The notes under the pieces were generated by a model. It did not search any database, was not told the origin of the DNA, and worked only from the letters and a program-made list of their open reading frames with translations. A stretch of DNA of 64,000 nt from Dehalococcoidia bacterium. Its GTDB lineage: Bacteria > Chloroflexota > Dehalococcoidia > Lucifugimonadales > Lucifugimonadaceae. The DNA lies in NCBI GenBank assembly GCA_014239735.1, contig JAAZYI010000014.1:1-64000 (forward strand). The letters are read 5' to 3'. Positions 1 to 64,000 of this stretch are shown one piece after another. The translations under genes and the position numbers were made by a program. Numbering within the stretch: the stretch's first letter is position 1; the number at the start of each line of letters is the position of its first letter.

Positions 1-131
1 ATTCAATGTTTCCATCTGATTAGTTTTAGGGCTATGAAGCTTAGAGCCTACAGGAGCAAAAGCAATTTTTTGTTTTTCATACAAATTATTTGCTCCACAG
101 ACTACCTTGACTTGGTTTCCTCTGTCATTTA
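1..131 (-). other. Inverted (antisense) fragment of pheT at the window edge
   Basis: Read on the minus strand from 129 down to 1, this stretch encodes 43 uninterrupted residues beginning NDRGNQVKVVCGANN and ending SPKTNQMETLN. This is the EMAP/tRNA-binding region of the phenylalanyl-tRNA synthetase beta chain. Its last residues (SPKTNQMETLN) run straight into the plus-strand pheT frame that starts at 134 with KTNQMETLN. The fragment is therefore the missing upstream part of the same gene in flipped orientation. A foldback chimera (multiple-displacement amplification or assembly) is the simplest explanation; a real 102-base inversion is possible but would break an essential gene. Confidence 0.85.
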
Positions 132-160
132 CTAAAACTAATCAGATGGAAACATTGAAT
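1..160. repeat. 29-bp perfect inverted repeat bounding the foldback
   Basis: Bases 1-29 are the exact reverse complement of 132-160, with 102 bases between. The right copy is genuine pheT coding sequence and the left copy is its antisense duplicate. The match stops at base 30/131, so the turn-around point of the chimera lies at about 131/132. Confidence 0.9.
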
Positions 161-2248
161 AAAACTAAAATTAGAGGTGAAGTATCAAATGGAATGATCT
201 GTTCTGCATTAGAGCTAGGTCTTGGGGATGATCACGATGGAATAATGGATTTGAACGGTGATCTTAAGGTTGGTCAAGATTTAAAAGAGATTTATAACGA
301 CATAATAATAGACTTAGAACTAACTCCAAATCGACCAGATTGCCTTGGGATGTATGGAATCGCAAGAGAGATTGCTGCATTAACTGGAAACCCTTTAAAA
401 GAAAATATTGAGATAAATAAAATTAAAGGGAGCAAGGAATTGAGCGATAATCTAAATGTTAAGATTATTGATTCTGATCTTTGCTCAAGATATATGGGGA
501 CTGTTATAAGTAATGTTAAAATCGAAGAGTCTCCAAGTTGGTTAAAGAATGCTCTTATTTCAATTGGTGAAAATCCTATTAATAATATAGTTGATATAAC
601 AAATTACGTTATGTTTGAGCTTGGGCAGCCATTGCATGCCTTTGATTATAAAAAGGTAAAAAATGGCAAAATTGAAGTTAGAAGAGCGAAAAAAAATGAA
701 ACATTAGTAACCCTGGAAGGTATTAATAGAAATTTAGACTCAACAATGTTAGTTATTGCAGATTCTGAATCGCCAATGGCAGTGGCAGGAATAAAAGGAG
801 GGATGGAATCTGGAATATCTGAATCAACAACCTCAATTGTATTAGAATCTGCATGTTTTGAAGGTGGTAATAATAGAAATACTGCATCTAAATTAGATTT
901 AAAAAGCCAAGCCACTTTAAGATTTGAGAAGAATTTAAAGCCTGAGCTGTGTGAAGTGGCATTTTATAGGGCGATAGATTTAATTCTAGAAATTTGTGGC
1001 GGAAAAGTATCATCTAAAGTAGAGGACGAAGGGGGTCCATGGAAGGATAATACTAATCTCGTAATATCTGAAAGCAGAATTAACTCAGTTTTAGGAATAG
1101 ACTCCAAGTTGGATATTGAAGGCATATTTAATCGTCTTAGATTTTCCTATAAAAAAGATAAAGGCAATAAAGATGACGATAGATGGACTGTAAGTTCTCC
1201 ATATTGGAGACCAGATCTAAATATTCCCGAAGATTTAATTGAAGAGATTGCCAGAATAGAGGGTTATGAGTCTATTCCGGCCAAACCGTTATCTGGTGTT
1301 ATACCTGAATTTAATGAAAACCCAATATTAGATTTTTATGAAAACCTGAAAGATATATTGGTCTCTATAGGCTTCAATGAAGTAATTAATTATTCTGCAG
1401 ATTCCTATGAGAATATTAAATCTGTATGCCCCTCTATCAAGGATTCAGAAATGATAAGAATTTTAAATCCTATGTCTAGAGAAGTTGAGTATATGAAACC
1501 GACTTTAAAATCAGGATTAATAAAATCGTTGAATTTAAATATTAGGAATTCTTCGGAGAACATTAGATTATTTGAGTTAGGAACCTCTTTTATTAGATCT
1601 AAGAATGATGAATTGCCAATTCAAAAAAAATTACTTACATGCGGAATTATAGGAAGGTTAGAAAAGACTCTTTGGGAGCCCGAAAGAGAGGTAGATATAT
1701 ATGATGCGATAGGATTTATTGGGAGTCTATTTAAAGAGTTAAGAATAGATTATGAGATTTCTCCAATAAATGACCCTATTTTTAATCAAGAAAAAAGCTT
1801 TAAAATTATTGTTGATAAAAATGAACTAGGTGTCTTAGGAGAATTATCTAAGTCAGTTCTAAATAATTTTGAAATCAAAAATCAAAAATCAATTCTAATA
1901 GAAATAGATGTAGAAAAGCTTTTCTCAAAATTTATTCCAAAGAGTGAAATTAAATTTGCACCTATAAGTAAATACCCAGTATCTAATAGAGATATTAGCT
2001 TTGATATAAGTAACAATGTAACCGTTAATTTAATAATTGAAACATTTAATGAGAACCCTCTAGTTTTAGAGTCTCAAGTAATAGATGTCTATAAGGATGA
2101 ATCTATAGGATTAACAACCAAGTCTGTTACGGTAAGAACTACTTATGGGTCATTTGAAAAAACATTATCAGGTAATGAAATTGATCAATGTGAGAAAAAC
2201 ATATTGAATTCTCTAAAAAATAAAATAGATTTCCAGATAAGATCTTAA
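132..2248 (+). CDS. pheT: Phenylalanyl-tRNA synthetase beta subunit (5' end lost at foldback)
   Basis: PheT charges tRNA-Phe as part of a PheS2-PheT2 tetramer. The continuous frame gives about 704 residues against roughly 800 in the family. It opens in the tRNA-binding (EMAP-like) domain with KIRGEVSNGMICSALELGL, followed by the B3/B4 editing region (NNIVDITNYVMFELGQPLHAFD), the B5 domain (SPYWRPDLNIPEDLIEEIARIEGY) and the C-terminal FDX-ACB anticodon-binding fold (PISKYPVSNRDISFD). A TTG at 107 would open the same frame, but the residues before 134 come from antisense DNA and are not PheT. About 90-100 N-terminal residues are missing, 43 of them encoded on the opposite strand at 1-129. moeA follows after one base. 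Confidence 0.95.
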
Positions 2249-2249
2249 T

Positions 2250-3506
2250 ATGAAACCTGAAAAATCATCTTCTAAACTTCTAGAGGTAAAAAAGGCTCAA
2301 GAAATAATTTTCTCAAATTTTTCTAAACTAGATTCTATTGATATGCCTTTAATTGACTCTCAAAATTTTGTGCTAAGCAAAGATATAGTGGCACCTTTTG
2401 ATTTACCTGAAAAAGATAATTCCGCAATGGATGGCTTTGCAGTTAAACATGAAGATATTATTGATAAAAAAATAACTGAATTGGAAGTTATTGGGAGAGT
2501 AGGGGCAGAAAATAGGTCAGAAATTTTTTTAAATACAGGCCAAGCAATTAGAATAATGACTGGAGGAGAAATACCTAAAGGAGCTGACAGTGTAATCCCT
2601 TTTGAAAATACCGATAGTGGACCTATGAGAGGACTGGATTATCCAAAGAAAGTAACTATAAATGCTTCTGTAAATTTGGGAGATAATATAAGAAAAGCAG
2701 GGCTAGATTATAAAAAAGATTCCTTGGTGTTAAGAGCAGGAGCTTTGCTGACTCCTCCTGCCTTAGGAGTTATAGCTTCATTTGGTATCAGTAACGTGCC
2801 TGTTATTAGAAAACCTGTTATTTCAGTTATATCTACAGGTAACGAAGTAGTTATGCCTGGAGATGATAGAAAGCCCGGACAAATATACGACTCAAATTCT
2901 TTTATTATTTCTTCAGCGATTAAAGAGGCAGGTGGTGAAGTAAATTTATTAAATATAGTAGGCGACAGAAAAGAAGATATTGAATCAGCGATTTTATCTT
3001 GCAGCATGAGCGATCTTATTATTTCTATTGGAGGAGTATCTAAAGGAGATTTTGATTTAATAAAAGATGTTTTATTAGAAAAAGGAGAAATTAATTTTTG
3101 GGGCATTAATATGAAACCCGGAAAACCTTTAGCTTTTGGAAGTTTAAATTTAGAAGGGGATAATGTTTTTCAGATAGGTTTGCCAGGAAACCCTGTTAGT
3201 GCATATGTATGTTTTGAATTGTTTGTAAGGCCGATAATTTTAAAGATGAAGGGCGTCCAAGAAATTATGAGAAGAAAAATTAAGGCTAGAGTAACAGAAG
3301 ATATTGTTAATTATGATGGAAGAAGGATGTACACAAGAGTTAAAATATTTGAGAAAGATAATGAATTTATTGCAGAAATTTATAATAATCAGAACTCGAA
3401 TATACTTAGTTCTTTAGTTTTTGCGGATGGGCTTGCAATTTGTACTGAGGACTGTAAAGTAGTTAAGTCAGGAAACGAGTTAGAAGTAATATTATTAAGA
3501 GGTTAG
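2250..3506 (+). CDS. moeA: Molybdopterin molybdenumtransferase MoeA
   Basis: MoeA inserts molybdate into adenylylated molybdopterin, the last common step of molybdenum-cofactor synthesis. The 418 residues match the usual MoeA length. Visible signatures are DNSAMDGFAV near residue 60, the MPT-binding fold with SVISTGNEV and GQIYDSNSF, the loop SIGGVSKGDFD, and GLPGNPVSAYVCFE, followed by the C-terminal beta-barrel domain. The gene begins one base after pheT and is followed after one base by the next gene, so all three are probably cotranscribed. Other cofactor genes lie at 9312 (moaA), 12541 (moaC fusion) and 54730 (moaD-like). Confidence 0.95.
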   Translation: MKPEKSSSKLLEVKKAQEIIFSNFSKLDSIDMPLIDSQNFVLSKDIVAPFDLPEKDNSAMDGFAVKHEDIIDKKITELEVIGRVGAENRSEIFLNTGQAIRIMTGGEIPKGADSVIPFENTDSGPMRGLDYPKKVTINASVNLGDNIRKAGLDYKKDSLVLRAGALLTPPALGVIASFGISNVPVIRKPVISVISTGNEVVMPGDDRKPGQIYDSNSFIISSAIKEAGGEVNLLNIVGDRKEDIESAILSCSMSDLIISIGGVSKGDFDLIKDVLLEKGEINFWGINMKPGKPLAFGSLNLEGDNVFQIGLPGNPVSAYVCFELFVRPIILKMKGVQEIMRRKIKARVTEDIVNYDGRRMYTRVKIFEKDNEFIAEIYNNQNSNILSSLVFADGLAICTEDCKVVKSGNELEVILLRG

Positions 3507-3507
3507 T

Positions 3508-3903
3508 ATGCCGAAGAGTAGCAATAGCAAAGAAAAAGTTTATAGTATTGATTTTAAAAAATTAGAAAGGCAAGGCTTTTCTTCAGAATTCCTTATATCA
3601 GAGAAGCTTAAATCAGCCGGAATAAAAATCAAAGATGGTGAAGGCTTAGATCAGCTTCTTTCCAGATGTTCAAAATTTAAGAAAGTCCCTTATGACTTTA
3701 TATCACCTGAACTTAGTCTTTCTGAATCTATTATCAGAACATTACTTATAAGAAAGAATTCAAAGACAGGAATGCATCAGATCCAAAGTGACTTGTCAGC
3801 GGTTTGGCTTGATCATTATAAGTTGCCTTATAAAAATATTTCTGACACTGGAGTCTTAGGCATATTAGAGAAGAGCGGCTTTTTTATTAACTCTAAGGCT
3901 TAA
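3508..3903 (+). CDS. Conserved-looking protein of unknown function
   Basis: I do not recognise this 131-residue protein. It is hydrophilic and Lys/Ser-rich, with no signal peptide or membrane segment and a single cysteine. The middle (GEGLDQLLSRCSKFKKVPYDF) and C-terminal part (LPYKNISDTGVLGILEKSGFF) look like a compact globular fold. It starts one base after moeA and so probably belongs to that transcript. Its 3' end overlaps the convergent coxD gene by 11 bases. The tight spacing and neighbour-like codon use support a real gene. Confidence 0.7.
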   Translation: MPKSSNSKEKVYSIDFKKLERQGFSSEFLISEKLKSAGIKIKDGEGLDQLLSRCSKFKKVPYDFISPELSLSESIIRTLLIRKNSKTGMHQIQSDLSAVWLDHYKLPYKNISDTGVLGILEKSGFFINSKA

Positions 3904-4363
3904 TCGCAAGTAATATTAATAGAACAGTAGATATTATTATTGCTAAAACAAATCCTGAGGCAAACATATAGGTAAATACTTTATTATCAAACCTAAGATG
4001 CATAAAAAATCCAACCACCATAACAAATTTAAGCAATGAAAGAATTAACAATAAAGGGATCATAAGAACCCCTAAACCCTCGACATAAAAAATTCCAAAT
4101 TCAATTAAAGTTATGGCTCCCAGAATAAACCCAATCCACACATAGAAAATAGGCGTTCCGTGCCCATCTTTTCTTGTAATTTTATTAAATTTTTCTATGG
4201 AATACTTTATTGATCCGACCCATGGAGTATCGTTTTCTGGGTTAGGCAAATCTTGCGGTGTGTCTGGTACTCTAAAATATCCTTTAGTGTCGTGACCTAG
4301 GAAGCCATTATACATACTAACTAAAGAGTCTTTCATTTTTCCTAAATCAATTACTATCTTCAT
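3893..4363 (-). CDS. coxD: Cytochrome c oxidase subunit IV-type membrane protein
   Basis: This small subunit of the haem-copper oxidase has 156 residues from the ATG at 4363. That start overlaps the coxC stop in an ATGA, so I prefer it to an upstream in-frame ATG at 4423, which would read deep into coxC. The N-terminal half is soluble. The C-terminal half has three hydrophobic segments (FILGAITLIEFGIFYVEG, LGVLMIPLLLILSLLKFVMV, FASGFVLAIIISTVLLILLA) and a phenylalanine/histidine-rich turn (VGFFMHLRFDNKVF), as in prokaryotic subunit IV. It is the last gene of the coxBACD operon. Confidence 0.85.
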   Translation of the reverse strand: MKIVIDLGKMKDSLVSMYNGFLGHDTKGYFRVPDTPQDLPNPENDTPWVGSIKYSIEKFNKITRKDGHGTPIFYVWIGFILGAITLIEFGIFYVEGLGVLMIPLLLILSLLKFVMVVGFFMHLRFDNKVFTYMFASGFVLAIIISTVLLILLAIKP

Positions 4364-5166
4364 AATAATGGCGCTCCATCTTTCGCAGATACTAGATAAA
4401 CAACAGTAAATATAACGATCCACACTATATCAACAAAGTGCCAATATAATCCTGCCAACTCCAAATTCTCTTCTTCTTTAGATATTTTTTCTGGTTCAGT
4501 ATCAGGAACTCTTAATAAATATAACGATCCTATAGTACCTAGAATTCCAATTATAGTAACTGTCATTGCAAGAGAAAATGGCATATGCGGAATAACATCT
4601 AAAGTTTCTGTCATCATAATTCCTACCATTGTAATTACCACGCTTAAGAAAGAGGCGAAAATGAGCATTTTCTGTCTAAAAGAGCTAGCCAGCCTAGAAA
4701 AGGCAAATATTAATAGCCAAATAACCCCAAAGGTTACGTGAGCCCCATGAAATCCTGTCATTGTAAAAAAAGTGCTACCGAAGATGTTGGTTCTAGGTGT
4801 TAATCCAACGTGGGCAAAGTGAGTAAATTCAAAAACCTGAAAACCTAAGAACACCATACCTAGTAACGCTGTGGCCAGAGTCCAGTATCTGCCAAGCACT
4901 TGCCTTCCTTGTTGTACATAACTTAGCCCCATAACCATAGCTAATGAACTCATAAGTAAAACGAATGTGCTAACAGTAGTAATTGGAATATCAAGTATTT
5001 CATTTGGATAGGGTCCTACTAAGCTTCTGTTCCTGTAAACCAAATATGTCGAAATAAAGGATCCAAAAAATAAGCAATCTGAACCTAAAAAGATCCACAT
5101 CATTAATTTTCTATTATCGACTCCTGTGCTTGTGTAGTGATCTTCTGTTGCTGAAATATTAGACAT
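4360..5166 (-). CDS. coxC: Cytochrome c oxidase subunit III
   Basis: This integral membrane subunit of the aa3-type oxidase has 268 residues. It shows the family helices and conserved polar residues: KLMMWIFLGSDCLFFGSFIS, then FEFTHF and GFHGAHVTFGVIWLL, ending with GLYWHFVDIVWIVIFTVVYL. The conserved helix-III glutamate (QVFEFTHF) and the WHFVD motif are present. A strong ribosome-binding site (GGAGG) lies just upstream and overlaps the coxA stop codon, suggesting translational coupling. The stop overlaps the coxD start by four bases. Confidence 0.95.
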   Translation of the reverse strand: MSNISATEDHYTSTGVDNRKLMMWIFLGSDCLFFGSFISTYLVYRNRSLVGPYPNEILDIPITTVSTFVLLMSSLAMVMGLSYVQQGRQVLGRYWTLATALLGMVFLGFQVFEFTHFAHVGLTPRTNIFGSTFFTMTGFHGAHVTFGVIWLLIFAFSRLASSFRQKMLIFASFLSVVITMVGIMMTETLDVIPHMPFSLAMTVTIIGILGTIGSLYLLRVPDTEPEKISKEEENLELAGLYWHFVDIVWIVIFTVVYLVSAKDGAPLL

Positions 5167-5174
5167 TGTACCTC

Positions 5175-7040
5175 CTACCCATTCACCGGCTCATAGCTCC
5201 AGCCCAAAAAAGACCAGATAAAAATTATCAAACCTATCGCAGACACAACCCAGTGTCCTGTAAATGGAATAAGCCCTCCAACCATTACTGTTAACCCTAA
5301 CCCTAGAAACAATGGGTAATAGGATGGGTCAGGCATATGGATATCCGCGTGATCAACTTCATGATTTTCTTGGTCTTCATAATCTGATCCTCCGCCATGA
5401 GTATTATCTACTAATTCTGGATATTTCTTGTACCAGAAATCATCTCTATACTTAACTTCCGGTATAACATCAAAATTATAATGAGGTGGAGGAGAAGGTA
5501 TAGACCATTCTAGTGTTCTTCCATCCCAAGGATCATTGCTAGCATTCTTAGGCATTCTTAGGTTCGAATAGATTATATTATAAATAAAAATTAGAACTCC
5601 GACCCCCAACAATAAACTTCCCATTGTTGAAACTAGGTTAGATACATCCCATCCCATCCCCTCTGGATAAGTAGCCACTCTTCTTGGCATGCCGTCCAAA
5701 CCTAACCAGTGCATTGGAAAAAATGTTAAATTAAAACCTAAAAGTACAATTCCAAAGTGCCATAATCCTAATTTCTCATTCAAAAATCTGCCAGTAAATT
5801 TTGGCCACCAGTAATAGATTCCTGACCATAATCCGAGTAGTGACCCACCAAATAGCACATAGTGGAAGTGTGCAACTACATAGTACGTATCTTGTTGTTG
5901 GGCATCAGAAGGAGGAGATGCGTGGGTTACTCCACTTAACCCCCCAATTACAAACATACCAATGAATGCAACAGAAAATAATAATGCAGTATTTACTTTA
6001 ATTGACCCGCCCCATAATGTCCCAATCCAGTTAAATATTTTTACCCCTGTAGGCACAGCTATTAGCATTGTAGAAACACTGAATGCCGCATTTGCAGCAG
6101 GCCCTAACCCAACAGTAAACATATGATGACTCCACACGAACCAACCCAAGAAGCCAATTGCAATTCCCGAAAATACTATGAAAGAATATCCAAATATAGG
6201 TTTTCTAGAGAAGGTAGGAAGAACTTCGGACACAATTCCCATTGCTGGAAGTATTAATATGTAAACTTCAGGGTGACCAAATAACCAAAACATATGTTGC
6301 CACATAACTGGATCTCCACCCATTGCAGGATTAAAAAAACCTGTTCCATAAAGCCTATCAAATTGAAGTTGAATTAGAGCCACAGTGATAACAGGAAAGG
6401 CTAATACTATCAAAACGTTTACCACAGCTGTCATCCATATAAAAACAGGTAGTTTGAACCAAGTCATTCCTGGTGCTCTCATATTAATAATAGTGGTAAA
6501 GAAATTAAAACCTGCAGCTAAAGAAGCTATACCTAAAATCTGTAGTCCTATTATCCAAAAAGTTACACCGTTGGAAGGGTTAAATTTGACTCCAGTATTT
6601 GGTGCGTATGCAAACCAACCTGCATTTGGAGCATCACCAATTAGCCAAGAAAAATTTAGAAGTATACCCCCAAAAAGAAATGCCCAATAACTAAAAGCAT
6701 TTAATCTTGGAAAGGCCACATCTCTGGCGCCTATTTGTAATGGAACCAGCCAATTAAAGAATGCCGCGCTCAAAGGCATTACAACAAGAAAAATCATTGT
6801 AGTTCCGTGCATAGTAAAGAGCTGATTATAAACTTCAGGGGTTACAAATGACATCTCTGGCTGAGACAATTGTATCCTAATCAATATTGCCTCTATTCCA
6901 GCAATCAGGAACCATATAAATGCAGTCACTCCGTACAAAGTACCAATTCTTTTATGATCAACAGTTGTAAGCCATCCCCATATTCCTGATACGTATTCAT
7001 TTGGCCTTCTTATAAAAGTCGGATATGAAATTGTTGTCAT
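5175..7040 (-). CDS. coxA: Cytochrome c oxidase subunit I (haem-copper oxidase, A family)
   Basis: This catalytic subunit carries haem a and the haem a3-CuB centre and reduces O2 to water with proton pumping. The 621 residues give about 12 core helices plus a C-terminal extension with two more hydrophobic segments (YYPLFLGLGLTVMVGG and VVSAIGLIIFIWSFLG). Visible signatures include the helix II haem ligand region (MHGTTMIFLVVMP), GHPEVYILILPAMG at about residue 256 with the Tyr and Glu of the A1 subtype, the CuB histidines (WSHHMFTVG) and the haem ligand stretch VVAHFHYVLFGG. A clear AGGAG site precedes the ATG by about nine bases. Confidence 0.97.
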   Translation of the reverse strand: MTTISYPTFIRRPNEYVSGIWGWLTTVDHKRIGTLYGVTAFIWFLIAGIEAILIRIQLSQPEMSFVTPEVYNQLFTMHGTTMIFLVVMPLSAAFFNWLVPLQIGARDVAFPRLNAFSYWAFLFGGILLNFSWLIGDAPNAGWFAYAPNTGVKFNPSNGVTFWIIGLQILGIASLAAGFNFFTTIINMRAPGMTWFKLPVFIWMTAVVNVLIVLAFPVITVALIQLQFDRLYGTGFFNPAMGGDPVMWQHMFWLFGHPEVYILILPAMGIVSEVLPTFSRKPIFGYSFIVFSGIAIGFLGWFVWSHHMFTVGLGPAANAAFSVSTMLIAVPTGVKIFNWIGTLWGGSIKVNTALLFSVAFIGMFVIGGLSGVTHASPPSDAQQQDTYYVVAHFHYVLFGGSLLGLWSGIYYWWPKFTGRFLNEKLGLWHFGIVLLGFNLTFFPMHWLGLDGMPRRVATYPEGMGWDVSNLVSTMGSLLLGVGVLIFIYNIIYSNLRMPKNASNDPWDGRTLEWSIPSPPPHYNFDVIPEVKYRDDFWYKKYPELVDNTHGGGSDYEDQENHEVDHADIHMPDPSYYPLFLGLGLTVMVGGLIPFTGHWVVSAIGLIIFIWSFLGWSYEPVNG

Positions 7041-7072
7041 TTAAATTGTTCTCCTGTGATACATTCTATCAT

Positions 7073-8572
7073 TTACTTTATTGTTTTTAAGTACGAAATA
7101 AGAGCATTTAATTCTTCTTCGCCTAAGTTTATAAATATTTGAGGCATTACGTTAGCCGCATATCCATCAACAATATACTCATTTGGATATGTTATTGATT
7201 GATATACATATTCTTCTGCAGATAAGCCTTCTGTGTTTGATGCAGACCGATCAATCAATCCATACATACTTGGACCAACAATTACTTCATCCTCATTCAG
7301 TGAGTGACAGCCAGAACATCCCTGGTTACCAAATAGGTATTCTCCATGCTCTTCAGGCGTATTCCAAACCATTGCTTCTGCTTCTTCTAAGCTTTCAGTA
7401 GAAGCAGCAGCAGACCCCCATCCATCAGGTATCTGAGAAAGAAGATAATCAGCAATAGCCTCCACTTCATGCTCTTTCAAATTAGCCGCCCCCGCTTTGT
7501 AAACATTTGCGACTGACTGCATTCTTGTCCCTTGCTTTATATCTGAAGGATTTTTTATCCAGGCAATTAAATTTTCTCGAGTCATATCTTTTTCGCCCGC
7601 AGCAAGCATAGTCCTGATACCTAAATGTGTTAGGTTAGGAGCAGATACTCTTGCTGATTCTTCTTGGTTATCATACCAATCTGCCCATCTTTCATCTTGT
7701 ACGGTTATTTCTCTTTCATAGGATCCGTCTGAGTAACTATCTATAGAATGACACATACTGCAATGTGCAAGAAATAATCCATATCCTTCTGAAGCTACAG
7801 TTTTGGGAGGCGTTTTCATTGCATTAAGCCAAACATTAAAATCTGCCTCTTCTTCAGCTATAACTCTGAATCTCATTCTTGCATGTGCTATTCCGCAGAA
7901 TTCACCACATTGACCAGAATAATTTCCTGGCTTATCAACCTGAAACCACATTTGGTTTGTATTTCCAGGCACAGTATCTTTTTTACCAGCAACTTGAGGA
8001 ATCCAGAAACTATGAATAACATCTTGGCTTTGCAATGTTACTTTTACTGGCCTATTGGTTGGAACTCTTAATTCATTTGCGGTAACTATACCTTCGTCAG
8101 GATACCTAAACTCCCACCACCACTGGTGACCCATAGCAACAATTTCTAAAGGATCTGAGTTTTCTGGAGGCTCATAAGTTGAATAGATAGTTTGGACTGT
8201 AGGAACTGCGATCGCAACAAGAATTAAAGCAGGAATTATTGTCCACAAAATTTCTAATTTTGTATTTCCATGAACCTGTTTAGGTGGAATATCTGGTAAT
8301 TTAAAATCACTTCCAGGGATAGGATACTCTTTCCTCCTAAAATTTAATAAAGCAAAAATTAATGCACCCTGAACAAGCACAAAAATGATTCCGGCTATCC
8401 AGAACATTAAATAGAAAAGTTCTGATTGTGCTTGAGCTACTGGACCAGCATTTGCAAATGTGCTCTGTTCATGGTGGGGACTACAGCTTGATATAAAAAG
8501 GAGTAACAAGGAAGAAAGTGAAAAATATTTAAGCAATCTCTTAGTTATCATAAATTTATATGAACTCTTCAA
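7073..8572 (-). CDS. coxB: Cytochrome c oxidase subunit II with two fused cytochrome c domains
   Basis: Subunit II passes electrons from cytochrome c through CuA to subunit I. At 499 residues it is much longer than a plain CoxB. It has a lipoprotein signal with lipobox FISSC (Cys30), two transmembrane helices, and the CuA domain ending in CGEFCGIAHARM near residue 223. Two C-terminal haem c sites follow: CSMCH near 272 and CSGCH near 419. This is a caa3-type enzyme with a dihaem tail. The TTG at 8572 is preceded by GAGG at five bases, so I favour it over the ATG at 8551. It is the first gene of the operon, with 126 bases to divergent rdgB. Confidence 0.93.
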   Translation of the reverse strand: MKSSYKFMITKRLLKYFSLSSLLLLFISSCSPHHEQSTFANAGPVAQAQSELFYLMFWIAGIIFVLVQGALIFALLNFRRKEYPIPGSDFKLPDIPPKQVHGNTKLEILWTIIPALILVAIAVPTVQTIYSTYEPPENSDPLEIVAMGHQWWWEFRYPDEGIVTANELRVPTNRPVKVTLQSQDVIHSFWIPQVAGKKDTVPGNTNQMWFQVDKPGNYSGQCGEFCGIAHARMRFRVIAEEEADFNVWLNAMKTPPKTVASEGYGLFLAHCSMCHSIDSYSDGSYEREITVQDERWADWYDNQEESARVSAPNLTHLGIRTMLAAGEKDMTRENLIAWIKNPSDIKQGTRMQSVANVYKAGAANLKEHEVEAIADYLLSQIPDGWGSAAASTESLEEAEAMVWNTPEEHGEYLFGNQGCSGCHSLNEDEVIVGPSMYGLIDRSASNTEGLSAEEYVYQSITYPNEYIVDGYAANVMPQIFINLGEEELNALISYLKTIK

Positions 8573-8698
8573 TTTAGCCTCAATTTCGTTCTCAAATCAA
8601 ATCTTAGTAGATGTTTGCTAGGAAAAATATAGCATTACTCTAACTTGAAAGCAACGAAAACATGACCTTTATTACAGTAGTATTTAGAATAACTACCT

Positions 8699-9322
8699 AT
8701 GAATATAATTTTAGCAACTCACAATAGGGGAAAAATAGAGGAATTTAAAAGGATTCTCTTAGATTACCCTGTTAACTTATCTAGTGTATTTGATTATGGA
8801 ATTACTTTAGAGCCTGAAGAAACTGGAGTCACTTTTTCTGAAAATGCGCAAATTAAGTTGGATTATTATTTAAAGATCATAAAAAAAAATAAGCTGCACG
8901 ATAATTCCAATAAAAATCTTCTTATTGCAGAGGATTCAGGAATTGAAATAGAAGCTTTAAATGGAGAACCAGGTATATTATCTGCAAGATATGGAGGTGA
9001 AGGCTTAAATAGCATGGACAGGAATGATCTTGTGCTAAAAAACATGCAAGGTGTTGCTTCTAAAAACCGAAAAGCAAGATTTGTGTGCTGTATAAAAGTT
9101 GTGGACATTGAAATAGATTTTAAGTACGAATTTATTGGATATTCAGAAGGAATGATTATGGATAATATTTATGGATCCAAAGGTTTTGGCTATGATCCAA
9201 TTTTTAAACCATTGGGGTACAATGTCTCAATGGCTAGTTTGCAACCTGAAGTTAAGGATAAAATTAGCCATAGGGGATTAGCAACTAGAAAATTAATTAA
9301 AGAATTATTAGATGCAAGATAA
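8699..9322 (+). CDS. rdgB: dITP/XTP pyrophosphatase (non-canonical NTP hydrolase)
   Basis: This house-cleaning enzyme hydrolyses dITP, ITP and XTP to monophosphates and keeps deaminated purines out of DNA and RNA. The 207 residues match the RdgB/HAM1 family. The N-terminal substrate loop is LATHNRGKIEEF, the catalytic region is AEDSGIEIEALNGEPGI followed by SARYGGEG, and the C-terminal purine-binding loop is GYDPIFKP followed by SHRG. The 3' end overlaps moaA by 11 bases, so the two are probably translated from one message. Confidence 0.95.
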   Translation: MNIILATHNRGKIEEFKRILLDYPVNLSSVFDYGITLEPEETGVTFSENAQIKLDYYLKIIKKNKLHDNSNKNLLIAEDSGIEIEALNGEPGILSARYGGEGLNSMDRNDLVLKNMQGVASKNRKARFVCCIKVVDIEIDFKYEFIGYSEGMIMDNIYGSKGFGYDPIFKPLGYNVSMASLQPEVKDKISHRGLATRKLIKELLDAR

Positions 9323-10313
9323 ATTAAATAGAAAGTTAACTGACTTAAGAATTTCTGTAACTGATAGGTGCAATTTTAGGTGCAGATACTGTATGCCTGA
9401 AGAACTTTACGGAGAAGCTTATGAGTTTTTAAAAAGAGACCAGGTATTGTCTTTTGAAGAGATAGTTAGGCTGACTAAAATATTTATTAAGCTTGGTATA
9501 AATAAGGTGAGGCTTACTGGAGGTGAGCCTTTAGTAAGAAAGGATATTGAAAAATTAGTTTCATCAATTTCAAGCCTAGATAATAGTATTGATTTAGCAA
9601 TGACAACCAATGGATATCTTCTTGATAAATTTGCACATATTTTATTTGATTCTGGACTAAGAAGATTAACAATTAGCCTAGATTCATTGGATAACGACAT
9701 CTTTCAAAAAATGAGTGGTAAAAAGTTTGACATTAAGGATGTCTTAGCAGGAATAGGTAGTGCTAAAGATGCTGGATTTGAAAAAATAAAAATTAATACA
9801 GTAATCAAAAAGGGAATCAATGATAAGGGAATAATTGATTTAGTTGATTACTGTAAGCAAGAGGGACATATTTTGAGGTTTATAGAATATATGGATGTTG
9901 GAACATTGAATTCTTGGAATAGGAAATCCGTTGTTGATTCAGAGAAGATAATAGATATAATTTCTAAGAAATATTCAATTCACCCAATCAAGAAGAATTA
10001 TTCATCTGAAGTTGCAGATAGATACCAATTTGATGATGGAGGAGAGTTAGGATTTATTTCATCAATATCTAATCCTTTTTGTATGTCGTGCACAAGATCT
10101 AGAATTACTGCTGATGGAAAATTTGTGACCTGCCTTTTCTCAAATAAGGGGTTAGATTTGAAGAGATATTTAAGAAGCAAAGCAACAGATGAAGATATTT
10201 TAAATTTGATTTCAGAGAGTTGGTTAATTCGCGATGATCAGTATTCGTTAGACAGGTCTTTAGAAAAAGGAAAAGTTAAGAATAAAATCGAAATGTTTCA
10301 GTTGGGGGGCTAA
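9312..10313 (+). CDS. moaA: GTP 3',8-cyclase MoaA
   Basis: This radical-SAM enzyme starts molybdenum-cofactor synthesis by rearranging GTP to 3',8-cyclo-GTP. It has 333 residues, the normal length. The radical-SAM cluster motif CNFRCRYC lies near residue 20 after LRISVTD. The SAM-binding TGGEPLVR motif, the second 4Fe-4S site (FCMSCTRSRITADGKFVTC) and the essential C-terminal Gly-Gly (QLGG) are all visible. It overlaps rdgB by 11 bases and meets the convergent fbp gene in a four-base overlap. Its pathway partner MoaC is fused to RNase HI at 12541. Confidence 0.96.
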   Translation: MQDKLNRKLTDLRISVTDRCNFRCRYCMPEELYGEAYEFLKRDQVLSFEEIVRLTKIFIKLGINKVRLTGGEPLVRKDIEKLVSSISSLDNSIDLAMTTNGYLLDKFAHILFDSGLRRLTISLDSLDNDIFQKMSGKKFDIKDVLAGIGSAKDAGFEKIKINTVIKKGINDKGIIDLVDYCKQEGHILRFIEYMDVGTLNSWNRKSVVDSEKIIDIISKKYSIHPIKKNYSSEVADRYQFDDGGELGFISSISNPFCMSCTRSRITADGKFVTCLFSNKGLDLKRYLRSKATDEDILNLISESWLIRDDQYSLDRSLEKGKVKNKIEMFQLGG

Positions 10314-11530
10314 TCTTCCATTGGATTATCAATCAGACCATTTTTAACTGACAGAAAGGCATTGTCTAAAGCCTTCTTGTTAACATAGTTGGGCATAACT
10401 ATGCTCTTCTCCCACCTTAAGATCGTTGCTCTTGATACTCCTACTTTATTACCAAATTTAGTTCTAGAAAGATTTAGTGATTTCCTAAGATTTATTATTG
10501 AATTTGAAGTCCATTTAAAAATTGGAGTTATTTCGGTATTTTCCTTAATTTCCTTCTTCCCTGTAGCCATATGTTCTAGGAAATTATTAACGTCAGATTT
10601 CGAACCTATTATTAGAGAAGTTCTTTGATGGAAATCATTTGGCTCTATATCTAGTATCTCTTTTTCAAGATCAACAGCACTACCTCCAGCTGATGTAAAA
10701 ATAAGTGCAAATGGGTTTGCTTCATACATTAGCCTAAGCTTTCCATTCCGATTATTCTTATCTGAAGGGTAAACAAATATGCCTCCATTAATTAGGGTTC
10801 TGTGAGCATCAGCAACTAGAGATCCGACATATCTTAATTTTTTATTTTTTGTTGAGGTTCCACTCGGGTTCTTAGTATTAAGTAACCATTTCTTAATTTT
10901 ACTATCCCAAAGACTAAAATTTCCTTCATTTACTGAGTAGATTGATCCTTTTTCTGGAACTTTAATTTCTGATCTTGATAAAAAATAGTCATTTTTTTTT
11001 GGATCGAGGGTAAATTCTGTAACTTTATTATTTACGCATATTATAAATATGTCCGAAGGCCCATAAAGGGAATATCCAGCACTTATGTAATATCTGCCTG
11101 ATTTGATAAAACTAGATTTTCCGTAATCTGTATTCCTGATAATCCCAAAAATTGTCCCTATAGGCATATTAACGCTAATATTGCTTGATCCGTCTAAAGG
11201 GTCTGCTACTACCATAAATCTAGCGCTTAAATTAAATATTTTTGGATCTTTTAATTCTTCGCTTGCATATCCAGCGCATGATGAATTTTTTGACAAGACA
11301 CCAACTAGCTTGTCGTTAGAAATCTGATCTAATATTTGTACCTCTTCACCTTGTACATTAGTTTTTTCTAATGAACCTCTGATTTGTTTTAATCCAGTTA
11401 CTCTTGTATCCATTGCAATAAGTTTTGTTGCATCTGCAATTGAGTTGATAACGCTTATAAGTTCATCATTCTCTTCATTGTTATCTTTTAATTCAGATTT
11501 AAGATAACTCTCTAGGTTTATATTTCTCAT
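10310..11530 (-). CDS. fbp: Class I fructose-1,6-bisphosphatase with C-terminal helix-turn-helix domain
   Basis: FBPase hydrolyses fructose-1,6-bisphosphate to fructose-6-phosphate in gluconeogenesis. Residues 1 to about 330 are a class I FBPase with the metal motif DPLDGSSN, ASEELKDP, the substrate region GSLVADAHRTLINGG and YEANPFALIFTSAGG. The last 75 or so residues are extra: SIINLRKSLNLSRTKFGNKV followed by GVSRATILRWEK reads as an XRE/Cro-type helix-turn-helix. I know of no common family with this fusion. The ATG at 11530 is used here; an in-frame TTG at 11548 would add six residues and neither has a well-placed ribosome-binding site. It is divergent from the aldolase gene, 80 bases away. 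Confidence 0.9.
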   Translation of the reverse strand: MRNINLESYLKSELKDNNEENDELISVINSIADATKLIAMDTRVTGLKQIRGSLEKTNVQGEEVQILDQISNDKLVGVLSKNSSCAGYASEELKDPKIFNLSARFMVVADPLDGSSNISVNMPIGTIFGIIRNTDYGKSSFIKSGRYYISAGYSLYGPSDIFIICVNNKVTEFTLDPKKNDYFLSRSEIKVPEKGSIYSVNEGNFSLWDSKIKKWLLNTKNPSGTSTKNKKLRYVGSLVADAHRTLINGGIFVYPSDKNNRNGKLRLMYEANPFALIFTSAGGSAVDLEKEILDIEPNDFHQRTSLIIGSKSDVNNFLEHMATGKKEIKENTEITPIFKWTSNSIINLRKSLNLSRTKFGNKVGVSRATILRWEKSIVMPNYVNKKALDNAFLSVKNGLIDNPMED

Positions 11531-11610
11531 TCCTTGTCTTGGGCACAATTTGTCTTATATATTAAAGTTAAACTATATTTCTGAATAATGCATCTAGTAA
11601 GAGGTAATGG

Positions 11611-12531
11611 ATGAAAGCAACAGACAGAGTTAACGAAATACTTTCTTGGTATCAGCATGAAAACTCGGGCACCCTAGAAAACATTGAAAGATTATTGATG
11701 TCAGGTTATTTGTCCGGTACTGGCAAGTTAGTGATATTGCCTGTAGATCAAGGCTTTGAGCATGGCCCAGCAAAATCTTTTGCGCCTAATCCTGAAGGAT
11801 ACGACCCAGAATATCATTTTAAATTTGGGATTGAAGCCGGATGCAATGCTTATGCTGCGCCTCTTGGTTTTTTAGAGCATGGTGCTAAAAAATATGCTGA
11901 TAAAATCCCATTGATACTTAAGTTAAATAATTCTGATTCATTATATTCAGGTGACCCAACACAAACTATGACTTCAACTGTTGAGGATGCTGCAAGAATA
12001 GGTTGTGTAGCTGTTGGTTTTTCTATATATCCAGGATCAAATTCTTCTCCTCAAATGTATAGTGAATTAAGAGAGATAACTAGAAAAGCTAAGTCAAAAG
12101 GATTGGCAGTAGTAGTATGGAGTTATCCAAGAGGAGGGGCATTGAAAAAAGAAGATGAGACTGCTATAGATGTAGTTGCGTATGCTGCTCATATAGCGGC
12201 CCAAATGGGGGCAAACATTATAAAGATAAAGCCTCCCAGTGATTATATAAGCAATGATGAAATGAAAGCTGTATATGAGAAAAATAATATTCCAACTTCT
12301 ACCTTGCCTGATAGAATTGCTCATTGTATAAAATCTTCATTTAATGGAAAAAGAATAGTAATTTTTTCAGGTGGACCTGCAAAAGGAACCGATGAAATAA
12401 TGAAAGAAATAAAAGAGATATCTGCCGGTGGAGGCTTTGGTTCAATAGTAGGAAGAAATTCTTTTCAAAGGCCTTTTGATGAAGGCATTTCATTGATGAA
12501 AGACATCATGAATATTTATAAAGACAGTTAA
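11611..12531 (+). CDS. fbaB: Class I fructose-bisphosphate aldolase (DhnA/FbaB type)
   Basis: This enzyme cleaves or forms fructose-1,6-bisphosphate through a Schiff-base lysine. The 306 residues belong to the archaeal/bacterial DhnA-type class I family: LVILPVDQGFEHGP near residue 45, the barrel strand ANIIKIKPPSDYI with the likely Schiff-base lysine, and the phosphate loop IVIFSGGPAKGTDE. It lies divergently next to fbp, its gluconeogenic partner. The 80-base shared region holds a direct repeat TTGTCTT (11534-11540 and 11550-11556) that could be an operator. The RNase HI-MoaC gene follows after nine bases. Confidence 0.93.
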   Translation: MKATDRVNEILSWYQHENSGTLENIERLLMSGYLSGTGKLVILPVDQGFEHGPAKSFAPNPEGYDPEYHFKFGIEAGCNAYAAPLGFLEHGAKKYADKIPLILKLNNSDSLYSGDPTQTMTSTVEDAARIGCVAVGFSIYPGSNSSPQMYSELREITRKAKSKGLAVVVWSYPRGGALKKEDETAIDVVAYAAHIAAQMGANIIKIKPPSDYISNDEMKAVYEKNNIPTSTLPDRIAHCIKSSFNGKRIVIFSGGPAKGTDEIMKEIKEISAGGGFGSIVGRNSFQRPFDEGISLMKDIMNIYKDS

Positions 12532-12540
12532 TTTATTTAG

Positions 12541-13416
12541 ATGATAACAATTTATACAGATGGGGCATGCTCGGGAAATCCAGGATTAGGCGGATGGGGA
12601 GCTGTCATAATAAAAGAAAATGGCGAGGAAAGTTATTTCTCTGGATCTCAGGAGGATACGACAAATAATCGTATGGAAATTCAAGCTGTAATTGAAGGCT
12701 TAGAAAATTCAAATCCTAATGAAGAAATAAGAATTTTTTCTGACAGTACCTATGTAATAAATACTCTAACAAAAAATTGGAAAAGAAATGCTAACCATGA
12801 CTTATGGTCAAAATTAGATAATTTGGTTAGAGGTAGAAATATTAAATGGAATTGGGTTAAGGGTCATTCTGGTGATAAATATAATGATCTTGCAGACGAA
12901 CTAGCTGTAAAAGCTGTCGATTCTAAAAAAAAAGTAACCCAAAATAACCTAACTCATATCGATGATTCTGGAAAGCTTAAGATGGTTGATGTTTCTGAAA
13001 AAGAAATATCTGAGAGATTGGCTATTGTTCAAGGTTTTGTTGTGATGCAAAAGGAAACATTAGAAATAATTAAACAAGGAGAGCTGGATAAAGGAGATAT
13101 AATAACTCTTGCTAGAACAGCAGGAATAACAGGCGCAAAATCTACTCCTACACTAATTCCTTTATGTCATACAATACCACTTTCTGAGATAAAAATTGAA
13201 ATAGAATTTGAGGATAATTTGCCTGGGCTAAGGGTCACATGTACTACAAGAGCTGAATGGAAAACAGGAGTAGAGATTGAAGCATTTAATGGGGTATCTA
13301 TTGCATGCGTGACAATCTATGATATGTGCAAGGCTATAGATAGGTCGGCTTATATTTCAGATGTAAAATTAATAAAGAAATATGGTGGTAAATCAGGATT
13401 ATTCGTAAGAGAATAA
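12541..13416 (+). CDS. Ribonuclease HI fused to MoaC (cyclic pyranopterin monophosphate synthase)
   Basis: This 291-residue protein joins two complete enzymes. Residues 1 to about 135 are RNase HI: YTDGACSGNPGLGGWGAV with the first Asp, NNRMEIQAVIEGL with the Glu, FSDSTYVINTL and DLADELAVKA with the remaining acids, all four metal ligands present. From about 137 the sequence is MoaC (KMVDVSEKEISERLA), with ITGAKSTPTLIPLCHTIPLS, YDMCKAIDRSA and the catalytic lysines in LIKKYGGKSG. MoaC converts 3',8-cyclo-GTP to cyclic pyranopterin monophosphate after MoaA (9312). The reading frame is continuous with no stop or start at the joint, so a frameshift artefact is unlikely. The two activities are unrelated. 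Confidence 0.93.
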   Translation: MITIYTDGACSGNPGLGGWGAVIIKENGEESYFSGSQEDTTNNRMEIQAVIEGLENSNPNEEIRIFSDSTYVINTLTKNWKRNANHDLWSKLDNLVRGRNIKWNWVKGHSGDKYNDLADELAVKAVDSKKKVTQNNLTHIDDSGKLKMVDVSEKEISERLAIVQGFVVMQKETLEIIKQGELDKGDIITLARTAGITGAKSTPTLIPLCHTIPLSEIKIEIEFEDNLPGLRVTCTTRAEWKTGVEIEAFNGVSIACVTIYDMCKAIDRSAYISDVKLIKKYGGKSGLFVRE

Positions 13417-13425
13417 ATTATTTTT

Positions 13426-13454
13426 TTGACACTCAAATCTACAAGACGTAAAGT
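13426..13454 (+). promoter_or_regulatory. Sigma-70-type promoter for tRNA-Met
   Basis: A perfect -35 box TTGACA (13426-13431) is followed by a 17-base spacer and TAAAGT (13449-13454), a four-of-six match to the -10 consensus. The tRNA begins 12 bases later, which fits a short leader. Confidence 0.65.
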
Positions 13455-13465
13455 ATTTTATCGTT

Positions 13466-13541
13466 GGCAACGTAGCTCAGGGGTTAGAGCGGGGTCTTCA
13501 TAAGGCCTAGGTCCGAGGTTCAAATCCTCGCGTTGCCACCA
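13466..13541 (+). tRNA. tRNA-Met (CAU), elongator type
   Basis: The 76-base cloverleaf has a fully paired acceptor stem (GGCAACG/CGTTGCC), D stem GCTC/GAGC, anticodon stem GGGTC/GGCCT with loop TTCATAA, T stem CGAGG/CCTCG with loop TTCAAAT, and an encoded CCA. The paired first acceptor position argues against an initiator tRNA. A CAU anticodon could also be the Ile2 (lysidine-modified) type, but the overall sequence resembles elongator Met. Confidence 0.9.
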
Positions 13542-13564
13542 CTATATTACGAAAGTTTGTAGAG

Positions 13565-15052
13565 TTAACTGATTAACTTGATTATTCTTTCAGTTATTCT
13601 TTCTGACGAAAGCTTATTAAAGAACCCTGCAAAATTATTTTTTATTTTATGCCTGCCTGATGACTTTAAGTCAGGATTATTTAGGTAAGAATTAATTTCA
13701 TTATCCAAAGATATAAAATCTTCAACAATTGTTGTCCCATCCATTGATGTAAGTTTTTGGTAATGGTCAACGTTATATCTATTTTTTACTGATAAGTTAC
13801 TATCCACTTCTATGTCACCATCAAAAGAGATATTAATTACAGGAGTATTTGTGCATGAGGAGTCGATGGCAAATGTGCTCTGCCCGCATATAGCTAATTT
13901 ACTTCTTTTCAGAAGAAGATTAACTTTTATCATGTCTTCTCTAAAGTCATTAGGATTAAATTCAGACAGATCAGGGGACTTGAACAACCTAACAAAGGGA
14001 TAATCATTAAATTCTTTAAACCTTTCATTGAAGTTAATGTCATAAGGATGAGACCTAAGAATTAAATTTATTTTTTTATGGTGATATTTTCCTAAAGCAA
14101 TATTTTCACAAATATGATGAATAATTGATTCTTCACCAATTCCTCTATGAGATCGATTTGTAGCAAAGAAAATTAATTCAGAATCATCGTCTAGTAAAAA
14201 TTCTTTTTTTGGGCTATTGATATTAAAATAATCAGTGAGATTTTTTTCATTAGTTTCATTAAAGAAATAATAATCAAACTGGGGAGAACCGACTTCAAAT
14301 ATTTTATTTTTTGGCATTTTATGGAATTCTTCCAATTCTGTTCTCATTATTGGATTCCAAACCCAATATTCATCTAAATCAGGTACTACAGGACCATTTT
14401 TTGTTAAGTGATCCCATGTCCTGACGTTTCCTGCAATTTTTATATTTAGTTTTTTTGCAGCCGAAACATAATCAAAGCTTATAGGAGACTGTATGTCACC
14501 TAATAAAAGCAAATCGGGTTTAATTTCTTTTAAATGTTTGTTTATCTGTGGATTCCTAGAAGTTAAAGAAGTGGACATAAATCTTAATATTATTTTAAGA
14601 ATAAATTTCGACTTAGGAAAAGGGAAGCCAAGATATTTTGGCCATACGTCGGTTTTCCATAAAAATTTATCCTTAATCTTTAATTTGGTTATTTCTTTAT
14701 ATCTCTTATGTGTAATGAAATTATTTATTTCATTGAATCTATAAGTAGCACTTTTATGCAAAAAATTATTTTTTAGATACCAAATAAATCTTGATGTGAG
14801 TGATTTTGGACTATCCATTAATGGAATAAAAATCATATTGTAATTACCCTCAAAATAATTTTTGAGTGATTTGAAATATCTTGATGATATTGGGTTACTT
14901 TCAACACCAGCAATGTATATAGTTATTTTTTCTTTGACAGAAATTTGTTGTAGATTTTCAATTAAAGGCGATGAAAAAAAATTTCTGGAAACAAAAAAAT
15001 TTCCTGGAACTATGATAATTTTTTTTATTTTTTTATTGGTTTCTGATTGCAT
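13565..15052 (-). CDS. Probable surface-polymer glycosyl/glycerophosphotransferase
   Basis: This 495-residue soluble protein has no signal peptide. It resembles the gene at 29602 in order and motifs: RTWDHLTKNGP, then DEYWVWNPIMRTELEEFHKM, KIFEVGSPQFDYYF, and a C-terminal half ending in AICGQSTFAIDSSCTNTPVI. That layout (two Rossmann-like halves, with a nucleotide-sugar site in the second) is typical of GT-B enzymes and CDP-glycerol glycerophosphotransferases. The donor and acceptor cannot be named. It is divergent from a CDP-alcohol phosphatidyltransferase-like gene (15132) and AT-rich, as surface-polysaccharide genes often are. Confidence 0.6.
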   Translation of the reverse strand: MQSETNKKIKKIIIVPGNFFVSRNFFSSPLIENLQQISVKEKITIYIAGVESNPISSRYFKSLKNYFEGNYNMIFIPLMDSPKSLTSRFIWYLKNNFLHKSATYRFNEINNFITHKRYKEITKLKIKDKFLWKTDVWPKYLGFPFPKSKFILKIILRFMSTSLTSRNPQINKHLKEIKPDLLLLGDIQSPISFDYVSAAKKLNIKIAGNVRTWDHLTKNGPVVPDLDEYWVWNPIMRTELEEFHKMPKNKIFEVGSPQFDYYFFNETNEKNLTDYFNINSPKKEFLLDDDSELIFFATNRSHRGIGEESIIHHICENIALGKYHHKKINLILRSHPYDINFNERFKEFNDYPFVRLFKSPDLSEFNPNDFREDMIKVNLLLKRSKLAICGQSTFAIDSSCTNTPVINISFDGDIEVDSNLSVKNRYNVDHYQKLTSMDGTTIVEDFISLDNEINSYLNNPDLKSSGRHKIKNNFAGFFNKLSSERITERIIKLIS

Positions 15053-15131
15053 TAGCTATTTCATAGGATAATCAAATTTTAATTTATCTAAAAGAGTTGA
15101 TATCATTCATTGATCAAAAGCAGGTGCAATA

Positions 15132-15866
15132 ATGTCAATAATAAATAAAATTTATCCAGTAGAGATAAGAAATCGAGAGATATTAAGTCCTGCAGTGATT
15201 TTAATCAGGATTATTTCTCTACCATTATTTTTTGTATCAGTTTTATTTAGATTTAGTCCGAATTTTATATCTTTTATATCTTTTATAACCTTGATTCTTT
15301 CAGGAATTTTTGCCTCTTTAGGAGAATTTTTTATTTCAAGCATCTTTATGCATCTTACTCTTTCTTTAGATTGTGTGGATGGGCAAATAGCAAGATACAA
15401 GGATAAAAAAAGTATTTTAGGCCAAAAATTGGAATCTATGCATGGAGATCTTACATTAATAATATACCCTTTAAGTGTAGCAATAGGATTATTTAGTTCA
15501 GAGTTAATTTCTATTTGGGTAGTTTTGTTAACAGCACTATCATCCTCAATTTATGTTAATTGGAGGGGTGTTTTAAGTTTATCTTCTATAAATGATGATC
15601 CTAGCGATTTAACATTTCTTAAAAAGATTATTTATTCTCAGCAGAAGCCAAATGAGAATATTAGAGATAAATCTTTTATAGGAAAGATCTTATTTATATT
15701 AAGGATGAATACAGCTACTCAAGCAGGAATCCCATTTTATTTGATTGTAATATTTTTATTTTTCTCTCCATCTAGTGCAGTACTTCCGTTGCAGATGCTA
15801 ATAATATCTCAGTTATTTATAGGCTTAGCATTATTAGTTGGCAAAGTCATTATGAAGAGTGAATAA
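15132..15866 (+). CDS. CDP-alcohol phosphatidyltransferase-family membrane protein
   Basis: This family moves a phosphoalcohol between CMP and a lipid or sugar-alcohol acceptor in the membrane. The 244 residues include about six hydrophobic segments and the start of the signature motif, DCVDGQIARYKDKKSILGQ. The family pattern continues Gx3Dx3D, but here the third acidic position is Glu (GQKLE) and the fourth is Gly followed by Asp (SMHGD). The metal site is therefore altered. The protein may act on an unusual substrate or be catalytically changed. It ends two bases from the convergent enolase-superfamily gene. Confidence 0.75.
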   Translation: MSIINKIYPVEIRNREILSPAVILIRIISLPLFFVSVLFRFSPNFISFISFITLILSGIFASLGEFFISSIFMHLTLSLDCVDGQIARYKDKKSILGQKLESMHGDLTLIIYPLSVAIGLFSSELISIWVVLLTALSSSIYVNWRGVLSLSSINDDPSDLTFLKKIIYSQQKPNENIRDKSFIGKILFILRMNTATQAGIPFYLIVIFLFFSPSSAVLPLQMLIISQLFIGLALLVGKVIMKSE

Positions 15867-15868
15867 TT

Positions 15869-17164
15869 TTATAATGAAGGACTAACCTGAAATTTTCTTA
15901 GCTTATCTTCGTCAATTTCTATACCAAGACCTGGCTTTTCACTTAATTTAAATTCACCATTTTTTGCTTCAAATTTTTCTGAAAGTATCATCGCTTTAAC
16001 TGCATGGCCTTGCTCTGAATGTTCCATAATAAGAAAATTTGGAGTATTCAATGAAAATTGTAAAGTTGCTGCAACTGATACAATTCCTCCTCCGCCAACG
16101 TGAGGGGAGACTGGGATGTTATAGAGTTGAGCTATTGATGCAATTTGCTTACCCCCAGTGAGTCCTGTGCGTGCAATATCTGGCATTGATATGTCGTATG
16201 CTCTTTTTTCAAATATCTCTCTCATTTCATATTTAGTTCTAGTCCACTCTCCATTTGCAATGGGAATATCTAGGGATCTTGATATCTCACATAGACCCGG
16301 AATATCAGTTGGATCTGAGGGTGACTCTATCCAAAGCAGATTTAATTTTTCCAGTTCTTTTCCAAGCTTTATAACATTAAATGTATCAAATCCCATATGA
16401 ACATCTATCATAATTCCTATAGAATCTCCTACTCTTTCTCTTACTTTTCTAGCAATTTCAATATCCTTTTCAAGACTTTCTTTAAGGTGCATTTTCACAA
16501 ATTTATATCCTTTGCTAACAGACCATTCTGCCTGATCAGCAACTTCTTCTGGTTCTGTTCCACCTATTCCGTTATATAAAGCAACACTTTTCCTGTGAGC
16601 ACCTCCCATGGCTTTACAGGTAGGCATATTAAGAGATTTTCCTATTGCATCCCAAATCGCAATATCAACCCCACATATCGCATCTATATAAAATCCTGTG
16701 TAATGACCTCTTTCGCGTTTTGACGAATAATTATTGTGCCAAATCGACTCAACATCGTATATATCTTTTCCAATTGTTAGAGGCTCAACAATATCTTTAA
16801 TTATTGTTGCAGTTGTATTTGGGCTTACAGGAGATTGGGCTTCACCCCAACCAATTATTCCAGTTTCTGTTTCTATTTTCACTACAGTTGTTTCATGAGA
16901 CTTTGAATAAATAGATGTGGCGGAACCCTCATCCACGTAATACTCACCCATATCTTTGATATATGTTTCGTAATTACCAAGTGATTTTGGCTCTAAATTT
17001 CTTTTTTCAACTTGATTGTATTTTTTGGTGGAATTAACTTTTGTTTTTTCAAGACCTTTAACTTCTAACATTGCTGTATTGATATTTTTTGTGTCTGCTT
17101 TTCTTCCAATATCAAAATCACTTTTTACTCTTATAGGAAAAGCCTCTATATTAACTATCTTCAT
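15869..17164 (-). CDS. Enolase-superfamily enzyme (mandelate racemase/sugar-acid dehydratase type)
   Basis: Members abstract the alpha-proton of a carboxylate to dehydrate sugar acids or racemise hydroxy acids. The 431 residues have an N-terminal capping domain and a barrel with metal ligands in MIDVHMGFD, WIESPSDP and NGEWTRTKYE, plus a C-terminal histidine loop SPHVGGGGIVS. The second-strand motif is KMH rather than the usual KxK, which argues for a dehydratase-like rather than classical racemase subgroup. About 60 residues near the N-terminus (KVNSTKKYNQVEKRNLEP) look like an insertion. Its start overlaps the phosphatase stop by four bases, so the two share an operon. Confidence 0.85.
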   Translation of the reverse strand: MKIVNIEAFPIRVKSDFDIGRKADTKNINTAMLEVKGLEKTKVNSTKKYNQVEKRNLEPKSLGNYETYIKDMGEYYVDEGSATSIYSKSHETTVVKIETETGIIGWGEAQSPVSPNTTATIIKDIVEPLTIGKDIYDVESIWHNNYSSKRERGHYTGFYIDAICGVDIAIWDAIGKSLNMPTCKAMGGAHRKSVALYNGIGGTEPEEVADQAEWSVSKGYKFVKMHLKESLEKDIEIARKVRERVGDSIGIMIDVHMGFDTFNVIKLGKELEKLNLLWIESPSDPTDIPGLCEISRSLDIPIANGEWTRTKYEMREIFEKRAYDISMPDIARTGLTGGKQIASIAQLYNIPVSPHVGGGGIVSVAATLQFSLNTPNFLIMEHSEQGHAVKAMILSEKFEAKNGEFKLSEKPGLGIEIDEDKLRKFQVSPSL

Positions 17165-17850
17165 TTATATCTCCTAGATTTTGTGTCAATAGATTCAAGG
17201 TGGCTTGAATCATTAATTCTTATTAATCTCCAGCCGTCATTATTATATTGAAATTGTGATATGGAAGTATTATCCATTGCCATCTTTTTAATAAAGCTTT
17301 GATCATATTCAAGAATTGATTGGAAATAGCATCTCAATGCCCATCCGTGCACAACTACAGCGATATTTAATTTTTTTCCAATTTTTCGCACATCAGCATT
17401 AAAAATTATTTCCTTATCGATATAATCAGCAAACCTTCTTTGCATTTCATATTCAGACTCGCCGTCCGCGGGAGAGTAATATTTTCCATTTTTACCCCAC
17501 GAAGCCTCTACATCAGAGGTCATCATTTTTGATCTCTCTTTCCCTCGCCATTTAGGAATTTGCAATTCATTTAACTTAACAGATCTTTTAGTGGGAACTG
17601 ATTTATTTCCAGATGACTGCAATAATATTTTAGCTGTTTCCATTGCCCTAGATAATTTTGAAGTGAATAATAGGTCGATGCCTATTCCTTCTCTTTTGAA
17701 TCTTTCTCCTAGATATTTTGCCTGCAATCTTCCTTTTTCAGTAAGAGGGGCATCATAATTATATCCAGCCGCCAAATTCTCTAAGACATTAGATTCTGAC
17801 TCTCCATGTCTTATAAAAAATATATTTCTATTAGCTTTGTGAATAGGCAT
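17161..17850 (-). CDS. Histidine phosphatase (phosphoglycerate mutase-like)
   Basis: This enzyme transfers phosphate through a catalytic histidine. The 229 residues show the family signature near the N-terminus (FFIRHGESESN) and the second histidine in AVVVHGWALRCYF, with an arginine in SRAMETAKILL. No signal peptide is present, so it is cytoplasmic. The substrate is unknown; family members include sugar-phosphate and nucleotide phosphatases. It overlaps the enolase-superfamily gene downstream by four bases (ATGA), which suggests a shared sugar-acid or sugar-phosphate pathway. Confidence 0.85.
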   Translation of the reverse strand: MPIHKANRNIFFIRHGESESNVLENLAAGYNYDAPLTEKGRLQAKYLGERFKREGIGIDLLFTSKLSRAMETAKILLQSSGNKSVPTKRSVKLNELQIPKWRGKERSKMMTSDVEASWGKNGKYYSPADGESEYEMQRRFADYIDKEIIFNADVRKIGKKLNIAVVVHGWALRCYFQSILEYDQSFIKKMAMDNTSISQFQYNNDGWRLIRINDSSHLESIDTKSRRYK

Positions 17851-17888
17851 ATCAGTTGAATATTAACAAATAGAATTAAGTAATCAAC

Positions 17889-18818
17889 TTATATCCTATA
17901 AAAAATTATCAAAGAAGATATCGCAACCCATGATATGAAATTTAAAATTAATAATTTATTTCTAAAAATTATTATTTCAGGCTGATCCCCTTGATCATTT
18001 TTTAATGATAAATATTTATAATATCTCATGCCAAAAATAACAAATGGCAATGTAAATAATAGCGAATAGTCTGACGGAGTATTAGCTTTCAAGGAAGGAA
18101 ATAAGTTGGAAGATATACAATAAAATAAATATGAGAAGTAAGTTAAAAGCTCAGAAGCAATAATTAATAAATTCAATTGAGAAAGGCTGTATTTTTCAAT
18201 CACATCTCTTTTAAGATAACTAGATTTTATCTCTGATAGTCTTTTTATGAGTAGTACAAATAAGGCTCCAAAACCCGTACAAAGTAATAGCCATACAGGA
18301 ATATTAACTGCAGAATTATAGAACTGAGAGCTAGTAATTATTGTTACCCCGCTTAATGCTCTTAGCATATATCCTACTGATACGATTAAAACATCAATTA
18401 AGAATAATTTTTTTAACAATATGCAATATAAAATCATCAAAGTATTGTATGAAAGTATGCATAGAAAAAAATTGGTGTTTAACTGAATTCCTAAAACCAA
18501 TGAGACAGTTAATAAAATTAAAGAAAGAGCAATAATTATCCTATTGGAAATTTTCCCCGCGACAATTGGCCTGAGAGCTTTTTTAGGATGATCAATATCC
18601 TTCCTTTTGTCTAAAGAATCATTAATTATGTATATAAACCATGATGAAAAAGCAAAACTTGCAATTCCTATAATTGATTCTAATAATAATGTTGTTTTTG
18701 CATTTACTGTCTCTCCCCACCAATAATTTAATGATAGGAAAATGGGCACTAGGATTAATAAATTCTTAGTTTGCTGCTTTATTCTGGAAGTTTTGAGTAT
18801 ATCTAAAAATAATTTCAC
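17889..18818 (-). CDS. UbiA-family prenyltransferase, decaprenyl-phosphate phosphoribosyltransferase-like
   Basis: The 309 residues form about eight or nine hydrophobic helices. The first Asp-rich loop reads YIINDSLDKRKDIDHPKKAL followed by RPIVAGKIS, the form found in decaprenyl-phosphate 5-phosphoribosyltransferases (polyprenyl phosphate plus PRPP), which start arabinose donor synthesis. The second loop contains NDQGDQPEIIIF, also as in that subfamily. I infer a lipid-linked pentose donor for a surface polymer, but other UbiA substrates are possible. The gene is 38 bases upstream of the phosphatase on the same strand. Confidence 0.8.
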   Translation of the reverse strand: MKLFLDILKTSRIKQQTKNLLILVPIFLSLNYWWGETVNAKTTLLLESIIGIASFAFSSWFIYIINDSLDKRKDIDHPKKALRPIVAGKISNRIIIALSLILLTVSLVLGIQLNTNFFLCILSYNTLMILYCILLKKLFLIDVLIVSVGYMLRALSGVTIITSSQFYNSAVNIPVWLLLCTGFGALFVLLIKRLSEIKSSYLKRDVIEKYSLSQLNLLIIASELLTYFSYLFYCISSNLFPSLKANTPSDYSLLFTLPFVIFGMRYYKYLSLKNDQGDQPEIIIFRNKLLILNFISWVAISSLIIFYRI

Positions 18819-18912
18819 ATTATTAAATTATCAGATCATATACAAAATCACATAAATTGATGCCTAAATTTATTCAATCCCTTAATAAGAATCTTTATAA
18901 TTACTACTTAAT

Positions 18913-19113
18913 ATGATTAAGATAAGCAAAGTTATTTGTTTTTTATGCAAAGACATTAAATTAGTCCAAAATACAGATTGGAAGAGTTGTGTTGCGCATG
19001 GAAAAGAGCATGGAATTAATGTAAAAGATTTTAAAATTTCCTCTCTAAACAATAAGCAAGGGATTTCACTAAAACTTCCTGATGGTAATGTCTGGGCTGT
19101 AGTAGGAACCTAA
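18913..19113 (+). CDS. Small protein of unknown function
   Basis: A 66-residue open frame with a Cys pair near the N-terminus (ICFLCKDI), a third Cys (KSCVAHG), and a mixed strand-rich C-terminus ending PDGNVWAVVGT. It stands alone between divergent and convergent neighbours, with no clear ribosome-binding site. Composition looks protein-like rather than random, but I cannot assign a family. It could be a small zinc-binding protein; that is a guess. Confidence 0.45.
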   Translation: MIKISKVICFLCKDIKLVQNTDWKSCVAHGKEHGINVKDFKISSLNNKQGISLKLPDGNVWAVVGT

Positions 19114-19131
19114 AGCTACTTAACTATATAG

Positions 19132-20004
19132 TTAATCATCATGCTCATCATGCTCATCATGGTCGTCATGCCAATCATGCTCATCATGCTCATCATGGTC
19201 GTCATGCCCATCATGCTCATCATGGTCGTCATGCCCATGATCATGCCCAACATCAATATACTGATGAGCCACAGAAGAAATTGTGCCTCCAAATACTAGA
19301 CCCACAATTAAAAATAAAGTTTGAAGTCCATACCTTGTCTTTTCAGACGAATGAATTGTTGGAACAATGTCACTCAAAGCTATGTAAATAAAGAATCCGG
19401 CAATAGCTCCATATATATGACCTAGTTGAAGACCTGAAGATTCACCAATAGTAAAAGATAAAATTGCCCCTATTAATAAAGTAAATGAAGAGACAATATT
19501 TCTTAATATGGTCTGTTTAACACTAAAACCACTTCTTAATTGCACTCCAAACTCGCCAACTTCCAGAGGAACATCATGGGCAATTAGTGCAACTGTTGCA
19601 ACAAGTCCTGTGGCAGGGCTAACTAAAAATGCTGCTCCAAGTGCAATTCCATCTACAAAGTTATGAAAAACGTCTCCAACAATAAATAACCAGCCTTGAG
19701 TAGGGTTTTTTCTTTCAACAAGATCTTCTTCATGGTGATGATGGAATCCAGTAAAACCTTTTTCAATAAGAAAAAATACAACTATGGAGACTAGGGTAGC
19801 ATTTAATATTGATGCTCCCCCAATCATTATTCCTTCAGGAATAAGGTCTCTTAATGCTGCAACTAGTAAAACACCAGCAGCAAATGGTGTTCCATATTTT
19901 ACCAGGATATTAGCCAGAGATGTTTTTATTAAGAGCAATAATGCGACTGACAAAGAAAGCAATCCACACGCTGTGGCCGCAATTATGACTAAAATTAAAT
20001 CCAT
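19132..20004 (-). CDS. ZIP-family metal transporter with histidine-rich tail
   Basis: ZIP proteins bring Zn(II) or other divalent metals into the cytoplasm. The 290 residues contain about eight hydrophobic helices. TM4 carries HNFVDGIALG and TM5 carries HDVPLEVGEFG, the paired metal-binding motifs. A histidine cluster (HHHHEED) sits in the loop after TM3. The last 40 or so residues are almost only His, Asp, Glu and Gly (GHDHGHDDHDEHDGHDDHDE and more), a probable metal-buffering tail outside the membrane. A palindromic Fur/Zur-type box lies 23 bases upstream of the start, and the divergent gene encodes a Fur-family regulator. Confidence 0.92.
   Translation of the reverse strand: MDLILVIIAATACGLLSLSVALLLLIKTSLANILVKYGTPFAAGVLLVAALRDLIPEGIMIGGASILNATLVSIVVFFLIEKGFTGFHHHHEEDLVERKNPTQGWLFIVGDVFHNFVDGIALGAAFLVSPATGLVATVALIAHDVPLEVGEFGVQLRSGFSVKQTILRNIVSSFTLLIGAILSFTIGESSGLQLGHIYGAIAGFFIYIALSDIVPTIHSSEKTRYGLQTLFLIVGLVFGGTISSVAHQYIDVGHDHGHDDHDEHDGHDDHDEHDEHDWHDDHDEHDEHDD
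19139..19243 (-). repeat. Imperfect tandem repeats encoding the His/Asp-rich tail
   Basis: Short units built from CATCATG(C/G)TC are repeated, with the segment GGTCGTCATGCC recurring at 19161, 19197 and 19224 (spacing 36 then 27 bases). They encode HDDHDEHDEHDW-like repeats at the ZIP C-terminus. Such repeats expand and contract by slippage, so tail length may vary between strains. Confidence 0.8.
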
Positions 20005-20026
20005 TAAATACTCCTGTTATATTATT

Positions 20027-20041
20027 TGAGAATGATTCTCA
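20027..20041. promoter_or_regulatory. Fur/Zur-type operator between zip and fur-family gene
   Basis: TGAGAATGATTCTCA is a perfect 7-1-7 palindrome of the form bound by Fur and Zur proteins. It lies 23 bases upstream of the ZIP start and 57 bases upstream of the regulator start. The position suggests metal-dependent repression of the transporter and autoregulation of the regulator. Confidence 0.8.
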
Positions 20042-20097
20042 TTCCTGAATTATATTTGAAATTTTTATTATGTCAACCTAAAAGGTATAATTATAAA

Positions 20098-20550
20098 ATG
20101 CAAAAAAATAAGAAAAGGCAAATAAAAAAAAGTAGGCAAATATTGCTCGATAATAATATTCCTATAACAAAGCCAAGAATGCTTGTCTTAGGAATTTTGT
20201 TAAAAAACGAAGGCCCATTAAAAGTTGAAGATATTATAAAACTATCCAGAGGAAAGCTCGCAGTATCATCAATGTATAGAATTATAAATAACTTAAAAAA
20301 TTTAAACTTAATTAATGAATTCCAAACACTAGAAAATACAAAGATGATTGAGCTTGCTGATGTTAAAGATGAACATCATCATCATATTTTTTGTGAATCA
20401 TGTGGCGCAGTATATGACTTTGAAGTTGATAGCCATATAGAAAAAGAATTAGAAAAAGAAATAATAAAAATAAAATCCAAATACGATATTATTGTAAAGT
20501 CTCATTCTTTGGAACTTTTAGGTTTATGCAAAACTTGCAGAGATAAATAA
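20098..20550 (+). CDS. Fur-family metalloregulator (Zur/Fur)
   Basis: This is a 150-residue winged-helix repressor. I start it at the ATG at 20098 (MQKNKKRQIKK) because the longer frame from 20026 would be translated out of the operator palindrome. The DNA-binding domain includes ITKPRMLVLGILL and AVSSMYRIINNLKNLNLI. The metal and dimerisation half has HHHHIFCESCGAVYDF and a C-terminal LGLCKTC, giving the two CxxC pairs of a structural zinc site. The neighbouring ZIP transporter makes Zur the best guess, but Fur or Mur specificity cannot be excluded from sequence. Confidence 0.9.
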   Translation: MQKNKKRQIKKSRQILLDNNIPITKPRMLVLGILLKNEGPLKVEDIIKLSRGKLAVSSMYRIINNLKNLNLINEFQTLENTKMIELADVKDEHHHHIFCESCGAVYDFEVDSHIEKELEKEIIKIKSKYDIIVKSHSLELLGLCKTCRDK

Positions 20551-20716
20551 TCAATTTTTGATAATTATGAATCCTAATTCTAGATCAAATTATAATAATT
20601 TTGTAACACAAATTTAACTATTTTCAATTGACTATGAGCGGGGGGTGTGAGATCGTAATCGATGTCTGATTAAAAATGTTTTAGGCAGCTAAGACGATAT
20701 ATTGGAGTAAGCAAAA

Positions 20717-21685
20717 ATGTTAATGAAACATTTTTTTGAACACAAATTTTTTAGGCTACTGATCGCTCTATTTGTATTAAGCTCAATTAGTATTATTGGA
20801 TGCTCCAGTAATACTGAAGTAGATGGGAATGACAACAAGCTAAGCGGAATGATTGAAATTGATGGATCTAGTACTGTGTTCCCAATTACTCAAGCGGTCG
20901 CGGAAGAGTTCATTGCTATACACCCTGATATGAGAATTCCTGTGGGAGTATCTGGAACAGGCGGAGGTTTTAAAAGATTTACTGCTGGTGAAACTGCAAT
21001 TTCAGATGCCTCAAGATCAATCAAAGATGAAGAAAAGGATGCTGCTAAAGAGAATGGCATCTCTTATACAGAACTTATAGTCGCATATGACGGCATCTCA
21101 GTAATAGTTCATCCTGATAATGATTGGGCTGAATGCTTAACTGTTGATCAATTAAATAAAATCTGGAATCCTGACAACCCGGCCAAGAACTGGAATGAAA
21201 TAGATTCTTCATTTCCTGACGCTAAGTTAAGCCTTTATGGACCAGGTACCGACTCTGGAACATTCGACTACTTTACCGATGTAATCAATGGAGATGAAGG
21301 TGTAAGTAGAGCTGATTATGTTGCAAGTGAAGACGACAATGTGCTTGTAATGGGTGTATCTGGAGATAAAAACTCTTTTGGTTACTTTGGATACGCTTAC
21401 TACCTTGAAAACAAAGACAAACTCAAAGTCGTTAAAATTGATGGAGGAGAAGGATGTGTAGAACCAAGCATGGATGCAATTGCAGATGGTTCTTATGCTC
21501 CCCTATCTAGGCCAGTATTCATATATGTAAATAATGACCAATATAACTCTATGCTGGAACTTAGATCTTTCATAGAATTCTACCTTACTGAAGGAGCTCA
21601 GTATGTAAGTGAAGTGGGGTACATCCCGATTGGGGATAATAACTATACTAAAGAGCTTGAAAAAATAAAGACTAATGAAGAATAA
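20717..21685 (+). CDS. pstS: Phosphate-binding lipoprotein PstS
   Basis: This is the periplasmic or surface substrate-binding protein for high-affinity phosphate import. The 322 residues start with a lipoprotein signal (SIIGCSS) and contain the phosphate-binding loops [29 protein letters not shown] and [12 protein letters not shown]. The ATG at 20717 has GGAG nine bases upstream. No pstC, pstA or pstB follows: the next 180 bases contain only a ten-codon frame and then a convergent lipoprotein gene. The permease must be encoded elsewhere. Confidence 0.93.
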
Positions 21686-21866
21686 ACCATGTCTACAAAG
21701 GAAATTTTTAAACTGACCTAAAACATGGATTTATAGGATCAATGACTGCACTTTGGATAAAAAACTCAAAAATAACTAATAGATAGCCGAAATAATGTTA
21801 ATTTAAATAGTTTGGGGTGTGCTCAAAGTAAGGAAGAAAGGTAGATGTGATTGATTCTTGTGATAT

Positions 21867-22400
21867 TTAGTTAGACAATTGATCGATAAGATCCCAACAA
21901 ACCTGAAGGGCAATTTCTTCTGCGCCCTCACAGAGCATAACTACATTTGCAAAAATCGCATAATTTCCATATTTTGGAAAAGTTCCGCTCCTTCCTCCAC
22001 CTCCTGCACCAGGCCCACCAATTGTTCTTCTGTCCTTGATTCCTTCTTTCCAAGAAGACTTAGAGCTTTTTAATACGGCATCGTTTCCTGTTGCTTCTTC
22101 AGCTAACTTCTCTCCAAGATTTATAGCCTCTGAGTGGCTATTATAAATTCTTAGTTCATATTCTTTCCTGCTGAATGAATCAGGTCCCCAAAAACCAAAA
22201 ACTGCATCGGTTGCACCATCCAAATCAGCAACATCATATTCTCTATATTTCTTAAAACCTAAATTGTAAAAATCATCTATTGAAAAAATATTTTGGCTGT
22301 TAGTAACAACTTCTAAAACCTTTTTATTATTACCGCTGTTCTCGGAACATGAGAAAAAAAGTAAAGCAAAACTAATAGTTACTAACATGTATTTATACAT
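21867..22400 (-). CDS. Small lipoprotein, member of a four-gene paralogous family
   Basis: About 177 residues from the ATG at 22400 (an upstream in-frame start at 22436 spoils the signal peptide). The signal is MYKYMLVTISFALLFFSCSE, with the lipidated Cys at SFFC-type position FFSC. The mature part follows a pattern shared with proteins at 25136, 49298 and 50403: IFSIDDFYNLGFKKYREYDV, then AVFGFWGP, YELRIYNSHSEA, SSWKEGIKDRR, a Gly-rich loop, PKYGNYAIFANVVMLCEG and a final Cys. Function unknown. It lies 80 bases from the tRNA-Arg. Confidence 0.75.
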   Translation of the reverse strand: MYKYMLVTISFALLFFSCSENSGNNKKVLEVVTNSQNIFSIDDFYNLGFKKYREYDVADLDGATDAVFGFWGPDSFSRKEYELRIYNSHSEAINLGEKLAEEATGNDAVLKSSKSSWKEGIKDRRTIGGPGAGGGGRSGTFPKYGNYAIFANVVMLCEGAEEIALQVCWDLIDQLSN

Positions 22401-22480
22401 GAAAAATATTTTAGGTAAAATAATTATATTCAGCAAATATCATAAATTGAAATAACTTTGATATCCTTTTCAAATCAAAT

Positions 22481-22555
22481 GCGCTTGTAGCTCAACGGAT
22501 AGAGCGTAGCCCTGCGAAGGCTGATATTCGGGTTCAAGTCCCGACAAGCGTTCCA
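22481..22555 (+). tRNA. tRNA-Arg (anticodon GCG)
   Basis: A 75-base cloverleaf with acceptor GCGCTTG/CAAGCGT (a terminal G-U pair), D stem GCTC/GAGC, anticodon stem TAGCC/GGCTG with loop CTGCGAA, T stem TCGGG/CCCGA with loop TTCAAGT, and encoded CCA. The D-loop A20 (GGATAGAGC) is an arginine identity element. Most bacteria read CGN with an ACG (inosine) tRNA, so a GCG anticodon is unusual. A second copy of the 3' half lies at 25006-25049. Confidence 0.9.
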
Positions 22556-22634
22556 AACTTAACCTTTAGTGGACGATAGTGGATACCTATGGTCAATGCT
22601 ATAAAGTTAAAAAAAAAGTTAAAAAAGTTAAAAA

Positions 22635-22679
22635 AGAGGATTATCGGTAGTGATCTCCAATATCTACTGGTGATCCTCT
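22635..22679 (+). other. 45-base RNA-like hairpin in the gap 22556-22907
   Basis: Sixteen bases (22635-22650) pair with 22664-22679 around a 13-base loop. As plus-strand RNA all 16 positions pair, three of them through G-U wobbles; on the minus strand those three become A-C mismatches. Upstream is a run of AAAGTT and AAAAA tracts, so on the minus strand a weaker hairpin would be followed by T runs and could end the S9 peptidase message. Either a small structured RNA or a terminator is possible. Confidence 0.45.
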
Positions 22680-22747
22680 AACTATATTTTACCAACCATG
22701 ATGACAGCAGGATATTAATTTAAGGTGATCAGTCATATAATTTATGA

Positions 22748-22894
22748 ATGGCTGATAAAGTATCTAAAAATATTGAAGGTGATATTCCTTATCCTATTAA
22801 ATTCGAGGAGATCGGAAAGATTCCAGATCAACTATTAAAAATCCTCAACAATGTATTAGCAAGTAACCAGATGCCTAATAAAAAAGGGATTTGA
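22748..22894 (+). CDS. Possible 48-residue small protein
   Basis: The frame encodes MADKVSKNIEGDIPYPIKFE continuing to DQLLKILNNVLASNQMPNKK. The composition is balanced and the C-terminal half could form an amphipathic helix. No clear ribosome-binding site precedes the ATG. It sits between the tRNA-Arg and the S9 peptidase, inside the proposed integrated segment, in otherwise gene-free DNA. It may be a fragment of an older gene. Confidence 0.3.
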   Translation: MADKVSKNIEGDIPYPIKFEEIGKIPDQLLKILNNVLASNQMPNKKGI

Positions 22895-22907
22895 ATACTA
22901 AAAAATA

Positions 22908-24848
22908 TCAACACAGATGTTCTTTAAAAAATTTTATAGTTCTAGTCCAATAATCTATCACAAAATCTGGTTTTCCTTGATTCAGCATCTGATGATTCTG
23001 GTCAGGGTATCTCACAAATTGAACATTTTTATTTAACCTTTTCAATGCAACAAAATATTGTTCAGCTTGCTCAATAGGACATCTATAATCTAGTTCACCG
23101 CATAAAATCAATGCAGGTGTTTTCACATTTTCCACATAAGAAATAGGAGAATTAAATAAATATTTTTCAACATTAAAAGTCCTTATTCCTCCCCATTGTT
23201 CTTCTCCAAATTTAATTCCTATATCTGAAGTTCCAGACATTGAATTCAAGTTTATACATGGGGCACTAACTACAGCAGCTTTGAATCTATTTGAATGTCC
23301 AATAATCCAAGATGACATAAATCCACCATAGCTGTGACCATATAAACCTAATCTATTAGGATCAATAAAATTAAATTTTGAAAGTTCATCAGTAGAATCT
23401 AAAATATCTAAATAATCTTCTCCACCCCAATCTGTTAATACTTCGTTCAAAAAATCATACCCATAAGAAGAAGATCCCCTGGGATTTACAGCAAGCACAA
23501 TAAAATTATTTGATGTAAAAAGTTCCTGACTAATAGAAATTTGATCTTCAAATCTTCCATGAGGACCACCATGAATATCAATAATCACAGGATACTTTTT
23601 GTTTTTATCAATATCATTGGGTAAAAATATTCTTGATTCAATTTGATAACTTGATCTATTTATCTCAAATTTTTCCATTCTAGAAACTTTAATTTTTTGG
23701 AATAAGTCTTCATTGGAATCATATAAAAGTTCATAATTACTAGAACTTCTATCATATTGACAAATGCTTTCATGATGATTCCTTGAATTTTCAACAAAGA
23801 AAACTTTTTCACTAGAATTTCCGTAAGCTACCTGATTTATCCTAGATTCTTTTCCGTACAAAACTTTTAATTTACTATTTTTCAAACTTATATCAGCTAT
23901 AAAAGATACACCTTTAGATGTATAAGAAAGTGTAATATGAGAAAATAAATTCAAATTTGGCTGTGAGTTAAAAGCTACTTGATTTATATTCAAATCAATT
24001 TTTTCTTCATTTTTTAAATTTATTGAAAATAAGGAAGATATTCTTTTATCGGAGTATTTGTTGTTATCTGAACCAAATACTATCAACTTAGAATCATCTT
24101 CTGTCCAAATTAAAGAAAATAAACCACCAAAATTTTGGTCTATTTTTAAGATTTTCCTTGAATCAATATTAAAAATTTCTATACTCTGAGTCCAAGAAGT
24201 ATCTCTATCATCACTAGCATCAGTAATAAATGCTATCAACTTATCATCGTTCGAAAATACGGGATTTAAATGGTCACATTCAGAATTTGGTACAGAAATA
24301 ATAGATTTATCAAAAACATTAACAATTTCTATCTGATTAAATATATCACCTATCCAACCTAAAGTATCATGTCTATATCTTATTTTTTTAACAACTAGAG
24401 GTTTCAAATCAAGATTATTGAGATTTGAAACTCTAAAACTATACACTAACCTTGAAGAAGAATTGTCCCAATTAAACAATCCAGAATTATCTTCAGAAGA
24501 TTTTACAGATTTAAAATCTTCTGTTAATTGGAATTCATAATCTTTATTAAAATCTTTAATAAAAATAGAATTTATCTTGTTACCTTTAGTTTTTTCATTA
24601 GTTCGTATAAATGCTAAGAACTTTCCATCAGGAGAAATTTTCGGAATAGAATCATTAAATCCAGAAGTAACTTTTTCAATTTTTTTTGATATTAGATCAA
24701 TACTAAATATTTGAGAAAGCCTTTGATTAGTTTTTAGGTCTACTGAAGTTTGCTGAAAAAATATTTGATTATTTAATTCATCAAATGAAATCCATGGAAT
24801 TGTTTTTATTCCTTCAATATACTCTTTAACATTTTCCATGATAATCAT
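22908..24848 (-). CDS. S9-family prolyl oligopeptidase-like serine peptidase
   Basis: An N-terminal beta-propeller (residues 1 to about 390) precedes an alpha/beta-hydrolase domain, the dipeptidyl/acylaminoacyl peptidase layout; the total is 646 residues. The catalytic serine is in LYGHSYGGFMSSW near residue 505, the aspartate in LCGELDYRCPIEQA and the histidine in RYPDQNHQM. The oxyanion region DIHGGPHGRFEDQ is also present. No signal peptide is seen, so it probably trims peptides in the cytoplasm. The first ATG (24848) and a second (24839, MENVKEY) both lie in or next to a Fur-box-like sequence. The gene lies between tRNA-Arg and its displaced 3' half. Confidence 0.93.
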   Translation of the reverse strand: MIIMENVKEYIEGIKTIPWISFDELNNQIFFQQTSVDLKTNQRLSQIFSIDLISKKIEKVTSGFNDSIPKISPDGKFLAFIRTNEKTKGNKINSIFIKDFNKDYEFQLTEDFKSVKSSEDNSGLFNWDNSSSRLVYSFRVSNLNNLDLKPLVVKKIRYRHDTLGWIGDIFNQIEIVNVFDKSIISVPNSECDHLNPVFSNDDKLIAFITDASDDRDTSWTQSIEIFNIDSRKILKIDQNFGGLFSLIWTEDDSKLIVFGSDNNKYSDKRISSLFSINLKNEEKIDLNINQVAFNSQPNLNLFSHITLSYTSKGVSFIADISLKNSKLKVLYGKESRINQVAYGNSSEKVFFVENSRNHHESICQYDRSSSNYELLYDSNEDLFQKIKVSRMEKFEINRSSYQIESRIFLPNDIDKNKKYPVIIDIHGGPHGRFEDQISISQELFTSNNFIVLAVNPRGSSSYGYDFLNEVLTDWGGEDYLDILDSTDELSKFNFIDPNRLGLYGHSYGGFMSSWIIGHSNRFKAAVVSAPCINLNSMSGTSDIGIKFGEEQWGGIRTFNVEKYLFNSPISYVENVKTPALILCGELDYRCPIEQAEQYFVALKRLNKNVQFVRYPDQNHQMLNQGKPDFVIDYWTRTIKFFKEHLC

Positions 24849-24853
24849 TCTCG
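24839..24853. promoter_or_regulatory. Second Fur/Zur-box-like sequence at the S9 peptidase start
   Basis: Read on the minus strand this is CGAGAATGATTATCA, 13 of 15 identical to the palindrome at 20027 and also close to the classical Fur 7-1-7 consensus. It overlaps the two candidate start codons of the S9 peptidase. Repressor binding here would block initiation, but the coding overlap means chance resemblance must be allowed for. Confidence 0.4.
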
Positions 24854-25005
24854 TAAAGAGGGTTGCTTAACCATTCAGAATATTTTAGTTTTCTTTTAGC
24901 CATAAGCCCATTCTAAGGAATTTTGTTAAAAAAAATCACTGTTATTGCTTTTTATGATATTTGAGTATACGAATTTGAACCTAAATTCTTTTTAAGCAAC
25001 TCCCT

Positions 25006-25049
25006 CTGCGAAGGCTGAGATATGGGTTCAATTCCCATCAAGCGCTCCA
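25006..25049 (+). pseudogene. Displaced 3' half of a tRNA-Arg (attachment-site remnant)
   Basis: These 44 bases align without gaps to bases 22512-22555 of the tRNA-Arg (37 of 44 identical), beginning exactly in the anticodon loop with CTGCGAAGGCTGA and ending with CCA. The T stem differs by two compensatory pairs (ATGGG/CCCAT), and the acceptor end CAAGCGC would pair perfectly with the GCGCTTG 5' strand of the intact gene. There is no 5' half. The rest of 24849-25135 shows nothing else I can support. Confidence 0.8.
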
Positions 25050-25135
25050 AAGCTTTCAACCTAAAACAGGTAAATGCAAAGTAATGCATAACTCTGCATT
25101 ATTAAAAACTTTGTTAAAAATGTAAAAAAGGGTGA

Positions 25136-25768
25136 TTAAGGAAGCTTTAGTGTAGATTCTTCTAAGAATTTTATAATTGCTTCTGAGTCATCTCCTGGCA
25201 TAGGTTCACCTAATATAATCAGATTTCCATAAGTGATAAATGCTAAATAAATAGGTTCTCTTCTTGGGCAATTTTGAAGGCCTGATCTATCATATGGGTT
25301 TAGATAAACTTCTTTTTCAAACAATTTTGATTTGTTTATTATCAGCACATCCTCAAATCCTAAAGAATTTCTAACATTTAACTTAAGTCCTGAAGCTACT
25401 TGTCCACTAGTAGCAGCTCTATCTCCTCTGCACATAGTTCTCTCTACTTTTGGACCGAAGGCATAATTTTTTTCTATGACTTCTATTTTTTCAGTCTGTT
25501 CCAAACCTGCAGTTTCTCCTGATGTATTAGCCAAATCGACTGTAGGATATCGAAGTATAGCGACCTCTCTGCCTTTGAAAAATCCCCATTTTGAATCTGT
25601 TGCTTCAGGAAATTCTGTATCAAAATCCTTCTTCAGCTTGAAGCCTGCACTAGCAATGTCTTGCATAGAATAGACTTTATTAGATGAAACTAATCTATCT
25701 GTGCATCCTAAGATAACCAAGGAAGAAATGAGTACGAATGTAATATATTTTTTAGTCATAATTGTCAT
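25136..25768 (-). CDS. Lipoprotein, divergent member of the four-gene paralogous family
   Basis: The 210-residue protein has a lipoprotein signal (VLISSLVILGCTD). Its N-terminal mature part matches the family at 21867, 49298 and 50403: VYSMQDIASAGFKLKKDFDT, then SKWGFFKGREVAILRY. The rest is different and longer, with Cys residues in ERTMCRGDRAA and LQNCPRREP, but it ends in the same kind of strand (ITYGNLIILGEP). Function unknown. The start at 25768 has AGG upstream; 25759 is an alternative. It is divergent from the crotonase gene with a 19-base gap. Confidence 0.7.
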   Translation of the reverse strand: MTIMTKKYITFVLISSLVILGCTDRLVSSNKVYSMQDIASAGFKLKKDFDTEFPEATDSKWGFFKGREVAILRYPTVDLANTSGETAGLEQTEKIEVIEKNYAFGPKVERTMCRGDRAATSGQVASGLKLNVRNSLGFEDVLIINKSKLFEKEVYLNPYDRSGLQNCPRREPIYLAFITYGNLIILGEPMPGDDSEAIIKFLEESTLKLP

Positions 25769-25787
25769 TTTAGCCTATATTTATCAG

Positions 25788-26576
25788 ATGAATAAATATA
25801 ATTTTTTAAAATTCGAAGTTAATGATCACGTAGCTAAACTTACTTTAAATAGACCTGAGTCGATGAATGCATTAAATCCTCCTTTATGGGATTCAATTAT
25901 AGAAGCAATGAGAGAAGTGAGAGATAATAAAGCAATTTGGCTAGCTGTAATTACCGGGGCAGGCGATAGAGCATTTTGTGCTGGAGCAGATCTAAAATGG
26001 CGATCTCAAAATGAGGAAACTGTAAAATCACACGTAAAAAATGAAGATGACATTTTTTTCAATCACCCAAAATTTGAATTGTGGAAACCAGTTATTGCTG
26101 CGGTAAATGGGTATGCAGTAGGAGGTGGTCTTGAGCTAGCACTTGCATGTGATTTAATTGTTGCTTCTGAAGATGCAAAATTAGGGTTACCTGAACCAAG
26201 AAGAGGTTTAATGGCAGATGGAGGAGGAATTCAAGGGTTGATTAGACAAATTCCTTTTAAGCAAGCAATGGAAATTATATTATCTGGAGAATTTATAGAC
26301 GCAAAAAAGGGATATGAAATCGGTATTGTTAATCGTTTATCAAAAAAAGAAGATTTAATGAAAGAAGTTAATAATTTGGCAGATTCAATTTTGAAATGTT
26401 CACCCATGGCTATTCAGGCAGCAAAGCAATCAGCTGTCCTAGGAAAAGATATGAATTATGATGATGCTCGAATTGCTGAATTCTCCATGTTTACAAAACT
26501 AAAGAAATCTAACGACTTTGTCGAAGGACCTAAAGCATTCTCAGAAAAAAGAAATCCAAAATGGAAATCGGAGTAA
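25788..26576 (+). CDS. Enoyl-CoA hydratase/isomerase family protein
   Basis: Crotonase-fold enzymes hydrate, isomerise or cleave acyl-CoA esters. From the ATG at 25788 the protein has 262 residues; the frame is open further upstream, but that part is hydrophobic and antisense to the lipoprotein gene. Signatures are LTLNRPESMNALNPPLW, the CoA/oxyanion region GAGDRAFCAGADLKW, and AVNGYAVGGGLELALACDLI followed by LGLPEPRRGL. The next gene, a class III CoA-transferase, begins four bases later with a GGAG site. I infer an acyl-CoA degradation operon with the flavoprotein at 27753. Confidence 0.92.
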   Translation: MNKYNFLKFEVNDHVAKLTLNRPESMNALNPPLWDSIIEAMREVRDNKAIWLAVITGAGDRAFCAGADLKWRSQNEETVKSHVKNEDDIFFNHPKFELWKPVIAAVNGYAVGGGLELALACDLIVASEDAKLGLPEPRRGLMADGGGIQGLIRQIPFKQAMEIILSGEFIDAKKGYEIGIVNRLSKKEDLMKEVNNLADSILKCSPMAIQAAKQSAVLGKDMNYDDARIAEFSMFTKLKKSNDFVEGPKAFSEKRNPKWKSE

Positions 26577-26580
26577 AAAT

Positions 26581-27756
26581 ATGAACTCATCCCTTGAAGG
26601 AATAAAAGTAATTGATTTAACTCAAGTAATTATGGGGCCATCTTGCACTGCTCAACTTGCTGACCATGGAGCAGAAGTCATTAAAATTGAAAGGCCAGAA
26701 TATGGAGAATTGTCTAGACAATTTGGGCCATTTAAGGATGGAGAAAGTTTGTCTTATGAGTGCTATAACAGAAACAAAAAAAGCATTGCTATTAACTTAA
26801 AGTCTGAAGAAGGAAAGAAAATTATCTATAAATTAGTTTCAGAGTCTGATGTAATAGTAAATAATTTTAGACCTGGCGTAATGGATTCTTTGGGCCTTTC
26901 GTATGAAGATTTATCCAAAATAAATAAAGAAATAATCTATGCTTGCGGTACCGGTTTTGGATTATCTGGACCACTAAAAGGAATAATGGGACACGAATCA
27001 GTTGCTGAAGCATTGGGCGGATTTCTGGGGAGAAATGGTGAGCCGGGAAGAAAACCGAGGCGTGCTCCAGCTGCAGTTGCAGATGCTTCAACAGGTTTAC
27101 ATCTAACAGTTGGTATTCTTTTAGCATTGAATGCAAGACATAAAACTGGAGAAGGTCAAATTGTTGATGTCTCATTACTAGATTCAGTGATGTGGATGCA
27201 GGGTTGGGAAGTTTCTACTGTAACCAATCTTGATGAAGCAATAGCATCTGATTCCAACCCCTTAGATAGCGGAGTATATGAAGCAAGTGACGGGTTAATT
27301 GTTATGTCTGGATTGTTCATTCCAAATCCGCTTAAGAATATTTCAGAAGTAATTGAAGTAGAAGATTTATCAGAGGATAAAAGATTTAAATCTATGGAAG
27401 ATATTGCCAAAAATGCTTCTGATCTTTTAGAAATCATCCAAAAAAAAATTATTAAAAAAACTTCTGAACATTGGGTAAAAGAATTTGAAAAAGCAAACAT
27501 AATATGCTCAAAAATATTGGGAATGAAAGAAGCAATTAATCAACCTCAAATAAAGCATAATAAAACTATAGTTGAGATTAAAAAAAAGGATGCTAAAAGA
27601 AATATAGTTGGAGTTCCAGTAAGACTGTCTAAGACACCGGGCGCGGTAAGAACTTTCCCCCCTAAGCTTGGAGAAAACACAGAAGAAATATTATTAAGCC
27701 TTGGTTATAAATCATCTGAGATAGTAGCTTTAAAAAATAATAAAGCCGTCGAATGA
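26581..27756 (+). CDS. Class III CoA-transferase (CaiB/BaiF family)
   Basis: This family moves CoA between carboxylates through an aspartyl-CoA intermediate. From the ATG at 26581 (preceded by GGAG at eight bases) there are 391 residues. The N-terminus LEGIKVIDLTQVIMGPSCTA, the CoA-binding stretch NRNKKSIAINLKSEEGK, the probable catalytic Asp in AAVADASTGLHLTVG and the IVDVSLLDSVMW helix are typical. It is slightly short for the family. The 3' end overlaps the flavoprotein gene by four bases (ATGA). It probably activates the acid processed by its neighbours. Confidence 0.92.
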   Translation: MNSSLEGIKVIDLTQVIMGPSCTAQLADHGAEVIKIERPEYGELSRQFGPFKDGESLSYECYNRNKKSIAINLKSEEGKKIIYKLVSESDVIVNNFRPGVMDSLGLSYEDLSKINKEIIYACGTGFGLSGPLKGIMGHESVAEALGGFLGRNGEPGRKPRRAPAAVADASTGLHLTVGILLALNARHKTGEGQIVDVSLLDSVMWMQGWEVSTVTNLDEAIASDSNPLDSGVYEASDGLIVMSGLFIPNPLKNISEVIEVEDLSEDKRFKSMEDIAKNASDLLEIIQKKIIKKTSEHWVKEFEKANIICSKILGMKEAINQPQIKHNKTIVEIKKKDAKRNIVGVPVRLSKTPGAVRTFPPKLGENTEEILLSLGYKSSEIVALKNNKAVE

Positions 27757-29531
27757 AAATCGAACATAATATAAGCACAGATGTTTTAGTTATAGGAGGA
27801 GGTGTAGCAGCAACAAGAGCAGCACTTTCCTCTGCTCAAAGCGGAGCTAAAACTACAATAGTGCTAAAAAAAGAATTAGGAAAATCAGGCTCAACAAACT
27901 GGCCAAGAAAAGGTAAATACGGATCTGCGTGGCAAGCAGCTGATGGATGTGGAGGCGATTTAGATTCTCCAGAAGTTCATTACAAAGATATTATGAATGC
28001 AGCTCTTGGAATGGCTGATGCCAAGCTAGCAAAAATTCTATCTGAAGAGTCCCCTGATAGGCTTATAGAACTTGCAGATTGGGGCTTTGAATTAGTAAAA
28101 GATTCTAATGATAAAAATTCACATCATGCCGGATACTCTTGTTTTGCTTCTCAACCACGTGCTCACGGCATGTTAGCTAACTCTAAAGGTGGCCATACTG
28201 GCAATCTGATTGAAGTAATGTCAAATAAATTGATGAATTACGATTGTGATATTCATGAAAATATAACAATTATAGATTTAATTGTTAACGACAACAGGTG
28301 TGCAGGAGCAATAGGTATAAACAAGGATGGTGAGTTTATCAAATATAAATGTGGTGCAGTAATTATTGGAACTGGTGGAGCAGCACAAATTTTTCCACTT
28401 AGTACAACTCCTGGAGATATTACAGGTGATGGTTATGCAATGGCTTTTAGAGCTGGATCTCAATTGACTAATCTTGAATTTATGCAGTATATGGTTAAGA
28501 CGATTTATAGTAGATCCAAAGAATTGCAAAACATTCTGGACTCTCAAGTTGGGGGGACATTCTGGACTTTAAATCCAAAATTAGTTGATAAAAATGGAAA
28601 AAACATTCTTAAAGAAATACTTCCTAAAAACATTAGTGAATCAGATTCACTTGAAATGCGCACTCATCATTATCCTTTTAGTAGCAGAGATTCTTCAAGA
28701 TGGATTGATATAGCTATTCAAAGATGTATTAGATCAGGGGATTGTTCTGAAAAAGGGGGTGTAACAATCGATTTTTCAGAAGTTGATGTATCAAATATTA
28801 AACAATCTAGGCCTCAACATAGTCCATCTAAAGCTGTTGCAATTACATCATTAGGTAACGAATCAGTAAAACAGATTGAAGTTACTCATTCTGCACATGC
28901 TGTAAATGGAGGGATAGTTGTTGATGAGTGGGGATCAACTGAAGTAGATGGATTGTTTGCTGTTGGTGAAACTATTGCTGGCCCTCATGGTGCTGATAGG
29001 TTGGGAGGAGGAATGATTTCACAATCCTGTGTATATGGAAAAAGAGCAGGTGAGAAAGCCGCAATTTATTCATCAGAAATTAATTTGGCAAATGATAATC
29101 ATGAAAAAGTCGAAAATAGATTAGAAAAGTTTAATAATTTGAATGGTCCAAGTTATTACAATATACGAAAGGAATTAAAAGCCATGGCGAAAGATTACTT
29201 GATTGTGGAAAGAAATGAATCAGGATTGGATTTAATGGACAATAGGCTGGATGAATTAATAAACCAAGAAATTACCAATGCGCCCTTTTCAGAAAAAGAT
29301 GGGTTAATAAAAAATTTAGAAACTGAAAACTTACTTACTGTGGCATGGCTAATGGTTAAATCAGCAAAAATGAGAAAAGAAAGCAGAGGAAGCCATTGCA
29401 GATTAGATTATCAAGACTTAGATAACCAATCGTGGAATAAATCAATTTTTTGGAGCTTAGAAAATGAAAAACCTAAATATAAATTAAGTAAATATCGTCA
29501 AGATCCCAATAGTATTCAACAAATAACTTAA
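27753..29531 (+). CDS. FAD-dependent oxidoreductase (fumarate reductase/succinate dehydrogenase flavoprotein family)
   Basis: The 592 residues begin with a dinucleotide-binding motif (DVLVIGGGVAATRAALSSAQ), followed by the family loop GKSGSTNWPRKG. The C-terminal FAD contact reads GLFAVGETIAGPHGADRLGG then GMISQSCVYGKRAG. The C-terminal helical domain, with AWLMVKSAKMRKESRGSHCR and the typical Arg-Glu-Ser-Arg-Gly, matches the SDH/L-aspartate-oxidase superfamily. No iron-sulphur or membrane anchor subunit is adjacent, so this is probably a soluble reductase or dehydrogenase rather than respiratory complex II. It is coupled to the CoA-transferase by an ATGA overlap. Confidence 0.9.
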   Translation: MKIEHNISTDVLVIGGGVAATRAALSSAQSGAKTTIVLKKELGKSGSTNWPRKGKYGSAWQAADGCGGDLDSPEVHYKDIMNAALGMADAKLAKILSEESPDRLIELADWGFELVKDSNDKNSHHAGYSCFASQPRAHGMLANSKGGHTGNLIEVMSNKLMNYDCDIHENITIIDLIVNDNRCAGAIGINKDGEFIKYKCGAVIIGTGGAAQIFPLSTTPGDITGDGYAMAFRAGSQLTNLEFMQYMVKTIYSRSKELQNILDSQVGGTFWTLNPKLVDKNGKNILKEILPKNISESDSLEMRTHHYPFSSRDSSRWIDIAIQRCIRSGDCSEKGGVTIDFSEVDVSNIKQSRPQHSPSKAVAITSLGNESVKQIEVTHSAHAVNGGIVVDEWGSTEVDGLFAVGETIAGPHGADRLGGGMISQSCVYGKRAGEKAAIYSSEINLANDNHEKVENRLEKFNNLNGPSYYNIRKELKAMAKDYLIVERNESGLDLMDNRLDELINQEITNAPFSEKDGLIKNLETENLLTVAWLMVKSAKMRKESRGSHCRLDYQDLDNQSWNKSIFWSLENEKPKYKLSKYRQDPNSIQQIT

Positions 29532-29601
29532 GTTAATATGAATAGTGCCCATAATTTAAAAATAAACTAAACTAAATTATCTAATTAGTGTCTAATATTT
29601 T

Positions 29602-30975
29602 ATGAAAATCTTATATTGCCTTAGAAATAAGAATATTTTTAATTATCAAGAATCCTTTATAGAGAACTTATCTCAAAATGGTCATGATATTCACATTGTA
29701 TTTTCAAGTGTCCAAAAAGATAAAGAAGCGAATTTTATGGATCCTAATCCAATTGAGAGATTAGAAAAACTACCTAATATTTCTTTCGAAAATTTAATAC
29801 CAAAAAGAAATATTATCCAAAAAGCTAATATGATCTTTCGAGAGGTAAAAAATTATCAGAGATATTTTAATGATTCCTATCAGGATAGCTCACAACATTC
29901 TTTTTATCAGGAAAGATGGGCAAAATATCTACCAATTTTTATAAGATTTATTTTTACGAAGGTGTTATTTTTTAAATCTTCTTTGACGAGAAAATTTACT
30001 GATAAATTCTTTAATTTAATAGAGCTTATTTCAGGTTCTCCAAAAACTCATAAAAAAATTATTATTGATTTTGGCCCAGATGTCATAATAGTTTCTCCAG
30101 CCAATTTAAGATATTCAGAAGAAATTGATTTTATAAAATATGGTAAGAAGAAAGGAATATATTCTGTTATTTCAGTATTAAGTTGGGACAATTTAACCAC
30201 CAAGGGAGGCTTTAATATATCTCCAGATAAATTTATTGCGTGGAATTATACCCATAAAGAAGAATTAATTAATTATCATGATGTGGATAGAGAAAATATT
30301 CTTGTTTGTGGATCATCTTTTTTTGATAAATGGTTTATGAAAAAATATGAAGATTTTAAACAAGAAGATTTTAATAGACTTTTTAATATTGAACTTGAAG
30401 ATAAATATATAATTTATTTAGGTTCTTCTTCTAATTTAGGAAAATATGACCACGAAGTTATCTCAGAGATATTAGAATTTTTAGATAATTCTTCTATGAA
30501 AGACTTAATTGTGATTATAAAACCTCACTTAACTAATCAGGATTATGTGAATAAATTTGATCATCTAAGCAATGTTAGAGTATGGAAAAATGATTTAACA
30601 ACTGATTGGGTAGAGAATCAAGCAATGTTTAAGTTCGGATTAAATAATGCAATTTGTTCATTGGGGCTTAATACAACTGCAATGATTGATAGTATTATTA
30701 ATCATTGTCCAGTCATATCGATAATTCACGAAAAAAATATAGATCAACCGACCAATTCGGCAATTCATTTTAAGAGCCTGATAAATTCTGAGACCTATCA
30801 TCTAATAGATAATATAAATAATCTTGATCAAGATATTAACTCTGTATCTGAAGATAAAAATTCATTTGAAGCAAAAAGAAATAAATTCATTTCAACTTTT
30901 ATTAGGCCTATTAATGCTAAGTTGAATGTTGGAGAAATAACTCGAAAAGAGATTGAAAAATTATTAGATCAGTAA
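29602..30975 (+). CDS. Probable surface-polymer glycosyl/glycerophosphotransferase, paralogue of 13565
   Basis: A 457-residue soluble protein with the same plan as the gene at 13565. It shows SVLSWDNLTTKGGFNISPDK, AWNYTHKEELINYHDV, ILVCGSSFFDKW, and a C-terminal GLNTTAMIDSIINHCPVISI. These motifs fit a GT-B fold in which the second domain holds the nucleotide-linked donor. The N-terminus MKILYCLRNKNIFNYQESF lacks a signal peptide. Donor and acceptor are unknown. It follows the flavoprotein after 70 bases but looks functionally separate. Confidence 0.6.
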   Translation: MKILYCLRNKNIFNYQESFIENLSQNGHDIHIVFSSVQKDKEANFMDPNPIERLEKLPNISFENLIPKRNIIQKANMIFREVKNYQRYFNDSYQDSSQHSFYQERWAKYLPIFIRFIFTKVLFFKSSLTRKFTDKFFNLIELISGSPKTHKKIIIDFGPDVIIVSPANLRYSEEIDFIKYGKKKGIYSVISVLSWDNLTTKGGFNISPDKFIAWNYTHKEELINYHDVDRENILVCGSSFFDKWFMKKYEDFKQEDFNRLFNIELEDKYIIYLGSSSNLGKYDHEVISEILEFLDNSSMKDLIVIIKPHLTNQDYVNKFDHLSNVRVWKNDLTTDWVENQAMFKFGLNNAICSLGLNTTAMIDSIINHCPVISIIHEKNIDQPTNSAIHFKSLINSETYHLIDNINNLDQDINSVSEDKNSFEAKRNKFISTFIRPINAKLNVGEITRKEIEKLLDQ

Positions 30976-31019
30976 TTTGAATTGCATCTAAATATTTGCA
31001 AATAACCGGGTAAATCTCC

Positions 31020-31059
31020 ATGGTTAATTAAAAATTAATAAATTTATTGGGAGGTTTTA
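31020..31059 (+). repeat. Leader repeated before two duplicated membrane-protein genes
   Basis: The sequence ATGGTTAATTAAAAA with AATAAATTTATTGGGAGG, ending at the ribosome-binding site, recurs with few changes at 31865-31906 before the second gene. The duplication therefore included the 5' leader and probably its control signals. Confidence 0.7.
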
Positions 31060-31713
31060 ATGAATTTAAGTACAAGAAAATTAACGAGCATTCTCATGAT
31101 AGCTGGTCCTATTGGGGTATTTACAATATGGGGGATTTTGTCTGACGCTATTGTCGGATCAAGTGAAGTTAATGGAGTTGGTAATGCAGGATTATTTTTA
31201 CAAAATGCAAGTAGTGCAGGCAGTATTGCAGGATTTCTTGAACTGTTTGGATTACTATTTTTTCTAGCTCAAATAATTGGTCTAGTTTTATTCGCAAGAC
31301 AACTTTCAGCAGAAGGATCTGCAGGTGCAGCATTTGCTAATTTATCTGCACTTTTAGGGATAGCTCTAATGGCACTAGTAGCTACGTCATCAGACTTGGG
31401 TCTTTCGGCATTATCGCTTGGCGATAAGGGATTAACTGCTGAGGCAATGGCTCTAGCTCAAATATCGATTGGCTCTGGGGCATCATTTGGTATCTTCTTT
31501 GCATTAGCTAATGGTCTAGTAACAATACCTATGATTGGCCAAGCATCTACAAGCACTAAAAAGTATCTAGGTTTTGCCTTTGCATTATTGATGATATTAC
31601 TTCTTATTACTGAACTTTTTGGCATATCGCTTGGCGATATAGTTGAAATAATAATTTGGCTTGGTTCATCGCTTATCTTCGTTGCAGCAGGTGTGCTAAA
31701 TTTTAAAGAATAA
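31060..31713 (+). CDS. Membrane protein of unknown function, first of a tandem pair
   Basis: The 217 residues give about six hydrophobic helices (for example ILMIAGPIGVFTIWGILSD, ELFGLLFFLAQIIGLVLFAR, FAFALLMILLLITELFGI). The protein is rich in Gly, Ala and Ser, with few charged residues, and has the loop FARQLSAEGSAGAAFANLSA. It is clearly paralogous to the next gene (FLAQI.G.V.FARQL; SDLGLSAL; SGASFG..F). A strong GGGAGG ribosome-binding site precedes the ATG. I do not recognise the family; DUF4386-like proteins have a similar plan, but that is only a suggestion. Confidence 0.75.
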   Translation: MNLSTRKLTSILMIAGPIGVFTIWGILSDAIVGSSEVNGVGNAGLFLQNASSAGSIAGFLELFGLLFFLAQIIGLVLFARQLSAEGSAGAAFANLSALLGIALMALVATSSDLGLSALSLGDKGLTAEAMALAQISIGSGASFGIFFALANGLVTIPMIGQASTSTKKYLGFAFALLMILLLITELFGISLGDIVEIIIWLGSSLIFVAAGVLNFKE

Positions 31714-31753
31714 TCTACGTCTAAACAAGCATAGAAAAAGCTAAATTAAATTA

Positions 31754-31787
31754 AAAGTAAGGCAATTTTTTTTGCCTTACTTTTTTT
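31754..31787 (+). terminator. Rho-independent terminator after the first membrane-protein gene
   Basis: A perfect 12-base stem (AAAGTAAGGCAA with TTGCCTTACTTT) and six-T loop is followed by a T run. It starts 41 bases after the stop codon, so the tandem genes are probably separate transcripts. Confidence 0.9.
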
Positions 31788-31906
31788 ATTAAAGTATTAA
31801 AATTATGGAGTAAATTAGATACGATAGTATAGATTTAAATTTGCAAATTTATTAATAATGCTTCATGGTTAATTAAAAGTTTAATAAATTTATCGGGAGG
31901 AAATTT

Positions 31907-32551
31907 ATGAATATAAGTAATAAAATTCTATCTAGCTGGTTACTGATTTCGGGCGCTATTCTGACTTTGGTAATTTGGGTAGGATTAGAGCCAGCGATAG
32001 TTGGAGATTACAGTAGTCCGCAAGAATTTTTGGGGATGATGGCCGAGGCAGGAGATGTAGGAGCATTATTGGGCTTATTAGGCGCGGTGTTTTTTCTTGC
32101 TCAAATAGTAGGAACAGTAATGTTTGCACGCCAACTTGGTGAAGGAGACTCTGGAGCTGCAGTCGCAAATATTGCAGCTATTCTTGGGATAGTACTCGGT
32201 GCTGCTATTATGGTTTCAAATGACTTAGGCCTTTCAGCTCTTGCAGCTGGATCTGCTGGTGATGGGGCTAGTGCCATGGTAGGGGCTCAAGTGTCATTTT
32301 ATAGTGGAGCCTCTTTTGGAATGCTCTTTGGGCTTACATACCTTTGTTTAAGCATACCTATGATTGCTCAAGCAAGTGGTATGTTTCAAAAAGTATTGGG
32401 TTACTTACTAGGATTACTAACTCTAGTAATGATTATCTCAACGCTAGCAGGTTTAGACCTTGCTGATAGCATTTTGGGAATAATAATATGGCTTGGTTTG
32501 GTTGTTGTTTTAGTTTTAACTGGTGTCTCTAACTTAAGGTCATCAGAATAA
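31907..32551 (+). CDS. Membrane protein of unknown function, second of a tandem pair
   Basis: A 214-residue paralogue of the preceding gene, aligned through its length: LISGAILTLVIWVGLEPAIV, GAVFFLAQIVGTVMFARQLG, VSNDLGLSALAAG, VSFYSGASFGMLFGLTYLCL and IIIWLGLVVVLVLTGVSNLR. About six membrane helices are present, with almost no charged residues inside them. The ATG follows GGGAGG and a copy of the first gene's leader, and the gene has its own terminator. Tandem duplication with separate control suggests dosage or condition-specific use. Confidence 0.75.
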   Translation: MNISNKILSSWLLISGAILTLVIWVGLEPAIVGDYSSPQEFLGMMAEAGDVGALLGLLGAVFFLAQIVGTVMFARQLGEGDSGAAVANIAAILGIVLGAAIMVSNDLGLSALAAGSAGDGASAMVGAQVSFYSGASFGMLFGLTYLCLSIPMIAQASGMFQKVLGYLLGLLTLVMIISTLAGLDLADSILGIIIWLGLVVVLVLTGVSNLRSSE

Positions 32552-32576
32552 GTTTATCAAAATTAACTTAGATTTT

Positions 32577-32612
32577 AGAAGGCATTCATTAGTGAATGCC
32601 TTCTTTTTTTTT
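32577..32612 (+). terminator. Rho-independent terminator after the second membrane-protein gene
   Basis: A perfect 12-base stem (AGAAGGCATTCA with TGAATGCCTTCT) and TTAG loop is followed by nine Ts, 26 bases after the stop codon. Confidence 0.93.
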
Positions 32613-32647
32613 GTCAAAACATTTAAATAATGAAGTACAATTAGATT

Positions 32648-33439
32648 ATGGCTAAAATAGATTTAAATTTGCAGTTTTTATTTAACGAATATGAAACTCT
32701 AGACAGATATAAGAAGTCTCATGAATTAGGTTTTAGATTTGTTGAATTGCAACATCCGTATTCTATTGATCTGAATATACTTTCACCTCTTCTTAAAGAC
32801 CTAGGCATGACCCAAGTTTTAATTAATTTAGATGTTAATGATGATGAGACTGGAAAGATGAATCTCGCTATAAACCCTGAAGGAGTAGATAAGTTTAAAT
32901 CTAATGTTGAAAAATCTTTAAGATACTGTGTTGAATTGAGTGTAAAGGTAATTAACTGTACTCCAGGTCCTGTAATCGATGGCTTGGAAGAGTCAGTGCA
33001 ATATCAAACTCTTATAGAAAATCTTTCTTATGCTGCACCTTTGTTTGAAGAATGCGGAACAAGATTACTTATTGAGCCAATCAATACTTTTGACCAGCCT
33101 GGGTTTTTTATATCAAATTCGAAAGATGGAGCAAAAGTAGTATCAGATGTTTCTCATAGAAATTTCGGCCTTCAGTATGACGTTTATCATATGCAGTTAA
33201 TGGAAGGGAACATCATGAATAATATTAAGAAAAATATAGATATAATAGGCCATTTTCAGATTGCAGATGTTCCGGGAAGACTAGAGCCAGGGAAAGGAGA
33301 AATTGGCTATTCGAATATATTCAAATTTATTGATGATTTGGGTTATGAAGGATTTATTGGAGCCGAGTACAAGCCGGAAAATACAACTGAAGAAGGCTTG
33401 GTATGGATAAAACAATACGATGGACTAGAAATTGCTTAA
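32648..33439 (+). CDS. Hydroxypyruvate isomerase-like TIM-barrel enzyme
   Basis: This 263-residue protein of the xylose-isomerase-like superfamily probably isomerises hydroxypyruvate and tartronate semialdehyde or a related sugar. The metal and substrate residues follow the Hyi pattern: LIEPINTFDQPGFF, LQYDVYHMQLMEG, IGHFQIADVPGRLEPGKGEI and FIGAEYKPE. No signal peptide is present. Its 3' end overlaps the following thioredoxin-like gene by eight bases, which places three genes (32648-35404) in one operon. Confidence 0.85.
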   Translation: MAKIDLNLQFLFNEYETLDRYKKSHELGFRFVELQHPYSIDLNILSPLLKDLGMTQVLINLDVNDDETGKMNLAINPEGVDKFKSNVEKSLRYCVELSVKVINCTPGPVIDGLEESVQYQTLIENLSYAAPLFEECGTRLLIEPINTFDQPGFFISNSKDGAKVVSDVSHRNFGLQYDVYHMQLMEGNIMNNIKKNIDIIGHFQIADVPGRLEPGKGEIGYSNIFKFIDDLGYEGFIGAEYKPENTTEEGLVWIKQYDGLEIA

Positions 33440-34598
33440 AAAATATTTATCTATATTAATTTTCTCTGCAATTTTATTTTCTTGTTCTGAAGATGTTAAT
33501 TCTGAACCAAAAATATACATTACGCCTCAACATGAAATTCCAAACTACGAAACTATGGAATGGATTAATTCTGATCCAATTTCAATTGGGAATCAAATAG
33601 GTAAAGGTAAAATAGTTTTAATAGATTTTTGGACTTATACATGTGTTAATTGCATAAGAACTTTTCCTTTTATCAATGAGTGGGATAGTAAGTACAGAGA
33701 TGATGGTTTAGTAATAATTGGGGTTCATACGCCTGAGTTTGAATTCGAGAAGAAAATTAAGAACATAAAAGAATCAGCTAAAAAGCATAATTTAAGTTAC
33801 CCAATTGTTCTAGATAATGATTTTGATATTTGGAATGAGTTTAATAATAGGTATTGGCCGGCAAAATATTTGTTTAATGCTAGAGGAGAGGTTGTGTACT
33901 CTCATTTTGGAGAAGGAGGGTATGTTGAAACCGAAAAAGAAATTCGAAAACTTCTAGAGGAGCAGAATAAAGATATATCTGACAAAGAATTAGGAAAAAT
34001 TGAAAATCAAGAAATTGATGAATCTGTATTTGGCGGTTTTTATGGAGAGAGTTCTGGCATGAATGATAAGAATGCAGATGGTGAAAAACCATTTTATAGA
34101 ATGACTAGAGAGTTATATATGGGAAGCGAAAGAAATCTTTCTTACGGAGGTATTTATTGTGGAAATGTTGATTACTATGACAATATAGGGAGCTCGCACG
34201 AGTATGCAGATGACTATGAGTATTCTCATAATAAATTTTATTTAAGTGGAAATTGGAATAATGATTTCGAAAGTGTGATATCAGAAAACAATTCACCTGC
34301 TGAAAATGAATACTTGTCTTTTAAATTCAGATCTAAAAGTGTTAATGGAGTTTTTTCGAGCAATAATAAATCTAGACTTCTTGTTAGACTAGATGGAAAA
34401 TTTTTGAGAGAAAATGAAGCTGGCTTAGATATTAATTTTGATGATGAAGGCAGGAGTTATATAAATATTGAAGAACCTAAAATGTACTCTATTTTGATCC
34501 TCCCAGAATATACTGAAAAAGTGCTAACTTTACTTCCTCAAGACAAAGGAATATCTGTATTTGCCTTCACATTTGGTTCTTATGAGGAAGGTTTTTAA
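33432..34598 (+). CDS. Thioredoxin-like lipoprotein with DipZ-type C-terminal region
   Basis: The 388 residues start from a TTG (33432) giving MLKKYLSILIFSAILFSCSE, a lipoprotein signal with the lipid Cys in the FSC motif. A thioredoxin-fold domain follows (KIVLIDFWTYTCVNCIRTFP) with the CVNC redox pair, then VIIGVHTPEFEFEK and YPIVLDNDFDIWNEF. The C-terminal 180 residues resemble the carbohydrate-binding-like tail of DipZ proteins (FKFRSKSVNGVFS, VRLDGKFL). I infer an extracytoplasmic thiol-disulfide oxidoreductase. Unlike DipZ it lacks the CcdA membrane domain. Confidence 0.85.
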   Translation: MLKKYLSILIFSAILFSCSEDVNSEPKIYITPQHEIPNYETMEWINSDPISIGNQIGKGKIVLIDFWTYTCVNCIRTFPFINEWDSKYRDDGLVIIGVHTPEFEFEKKIKNIKESAKKHNLSYPIVLDNDFDIWNEFNNRYWPAKYLFNARGEVVYSHFGEGGYVETEKEIRKLLEEQNKDISDKELGKIENQEIDESVFGGFYGESSGMNDKNADGEKPFYRMTRELYMGSERNLSYGGIYCGNVDYYDNIGSSHEYADDYEYSHNKFYLSGNWNNDFESVISENNSPAENEYLSFKFRSKSVNGVFSSNNKSRLLVRLDGKFLRENEAGLDINFDDEGRSYINIEEPKMYSILILPEYTEKVLTLLPQDKGISVFAFTFGSYEEGF

Positions 34599-35404
34599 TG
34601 GCAAAAAATATATTATTAGTATTATTTATTTCATTATTATTATTTTCATGTTCAAATCATGAAAATGTGCAGATTTTTATAGCTACAAAGGATCTTCAAA
34701 TAGGCACTAATAGATTTTCAGTCGCCTTTGCAGATACTAACGGATTAATAAATCAAGAATCCATAGAAGTTTCTTTTAGCGGCGAAGGAGGATACCCAAA
34801 ATTTAAAAAAGAATTAAAATTCGTCAGCTTTCCTGACTATTACGATACCGACCTAAATAATGGCTTATATACTGAGATAATTGATTTTGAAAAAGGCGGA
34901 AAGTGGAGAATTAGTTTAGATGATGGATATGTAAGTTTTTTCGTGAAAGCGATTTCTAATTCATTAAGTGTAGGTGACAGGGCTCCTAAATCAAATAATT
35001 TAACAATCAATGAAACATCTATTGAAAACCTTTCAACTGGCACACCATTAAATAATTCATTTTATGAAAATAAAATCAATCAACTTTTAAATACCAATGA
35101 ATTATTTGTTGTTGCTTTCATGAGCCCAGCTTTTTGTATAGACCCCACTTGTGGCCCACAAATAGATACTCTTTATGAATTAAGTAATAAATATGAGTTA
35201 TTGCCTATAATTCATATCGAGACATATCTAAATCCTGTCGAATTAAAAAATGATTTTGACAAGAAAAAGATTAATCCGATCATTGAAGAATGGGGAGTTG
35301 ATGAAGGGCAATGGTTATATGTAGTGGCAAAAAACGGAATGATTATTGCTAAATTTCAAGGATACGCCTCTTTAGAGCAAATAGAAGAATATATAATTAG
35401 GTAG
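34598..35404 (+). CDS. Lipoprotein with a thioredoxin-like C-terminal domain
   Basis: The 268-residue protein has a lipoprotein signal (VLFISLLLFSCSN). A beta-rich N-terminal domain (FSVAFADTNGLINQESIEVS) is followed by a thioredoxin-like half: LFVVAFMSPAFCIDPTCGPQ, LPIIHIETY, and EWGVDEGQWLYVVAKNGMII. The two Cys are spaced CIDPTC, not the classical CxxC, so redox activity is uncertain; SCO-like metal handling is another possibility. The start codon overlaps the upstream stop (TAATG). It probably works with the preceding thioredoxin-like lipoprotein. Confidence 0.65.
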   Translation: MAKNILLVLFISLLLFSCSNHENVQIFIATKDLQIGTNRFSVAFADTNGLINQESIEVSFSGEGGYPKFKKELKFVSFPDYYDTDLNNGLYTEIIDFEKGGKWRISLDDGYVSFFVKAISNSLSVGDRAPKSNNLTINETSIENLSTGTPLNNSFYENKINQLLNTNELFVVAFMSPAFCIDPTCGPQIDTLYELSNKYELLPIIHIETYLNPVELKNDFDKKKINPIIEEWGVDEGQWLYVVAKNGMIIAKFQGYASLEQIEEYIIR

Positions 35405-36167
35405 ACTTTTTTTTAAGAATTAAAGAGATATTCTGCCCATTGCTTTCTTGGCCATAGAAGATGTATTTCTTATAAATTTTAGTTACTAGATTGTTATAAG
35501 AAGACAAATTAGAAGTAAAAAATTTATTGTGCATTAATCTTCTTAAAATTTTGGATAGGGTAGATTTTTTGTTTAAGTAAAATAATTCTTCAATATCAAA
35601 ATAATTACTTACATGCTCTTTTAGCAATGCTAGGTCATAATGTCTGAAATGTTTTTTAGGAATTGGTTGCCTTACTACACTTGGCACAGTTATTAAAAAA
35701 ACTCCATCATCGCTAATAATTTTACTTAAACCTTTTAATATCTATGGCAACTCTTTTTCATCAATATGTTCAAGAACTTCAGTCGCAATAATGAAATCAA
35801 ATTCAATATTTGGCAGTTCATATAAATTATTGAAAAATATTTTATTATCTTCTTTTTCATTGCAAAAAAGTTTTGCAAAAGTTAAGGCTTTATTGGATAT
35901 ATCTACTCCATAAATTTCTGAATCATAGTTATTAATAATTTCTTTTGTTAGCCTTCCATCTCCACATCCAAAATCTAGAATTTTTTTTGGAGATTTTGCA
36001 TTAATTTTTTTTAATATGAATTCTATTAGAGTTAAGTAATCGAATGAATGGAACCATGATATTCCAAAATTCCAGGTTCCATTATTTAATTGAGGAAGAT
36101 GATGATATGGAAAATTATAATCTTCATCCTGATAAAATTGAGGTACTTTTTTTGATTCTTGGTTCAT
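35397..36167 (-). pseudogene. Class I SAM-dependent methyltransferase interrupted by an in-frame TAG
   Basis: From 36167 the frame encodes a SAM-binding core (KKILDFGCGDGRLTKEII, IYGVDISNKAL, FDFIIATEVLEHIDEKELP), then meets TAG at 35742-35744. It continues in the same frame with ILKGLSKIISDDGVFLITVP and RHYDLALLKEHVSNYF to 35397. The total of 256 codons matches a complete methyltransferase (CAG or CAA to TAG would explain the stop). It is either a recent pseudogene or carries a sequencing error. It lies on the same strand as, and just downstream of, the phosphorus cluster, so a role in methylating a surface head group is possible but unproven. Confidence 0.85.
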
Positions 36168-36233
36168 AATACCCTGATTATACTGTAGTAATATTTTCTA
36201 CAACAGTTATAATAAATGTTTGTTATTTTACTA

Positions 36234-36309
36234 GGGCGATTAGCTCAGCTGGTAGAGCATCTCGTTTACACCGAGAGGGTCGGGGGTTCGAGCCCCTCAT
36301 CGCCCACCA
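36234..36309 (+). tRNA. tRNA-Val (anticodon TAC)
   Basis: A 76-base cloverleaf with acceptor GGGCGAT/ATCGCCC, D stem GCTC/GAGC, anticodon stem TCTCG/CGAGA with loop TTTACAC, T stem GGGGG/CCCCT with loop TTCGAGC (including one G-U pair), and encoded CCA. A TATAAT at 36208-36213 could be its -10 box. It marks one edge of the AT-rich phosphorus cluster. Confidence 0.95.
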
Positions 36310-36331
36310 ATTTTTATGACCTAAATTTAGC

Positions 36332-37831
36332 TTATTTGATTAATATAAATTCTTCGATATTTCTATCATTCCAAAATTGTAAATTCTCTTTGTCACTAAT
36401 ATTTATATCTAGACATTCTCTTATTAGAGTAGAAATTATATTTATGTTGGTTTCAATATTATGGGTTTCATCAATACAATTATTTGGACTATAAATAAAA
36501 TTTATTGTTGAAAATAATTCTTCATAAATTTCATCAGACATTGGTTCATTATTATTCATTGAGTATTCACCAGAAACATTATAAACGCCGTGATCAGACT
36601 GTATGATTATGATTGAGTTTTTTGAATTCAAAATAATTTTTTCTACAGTTTTTATAATAGTGTTATTTACATACTTTAATTGGTTAATAAAATTTTTTGT
36701 TTCCTTTTCATTCCATGGGTCACTTAAATTTTCAGCAAATGTGTTATAAGGATTTGCATTAAGATTTTTTGTTCCATCTTCATTGAAAATAAATGGAGGA
36801 TGTGGCGGCCTGCTATAAAAGTAAGTCCAAGTTTTATCTTCTTTATCTGATATTTTAATTAGATTAGAAACATTTTCTTGAAAATATTTTTGATTTTTAT
36901 TTATCCAAAAATTATGAATTGGTATAGATGAATCATCAATAATCCTCAACATACTTGTCCTGACAAATACTCTTGAAAAATCTCCAAAAAATGATGAATA
37001 AAAATTTTTCACATCATTTGTTGAGATTTCATATATTTTATACCCAAGCTTTCTTGCCACATCAGCTTCAACAGATTTATTAAATGATTTTTGAGTTTCA
37101 TTCATATATATTTTTTCATCAGCACTAGCGTTATAGAAATGTTTCATATTAATAGTTGATGGCAAAGAATATCTTGTTCTTATGTAATTTGCTTTTAAAT
37201 TTTCTTTCCTAAATCCAAGAGAGTTTAGTTGGCTTAAAAAATATTTATTATCAAAATCAAATCTTGTTTCTAGAATATCTTCTGTTGGATACATGTCTAA
37301 TACAATATGGTAAATATCTGGCAGATCTAAGTTCACACTATTTTCTATGTTCAAATTCTTACTAATAGGATTTGTTGGTTTCAATTTAAAAATTAATACT
37401 TGAGATGAATTAATAAGAATCAATACAGATAATGATATAGATAAAATGAATAGAAATTTTTTATAATCATAATTTTTTCTATAAGTTCTTAAAATGAGTA
37501 ATAAGGAAAGAATAGATATTATTGGCACTAAGTATCTATGTCTTGAAATTTCTTTTACTATGGCAATTTCATTAAACAAATCATAAAAATATCCATATGA
37601 GAAGAATGCAAATAATAAGATAGTTGAAAGAAAAGATGCTTTATTTAACTCCCTAAAAATTAAGAAAAAGATAGAAAAAACTAAGCATGAGAATATAGAT
37701 ACTGAAAAAAATAACGAAAAAATTTCAATAGCCTTTATTCCTTCTCCAAGATTTGAAGTATAGAGAAATAATATGAAAAATAGACCTAATATTATAGGAT
37801 TAACAAGATGTAAAAAACGTAAAATTTTCAT
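36332..37831 (-). CDS. Membrane-anchored alkaline-phosphatase/sulfatase-superfamily protein
   Basis: The 499 residues begin with about five membrane helices (INPIILGLFFILFLYTS, FSCLVFSIFFLIF and others), followed by an extracytoplasmic catalytic-like domain. This has the superfamily metal positions in PDIYHIVLDMYPTEDIL, SRPPHPPFIF and IIIIQSDHGVYN. The plan resembles LPS or teichoic-acid transferases such as phosphoethanolamine or glycerophosphate transferases. The nucleophile is not obvious (T or S near MYPTEDIL or RYSLPSTINM). It is the last gene of the cluster, 14 bases after the nucleotidyltransferase. I infer transfer or trimming of a phospho-group on the surface polymer. Confidence 0.7.
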   Translation of the reverse strand: MKILRFLHLVNPIILGLFFILFLYTSNLGEGIKAIEIFSLFFSVSIFSCLVFSIFFLIFRELNKASFLSTILLFAFFSYGYFYDLFNEIAIVKEISRHRYLVPIISILSLLLILRTYRKNYDYKKFLFILSISLSVLILINSSQVLIFKLKPTNPISKNLNIENSVNLDLPDIYHIVLDMYPTEDILETRFDFDNKYFLSQLNSLGFRKENLKANYIRTRYSLPSTINMKHFYNASADEKIYMNETQKSFNKSVEADVARKLGYKIYEISTNDVKNFYSSFFGDFSRVFVRTSMLRIIDDSSIPIHNFWINKNQKYFQENVSNLIKISDKEDKTWTYFYSRPPHPPFIFNEDGTKNLNANPYNTFAENLSDPWNEKETKNFINQLKYVNNTIIKTVEKIILNSKNSIIIIQSDHGVYNVSGEYSMNNNEPMSDEIYEELFSTINFIYSPNNCIDETHNIETNINIISTLIRECLDINISDKENLQFWNDRNIEEFILIK

Positions 37832-37845
37832 TTAATTATCTTAAC

Positions 37846-38613
37846 TTATTGACTATAAAAAGTATTTAATTCTCCGCTTTTTTCAAGAGAGTTATAATTA
37901 ATTAAGTCACTCTCAGTATCTATTTCAAGCCATCCACCATTGACTAATGATGCTTTAACTTCAATTTTCTTTTCAATTAAGATTTGGATGAAATCCGTCA
38001 TATAAAGATTTTGGTAGCTTATTGAGCTATTACCTTTCAATTTTTGATATATTTCATGAATTTTATTTAATGAATCTTTTCTAAATTTTATAAGGCCTGT
38101 ATATTGCCCATTTATATCATCATAATTTGTAGTTTTATTACCTAACTCCAAAATATTTAGATCTTTATCAAATTTCATTGTTTCTGCATCAGATAATGGA
38201 TCTTCGAATCTTTTTAACCATAAATTTTTCCAGTTTAAATCGACCATAATTGATACTTCTGCATCAGCGTTTATTAACTTTTCTAAATTTTTCTTTTCAT
38301 AAATTATGTCTCCATATGAAACTATCAAATCTTCAGAATTAGAAATAAATAAATCTTTAGCAGTAAACATTGAGAAAACCATATTTGTTGATTCAAAATC
38401 CTTGTTATGGAATTTTTTTAAACCATAATTATTCAATAATTCTGATTTGAAGCCAGAAACAATGTTTATATCATTAATATTGTTATTTTTAAGAACTTCA
38501 ATTTGTCTTTCAAGTAACGATTTTCCAAAAAGATTTACCAAACATTTAGGTTTATTTTTAGATGCTTTGCCTAACCTTTTTCCTTGGCCTGCAGCCAAAA
38601 TTAATGCTTTCAT
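37846..38613 (-). CDS. Nucleotidyltransferase, CTP:phosphoglutamine cytidylyltransferase-like (Cj1416 type)
   Basis: The 255 residues form a sugar-nucleotidyltransferase fold, with the NTP loop AAGQGKRLGKASKNKPKCL, LLERQIEVLKN, and metal Asp in SYGDIIYEKK. A C-terminal GGWLEIDTESDLINY is shared with PntC-like phosphonate cytidylyltransferases. It overlaps the amidotransferase gene by four bases. In C. jejuni a similar triad (Cj1418, Cj1417, Cj1416) phosphorylates glutamine on the amide, activates it with CTP and releases CDP-phosphoramidate. Context makes that role the best guess; a choline- or HEP-phosphate cytidylyltransferase is the alternative. Confidence 0.75.
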   Translation of the reverse strand: MKALILAAGQGKRLGKASKNKPKCLVNLFGKSLLERQIEVLKNNNINDINIVSGFKSELLNNYGLKKFHNKDFESTNMVFSMFTAKDLFISNSEDLIVSYGDIIYEKKNLEKLINADAEVSIMVDLNWKNLWLKRFEDPLSDAETMKFDKDLNILELGNKTTNYDDINGQYTGLIKFRKDSLNKIHEIYQKLKGNSSISYQNLYMTDFIQILIEKKIEVKASLVNGGWLEIDTESDLINYNSLEKSGELNTFYSQ

Positions 38614-39239
38614 ATTTTAAAAAAACTTTTTATTAATTCTAAATCTAGTGTATTAAATGGAGCTTCTCTTTCAGGATGCCACATTATCCCCATTAAATTA
38701 TTTTTCTTATCAGAAAATGCTTCTACATTGCCTTCTAGGTCTGTTGCAAGTATTTCGAAATTATTTGGTAAATCTTTCTCATCAATTCCATATTCATGGA
38801 AACTATTAACTTTGTTTGGAAAAGAGAATTTCGAAGAATTTTTTATTTCATGCGGGATGGCAACGTGGTCATTAACTTTTTTGATTTTTCCACCAAAAAA
38901 ATTATTTAAAAATTGCATCCCCCGACAAACACCTAAAATTGGAATCTTTTTTGTTATGCAGTAATTAATTAATGTTTTTTCAAACGCATCTCTTCTTTTT
39001 TGGCCATTGTTATAATCCTTATTTTTTTCATCTAAGAATTCTCCGCCACTGAGAATAACTCCGTCTAAATTAAAGCTATCAATAGCCTTATCATTAATTA
39101 TCTTTGAGTTATTTGGCAATAGAATTTGAATCATGCCAATCTCTGAAAAAAGTTCTGACCAATTTTGATCAAGTTGATCTCTATATTCTCCATATTCTTT
39201 TATAAAATGTACTCTTTGTGTGATTCCAATTTTTATCAT
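38610..39239 (-). CDS. Class I glutamine-amidotransferase-fold hydrolase, Cj1417-like
   Basis: The 209-residue protein has the peptidase C26 triad: Cys near residue 104 in GVCRGMQFLNNFFGG and His-x-Glu near 187 in WHPEREAPF. The N-terminus IGITQRVHFIKEYGEYRDQL followed by DQNWSELF closely fits the Cj1417 group, which hydrolyses gamma-glutamyl-CDP-amidate to glutamate and cytidine diphosphoramidate. Neighbours on both sides are the matching kinase and cytidylyltransferase, with one- and four-base overlaps. A generic gamma-glutamyl-GABA hydrolase is the alternative, but the gene context argues against it. Confidence 0.8.
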   Translation of the reverse strand: MIKIGITQRVHFIKEYGEYRDQLDQNWSELFSEIGMIQILLPNNSKIINDKAIDSFNLDGVILSGGEFLDEKNKDYNNGQKRRDAFEKTLINYCITKKIPILGVCRGMQFLNNFFGGKIKKVNDHVAIPHEIKNSSKFSFPNKVNSFHEYGIDEKDLPNNFEILATDLEGNVEAFSDKKNNLMGIMWHPEREAPFNTLDLELIKSFFKI

Positions 39240-42200
39240 TATACTTTTCTTATTATTCTATTTGTACAGTTAAGTTCTATAATTTTATATGATTTTAATT
39301 TTTCGAATAAGGCTTCTCCTACACCAATAGCAGAAGGAATTCCAATTTCTGCACACCTTATAGCCATATGCGAATTTGCACCACCATATTTAGTTATGAT
39401 CCCTCCAATATCATGACTGAAAAGCCAATCAAAACCTGGGTCTGCATTCTCAATAAGAATAATTTTATTAATTATATATTTTGGTGAAGTTAAATTATCT
39501 GTGATCTCAGAAATTATTTTTTTATTTGTTAGGAAATTTGGTTGTGCATCATTATATTCAAAGAAATAAAAATCATTTTGATGGTCAATTAGATCTGGAA
39601 GATTAGTTAATTTAGTGTAGGTAAATTTATTTTTATTTTCGCTAATTATCTTTTTTAATGATTCTAAATCCTTATCTTTTTCATATTTTAGTATGTCTTT
39701 GTATTCAATGAATTTAATATCATTAAGAGAAATATTTTGAGATGCACACCAATTTTCAAGAATATCTATAACTTGACTTATATTTTTCGTAAACTCAAAT
39801 TTTACTCTCTCCCTCTCTTGTATGGACCTTCTTAAGTAGTCTTCAAAAGTATCAAAATCAATTCCATTATCTAGTTCTTTTATGGCTTTTTTAATCTCTT
39901 TTTCTTCATTATTTGAGAATCTAAATAATTTATATTTCTTCTGCTTTTTTAATGATGATGATAAATATTTTTGAGGATTTTTCCAGTATGGTTCTGTTGT
40001 TATTTCGTAAGTCCCTGGTCTTAGATGGCCATATTTTTTGATAATGGATGCCATACTAATTTTATTTAAATTTAATTTAATTAAATCTTCTTCGAATTCT
40101 GCAGTAACAGTCTTTATTGATTGAAAAAATTCATTAAATCTTTTATCTGAAATTATTCCTAGCTTTACAAAACTTTTCAAGAATATTGTCGATATAAAAC
40201 CATTCCTGGCAGCATGAGCAAATGGCAATGAGCCATATTCCTTACAATCATCAATTAATTTTATAATTTTTACCAAGTCAGAATCATTTGATTTTTGAAC
40301 TTCTTCTCGTAAATTCTCAAGATGATTAATTTTTGATATATATTCATTAAATTTTACTATTCCGTTAGATGTAATTTTTTTTAACTCTATTTCCAAAATA
40401 CTTATTTCTTTTTCTGTTATCCCATATTTTAATAATCTTTTTTTAGCTTCATATTTGAAATTTGGAATCCAAGATGTGAACGCAATTTCAAATTCAATCT
40501 TGTCAAATAGTTCTTTATTTTCAGAGAGCATTTTTAAATAAGCACAAACTAATTTTTTTGATATTTCTTCAGTAATTTTTTTTGGTATAAAAGAGTTGAA
40601 ACTAAGGCTGCAATCTACGTAAGGTTGCCCAGAAAAAGAAGTTAGAAGAGGATGATTATTAAGTGATTTATATCCAAATTCTTCACGCTGTTTTGCCCAA
40701 ATTTTATCAGTTACTACTTCCCTATAAAGACTGAATGCTAATGGATATGGTTTTGTTCCTATTATTTCAGCTGGATTCCAGTCAGGCATATTTGAATATA
40801 TTAAATTATGATTGAAATTTTTTATTGATAGATCATTTTTGTCTTTATAATTATTAACGTTATTCAATACATTATTTTTAAAAATATCGAAGTTATATTC
40901 ATTGTCGGAATGATCAACAACTATAGGCCTAACCTGAAATATATGTATAATTTTTTCTTTATCGATTGCGAACTCTATATCTAATTTGTCATAAATTAAT
41001 AATGATTCAATTTCTTGAATTGCCTCTAATAAAGGATTAATTTCTTTTAATATTCCCTCTTCTTTTTTAAAATTTAATTTACTTACAACAATATTCCTGT
41101 CTTTCTTAGATGCCCCGGATGTTATTGAATCTGTCTTTCCGCTATCATCAAAATTTATCTTGTAATAAGGCGCTCCAGTATCTAAGTCACAAGTAAAAAC
41201 AACACCAGAAATTTCAACATTTTCAACAAATTCTTGAATTAGCACCTGATCTTTTTGGTTTGATAAATTTTGAGTTTCGTAAGAATCGATAACCTCTTGA
41301 ACTTTACTGGCAATTAAATCTTTTTTTGTGGTGTCTATATTTATAAATGATTTAAATAAGCCAGCTGAAGATTTTTGCCATGAATCTTCTTCTGCTGAGC
41401 TACTTCTAATTACAATTTTTTTATTTGGAAAGTTTTCCTGGATATTATCAATTATTAAACCTTTGCTTTCCTTCCACTCTCTAACGTCAAAAAAATAATT
41501 TTTTCCTATCTTGCATTTAGTAACCATAGGATAAAGTCGATTTAATGATTCTGCTTTTGTGCCTAAAATGAACTTAACTAAATCATTTGGTGAGTTTAAT
41601 TCTGACCAATTACCCTTAACATCAAAAAAATCTAAAGAATAATTTTGATTCTCTAAATATTTGATCAGGTCAATTAATGATTTGCCTTCAATAGAATCTT
41701 TAAGATCAACTATTTTTTTAAATACATTTTTTTTGAGTTTAATCAGGCCCGCAAATTCAACTTCTTGAGATCTATCTTCATTTTTTATATTTATTTTTTC
41801 TGCAATATTTATGTCATGTTCCGATCTATTTTCATATCTGTTTTTCCATAAACTATCTATAGTTATAGAGACTTCTGCATTTGAAGTTGATAATTCCTCT
41901 AAAAATTTTTTCCTAAATAATGTATCCGAATAAGTTATAATCACATCTTTTTCTTCGTAGGGTAATTTGAATAATGAATCTAATATTCCGCCGTCTTTCC
42001 ATTCTTTATTATGAATAATATTTAAAGAAGAAAATTTTTTTTCAACTTGCTCAATTTCGTATCCCCCAACAAAGTAGACTTTATTTAAATTTTTAATTTC
42101 TTTAAAACAATCTAATTGCCATCCAAGCACATTGTTTCTTGAATTTATTTGTTTTAGAGCTGAAGGTATATTACCTGATGATGGGGGGCCAGCTCCTAAA

Positions 42201-42241
42201 ATAACCACGTCTATCTTATTTGAATTTGAGTTTTGGGACAT
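39239..42241 (-). CDS. Nucleotidyltransferase-like domain fused to a PEP-synthase-like glutamine kinase (Cj1418 type)
   Basis: This 1000-residue protein has three parts. Residues 1-230 resemble a nucleotidyltransferase (VVILGAGPPSSGNIPSAL, TYSDTLFRKK, WSELNSPNDLVKFI), with a degenerate NTP loop. Residues about 240-480 are the ATP-binding domain of PEP synthase-type enzymes (VIRSSSAEEDSWQKSSAGLF, LIQEFVENVEISGVVF, IHIFQVRPIVV). The C-terminus is the swivelling phosphohistidine domain with ITKYGGANSHMAIRCAEIGI and the His near 957. There is no PEP/pyruvate barrel, so it is not a PEP synthase. The length after the N-terminal domain fits the C. jejuni L-glutamine kinase Cj1418. The extra N-terminal domain is unusual. 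Confidence 0.8.
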   Translation of the reverse strand: MSQNSNSNKIDVVILGAGPPSSGNIPSALKQINSRNNVLGWQLDCFKEIKNLNKVYFVGGYEIEQVEKKFSSLNIIHNKEWKDGGILDSLFKLPYEEKDVIITYSDTLFRKKFLEELSTSNAEVSITIDSLWKNRYENRSEHDINIAEKINIKNEDRSQEVEFAGLIKLKKNVFKKIVDLKDSIEGKSLIDLIKYLENQNYSLDFFDVKGNWSELNSPNDLVKFILGTKAESLNRLYPMVTKCKIGKNYFFDVREWKESKGLIIDNIQENFPNKKIVIRSSSAEEDSWQKSSAGLFKSFINIDTTKKDLIASKVQEVIDSYETQNLSNQKDQVLIQEFVENVEISGVVFTCDLDTGAPYYKINFDDSGKTDSITSGASKKDRNIVVSKLNFKKEEGILKEINPLLEAIQEIESLLIYDKLDIEFAIDKEKIIHIFQVRPIVVDHSDNEYNFDIFKNNVLNNVNNYKDKNDLSIKNFNHNLIYSNMPDWNPAEIIGTKPYPLAFSLYREVVTDKIWAKQREEFGYKSLNNHPLLTSFSGQPYVDCSLSFNSFIPKKITEEISKKLVCAYLKMLSENKELFDKIEFEIAFTSWIPNFKYEAKKRLLKYGITEKEISILEIELKKITSNGIVKFNEYISKINHLENLREEVQKSNDSDLVKIIKLIDDCKEYGSLPFAHAARNGFISTIFLKSFVKLGIISDKRFNEFFQSIKTVTAEFEEDLIKLNLNKISMASIIKKYGHLRPGTYEITTEPYWKNPQKYLSSSLKKQKKYKLFRFSNNEEKEIKKAIKELDNGIDFDTFEDYLRRSIQERERVKFEFTKNISQVIDILENWCASQNISLNDIKFIEYKDILKYEKDKDLESLKKIISENKNKFTYTKLTNLPDLIDHQNDFYFFEYNDAQPNFLTNKKIISEITDNLTSPKYIINKIILIENADPGFDWLFSHDIGGIITKYGGANSHMAIRCAEIGIPSAIGVGEALFEKLKSYKIIELNCTNRIIRKV

Positions 42242-42242
42242 T

Positions 42243-43361
42243 TTAATTAATTAATTCTTCAATTTGATCACATATTACGTTAACTGATCTGCCAAGATTG
42301 TAGAAATTTTTGGAAATAAATTTTTCAGATTCATTAACTTTTTTTGATGCCAAGATAATTTTCTCTTGAAGACTGCTTTTATCTAATTTTTTTATTTCAT
42401 TAATATTTAATATCTCTCCTATTTCTTCACGCATGGTTATTTCCAGAGGTTTTTCAGAAAGCTTAGTGTAATTTTTATTATTTATTTTAGGAGGAGTGTC
42501 TACGAATAAGATAGGCTTATTATTGATAACATAATATTCGAAAGCAATCCCTGACCAGTCTGTAATTAAAAGTTTAGAATTATTAATAGATTCGATTGAA
42601 TCTGGATTTAAATCTAATTTGAAATTATTTTTTTCTTTAAAATTATTAATAGCATTGTTTAATTTTTTTTTGTCATTTTTAAAACTCATATTATGAGGCC
42701 TAAATGTAACCTTATAATTCAAACTAATTAGTTTAGAAATTAATTCATTTAAGCATGTATTTACAATCGAATTTTTGCCCCACGAAGAAGCAATAAGAAT
42801 TTCATCATTTTTAACCATTTTTTTATTAGTTAGTAATTCATCGAAATTTGAATAACCCGACTCAAATAGCCTTTTCTTTTTTAACGAATACTTTTCTTCT
42901 CTTTCTAAAGTTTCTTTAATTTGATATGGGCCTACACAAAATATTCCATCAAAATTATCAAATGCATTTTCTTCATAAATCATATGCGTGCTCATTGGAG
43001 AGTGATGAACATAAAAATACTTTGAATTCCTCTCTCTTTTCAGCTGCATTGATTGCAAACTTGGAGTGCTCATAACCATTATGTCTACTGAAAGCTTTCT
43101 AAATAGGTATGTCCTTGCAGATTTATCCCCTATGTATATTTTTTTCATATTTTTATTGTTTTCTATATAGAAATTATCATTTTGAGATGAAGTCAAAAAA
43201 GTTACTTTTATGTTTCTATTATCAACAAGTTCTTTAATTAATGGAGATAAGTGTTTAGTAATCCATGGACCCTCAGAATAAAATACCAGCCTTTTCCAAT
43301 CATTTGAAAGAGTAATTGTATGATTTACGTTTTTCCAGGTTTCAAAAAAATCATTTAGCAT
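42243..43361 (-). CDS. CDP-glycerol glycerophosphotransferase-like enzyme
   Basis: The 372-residue protein matches the TagB/TagF family C-terminal pattern: YVHHSPMSTHMIYEENAFDN, FCVGPYQIKETLEREE, ILIASSWGKNSIVN, VTFRPHNMS, and SKLLITDWSGIAFEYYVINN. Family members transfer glycerol or ribitol phosphate from CDP-linked donors to polymers at the inner membrane face. Between a CMP-phosphonate route and a CDP-phosphoramidate route, the donor here may be a phosphonate or an unusual CDP-linked head group. It ends one base before the fused kinase gene. Confidence 0.85.
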   Translation of the reverse strand: MLNDFFETWKNVNHTITLSNDWKRLVFYSEGPWITKHLSPLIKELVDNRNIKVTFLTSSQNDNFYIENNKNMKKIYIGDKSARTYLFRKLSVDIMVMSTPSLQSMQLKRERNSKYFYVHHSPMSTHMIYEENAFDNFDGIFCVGPYQIKETLEREEKYSLKKKRLFESGYSNFDELLTNKKMVKNDEILIASSWGKNSIVNTCLNELISKLISLNYKVTFRPHNMSFKNDKKKLNNAINNFKEKNNFKLDLNPDSIESINNSKLLITDWSGIAFEYYVINNKPILFVDTPPKINNKNYTKLSEKPLEITMREEIGEILNINEIKKLDKSSLQEKIILASKKVNESEKFISKNFYNLGRSVNVICDQIEELIN

Positions 43362-43413
43362 ATTTAGAAATAATATTTATTGAGTTGTATTACTCTGCAA
43401 ATAAATATCATAG

Positions 43414-43701
43414 TTAATCGTTATCATTTAATTTTTTAGAGGTTTCTTTTGATTTATTAAATATTTTTGAAATAAAATCCATTAGCTTTCCATAATATGC
43501 GATGATCCAGATAAACCCAGCTACGACACCTCCAATTATCATCTGAATTACAAATGAGATGTAACCGAAATCGAGATACTCTTCATTCTTGATTGATTTC
43601 TCCTCAATAACTTCATTTAATGTTAAAGCGTAAATTTCATTAGTATTGAAAAAAATCATCAATGATAGAGAGAAAAATGTCAGAAATATTTTTGTGTTCA
43701 T
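43414..43701 (-). CDS. Small secreted or membrane protein, unknown function
   Basis: From the ATG at 43701 there are 95 residues: a signal peptide (IFLTFFSLSLMIFFNTNEIYA), an acidic stretch (NEVIEEKSIKNEEYLDFG), one membrane helix (FVIQMIIGGVVAGFIWIIAY) and a Lys-rich tail. A TTG at 43740 would extend it by 13 residues. Position inside the phosphorus cluster, with 52 and 65 bases to its neighbours, suggests a role in export or assembly of the polymer. The family is not recognised. Confidence 0.6.
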   Translation of the reverse strand: MNTKIFLTFFSLSLMIFFNTNEIYALTLNEVIEEKSIKNEEYLDFGYISFVIQMIIGGVVAGFIWIIAYYGKLMDFISKIFNKSKETSKKLNDND

Positions 43702-43766
43702 ATCAAGGTTAGTATATATATTATTGAAAAATTGTTCCAACTGAAAAAACTAAATTTCTGACCCTT

Positions 43767-44204
43767 CTAGTTAATTCCCTTTTTTAAGTCTGATGATGAA
43801 ACCCCTTCAGTATAAGGAACATCAATAACTTTTCCTCCCCATTCAGACATAGCTAATATAGCACTTTCTCTAGATTTTTTTTGAGCCCCTTGCTTCCAGT
43901 CATCTCCATGCAAAAAATATTCAAATTTAAATTTCTCTAGATACGGAACAAAATCAATACTTTCAATAGGTATAATTCCTGATACTGATTTTAATTCTGC
44001 CAAAACTTTTAATCTTTCTTGAAATGATAATAATGGGTTGCCTTTATAATTTTTCATAGCACTGTCTGTCATTAATCCAATAATTACAGATCCATATTTC
44101 TTTGCTTCATGAAGTATGTTTATGTGCCCATGATGTATTGGGTCTGCGCACATAGTTACAAATGCAAATGGTCTTTTATTATTTTTTATAAATTCTTCTT
44201 TCAT
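43767..44204 (-). CDS. HxGH cytidylyltransferase, probable 2-hydroxyethylphosphonate activator
   Basis: The 145-residue protein has the TagD/Fom1-type nucleotidyltransferase fold: FVTMCADPIHHGHINILHEA with the HxGH motif near residue 23, and a C-terminal SSSDLKKGI in place of the usual ISTT motif. Glycerol-3-phosphate cytidylyltransferases and the N-terminal domain of fosfomycin enzyme Fom1, which makes CMP-HEP, share this fold. It overlaps the phosphonopyruvate decarboxylase gene by four bases, so I favour cytidylylation of hydroxyethylphosphonate; glycerol-3-phosphate is the alternative and would feed the nearby glycerophosphotransferase. Confidence 0.8.
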   Translation of the reverse strand: MKEEFIKNNKRPFAFVTMCADPIHHGHINILHEAKKYGSVIIGLMTDSAMKNYKGNPLLSFQERLKVLAELKSVSGIIPIESIDFVPYLEKFKFEYFLHGDDWKQGAQKKSRESAILAMSEWGGKVIDVPYTEGVSSSDLKKGIN

Positions 44205-44761
44205 AATATTTTTGATTTAAAATTATTTGTAATTTCAACTGGTAAGTGACTCACTCTTGAAATATCATGCGTATCTTCCATAGAGACATGAATCCTATAT
44301 AAAGAAAGATTATTAATCGAAATATTAATTTCATCTAAATCTCTTTCTTGAAATTGGGGAAAGTCTTTAACTAATTCATATCCTGATGCACTAGCTATCC
44401 TACAAATATCTATATCCTTAGATATTGAAGACTGACTCCCTGTTGATTGATAAGAGTAGTTATCAAGGACTATATGAGTTAAGTTTTTAGGAGAGTAATA
44501 TCCAGTGCATGCAACTGAACCTAAATTCATTAATAGGCTTCCATCTCCATCAAAAATTACCACATTATTTTTGGGATTAGAGATTGCTATTCCAGTTGCA
44601 AAAGAAGTTGCAAGACCCATAGATCCAATCATATAAAAATTAGCTTTCCGATCTTTATATGAATAAATTTCTCTAGAAATCATTCCGGTGGTAGATATAA
44701 CAAGATCGTCATCTTCTAATTTATTCATTATTAATTTTATAGCTTCATTTCTAGTGATCAT
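44201..44761 (-). CDS. Phosphonopyruvate decarboxylase, C-terminal (TPP-binding) subunit
   Basis: The 186 residues form the pyrophosphate-binding half of a ThDP enzyme: FYMIGSMGLATSFATGIAIS, VVIFDGDGSLLMNLGSVACT, then LTHIVLDNYSYQSTGSQ, i.e. the GDG...N cofactor motif in the form seen in phosphonopyruvate decarboxylase. With the gene just upstream it makes one decarboxylase in two chains, like the ComD/ComE type. It converts phosphonopyruvate to phosphonoacetaldehyde, pulling the unfavourable mutase reaction forward. It overlaps the other half by one base. Confidence 0.9.
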   Translation of the reverse strand: MITRNEAIKLIMNKLEDDDLVISTTGMISREIYSYKDRKANFYMIGSMGLATSFATGIAISNPKNNVVIFDGDGSLLMNLGSVACTGYYSPKNLTHIVLDNYSYQSTGSQSSISKDIDICRIASASGYELVKDFPQFQERDLDEINISINNLSLYRIHVSMEDTHDISRVSHLPVEITNNFKSKIL

Positions 44762-45276
44762 TAAAGAATTACTCCTGACTTAATGATTAAAGCTTTGATA
44801 TTTGGTGATTGATCATAAGAGCCTAATTCTGAAATTAGTTTTTTTTCTATTTGTTTAGAGTCCTTTTCGGAATCTTCAAAAGTACAGATCGGGATGCCTA
44901 GCATTTTAAAATATTCCTCAGTCTTCTCCCCCATTATCCAATGTTCTGGAGCATCATTTGGCTTTCCTCCATATCCTCGCCAGCCAATCATTAGTAGGAC
45001 CGGAATATTATAAAGAAGATTAAAAGATGTTAAAGGATTGATAATGTTTCCTATGCCCGAATTTTGCATTAATACACAACAATTTTTATTTGATATAGAG
45101 ATTCCTGATGCTAGGCCAAGTGCAGTATCTTCTCTATTTGCTCGGTAATAATTTATTTCTACATCCTCATCAACTTTATTAAATAATTCTCCAAAAGTTG
45201 AATCGGGGACTCCTGCTACATTATAAAAAGAGTGATTCTTTAATAATTTAATAAAATTATCAGAACTAATACTCAA
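44761..45276 (-). CDS. Phosphonopyruvate decarboxylase, N-terminal subunit
   Basis: The 171 residues form the pyrimidine-binding half: FYNVAGVPDSTFGELFNKV, NREDTALGLASGISISNK with the catalytic Glu region, and LMQNSGIGNIINPLTSFNLL then VLLMIGWRGYGG and APEHWIMG. These last stretches are characteristic of phosphonopyruvate decarboxylases. Most bacteria encode a single chain of about 380 residues; here the two chains total 357, with a one-base overlap. The 5' end overlaps the PEP mutase gene by 11 bases, so the three are cotranslated. Confidence 0.9.
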   Translation of the reverse strand: MSISSDNFIKLLKNHSFYNVAGVPDSTFGELFNKVDEDVEINYYRANREDTALGLASGISISNKNCCVLMQNSGIGNIINPLTSFNLLYNIPVLLMIGWRGYGGKPNDAPEHWIMGEKTEEYFKMLGIPICTFEDSEKDSKQIEKKLISELGSYDQSPNIKALIIKSGVIL

Positions 45277-46927
45277 TGCCTAGTTCCTCTTCTGCCATTC
45301 TAAAATCTTCCTTGGTATGCAGTTCAATCCATCCGCCGTCAAATTCCATAGAATTTATTTTTATTCCTTTTTTGATCATGAAATTTAATACATCTATTAG
45401 TAATCCTTCTGAGGAACCCATGTCGCTCATCATTGAAAATGATTGCTTTAAATCCTTTATTCCTTTTGGTGAAAAATAAGCTATGCCAATAAATTCAGCT
45501 TCTGCAGATTCGATATCAAGATTTTTTCCAAGTCTTGAAATTTGATGTAATTCTGACATTTTCAGTTGGCGTCTATTGCTTGAGGATTTTTTTTCAGAAT
45601 ATGAAACTAACTCTAACTTCTTATCAACATTATGTTTGTGATATCTATAAGAAGAATCTGCAGCAATGACGATATCTTCTTTGCTAGAAATTAGACTAGA
45701 AATAATTTTTTCATTAAATAATATATCTCCATATGTTATTAGGGCATGATCATTTAAATATTTATCAGCTGACATAATGGAATGGAGTAATTTTTTTTCC
45801 TCTGGAAAATTAGATTCAATAATCTTGGCGCCCGAATTTTGAATATCTTCAAATTTATCTAAATCATTAACAGTCATAACAATATTTTCTATCCCAACTT
45901 TCTTTAAAGTTTCGATTTGATGGTATGCAAGAGGTTTACCGGAAATATTTACAAGCGATCTAGGCTTGTCATCATCTGATTGATTTCCAGCAGACGCTAT
46001 TATTGCAGATATATTTGGTGTTTTTTCTGAATCCCTCTCAAGTATTTTGTCATAACCAACAGCAGAAAAAAGTTCTTTGACTGAAGCTATATTTTCATCT
46101 GATTCTAAACTTCTTCCAGATTCAGAAATCAATTTTGCTGTATCAAGCATAGATTGGAATGATGCCCTGCTCAAATGATTTGCGTGTATTATTATATCTA
46201 CCCCGAGATCTATCAATTCTTTATCAGAAATTGAATTATAAGTAGTTGGCACAGCTATTAAATAAGGCCTTCTTCCAAGTTTTGAGCATAGTGCTTCATA
46301 TTTCGGAATGAATTCAATTATTTCATCAGGAGTTTTTAGTTTTGAGTGGATCATAATTCCGTCTATGCCAGAATTAATATACTTTTCAGTTCTAGACATG
46401 GTCTCTTCCATTCCTAAACCTGCAATCAAGCTTTCAAGCCTAGCAATTATTAAAAAGTCAGAAGTAGATTTAGTATTCATTCCAATTAATAATTTTTTAG
46501 AAAAAGTATCAGGATCTTCCATGCCTGCCCCAACAGTTCCTCCGAAACTATTCCTCTTAGGAAATATTTTATCTTCAACAATTACTGCAGAAACCCCTTG
46601 ATTTTCTAATCTTTTAACTAGGAATCTAAAATTATCTTCGTCGCCTCCAGTATCTCCATCAACTATCATTGGCTTCGTTGTTACATTTAATATTTCCTCA
46701 ATAGTGTGAAGCCTGCTTTCATTGCTAACAATAGATGCATCCGGTAATCCTTTGCTTGCAGAATCAGTAAGGCTGCTTTCCCATACAAAATCAAATTCTG
46801 ACTTTTCTACAACTATTCCACTAAGTCCACTGTGAGCTTCTAATCCCACAGCATTCCCTTTTTTTTCTAAAATTTTTTTTAACGAAGAAATCCTGTCTCC
46901 AGGAAGTCTTTTTGCTTCGAAAGTCAT
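45266..46927 (-). CDS. PEP mutase fused to a C-terminal nucleotidyltransferase
   Basis: Residues 1 to about 290 are PEP phosphomutase, which forms the C-P bond of phosphonopyruvate. The diagnostic motif EDKIFPKRNSFGG is intact, with IVDGDTGGDEDNF and RLESLIAGLGMEE. Residues about 310-553 are a MobA/PntC-like nucleotidyltransferase (AIIASAGNQSDDDKPRSLV, ITYGDILFNEK, DGGWIELHTKEDF), although the LxxGxG loop is changed to ASAGNQ. Such domains cytidylylate phosphonates. The gene probably begins the cluster: 92 gene-free bases separate it from the upstream reductase. Confidence 0.93.
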   Translation of the reverse strand: MTFEAKRLPGDRISSLKKILEKKGNAVGLEAHSGLSGIVVEKSEFDFVWESSLTDSASKGLPDASIVSNESRLHTIEEILNVTTKPMIVDGDTGGDEDNFRFLVKRLENQGVSAVIVEDKIFPKRNSFGGTVGAGMEDPDTFSKKLLIGMNTKSTSDFLIIARLESLIAGLGMEETMSRTEKYINSGIDGIMIHSKLKTPDEIIEFIPKYEALCSKLGRRPYLIAVPTTYNSISDKELIDLGVDIIIHANHLSRASFQSMLDTAKLISESGRSLESDENIASVKELFSAVGYDKILERDSEKTPNISAIIASAGNQSDDDKPRSLVNISGKPLAYHQIETLKKVGIENIVMTVNDLDKFEDIQNSGAKIIESNFPEEKKLLHSIMSADKYLNDHALITYGDILFNEKIISSLISSKEDIVIAADSSYRYHKHNVDKKLELVSYSEKKSSSNRRQLKMSELHQISRLGKNLDIESAEAEFIGIAYFSPKGIKDLKQSFSMMSDMGSSEGLLIDVLNFMIKKGIKINSMEFDGGWIELHTKEDFRMAEEELGIEY

Positions 46928-47019
46928 ATAAATAAAAACTATAATATTTTTGGTAAAATTCTAAGAGAAATTATACACACATTTAAATATAAAGGATAAA
47001 AATTTAAAGCCAGGCTAAA

Positions 47020-48171
47020 TTAGGAATTTTTCACCCTATTTATAGACTTTTCTATTATGTGATTTATGTCCTCTATTTCAGCTTTAAATGGATTATTATT
47101 TGCCCTTGAAGAGTTAATAGTTAAAGGTAAAATTTTATTTAGGCTTCTTTCCAATATTGGGATAAAAAATTGCAATTGTTTTTCAAAGTTTATTTTCTTA
47201 AATAAATCTTCAACTTCGTTAATCAAATCTTTTGAGTAAATATGATTGGTTGCTTTTAAGGTATTTTTTAAAAATTTATCATTATCTTTAGAATTAAATC
47301 TTATAGTCTCAATTAGAGTTAATCCGCACGCTAGTCCATGAGGTATCCCTATCAACGCAGTTAAAGGATATGAAATTGAATGACATAAAGTAGTGTTGGC
47401 TTTAGATATAGATATTCCACTTAAGTAGCTAGATATCAACATAGATAGCCTAGATTCTTCGTTTTGAGGGCTATTTATAGTATTAACTAAATTATCTTTC
47501 AGTATTTGGTAGCCCAACTTAGCAGATTTAGCAGAGAATTTATCTGCCTTATTGCTCCATGTTGATTCTAATAATTGGCATAGGGCATCAATTCCAGTTG
47601 TAATTGTTATTTGATTTGGAAGATATAAAGATAGTTCAGGATCTAAGATGATCGTTCTATTCAATTTATTAGAGACTATTGAATATTTTAATCCTTTTGA
47701 TTTATCCCAAATTGTTGAAAATTGAGTTGTCTCTGCCCCAGTACCAGCTGTTGATGGAACACAAATTGTTTTGATTTTTTCATCTAGTTCAGAAAGATTA
47801 GATTTTTCTAAGGCATCTAGTGCAGTTTTTATGTTATTGCTTAGCATTAACGACAGGATTTTTGCTGTGTCTATAACACTTCCTCCTCCCACAGCAATTA
47901 GAGTAATTTCATCATTCTTTTCTATTATTTTCTTATATATCGGATAAATTTCTTTAAGTGAATTATCTATAGAGTGAAAAGTAGGTTCTTCCTTTACTTC
48001 TAATACTTTCTCAGAATTAATACTTGATATATATTTTTTACAACTTTTACTAGTAATTATTAATGTTTTAGTTAAATTTTTTTGTAAGTTTTTTTTATAT
48101 TTAGACCATTCATTAAGACCAATTTTTACATTAGTTCCCTCTTTAATATATTCGTCTATATTGACTGTCAT
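47020..48171 (-). CDS. Iron-containing alcohol dehydrogenase, probable phosphonoacetaldehyde reductase
   Basis: The 383 residues are a group III alcohol dehydrogenase: IAVGGGSVIDTAKIL for NAD(P), VPSTAGTGAETTQFSTIWDK, and the metal region TGIDALCQLLESTWS, CHSISYPLTALIGIPHGLAC. The ETTQFSTIWD/KYSI stretch resembles phosphonoacetaldehyde reductases such as PhpC, which make 2-hydroxyethylphosphonate. It lies directly upstream of PEP mutase and phosphonopyruvate decarboxylase, and no aminotransferase is present. I therefore favour hydroxyethylphosphonate over aminoethylphosphonate as the product. Confidence 0.85.
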   Translation of the reverse strand: MTVNIDEYIKEGTNVKIGLNEWSKYKKNLQKNLTKTLIITSKSCKKYISSINSEKVLEVKEEPTFHSIDNSLKEIYPIYKKIIEKNDEITLIAVGGGSVIDTAKILSLMLSNNIKTALDALEKSNLSELDEKIKTICVPSTAGTGAETTQFSTIWDKSKGLKYSIVSNKLNRTIILDPELSLYLPNQITITTGIDALCQLLESTWSNKADKFSAKSAKLGYQILKDNLVNTINSPQNEESRLSMLISSYLSGISISKANTTLCHSISYPLTALIGIPHGLACGLTLIETIRFNSKDNDKFLKNTLKATNHIYSKDLINEVEDLFKKINFEKQLQFFIPILERSLNKILPLTINSSRANNNPFKAEIEDINHIIEKSINRVKNS

Positions 48172-48173
48172 GT

Positions 48174-49235
48174 TTATTCGTCTTCGGCTCTTTCAACCAA
48201 GGCCTTCATGTAGCCTATTGCAAATGCAGTTGCTGTTCTATTAGCTACGCCATATTTATCTTCTTTATGATGCCAATGAGGATCTTTTGAGCCTCGATCT
48301 TCAAGTGAGCCCATTGTTGGATTATGATCAGGTATTATTATCCCATCAAAATCAACTTCTTTTAGTACTTTTACAATCTTATACATATCCATATAGCCAT
48401 CGTCCAAAAAGGTTTCTTTAAAATGAGGAAGTGGCTTATCAACATTCCTAAAATGAATCTTGAATAATTTATTTTGATCTCCAAAATATTTTGCCATTTG
48501 GGTAACATTTTTTTCTGTCGTATCTCCACCTTCTAGCCAAGTTCCAGCACACAAACAAATTCCTATGTTAGGGCTATCTGCAATTTCTAAAGCTCTTTGA
48601 TACCCACTAAATGTACTAAATATGCAACGAGGAACTCCGCCCAGTTTTAGTCCAGGAGGATCGTCAGGATGAATTCCTACTTTTACTCCTGACTCTTCTA
48701 TAGTTGGTTTTACGGCTTTTATATAATATTCGAAATTTTCCCATAATTCCTCTTCAGAATATTCTCTTGAATGGGTTAATTTCCCTTTTGAAATAGTCCT
48801 TGGCCCTTTTCTATCGTTAATGTAAAAAGTTTCAGCATCTACATCAAATGCTCTTCCAAGAGCCCCTCCTCTTGTTGGTTCTTTTGCTGTACTCCAAACT
48901 CCACTAGCCATGTGTGCGTAAGTAGAATAAAAAATTCCTGCTTTACTTAAATCTTTAATATAATTTTTATAATCTTCAATTACCCGATTTCTATCGTTTA
49001 AGTTTAAAACTAAAGAATCATGGTTATGTATACTTGAATTTCCAAATCCATATATTTTTAGATTGTGAGGCTCAAATATCTCTCTCTGTTTCATAAAAAA
49101 GTCATAATTTGCCTCTCCTCTTCCAGCAAATAAAGTTACATAATCTAGTCCTAATTCTTTTATAAACTCTATATCTTCCTCTGAAGGATTTGGGGTTACT
49201 TGTGCTGCAATTTTTATTTTCGATTTATTTGTCAT
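48174..49235 (-). CDS. Mannonate dehydratase-like TIM-barrel enzyme
   Basis: The 353 residues resemble UxuA, which dehydrates D-mannonate to 2-keto-3-deoxygluconate, or a related sugar isomerase. Visible metal and substrate segments are GVKVGIHPDDPPGLKLGGVP, NIGICLCAGTWLEGG, IHFRNVDKPLPHFKETF, and GIIIPDHNPTMGS. The N-terminus KIAAQVTPNPSEEDIEFIKE is typical. It is two bases upstream of the reductase gene on the same strand; the functional link to phosphonate synthesis is not obvious and may be only operonic. Confidence 0.8.
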   Translation of the reverse strand: MTNKSKIKIAAQVTPNPSEEDIEFIKELGLDYVTLFAGRGEANYDFFMKQREIFEPHNLKIYGFGNSSIHNHDSLVLNLNDRNRVIEDYKNYIKDLSKAGIFYSTYAHMASGVWSTAKEPTRGGALGRAFDVDAETFYINDRKGPRTISKGKLTHSREYSEEELWENFEYYIKAVKPTIEESGVKVGIHPDDPPGLKLGGVPRCIFSTFSGYQRALEIADSPNIGICLCAGTWLEGGDTTEKNVTQMAKYFGDQNKLFKIHFRNVDKPLPHFKETFLDDGYMDMYKIVKVLKEVDFDGIIIPDHNPTMGSLEDRGSKDPHWHHKEDKYGVANRTATAFAIGYMKALVERAEDE

Positions 49236-49297
49236 TTTTTATTAAATAAATTTTGAGTGGTAAAATGCGTTTATAAATTGTATTTTGGGGGATATTT

Positions 49298-49882
49298 ATG
49301 AGAATTACAATGTCGTTTATATTATTTCTTTTATTAACAGTCTTAATTGCATGTGGAGGCGAAGAAAGCTCAGAAGTTCCTTTCGCACAGATTAATCAAT
49401 CAGAAAAGATTTATACCTTAGAAGATGTGAAAAGTTTAGGTTTTAAAAAAGGTAAAACTTACAAGGTTAAAGATTTGAAAGATGCAGAGAGTGCATATTT
49501 TGGTTTTTATAAGAAACCCGGATCAAAAGACGCTATAGATTATGAACTTAGATTTTATCCAGATCATGATATAGCTATTTCTTCAGGGCTAGAAATAGCT
49601 AAAGAAAGAGTTGGTCCTTATGCAAAACTAAAAAAAGACGAGGCTTCTTGGACTGAAGGTTTAAAAGATGCAAGGGTGTGTGGCGGAAATGGAGGTGGAG
49701 TTAATACTGGAGGAGTTGGTGCTGCTGGCGATCATGGAGCAGGTAGTTGCTCTTCACCGAAATATAATGAATTTTTTGTAATTGGTAATATGATTGTTTT
49801 GTGCCAAGGTGAGAATGAAACTGAATCTAGGATACATTGCGTTGACCTTCTTTCATTGATTCAAGGCACTAAAGTTGAATGA
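49298..49882 (+). CDS. Lipoprotein of the four-gene paralogous family
   Basis: The 194-residue protein has a lipoprotein signal (FILFLLLTVLIACGG). The mature part shows the full family pattern: IYTLEDVKSLGFKKGKTYKV, SAYFGFYKKPG, YELRFYPDHDIAISSG, EASWTEGLKDARVCGGNGGG, a Gly-rich loop of about 20 residues, PKYNEFFVIGNMIVLCQG and a late Cys. Conserved cysteines may pair. Function unknown; surface location is likely. It overlaps the next gene (DUF805) by eight bases. Confidence 0.75.
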   Translation: MRITMSFILFLLLTVLIACGGEESSEVPFAQINQSEKIYTLEDVKSLGFKKGKTYKVKDLKDAESAYFGFYKKPGSKDAIDYELRFYPDHDIAISSGLEIAKERVGPYAKLKKDEASWTEGLKDARVCGGNGGGVNTGGVGAAGDHGAGSCSSPKYNEFFVIGNMIVLCQGENETESRIHCVDLLSLIQGTKVE

Positions 49883-50357
49883 TTTTTTTAAACAAATAAA
49901 AATAGTCTTATTGAAAAAACCTTTTGATTTTTCAGGCAGAGCATCTAAAAAAGAATATTGGAGTTTTTGGTTTTTTACACAATTAACATCTTTAATTTTG
50001 TTAATTGTGTCTCTTAGAGCAAAACCATTAGTTATATTTTTTATTATTTATATCTTAATACTTTTAATACCTTCTTTGGCCGTTACTGTAAGAAGATTGC
50101 ATGATGTGAATAAGAGTTCCTTATGGCTTATTGGGTTTGGCCCTTTTGTGCTTATAGCCTATATGTCAATTTTTTTATTATCTTTAATTGCTCCAGGCAA
50201 TCAAACTTCAGCCCAAATGGATATCTTTCAAATTCTCTTAATTATGACATATATATTTGGTATATTTGCAACCGCATTGTGGTATTGCTTCCCAATATTT
50301 ATGTTTCTAGTGCAGGAAGGGGACCAAGAAGAAAATCGCTTTGGACCAAATGAATAA
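49875..50357 (+). CDS. DUF805-family membrane protein
   Basis: A 160-residue protein with the DUF805 hallmark FDFSGRASKKEYWSFWFFTQ near the N-terminus, followed by four hydrophobic helices and the conserved TVRRLHDVNKSSLWLI loop. The start is a TTG overlapping the upstream lipoprotein stop. The function of DUF805 is unknown. The position between two paralogous lipoproteins suggests a shared unit. Confidence 0.88.
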   Translation: MNDFFKQIKIVLLKKPFDFSGRASKKEYWSFWFFTQLTSLILLIVSLRAKPLVIFFIIYILILLIPSLAVTVRRLHDVNKSSLWLIGFGPFVLIAYMSIFLLSLIAPGNQTSAQMDIFQILLIMTYIFGIFATALWYCFPIFMFLVQEGDQEENRFGPNE

Positions 50358-50402
50358 AATAAAAAAATGTAAAATAACTTAAATAACTAGGAGAAAGTAA
50401 AA

Positions 50403-50984
50403 ATGAAAAACATATATAAAACGATTTCAATAACTTTATTACTTTTATCAATCATAGGCTGCTCATCTGGGGGAAGTAGTGATGACAGCAGTGCTATAGG
50501 AGTTGGAAAAATTGTAACTAGTGATGTTATTTACAGCCTTGATGATTTTACTGGATCTCCAGTTAAGTTTAAGAAATTAAAGGAGTATTCTGTTGAAGAA
50601 TTAACTTATGCAAAAAACGTATTTTATGGATTTAGAAAGTTCGAAGATCCTATAGATTATGAAATTAGATTTTTTGATTCTCATGAAGATGCATTAAATG
50701 GTGAAGCTTTGGTTAGAGAAAGAGCCGGGACTAAAGAAGAAATAAAACTCGACAAAGATGAAGCTATTTTCACAGAAGGCTTAAAAGATGTAAGGCATTG
50801 TTTTGGGGAGTCCCAAGGAGAAGGAGGAGTTGCAGGTGGTGGAGCTGGTATAGGAGGTCATTGTATAAATTCTAAATATAGAAATTATGTAATTCAAGGT
50901 AATTTCATATTACTTTGTCAGGGAATGGATCTTAGTGCATCTATGAAGAACTGTGATAATTTATTGTCTCTTTTAGAGAAATAA
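50403..50984 (+). CDS. Lipoprotein of the four-gene paralogous family
   Basis: The 193-residue protein has signal and lipobox ITLLLLSIIGCSS and a good AGGAG ribosome-binding site. It is closest to the gene at 49298: VIYSLDDFTGSPVKFKKLKE, NVFYGFRKFEDP, YEIRFFDSHEDALNG, EAIFTEGLKDVRHCFG, a Gly-rich stretch, SKYRNYVIQGNFILLCQGMD and NCDNLLSLL. The first residues after the lipid Cys are Ser/Asp-rich, like a surface spacer. Function unknown. Confidence 0.75.
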   Translation: MKNIYKTISITLLLLSIIGCSSGGSSDDSSAIGVGKIVTSDVIYSLDDFTGSPVKFKKLKEYSVEELTYAKNVFYGFRKFEDPIDYEIRFFDSHEDALNGEALVRERAGTKEEIKLDKDEAIFTEGLKDVRHCFGESQGEGGVAGGGAGIGGHCINSKYRNYVIQGNFILLCQGMDLSASMKNCDNLLSLLEK

Positions 50985-51081
50985 AGTCAAAAGTCTTGCT
51001 GAAATTTTTTTTACGTGGATAATTAGGTTAGGAGAGTTTAAATAAAGCGTCTTTTTAAACCTAAATTAGCGGAGGTCACAT

Positions 51082-51945
51082 ATGCATCCATTTAATTATT
51101 ATGCTCCAGAGACAGTTAATGAAGCTATTGAAATACTAAATAAGTATGGAGATAAAGCTAAATGTCTTGCAGGCGGAACCGATGTTCTTGTTCAAGCTCG
51201 AGGGGAAAAGTTTGAACTTGATGCCATCGTCGATATAAAAAAGATTCCTCAGCTCACTAAACTAGAATGGACTGATTCTCATTTGATTGTTGGGGCGGCC
51301 ACTCCATGCCATGTATTGTATGAAGATTCTAAAGTTTGCGAAGTTTTTCCTGGAATAGTTGATTCAGCTTTTCTAATAGGAGGCATTCAAATCCAATCAA
51401 GGGCCAGCTTGGGAGGGAATTTATGCAATGCTTCTCCAAGCGCTGATGCAATTTGCTCTTTAATTGTTCATGAAGTTATCTGTGAAATTGCTGGACCTAA
51501 AGGAACAAGAGAAATTCCAGTTGAAGATATGTGCACAGGACCTGGCAAGAATGCATTAACAAATGGTGAATTTTTAGTTTCTTTGAAGATCCCACTAAAA
51601 AATAGTGAATTTTCTGCTTCTTATGAAAGATTTATTCCTAGGAATGAGATGGATATAGCAGTTGCCGCAGTTGCCTCTTCTATTGAATTAAGTAATGGGA
51701 AAGTATCATCTTGCAGAGTTGCATTAGCTGCTGTAGGACCAACACCAATATTTGCAAAAGAAGCTTCAGAATTATTAGTTGGCAAAGAACCAACAGATGA
51801 GAATATAAGAAAAGTTTCTGAAAAAGCTAAAGATATTGCTAGCCCCATTGCTGATATGAGAGGAACAATCGAACATAGAAAAGATTTAATTGAAGTTCTT
51901 ACTAGAAGAACTATAGAAAAAGCGCTAGAAAGAGCAGGAGGATAA
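51082..51945 (+). CDS. Molybdenum hydroxylase, FAD-binding (medium) subunit
   Basis: The medium subunit of a three-chain xanthine dehydrogenase-family enzyme binds FAD and passes electrons onward. The 287 residues have the FAD loops CLAGGTDVLVQARG and GGIQIQSRASLGGNLCNASP, then YERFIPRNEMDIAVAAVASS. A GGAGG-like site (GCGGAGG) precedes the ATG. It is followed after one base by the iron-sulphur subunit and then the catalytic subunit, the usual M-S-L order. The large subunit motif shows it is not a classical CO dehydrogenase. Confidence 0.93.
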   Translation: MHPFNYYAPETVNEAIEILNKYGDKAKCLAGGTDVLVQARGEKFELDAIVDIKKIPQLTKLEWTDSHLIVGAATPCHVLYEDSKVCEVFPGIVDSAFLIGGIQIQSRASLGGNLCNASPSADAICSLIVHEVICEIAGPKGTREIPVEDMCTGPGKNALTNGEFLVSLKIPLKNSEFSASYERFIPRNEMDIAVAAVASSIELSNGKVSSCRVALAAVGPTPIFAKEASELLVGKEPTDENIRKVSEKAKDIASPIADMRGTIEHRKDLIEVLTRRTIEKALERAGG

Positions 51946-51946
51946 A

Positions 51947-52432
51947 ATGGCTGAAAATAAAGTAAAAAAAGTTACAGTAAATACAACTATAAATGGTCAA
52001 GAGATGGATATACTTATTGATCCATATGTGAGCCTTTTAGAGACATTACGAGAAGTAGTCGGGATAACAGGAACTAAAGAAGGGTGTAATGATGGGAACT
52101 GTGGAGCTTGTACTGTGAACCTAGATGGAAGAATTGTAGATTCCTGTCTGGTTTTAGGCGTAGAAGCAGAAGGTAAAAATATAGAAACAGTTGAAGGAAT
52201 GGCAAGCCCTGATGGACTTCATCCACTTCAGCAAGCATTTTTGGAAGAGGCTGCTCTACAATGTGGAATTTGCACTCCAGGCTTCCTTGTTTCAGCTAAA
52301 GCCTTACTAGATAACGAGCCTGATCCTTCTGAAGAAAGAATAAGACACTGGCTAGCAGGGAATTTATGCAGATGTACTGGTTATGACAAAATTGTAAAAG
52401 CAGTAACTAAGGCTTCTAAAGAATCAAAGTAG
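51947..52432 (+). CDS. Molybdenum hydroxylase, [2Fe-2S] (small) subunit
   Basis: The 161-residue protein carries two [2Fe-2S] clusters. The plant-ferredoxin-type N-terminal site is GCNDGNCGACTVNL with a fourth Cys in VDSCLVLG. The C-terminal helical site is QCGICTPGFLVSAKA and NLCRCTGYDK. It follows the FAD subunit after one base and precedes the catalytic subunit by 16 bases. Confidence 0.96.
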   Translation: MAENKVKKVTVNTTINGQEMDILIDPYVSLLETLREVVGITGTKEGCNDGNCGACTVNLDGRIVDSCLVLGVEAEGKNIETVEGMASPDGLHPLQQAFLEEAALQCGICTPGFLVSAKALLDNEPDPSEERIRHWLAGNLCRCTGYDKIVKAVTKASKESK

Positions 52433-52448
52433 AGAAAGGGCCAAGAAG

Positions 52449-54722
52449 ATGGTATCAACTCCAGAAAATAAAAATTATAAAGTAATTGGGACAAGACCCA
52501 TAAGGCATGATGGTTATGACAAAGTTACTGGCAGGGCTCAGTACGGTGCAGATATTAAATTGCCAGGCATGTTAATAGGAGCAGTTGCTAGGAGCCCTTA
52601 TGCACATGCAAAAATTAAGTCTATAGACACTTCTGAAGCTGAAAAGATGGACGGAGTTTTTGCGGTTATGACTGCAAAAGATTTGCCGAGACTGGGTGAT
52701 ATAGTTCGAGGAAACTCTGAAGAGTCTGGATCGGAGAGACATTTAAGTGAAAATGTTATGGCTTTTGAAAAAGTGCTTTATAAAGGCCATGTAGTAGCAG
52801 GAGTTGCTGCAAAAGATCAAAATACTGCATTTGAAGCAGTAAAAAAAATAAAAGTAGATTACGAAGTATTGAAGCCTGTAATTAATGTCGATCAGGCAAT
52901 GGCAAAAGATGCTTCCATATTGCATGAAGATTATCTTGGAGATCATCTAGGAAAGAAAGTTAAAAATACAAATATCGCTGCGCATGTGAGACATGAAAGT
53001 GGAAATATTGATGATGGTTTTGAGAAAGCAGATTTAGTTATAGAAAAAGAAGTAGATATGCAAACTGTTCATCAAGGATATTTGGAACCTCACACTGGTA
53101 CAGCAGTTTGGGATGAAGAAGATAGAGTCAAGATATGGACAAGCACCCAAGGATCTTTTGCTGTAAGAGATAGTGTATCTAAAGTTCTAGATTTAGATGT
53201 ATCTAGAATCAAGGTTACTCCTATGGAAATAGGAGGAGGATTTGGTGGAAAGATTCCTATTTACTTGGAACCTATTTCTGCAGTTTTATCTAAAAAAACT
53301 AGAAGACCTGTAAAAACAGTTATGAGTCGGACTGATGTTTTTGATGCTTCAGGTCCCGGCCCTGGAGGAAAAGTAAAAGTAAAAATTGGAATTGATTCAG
53401 AAGGAAAGATTTTAGCAGCTTATGCTGACATAAGACTTGAAGCAGGAGCTTACCCTGAAGCTTTCATTGAAGCCGCAGCTAAGTGTGTATTTTCTTGTTA
53501 TGATGTTCCGTCAATGAAAATTGATGCATATGATGTTGTAGTAAATAAGCCGAGTTCTGCTCCTTATAGAGCACCAGCTTCTCCTCAAGTTGCATTTGCT
53601 ACTGAAACTGTTGTTGATGAAATTTGTAATATCAAAGGTTATGATCCGATTGATTTTAGACTTAAGAATGTTGCGGAGAAAGGCACTAGGACTGCCTTAG
53701 GTCCGAAGTACAGAACTATCGGATTAAAAGAATGTCTAGAAGCCGCAAAAGATTCTGATCATTGGAAATCAGATTTGGACTCAAATCCTAAATCAGGTAA
53801 AAAAAGAGGTAGAGGTATAGCAAGTGGATACTGGTTTAATATAGGTTTTAAGTCTTCGGTTAACCTTTCGCTTAATCCAGATGGAAAAGTAGCGCTTACT
53901 GAAGGATCAACTGATATTGGAGGATCAAGAGCTTCTATTGCTATGCAGGCAGCAGAAGTTTTGGGGATTCCTGCTGAGGATGTAAGACCTTCAGTTGTAG
54001 ATACAGACAGTATAGGAATTACTGATGTAACAGGAGGAAGTCGTACAACTTATGCTACCGGATATGCTGCATACAATGCTGCTCATAAATTAATAGAACA
54101 GATTATCGAAAAGTCTGCTTTGAAATGGGATATTAGTAAAGATCAAATTGAATATTCTGATGGAGTAGTAAAATCAAAAACCGACTCTGAACTAAAGATG
54201 ACACTAAAGGAGATTGCTGATGATCCTCCTGGAGGACCTATAGTTTCGTCGGCATCAGTTGACTTAGAAGAAGCTGGTGGTGGTTTTGCAGTACATATTG
54301 CTGATTTAGAAATTGATGAAGAAACAGGCAAGACTGATGTTGTAAATTATACTGCTATTCAAGATGTCGGGAAGGCAATTCACCCATCTTATGTTGAAGG
54401 CCAGATGCAAGGTGGAGCTGCTCAAGGAATAGGTTGGGCTTTAAATGAGGAATACTTTATGAGTGATGATGGAATTATGCTTAATTCAAGCTATCTAGAT
54501 TATAGGATGCCTACATCTCTAGATCTCCCAATGATAAATACTATTATGATTGAAGTTCCAAGTGAGGAACATCCTTATGGGGTTAGAGGAGTAGGAGAGC
54601 CTCCTATTGTTCCACCAGTTCCAGCTATTGGTAATGCAATTAATGATGCTTTAGGATTGAGACTGCTTAACACTCCAATGAAGCCTTCTAGAATTACAGA
54701 GGCTTTGAAAAGAAAAAAATAA
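52449..54722 (+). CDS. Molybdenum hydroxylase, molybdopterin-binding (large) subunit
   Basis: The 757 residues form the catalytic chain of an XDH-family hydroxylase. Cofactor and active-site segments include EIGGGFGGKIPIYLEP, the substrate-pocket loop SAPYRAPASPQ, GSRASIAMQAAEVLG and the catalytic Glu in GVRGVGEPPIVPP. The pocket loop differs from the AYxCSFR of form I CO dehydrogenase and the AYRGAGR of form II, so the substrate is another carbon compound, perhaps an aldehyde or heterocycle. A MoaD-like gene follows after seven bases, tying cofactor supply to this enzyme. Confidence 0.92.
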   Translation: MVSTPENKNYKVIGTRPIRHDGYDKVTGRAQYGADIKLPGMLIGAVARSPYAHAKIKSIDTSEAEKMDGVFAVMTAKDLPRLGDIVRGNSEESGSERHLSENVMAFEKVLYKGHVVAGVAAKDQNTAFEAVKKIKVDYEVLKPVINVDQAMAKDASILHEDYLGDHLGKKVKNTNIAAHVRHESGNIDDGFEKADLVIEKEVDMQTVHQGYLEPHTGTAVWDEEDRVKIWTSTQGSFAVRDSVSKVLDLDVSRIKVTPMEIGGGFGGKIPIYLEPISAVLSKKTRRPVKTVMSRTDVFDASGPGPGGKVKVKIGIDSEGKILAAYADIRLEAGAYPEAFIEAAAKCVFSCYDVPSMKIDAYDVVVNKPSSAPYRAPASPQVAFATETVVDEICNIKGYDPIDFRLKNVAEKGTRTALGPKYRTIGLKECLEAAKDSDHWKSDLDSNPKSGKKRGRGIASGYWFNIGFKSSVNLSLNPDGKVALTEGSTDIGGSRASIAMQAAEVLGIPAEDVRPSVVDTDSIGITDVTGGSRTTYATGYAAYNAAHKLIEQIIEKSALKWDISKDQIEYSDGVVKSKTDSELKMTLKEIADDPPGGPIVSSASVDLEEAGGGFAVHIADLEIDEETGKTDVVNYTAIQDVGKAIHPSYVEGQMQGGAAQGIGWALNEEYFMSDDGIMLNSSYLDYRMPTSLDLPMINTIMIEVPSEEHPYGVRGVGEPPIVPPVPAIGNAINDALGLRLLNTPMKPSRITEALKRKK

Positions 54723-54729
54723 TTTTCTA

Positions 54730-54999
54730 ATGATAAAAATCTTTCTTCCTTATAAGATAAGAGAAACTCTTGACGTGCCTACAGAGATAGAAGCTTATGG
54801 TTCTAATTTAAGGAACCTTATCGATCACATAGAAGATATGTATCCAGGCGTTAAGGATTATTTAGTTGATGAAGGAAAATTGAGACCAGGTATGTCTGCA
54901 GTAATTGATGGAAAAACAACAAGATTAGGGTTAATTCATAAATTGAATAATGTATCTGAGATACATTTCCTTCCCTCTATAGCTGGTGGAAAAAAATGA
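54730..54999 (+). CDS. MoaD/ThiS-type ubiquitin-fold sulfur carrier
   Basis: The 89 residues form a beta-grasp protein: IKIFLPYKIRETLDVPTEIE, NLIDHIEDMYPGV, and the C-terminal SEIHFLPSIAGGKK. MoaD and ThiS carry sulfur as a thiocarboxylate on a terminal Gly-Gly. Here two lysines follow the Gly-Gly, so a trimming step or a different use is implied. Position after the molybdenum hydroxylase suggests molybdopterin synthase small subunit. Its stop overlaps the ileS start (ATGA). Confidence 0.85.
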   Translation: MIKIFLPYKIRETLDVPTEIEAYGSNLRNLIDHIEDMYPGVKDYLVDEGKLRPGMSAVIDGKTTRLGLIHKLNNVSEIHFLPSIAGGKK

Positions 55000-57900
55000 A
55001 TAATAAGCAGTTTCCTGATCTAAACTCTAAACCCAATTTTTCTGAAATTGAAAGAAAAATATTAGATTTTTGGGAAAAAGATGAAACTTTTAATAAGACC
55101 CTTAATAAAGGGCAAACATCGGAATTTGTTTTTTATGATGGCCCCCCATTTGCTAACGGATTGCCTCATTATGGACATCTTTTAACTGGATTTGTGAAAG
55201 ATATAATTCCTAGATTCCAGACTATGCTTGGTAATAAAGTTGATCGTAGATTTGGTTGGGATTGTCATGGTCTTCCTGCAGAAATGGAGTCAGAAAAAGA
55301 ATTAGGAGTCTCAGGAAGAGCAGAAATAATTAAGTTCGGTGTAGGAAATTTTAATGATCATTGTCAGAAATCTGTTATGAAATATACCCAAGAATGGGAG
55401 AAGTCAGTAAATAGACAGGCAAGATGGGTAGATTTCAAAAATGATTACAAAACTATGGATATCTCATATATGGAGTCAGTAATATGGGCCTTCAAAGAAT
55501 TATGGAAGAAAGGTTTGATTTATGAGAAAGATAGGGTGATGCCATACTCTTGGAAAGCTGAAACTCCTATATCAAACTTTGAGACAAGACTTGATAATTC
55601 TTATAGAGAGAGAGAAGACCCTGCAGTTACGGTTAGGTTTAAGTTAGATAAAGGAACAAAATTTGCTAGTGCAAGTATTTTGATATGGACTACCACTCCT
55701 TGGACGTTACCTTCAAATTTAGCAGTTGCTGTAAATAGCGAACTAGATTACCTACTTATTAGTAATGGATCTGAGAAATTAATTATAGGAGAGTTTGCTT
55801 TATCAAAATATGATAACGAATTGTCTGATTATAAAGTTGAAGAAAAAATAAAAGGCTCTGATTTAGTGGGGCTAAAATATTATCCAGTATTCAATTATTT
55901 TGAAAAACAACCCAATGCATTCAGGATACTTCCTGCAGAATTTGTAAATACAGAAGAAGGAACTGGAATAGTTCATATGGCGCCTGGATTTGGAGAAGAT
56001 GACCAATCTATTTGTGAAGACAATAATATAAAAACTGTTTGTCCAGTTGATTCTAAAGGCCAATTTACATCTGAAATTTCTGACTATTCCGGTCAACTCG
56101 TGTTCGATGCTAATCCGGAAATTATTAAAAAATTAAAATTAGATGGATATTTATTAAAACGAGAAAATTATAAACATAATTATCCTCATAGTTGGCGAAC
56201 AGATGAACCTTTAATTTATAAAACTCTTAATTCTTGGTATGTAGAAGTATCAAAATTTAGAGACAATATGGTTTCGAATAATCAAAAAATTAATTGGATA
56301 CCTGACCATATAAAAGACGGAGCATTTGGTAACTGGCTTGCTGGAGCAAGAGACTGGTCTATAAGCAGGAACAGATTTTGGGGAACTCCCATTCCTGTAT
56401 GGAAAAGCGATGATCCAGATTATCCAAGAATTGATGTTTATGGGAGCCTTGATGAGATTGAGTCAGATTTTGGAGTTAGGCCAGATAATTTACATCGTCC
56501 ATATATTGATGAATTAACTAGACCTAATCCTGACGATCCAACTGGGAAAAGTACTATGAGAAGAGTTGAAGAAGTCTTTGATTGTTGGTTTGAATCTGGA
56601 TCAATGCCCTTTGCTCAAGTTCATTATCCTTTTGAGAATAAAGAATGGTTTGAATCTCATTTTCCTGCAGATTTCATTGTTGAATATATAGCTCAGACCA
56701 GAGGTTGGTTTTACACCCTAATGGTATTATCAACAGCTCTATTTGATAAACCTCCTTTTTTAAATGCGATTGGGCATGGCGTAGTTATCGATGAAAAAGG
56801 ATTGAAATTATCCAAGAGATTAAATAATTATCCTGAACCAGAAAAAGTTTGGAAAAATTTTGGGGCAGACGCTCTTAGATGGTTTTTGGTTTCATCTCCA
56901 ATACTTAGAGGTCAGAATTTAATGATGGATAGCACTGGTTCTGGAATAGATTCTTCTCTCCGACAAGTAATAGTTCCTCTATGGAATTCAGTATACTTTT
57001 TTAATCTCTATTGCAATTTAGAGAAATACAAACCTAATTCAATAAATAAGGCAAATTTGCCTATCGACAAATACATTCTTTCTAAATCGAAGAAAGCCTC
57101 TTTGGATGTAAAAGAATTTTTAAATAATTATGATATAACAGGTGCATGTGCAATAGTTTCTGAGTTCATTGATACATTGAATAATTGGTATATAAGGAGA
57201 TCTCGTAATAGATTTTGGGCTAAAGCGAATACTTCATCTGCAACCGATGCTTACGACACTTTATATACAGCTCTAAATATTCTATTAAAAATAATTGCTC
57301 CATTATCTCCTCTTATTTCAGAAAAATTATTTATGAATTTAAATGAAGGCAAATCAGTTCATTTAGAAAATTGGCCAGATGTTTCCGGAATAGAATCAAA
57401 TAACCAATTGATAGAAGAAATGGACATAATAAGGAAAGTAGTTTCGACATCACTATCTATTAGAAAAATAAATAAAATAAGAGTTAGACAACCTTTGAAT
57501 TCACTAACAATTCAATCTGATAAGAACAGATGGATAAAAGAATATTTTGAGCTAATAAAAGAAGAGGTAAATGTAAAAGAAATAAATATTGAAAATGTAA
57601 AAAATAATGAGAATTCTGTTCAATTAAAGATAAATCCTAGATTACTTGGTCCACGAATTGGTAAAAAAGTTCAGGAGTGTATCCAATTATCAAAAGAAGG
57701 AAAATGGAAAGAAGAAAATGGTGTTGTAGTTATAGGAGATTTTGAATTAAAAGAGGGAGAATATGACATCGAAACAATAACTAATGATGATCCTAGCACC
57801 CAGACAATAGAAGGGACTGATTTTATAGTTAAAATGGATCTTGCTATAGATGAAAAGCTAAAGAAAGAAGGCATAGCAAGAGATTTGGTTAGGGCTGTTC

Positions 57901-58121
57901 AAACTACAAGGCGAGAGAAGGATCTTAATGTCTCTGATTCTATAAAAATTAAGATATTTGGAGATGAAGATTTAATTGATTCTATAAACCAAAATTTAGA
58001 ATTTGTTAAAAATCAGATTTTAGCCAAAGAAGTTATATTTGATGATGGAAGCAATGAGTTTGATTTTAGAGAAAAGTTAAATGGAGTTATGGTTGGCTTC
58101 AAAATAATTAAATTAAATTAA
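54996..58121 (+). CDS. ileS: Isoleucyl-tRNA synthetase (type 2, eukaryotic-like)
   Basis: IleS charges tRNA-Ile and edits valine. The 1041 residues show the class I HIGH-type site as PPFANGLPHYGHLLTG near residue 55, the editing domain (LIWTTTPWTLPSNLAVAV), and the KMSKS loop as GLKLSKRLNNYPEP. The length, absence of a C-terminal zinc motif, and KLSKRLNNYP point to the type 2 group, which tends to be mupirocin-resistant. The start overlaps the MoaD-like stop by four bases, and the end meets the convergent protease gene by four bases. Confidence 0.96.
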   Translation: MNNKQFPDLNSKPNFSEIERKILDFWEKDETFNKTLNKGQTSEFVFYDGPPFANGLPHYGHLLTGFVKDIIPRFQTMLGNKVDRRFGWDCHGLPAEMESEKELGVSGRAEIIKFGVGNFNDHCQKSVMKYTQEWEKSVNRQARWVDFKNDYKTMDISYMESVIWAFKELWKKGLIYEKDRVMPYSWKAETPISNFETRLDNSYREREDPAVTVRFKLDKGTKFASASILIWTTTPWTLPSNLAVAVNSELDYLLISNGSEKLIIGEFALSKYDNELSDYKVEEKIKGSDLVGLKYYPVFNYFEKQPNAFRILPAEFVNTEEGTGIVHMAPGFGEDDQSICEDNNIKTVCPVDSKGQFTSEISDYSGQLVFDANPEIIKKLKLDGYLLKRENYKHNYPHSWRTDEPLIYKTLNSWYVEVSKFRDNMVSNNQKINWIPDHIKDGAFGNWLAGARDWSISRNRFWGTPIPVWKSDDPDYPRIDVYGSLDEIESDFGVRPDNLHRPYIDELTRPNPDDPTGKSTMRRVEEVFDCWFESGSMPFAQVHYPFENKEWFESHFPADFIVEYIAQTRGWFYTLMVLSTALFDKPPFLNAIGHGVVIDEKGLKLSKRLNNYPEPEKVWKNFGADALRWFLVSSPILRGQNLMMDSTGSGIDSSLRQVIVPLWNSVYFFNLYCNLEKYKPNSINKANLPIDKYILSKSKKASLDVKEFLNNYDITGACAIVSEFIDTLNNWYIRRSRNRFWAKANTSSATDAYDTLYTALNILLKIIAPLSPLISEKLFMNLNEGKSVHLENWPDVSGIESNNQLIEEMDIIRKVVSTSLSIRKINKIRVRQPLNSLTIQSDKNRWIKEYFELIKEEVNVKEINIENVKNNENSVQLKINPRLLGPRIGKKVQECIQLSKEGKWKEENGVVVIGDFELKEGEYDIETITNDDPSTQTIEGTDFIVKMDLAIDEKLKKEGIARDLVRAVQTTRREKDLNVSDSIKIKIFGDEDLIDSINQNLEFVKNQILAKEVIFDDGSNEFDFREKLNGVMVGFKIIKLN

Positions 58122-59197
58122 TCACTATCTAGGGCCTTATCTAATATTAGTGATATTTCTATTTCTTCTTGCCCTCTAATTATATTCAACCTGACAGCAT
58201 CTCCAGGCTTAAAATTATATTTCCAACTCATGTATTCTCCATAGCCTCTAACAGGCTTATTTTCTATTGAAATAATTATATCTCCTGGTAATAATCCTGA
58301 TTTAGATGCTGGACTATCTTTAGTTATTTCTAAGATTGCAACTCCTTTAAAATTTTCATCCAGCTCGCATAAATTATACCCTACTTCACATAAGGTATTA
58401 ATAAAATTAGGATCCAAAGTTCTTCCTTCGATTCCATCTCTAGGTATTTGAACTTCTCCAAATTCTAATAAGTCATTAATGTATCTAAGTACAAGATCTG
58501 AGCTTATAGCAAATCCTATTCCCTCTGCACCTCTCATAATAGTGCTATTTATTCCTACTAGTTTTCCTGAGAGGTTAACAAGTGGACCTCCTGAATTTCC
58601 ATTATTAATAGCTGCATCTGTTTGAATCATATCTGTTAATGTTCTGTCGTCTTCAGTTTCTATTACCCTCTCTTTTGCACTAACGATTCCTGCTGTAACA
58701 GTAGGCGTCCCAGCCAATCCAAAAGCATTTCCTAAAGCAATAACCCAATCACCAACCTTTAATTCTTTTGAGCTACTAAATTCTATAGGCGTTAATTCTT
58801 GCTCAGTATTAATTTTTATTAAGGCAATATCACTATAAGGAACTCTTCCAATAATTTCAGCCTGATATATTGACTCATCATTTAAAATAACTGAGATTTC
58901 TCTCGCATCTTTAATTACATGATCATTTGTAACAATGTATCCATCTTTAGAAATTATCACACCACTTCCATCAGCAGATCTTATTCTTGGGATAAAAAAT
59001 CTATCTAATGCTACCGTTGAAATATTTATAGCTACTACAGAAGGAGAAACATATTCAATAGTTTCGCTTAAACTTGGAAGGTATGTTTCAGTTGTTGGGG
59101 TGGTTGTATATGTTTCTTTGCCTGTATCTGAGGCACAGGAAATAAATAATAAAAACAGTAAATTTATTGGGAGTAAACTTTTAATTATATTATTCAC
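58118..59197 (-). CDS. HtrA/DegP-like serine protease lipoprotein with PDZ domain
   Basis: The 359 residues start with a lipoprotein signal (LLFLLFISCAS; GTG start). The trypsin-like domain has His in VTNDHVIKDA, Asp in SDIALIKIN and Ser in INNGNSGGPLVN. A single PDZ domain follows (GVAILEITKDSPASKSGLLP, GDIIISIENKP). It should act outside the cytoplasm on misfolded or damaged envelope proteins. It is divergent from trkH, 58 bases away, and overlaps ileS by four bases at its 3' end. Confidence 0.93.
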   Translation of the reverse strand: MNNIIKSLLPINLLFLLFISCASDTGKETYTTTPTTETYLPSLSETIEYVSPSVVAINISTVALDRFFIPRIRSADGSGVIISKDGYIVTNDHVIKDAREISVILNDESIYQAEIIGRVPYSDIALIKINTEQELTPIEFSSSKELKVGDWVIALGNAFGLAGTPTVTAGIVSAKERVIETEDDRTLTDMIQTDAAINNGNSGGPLVNLSGKLVGINSTIMRGAEGIGFAISSDLVLRYINDLLEFGEVQIPRDGIEGRTLDPNFINTLCEVGYNLCELDENFKGVAILEITKDSPASKSGLLPGDIIISIENKPVRGYGEYMSWKYNFKPGDAVRLNIIRGQEEIEISLILDKALDSD

Positions 59198-59255
59198 CGC
59201 TATATTTTATCATAAGAAAATTACGAATATTCAAGGAAAATCATATAATATCGTC

Positions 59256-60731
59256 ATGCCTTCAAAATCATCAAAATCATCAAGTATTAGGCCAAGAGAT
59301 GATAACTTAAAGCCTATTATTATAAAAAGTGAAGTTAGAAGTGCCTCAGAGAGAGGCACATCATCACCCCTAATAGTTATTTATGTATTTTTAGCTTTAA
59401 TTTTATTGGGGGCAATCTTATTATCCCTTCCTTTTTCTCATAATGAGCCTATTTCATTCATTGATTCTTTATTCACTGCAACATCTGCATCTACAGTCAC
59501 GGGGTTAATTGTTGTAGATACTGCGCATACTTGGACTATGTTTGGCCAGATTGTTATAGCTTTCCTGATTGTAATTGGAGGAATTGGATTTATGACAGGA
59601 GCTGCATTTTTTCTATTGGCAGCAGGCCAATCTCTTGGGCTTAGAAGAAGTGTTCAGATTGGACAAGGCTTAGGTGCAGACAACTTAGGTTCTATTGGAA
59701 ATTTAGTTTGGAAAGTTGTTTTGTCCTCTTTATCATTTCAGGTAGTAGGAATTTTCATATTTTTTATTTTATTCTCTTATTCTTATGGTCTTGACAATAT
59801 TAGAGAAAATGCTTGGTACGCAATATTTCATTCGATTTCTTCTTTCAATAATGCAGGCTTCACAATTTTTAATTTTGGTAATAATCTTGAACCATTTTCT
59901 AGAGGAGTAATTAATAATATTATTTTATTAATAACTGCCTTAATGTTCTTTTTTGGTGGAATTTGATATTTTGTTATGAACGATCTAATTCACCACAGAA
60001 GAATATTGGGTAGTAGAGGCTTAAGAAGATTTAGAGTGCTACTTAGTTTAGAGACTAAGATGATATTAATGGGTTCTTTAGTGCTTTCAATTGGGGGAGC
60101 TATTTTAGTTTTTTCGTTTGAGTTTTCTAACCCTAATACTTTAGGCCCTATGTCATTAAGTGAAAAAGTTATAAATAGTATTTTTACTTCTATGTCTACT
60201 AGAACAGCTGGCTTTAATTCGTTTAATATGGCTCAATCATATGACTATACAAATATGATATGCGCGTTTCTATTATTTATTGGAGGAGGGCCTGCTTCAA
60301 CTGCTGGAGGTATAAAAATTACTACTTTTGTGTTGGCAATATTAATGATATTTAATCATATAAAAGGGAGGGATAATATTTCATTCTTTGGTAGAGAAAT
60401 CCCTTATAATATTGGCGTAAGAGCTATGGTTATATTGATTTTGAGTATTTTTATAATTGGTATTATAGTTCTGGCCACATTATTTATTGAGTACTCTCAT
60501 GCAGAAGAATCTCATTATTTTTCACATCTAATATTTGATGCTATTTCAGCTTTTGGTACTAATGGAATGTCTACAGGAATCAGCCAAGAAATTAGTGATA
60601 TTACAAAGATTTTATTCTCATTTGCAATGTTCATTGGAAGATTGGGTCCCATGACATTGGCATTGTTGTTGGCTGGATCACAAAAGTCTGTTGAGTATAG
60701 ATTTTTTCAAGAGAAGGTTAGAATAGGGTAA
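59256..60731 (+). pseudogene. trkH: Potassium transporter TrkH/KtrB subunit interrupted by an in-frame TGA
   Basis: This is the ion-conducting subunit of a Trk/Ktr potassium uptake system. From the ATG at 59256 the frame encodes the first pore repeats (SLFTATSASTVTGLIVVDTA, FHSISSFNNAGF) up to ALMFFFGGI, then TGA at 59964-59966. It continues without shift as YFVMNDLIHHRRILG, then STRTAGFNSFNMAQ and FGTNGMSTGISQEIS, all needed pore loops. The family usually has Gly (GGIGF/Y) at the stop position, so GGA to TGA would explain it. It is either a point-mutated gene or a sequence error. An ATG at 59976 could restart the second part. The intact downstream regulators argue for a working locus. Confidence 0.85.
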
Positions 60732-60743
60732 AAGGGAGATTAA

Positions 60744-61427
60744 TTGAAAATAACTCAAGTAGCTGTAATAGGTTTAGGTAGGTTTGGAACTACTGTGGCT
60801 ACCACTTTGTACCAAATGGGGCATGATGTCCTAGCAATTGATATTGACCCTGTTAAAGTTCAAGAACTTGCTGGCCAAGTAACTTATGCAGTTACGGCTG
60901 ATGCTACAGATGAATCAAGCTTAAAAGAATTAGGCATAGAGAAATTCGAATATGCTGTAGTCGCAATTGGATCAAACACGGAAGCAAGTATTATGGTAAG
61001 CGTTCTGCTAAAATCTTTAAAAATTGGAGTAACAGTTGCAAGAGCTGTCACAAAACTACAAGGCGAGACGCTTGATCGGATTGAAGTAGATAAGGTAGTT
61101 TATCCAGAAAGTGATATGGGAAGAATGCTAGCTCATGATCTATTTCTTCCGGGAATTGAACAGTATATGGAGCTAACTTCAACTTATGGAATCAGTAAGA
61201 TAAAAGTCCCAACAAGATTTATAAGTCAAACCTTAAGAAATAGTAATTTTAATAATTTAAGAGATCGATATGGAGTTGCATTAATAGCTATACAGAGAGG
61301 AGAAGATATAATTTTAAATCCTGATGAGAATCAAACACTTACTTCAAACGATATACTTATAATTGCAGGTCCTGATGAAAAAATTTCAGATGTTGTTGGT
61401 CCAGCGAATATTAAATCAGAAAATTAA
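60744..61427 (+). CDS. Potassium uptake regulator TrkA/KtrA (RCK domains)
   Basis: The 227 residues form an NAD-binding RCK domain (VAVIGLGRFGTTVATTLYQM, AIDIDPVKVQEL, VTADATDESSL) and a C-terminal RCK_C part (ISKIKVPTRFISQTLRNSN, LIIAGPDEKI). It gates the TrkH pore according to nucleotide binding. It starts from a TTG with GGGAG about eight bases upstream, 12 bases after trkH. Three more genes of related function follow. Confidence 0.92.
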   Translation: MKITQVAVIGLGRFGTTVATTLYQMGHDVLAIDIDPVKVQELAGQVTYAVTADATDESSLKELGIEKFEYAVVAIGSNTEASIMVSVLLKSLKIGVTVARAVTKLQGETLDRIEVDKVVYPESDMGRMLAHDLFLPGIEQYMELTSTYGISKIKVPTRFISQTLRNSNFNNLRDRYGVALIAIQRGEDIILNPDENQTLTSNDILIIAGPDEKISDVVGPANIKSEN

Positions 61428-61432
61428 TTATT

Positions 61433-61879
61433 ATGGATAAAATTTTATTAATATTAGATAAAATAGATGCGAGTAATAAACGTATGCTAGACGATCTTAA
61501 GTCATTAATTAAGGCTAAAGGGATAGAAATTTTTTATGCATTTTTCATTGAAATTTCATTGAAATATCCAATTGATAGCGAGAATGAATATTTCAAAAAT
61601 GATTTTGATTTAGCAGAACAATTACTAAAAAGTTTTGAGAAAGAAATGAATTTAAGGAAAATTTCTAAATCTAGAATGATTGGAGGGTTATTTAAGGTTA
61701 GGGATAGAAATTTTGGCATTATTGAAAAAGCTTTTGAGTACTCAGCAGATTTAGTGATTGTTCCAGAGAGAATAATCAGATCTAATGGAAGATCTAATAA
61801 ATTCAATGAGAACTTGATTATAAATAAAATAATGAATGATTTAAATTCTTCAGTTATGTTTTGGCAAGATAAAGGATAA
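61433..61879 (+). CDS. Universal stress protein-like protein
   Basis: The 148-residue soluble protein opens with KILLILDKIDASNKRMLDDL and contains FEYSADLVIVPERIIRSNGR, the layout of a UspA-type alpha/beta nucleotide-binding domain, though the G-2x-G-9x-G ATP loop is not clear. USP domains often accompany ion transporters. It starts five bases after the TrkA gene and ends directly at the next start, consistent with cotranscription. Confidence 0.6.
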   Translation: MDKILLILDKIDASNKRMLDDLKSLIKAKGIEIFYAFFIEISLKYPIDSENEYFKNDFDLAEQLLKSFEKEMNLRKISKSRMIGGLFKVRDRNFGIIEKAFEYSADLVIVPERIIRSNGRSNKFNENLIINKIMNDLNSSVMFWQDKG

Positions 61880-62287
61880 ATGAAAGCATTAATTATAGGG
61901 TCTAGTTTTAATCTAAATAAAATAAGCGAGTCATTAATTGATAAGATTGATGATTTAGTATTTTTAGATTATGAACATTCTGAATTCTCTCATTTGGATT
62001 CATCTGATAGAGAAAAGGTGACTTTTCATTACGGTGATATGAAAGAAATGGATACTTTGATAAGCGCAGGATTAGAAGGCTCAAATATTGTAATAATTGA
62101 TGCTCAACAAGATATTGAAAGTTTATTTGTTGCTCAAAAATGTAATATTAATCTGTCTAGTAATATATTTATAGTCTTAAATGATGCATCTATTTCAAAT
62201 ATATTTGAAGACTTGGGTTTTGTAATATTGGATTCTAACAATTTGAAATTAGACAAGATTATTGACTATATAGAGAAATTCGAATGA
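61880..62287 (+). CDS. Small TrkA-N-like protein with degenerate nucleotide motif
   Basis: The 135 residues follow a Rossmann-like pattern: KALIIGSSFNLNKISESLID, VFLDYEHSEF, TFHYGDMKEMDTLISAGLEG, IVIIDAQQDI and IFIVLND. This parallels the order of TrkA-N (glycine loop, acidic end of strand 2, GD motif), but the GxGxxG loop is replaced by IGSSFN and no C-terminal RCK_C domain is present. It overlaps the next RCK gene by four bases. It may be a non-NAD-binding partner subunit. Confidence 0.6.
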   Translation: MKALIIGSSFNLNKISESLIDKIDDLVFLDYEHSEFSHLDSSDREKVTFHYGDMKEMDTLISAGLEGSNIVIIDAQQDIESLFVAQKCNINLSSNIFIVLNDASISNIFEDLGFVILDSNNLKLDKIIDYIEKFE

Positions 62288-62976
62288 AAAAAAATATTAT
62301 AATTAATGGAATCAATAGTGAGTCTCAAATCCTATATGAAGAATTGTTAAATCATGGATTAGATGATGTAGTGTTTATTGATTCAAATAAAGAATTGGTT
62401 AGTAATTTAAACTATAAATCTGAAAACCTAATTGCATATTCAGGTAATTGCATATCTCCCGAATTTCTAGAATTTATTGGTATAAATAGAGAAAATTCTC
62501 AGACCATATTTGTTGCTATGACAGATAGTGATCCCTCTAATTTAATTTCTTGTGAAATTGCAAAATTAAAATATGAACTGTCGGAAGTAGTATCTATTGT
62601 AAATAACAGAGAAAATTTACCCTTATTTAATGCTTATGGAATAAATGAGTTGGTACTTAAAGAAAAATCAATAACAGAATTGATACTTAACACAGCTGGA
62701 GTAAGTTTGCCTATTAGATTAATGAATATTCAATCAAAAGGAACATCAGTATGGTCAATAAAAATACCTCCAAGATCTAGTATTATTGGCAACGATATAT
62801 CTAAATTAAAAATCCCATTTAGAGCAATAATTTTAGGCAAGATAGACAACAAAGGGAACCCTTTTCAAGCTACAGAAAATATAGATATTGAGGAAGATGA
62901 TACTGTATTAATTATTTCTTCAAACAGGAATGAGGAATCAATGACAAGGTTTTTTCAAGGTAAAGATAATGGATGA
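62284..62976 (+). CDS. Second TrkA-like RCK regulator
   Basis: The 230 residues give a TrkA-N-like half (IIINGINSESQILYEELLNH, VVFIDSNKELVSNL, GNCISPEFLEFIGI) and an RCK_C-like half (TSVWSIKIPPRSSIIGNDIS, DTVLIISSNRN). The glycine loop is again non-canonical (NGINSES). With 60744 and 61880 the locus holds three RCK-like proteins beside one pore, possibly forming a hetero-oligomeric gating ring. It overlaps pheA by eight bases. Confidence 0.8.
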   Translation: MKKNIIINGINSESQILYEELLNHGLDDVVFIDSNKELVSNLNYKSENLIAYSGNCISPEFLEFIGINRENSQTIFVAMTDSDPSNLISCEIAKLKYELSEVVSIVNNRENLPLFNAYGINELVLKEKSITELILNTAGVSLPIRLMNIQSKGTSVWSIKIPPRSSIIGNDISKLKIPFRAIILGKIDNKGNPFQATENIDIEEDDTVLIISSNRNEESMTRFFQGKDNG

Positions 62977-63805
62977 TAATCTAAATATTGGATATCTTGG
63001 CCCTAAGGGAACTTATAGCTCTCGAGCAGCTGATTTATATTCTCCTAAATTGAATAAAATACCATTTAATTCAATCAATGAAGTTTTAGGTTCTTTAAAT
63101 GACAACTCTTCTGATTTAGTTATAGTGCCGCTTGAGAATAGTATTCAAGGATCCATAGTTGAAGTATTAGATTTCCTAGCTGATGAAAAAAATAATTTTA
63201 GTATCATTGGTGAACTTGAATTAAATATCAATCATTCAATATATACCCTAAAAAAATATAATGACAATAAGTTCCAGGTAATCTTTAGTCATCCTCAGGC
63301 TTTAGGTCAATGCTATAAGTATATAAATGATAATTATGCTGATGCAGAGTTAAAAATTTCTAATAGTACAGTCGATTCCCTGAATGATTTAGAACAATAT
63401 AATATGCCAGGAGCATTTATTGGCCCTCCATGGCTGAAGGATAATGAGAAAGTTATACTTCTAGATGAAAATATTCAGTCTGTAAAAAATAATGTCACCA
63501 GATTTGTAATAATTAGTAATAATTCATGTGAAAAGGTAACCAATGATGATAAAACATCACTGGTCATATCTTTTGATAAGGATGCCCCTGGGTCTTTATA
63601 CATTGCCTTAGGGCCTTTTTCAGTAAGTAAGATAAATATGACTAAGATAGAATCTAGGCCAACTAAAGAGAAGCTAGGAAATTATTATTTTTTTATTGAT
63701 GTTGAGGGCAATGTTAAAGATGAAAAGCTTTCTCTATGTTTAAATATAATTGAAAAAACGTGCAATTTAAAGATTTTAGGTTCATACCCGATCTTTAATA
63801 ATTAA
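62969..63805 (+). CDS. pheA: Prephenate dehydratase
   Basis: PheA converts prephenate to phenylpyruvate in phenylalanine synthesis. The 278 residues match the monofunctional form. The dehydratase domain shows NIGYLGPKGTYSSRAADLY, VPLENSIQGSIVEVLDFL and the catalytic VTRFVIIS. The C-terminal ACT domain contains the phenylalanine-binding TKIESRPTKEKLGNYYFFID. It overlaps the upstream RCK gene by eight bases and the convergent YtxH-like gene by four. Confidence 0.95.
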   Translation: MDDNLNIGYLGPKGTYSSRAADLYSPKLNKIPFNSINEVLGSLNDNSSDLVIVPLENSIQGSIVEVLDFLADEKNNFSIIGELELNINHSIYTLKKYNDNKFQVIFSHPQALGQCYKYINDNYADAELKISNSTVDSLNDLEQYNMPGAFIGPPWLKDNEKVILLDENIQSVKNNVTRFVIISNNSCEKVTNDDKTSLVISFDKDAPGSLYIALGPFSVSKINMTKIESRPTKEKLGNYYFFIDVEGNVKDEKLSLCLNIIEKTCNLKILGSYPIFNN

Positions 63806-64000
63806 TTTTCTTCAAGTTCTTCTCTAAGTGATTCAGCAACTCTTTTTCCTTCATTAGTTGCATCTATAATTCTTTCTTTTGCAAAATCAGTGAGATCTTT
63901 TGCTTTATCTCTCCAATCATTACTTGCTTCAGTTAGTATTGCTCTAGTTTCATCTCCAGGTCTAGGAGCAAAAATCAAACCACCAATTAACCCCATTATT
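63802..64000 (-). CDS. YtxH-like protein, N-terminus beyond the window
   Basis: The visible 64 or so residues begin MGLIGGLIFAPRPGDETRAI, the Gly-rich helix and APRxGxETR motif of the YtxH family, followed by a charged helical tail (LTDFAKERIIDATNEGKRVA). Family members normally have a longer Gly-rich membrane segment before this, so the true start probably lies past base 64000. Family function is poorly known, with stress association suggested. Confidence 0.7.
   Translation of the reverse strand, partial: IMGLIGGLIFAPRPGDETRAILTEASNDWRDKAKDLTDFAKERIIDATNEGKRVAESLREELEEN

Follow-up and report, generated by a model that had tools for sequence, protein, structure and literature searches.

INTRODUCTION

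Most of what is known of phosphoramidate surface groups comes from Campylobacter capsules, and the closest described pathway is that of the O-methyl phosphoramidate capsule of Campylobacter jejuni (Cj1415-Cj1422). For phosphonates, fosfomycin biosynthesis relies on Fom1, a fusion of a cytidylyltransferase and PEP mutase, and phosphonyl tailoring loci with nucleotidyl activation have been described by Rice et al. 2019 (PMC6697681). In the sea, hydroxyethyl- and methylphosphonate are found esterified to polysaccharides, and arylsulfatase-like and nucleotidyltransferase genes are known neighbors of the methylphosphonate synthase gene mpnS (PMC9381506). Here, we analyze a 64,000-nucleotide stretch of DNA (the window) from an uncultured and probably marine bacterium, in which genes for two rare phosphorus chemistries, the formation of C-P (P-C) and N-P (P-N) bonds, lie back to back, most likely for surface decoration. 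An earlier sequence-only reading of the window knew of no described system that pairs them, and our literature search agreed: we found no paper describing either this pairing or the P-N pathway type without a 3'-kinase that we report below.

RESULTS

Every gene named in the sequence-only reading was recovered at its coordinates on the minus strand (Table 1; genes are referred to by their lower coordinate). Its placement of the PEP mutase route directly upstream of the P-N triad, on the same strand with small gaps, was borne out by family matches and by the spacing of neighbors, which from PEP mutase to 36332 is -11 to +52 bases. The co-directional run is longer than that reading had drawn it, reaching 48171 and perhaps 49235, and the UxuA-like gene is conserved beside the operon in relatives L139-L143 and in L091. 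The same run recurs in two further assemblies, L042 and L091, and is therefore no assembly accident. It may form one transcript, and, as the sequence-only reading suggested, its products may decorate a surface glycan or teichoic-like polymer. Promoter-like matches were fewer than in shuffled sequence and terminator-like matches about equal to it, so both are uninformative. No glycosyltransferase was found inside the run.

Table 1. Features of the co-directional run and its tRNA boundary, in window positions
Feature	Position	Strand	Evidence
UxuA-like TIM-barrel gene, first of the run	48174..49235	-	PF03786
Iron-containing alcohol dehydrogenase, probable phosphonoacetaldehyde reductase (to 2-hydroxyethylphosphonate)	47020..48171	-	PF00465; TIGR03405
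PEP mutase with fused NTP-transferase domain, degenerate nucleotide loop	45266..46927	-	PF13714, TIGR02320
Phosphonopyruvate decarboxylase, N-terminal half	44761..45276	-	TIGR03297, 123 bits
Phosphonopyruvate decarboxylase, C-terminal half	44201..44761	-	TIGR03297, 179 bits
Fom1-type cytidylyltransferase, probable CMP-hydroxyethylphosphonate synthase	43767..44204	-	PF01467; 5x3d
Small membrane protein, travels with 42243	43414..43740	-	Homologues in L042, L091, L143
CDP-glycerol:glycerophosphotransferase-like enzyme, candidate transferase	42243..43361	-	PF04464, E 7.8e-8
Glutamine-kinase homologue, N-terminal pseudo-cytidylyltransferase domain (about residues 1-220)	39239..42241	-	NF004508, 884 bits
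Gamma-glutamyl-CDP-amidate hydrolase homologue	38610..39239	-	NF045546, 149 bits; alignment
Phosphoglutamine-cytidylyltransferase homologue, intact nucleotide loop	37846..38613	-	PF12804; alignments
Membrane protein, alkaline-phosphatase-superfamily domain (EptC/YejM/LtaS-like); candidate phosphotransferase or hydrolase of the outer face	36332..37831	-	Fold matches
tRNA-Val(TAC), fixed boundary of the variable slot	36234..36309	+	ARAGORN, Rfam

In the P-C branch, the 45266 protein carries the motif EDKIFPKRNS, which fits the EDKxxxxxNS of PEP mutase. Its best families are PF13714 and TIGR02320, the second of which scores 294 bits, a little short of the 319.6 cut-off. The nucleotide loop of its fused NTP-transferase domain also varies in genus homologues. 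Phosphonopyruvate decarboxylase is split over two genes, and the best NCBIfam model for 47020, Phn_Fe-ADH (TIGR03405), scores 173 bits, under its cut-off of 424. Among solved nucleotidyltransferases, 43767 is closest to the Fom1 domain (5x3d, E 1.4e-36, with 56 of 133 residues identical; next best 5e-16), that is, to the hydroxyethylphosphonate cytidylyltransferase domain of Fom1. In the window, unlike in Fom1, 43767 stands alone as a gene and PEP mutase has a different, degenerate NTP-transferase domain as its fusion partner; the Fom1 fusion order itself is found in L077, a Kiritimatiellae bin. The window shares with the loci of Rice et al. 2019 (PMC6697681) a PEP mutase-PF12804 fusion, a nearby PF01467 gene, and the logic of surface decoration, but its predicted product is hydroxyethyl- rather than aminoethylphosphonate, and we found no such locus for which a P-N branch is described.

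The assignment of 39239, 38610, and 37846 to the families of Cj1418, Cj1417, and Cj1416 was upheld by profile searches and by comparison with triads of the Campylobacter phylum, to which the window's kinase is 32-39% identical, its hydrolase 32-40%, and its cytidylyltransferase 39-46%. The kinase (1,000 amino acids) scores far above the NF004508/PRK05849 cut-off of 501 and did not group with rifamycin (rifampin) phosphotransferase (16.9 bits) or PEP synthase (best model, 52.8 bits), even though the modeled kinase part shares its fold with both. For 38610, NF045546 is the best family (next family, 63 bits), and since its score falls under the curated cut-off of 250, we regard it as a divergent member. 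The 37846 protein is a LicC-like NTP transferase. The triad is under purifying selection, with dN/dS against the window of about 0.10-0.18 in L042 and L091. Relatives of the kinase were located at over 560 sites across the genome collection, and several oceanic lineages are among their carriers; a scan of viral contigs for relatives found none.

The likeness to the C. jejuni pathway proposed in the sequence-only reading therefore holds for the three core families, which overlap in the same order, and fails elsewhere. Loci of the Campylobacter phylum have the order 1418-1417-1416, nearly always preceded by methyltransferases, and a 3'-kinase was detected in 9 of 14. The window cassette contains no Cj1419/1420-type methyltransferases. 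A search for the APS-type CDP-amidate 3'-kinase gave no PF01583 match in the window genome, whereas the control matched in 11 of 14 genomes; this absence is not certain, given that the genome is 89% complete. The window also has a PF04464 gene beside the triad, an adjacent PEP mutase, and, at the N-terminus of its kinase, a pseudo-cytidylyltransferase domain that the Campylobacter kinase lacks. This domain is without the nucleotide-loop Arg/Lys and the second metal Asp of an active NTP transferase: R13, K23, and D232 are constant throughout the 37846 family but show no such conservation among 53 kinase N-domains, 69% of which have Asn at the last of these positions.

Two locus types emerged when 104 P-N loci (56 with N-fused kinases and 48 others) were compared, the loci for this split being the 80 nearest the query out of about 560; Fisher tests were done on 89 loci. 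The CDP-amidate 3'-kinase is present beside 4 of the 56 N-fused kinases versus 36 of the 48 others, and methyltransferases adjoin the triad in 3 versus 35 loci, respectively. A PF04464 gene shows the reverse distribution (27/56 versus 0/48), is on the triad's strand and no more than 200 bases away from it in 17 of those 27, and never shares a locus with the 3'-kinase. No common alternative transferase emerged at N-fused loci without PF04464. A supported 50-row clade includes the window and one kinase-bearing member.

DISCUSSION

We propose that the N-fused loci represent a second type of P-N pathway, which uses CDP-amidate directly. For the window, the explanation that we prefer, with about an even chance of being right, is that the run specifies two phosphorus groups, both cytidylyl-activated and both destined for a surface glycan: one P-C (CMP-hydroxyethylphosphonate) and one P-N (CDP-amidate), the latter used directly. 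PEP mutase, phosphonopyruvate decarboxylase, and the iron alcohol dehydrogenase would yield 2-hydroxyethylphosphonate, which 43767 would activate to CMP-hydroxyethylphosphonate. In the P-N branch, 39239 would phosphorylate the glutamine amide, 37846 would make CDP-glutamine, and 38610 would hydrolyze it to cytidine diphosphoramidate. Unlike in Campylobacter, neither 3'-phosphorylation nor O-methylation would follow, and the CDP-amidate would be used as such, with the PF04464 enzyme 42243 as its most likely user. The 36332 membrane protein may act at the outer face, moving or trimming groups there. A surface role is favored by the small gaps, the EptC/LtaS/YejM-like membrane protein, and the Wzm/Wzt-type ABC glycan exporter that lies between the P-C and P-N halves in L077. 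More tentatively, the N-fused loci could constitute a widespread type in which PF04464 enzymes transfer unmethylated phosphoramidate from CDP-amidate, with a mixed P-C/P-N glycan in this bacterium. A kinase-less P-N type, if true, would change the annotation of such loci and their predicted product. The pairing with phosphonate synthesis predicts P-N groups on marine polysaccharides that already bear hydroxyethyl- and methylphosphonate, and these might have consequences for phosphorus cycling, recognition by phages, or grazing.

It is also possible, if somewhat doubtful, that two independent modules meet here: a phosphonate operon that is core to the genus, and a slot that takes any surface-chemistry cassette, with P-C and P-N products ending on different molecules. 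PEP mutase is kept in seven of nine genus relatives. Between the operon and tRNA-Val, which borders the slot in L139-L143 and L091, three relatives (L139-L141) have nothing, L142/L143 have methylphosphonate synthase, and the window and L091 have the P-N cassette; mpnS was not found in the window genome. The cassette has a G+C content of 26.1% versus 33-34% in its flanks, and L042 and L091 are mosaic within it, which likewise speaks for independent modules. However, the slot's occupant in two relatives is itself a phosphonate-tailoring enzyme, and the pairing is retained in L042 and L091 on diverged operon alleles and recurs, with the exporter, in the unrelated lineage L077. The lineage of the window and that of L077 are the only two independent ones with PEP mutase pairing among about 106 P-N loci examined, and the coupling is therefore not general. 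A third candidate pairing, in L161, was discarded: the EDKxxxxxNS motif there occurs by chance in a protein that is unrelated.

Taken at face value, the taxonomic labels (Neomarinimicrobiota for L042, Gammaproteobacteria for L091) would imply cross-phylum transfer. We reject this for L091, whose flanks share 81-89% identity with those of the window while the closest PheT in its bin reaches 29%, so the contig was probably mis-binned from the window's genus. L042 resembles L091 closely in most genes, lacks an informative flank, and is likely mis-binned in the same way. We make no claim of site-specific insertion at the tRNA-Val 3' end; a search of the window did not turn up this end a second time.

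A less probable alternative to our preferred reading of two glycan-bound groups is that drift has given the P-N genes a different substrate and they make no phosphoramidate, the kinase acting on another amide and the hydrolase on another gamma-glutamyl bond. The sub-equivalog score of the hydrolase, the divergence of the kinase from its Campylobacter-phylum homologues, and the missing 3'-kinase and methyltransferases fit such drift. Against it, the triad is kept intact in many phyla, the phosphohistidine site His958 of the kinase and Cys105, His188, and Glu190 of the hydrolase are invariant in alignments, and the cytidylyltransferase keeps its nucleotide loop. That the cluster instead makes a small molecule for secretion, e.g., an antimetabolite, is very improbable: antibiotics such as fosfomycin are also products of PEP mutase and Fom1-like enzymes (PMC6697681), but the run contains no fosfomycin tailoring genes (no Fom3, HppE, or peptide ligase), PF04464 and the EptC/LtaS/YejM-like protein are signs of polymer chemistry, and L077 has its glycan exporter.

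Our preferred explanation has further points against it: the run lacks a glycosyltransferase, the hydrolase scores under its equivalog cut-off, and two members of the run also occur without the triad. The 36332 protein has no Pfam match; its model (pLDDT 58) gave Foldseek and VIA fold matches with Z of 14-16, sulfatases scoring alike, and a similar gene adjoins PEP mutase without a P-N triad in G007. A homologue of 42243 (60% identical) lies beside a triad-less phosphonate operon in G001, so 42243 may serve the phosphonate only; PF04464 genes like it adjoin P-N triads elsewhere.

The paired gene run and its P–N genes

The widest gap in the minus-strand run of twelve genes from 49235 to 36332, where gaps are mostly small, is the 92 bases separating the dehydrogenase from PEP mutase. 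The membrane protein 36332 appears to carry an alkaline-phosphatase-superfamily domain, for which EptC, YejM, LtaS and sulfatases score similarly with a low-confidence structure model.

Features of the window, with the run in transcription order
Position	Order	Strand	Feature	Remark
	1	minus	UxuA-like gene	
47020	2	minus	Iron alcohol dehydrogenase	Best model Phn_Fe-ADH, score under model cut-off
	3	minus	PEP mutase fused to NTP-transferase domain	Motif EDKIFPKRNS
	4, 5	minus	Phosphonopyruvate decarboxylase	Two half-genes
43767	6	minus	PF01467 cytidylyltransferase	
	7	minus	Small membrane protein	
42243	8	minus	PF04464 enzyme	
39239	9	minus	Glutamine-kinase homologue	NF004508
38610	10	minus	Gamma-glutamyl-CDP-amidate hydrolase homologue	Best family NF045546
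37846	11	minus	LicC-like cytidylyltransferase	
36332	12	minus	Membrane protein	Last of run
			tRNA-Val	Just beyond the 36332 end
35420-36167			Methyltransferase gene beside tRNA-Val	One in-frame stop; decay or sequencing error
13565-15052			Another PF04464 (glycerophosphotransferase-like) gene	Distant from the cluster
51082-54722			Three genes resembling an aerobic CO/xanthine dehydrogenase-type set	FAD, 2Fe-2S and large subunits, predicted

The sequence-only reading had named the P–N triad (39239, 38610 and 37846) after Cj1418, Cj1417 and Cj1416, and these names were borne out by family scores and by comparison with the Campylobacter phylum. In the profile search, 39239 scored 884 bits with NF004508 versus 52.8 with PEP synthase and 16.9 with rifamycin phosphotransferase, so it does not group with either of the latter families, the outcome that would have counted against the sequence-only reading. 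The kinase part resembles rifampin phosphotransferase on fold alone, which is expected for the superfamily. The hydrolase homologue 38610 matched its best family with 149 bits, below the model cut-off of 250. Among 397 genomes of the Campylobacter phylum (that of a Helicobacteraceae bin), the hydrolase was detected at E ≤1e-30 in 72, with 58 exceeding the curated cut-off. All 14 hydrolase loci read there had the order 1418–1417–1416, with methyltransferase genes preceding the triad in 13 and an APS-kinase-like CDP-amidate 3'-kinase detected in 9; this order agrees with that of C. jejuni Cj1420–Cj1415. Identities to the window proteins were 32–39%, 32–40% and 39–46%, respectively.

A P–N type lacking the 3'-kinase

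The kinase 39239 has about 220 additional N-terminal residues, which take on a LicC- and PntC-like NTP-transferase fold in the structure model (pLDDT 89.8) and are related to the 37846 family by profile comparison (E = 1.5e-42). This domain probably represents a pseudo-enzyme, since its nucleotide loop no longer has the Arg and Lys and Asn mostly replaces the last metal Asp. In a set of 104 loci, the 3'-kinase occurred in 4 of 56 with the domain versus 36 of 48 without it, methyltransferases in 3 of 56 versus 35 of 48, and PF04464 in 27 of 56 versus 0 of 48. These frequencies are not population estimates, since the 80 loci taken from genomes were the ones closest to the query; some contigs are short. 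The 3'-kinase and PF04464 never co-occurred in these loci, and PF04464 lay on the same strand within 200 bases of the triad in 17 of its 27. The kinase tree placed the window in a fully supported clade of 50 rows with one kinase-bearing exception; the type split mostly tracks one clade, and independent-pair tests had too few pairs for significance. A search of the window genome found no APS-type kinase.

We propose that PF04464-type transferases would use CDP-amidate directly, whereas the Campylobacter route passes through a 3'-phosphorylated donor. The enzyme 42243 could act in either branch, given that its closest homologue (60% identical, genome G001) adjoins a phosphonate operon without the triad.

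A second pairing and the likely P–C product

In L077, a Kiritimatiellae-bin locus of a lineage unrelated to the window, P–C and P–N genes also share one strand. The P–C half comprises a fusion of a Fom1-like cytidylyltransferase to PEP mutase, a phosphonopyruvate decarboxylase and an iron alcohol dehydrogenase. Next come an ABC-2 permease and an ATPase carrying a Wzt C-terminal domain, and then an N-fused glutamine kinase and the hydrolase, after which the contig stops, before any cytidylyltransferase would be visible. This exporter stands between the two halves, which argues for a surface glycan. No further PEP mutase was found near P–N genes among the loci examined, and TIGR02320 (E ≤1e-40) occurred anywhere in the genome in only 4 of 50 P–N genomes searched, one weakly. 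Each half is already known separately. We found no paper describing the pairing or the P–N type without the 3'-kinase; most subscription journals lay outside the search, and this is weak evidence of absence.

The P–C product is likely hydroxyethylphosphonate, given the best model for 47020 and the fact that 43767 matches the cytidylyltransferase domain of Fom1 far better than any other solved structure (E = 1.4e-36, with identity at 56 of 133 residues). This reading is supported by a methylphosphonate synthase match (6b9s, E = 4e-162) at the equivalent locus in two genus relatives, as that enzyme consumes hydroxyethylphosphonate; a search of the window genome found none. Fom1 forms CMP-hydroxyethylphosphonate from hydroxyethylphosphonate (PMC6697681), and in the sea hydroxyethyl- and methylphosphonate occur as polysaccharide esters (PMC9381506). 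A genus relative has a second, divergent phosphonate cluster, L156 (G007 C13), with PEP mutase, decarboxylase halves, and 36332-like, 37846-like and methylphosphonate-synthase-like genes.

Variation and mobility of the locus

Among nine other, incomplete genus genomes, PEP mutase was present in seven and the triad hydrolase in none. The tRNA-Val directly follows 43767 in L139, L140 and L141; methylphosphonate synthase precedes it in L142 and L143, the latter without 43767, and the P–N cassette fills this slot in the window and L091. The G+C content of the cassette is 26.1% versus 33–34% in its flanks. The methyltransferase beside tRNA-Val (265 aa) is intact in L142 and L143.

The contigs L042 and L091, from bins labeled as other phyla (Neomarinimicrobiota MED589 and Gammaproteobacteria SP4045), probably both come from the window's genus, a probable case of mis-binning in public MAGs. 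For L091 this is very probable, since its flanking genes are 81–89% identical to those of the window and the best PheT in its bin only 29%. Between the window and L091, the kinase is 77% identical and several phosphonate genes only 50–64%; between L042 and L091, the kinase is 95% and the cytidylyltransferase 63% identical. Judged from these sequences, parts of the cassette and operon recombine, with the pairing retained. The triad genes are under purifying selection, given dN/dS of about 0.10–0.19 for the window versus L042 and L091 (dN 0.11–0.26, dS 0.7–1.6; rough ratios, with dS near or above 1).

P–N triads are also plasmid-borne (L035-L041) in Vibrio alfacsensis, Pseudohalocynthiibacter, Azospirillum, Agrobacterium and others, some on conjugative plasmids, and a CDP-alcohol phosphatidyltransferase gene adjoins one Agrobacterium vitis copy. 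A glutamine-kinase-family protein (H15, 33% identity) is encoded at 673-3009 of MT837632, a 9.5-kb faecal 'Bacteriophage sp.' record, as either a real phage gene or bacterial contamination.
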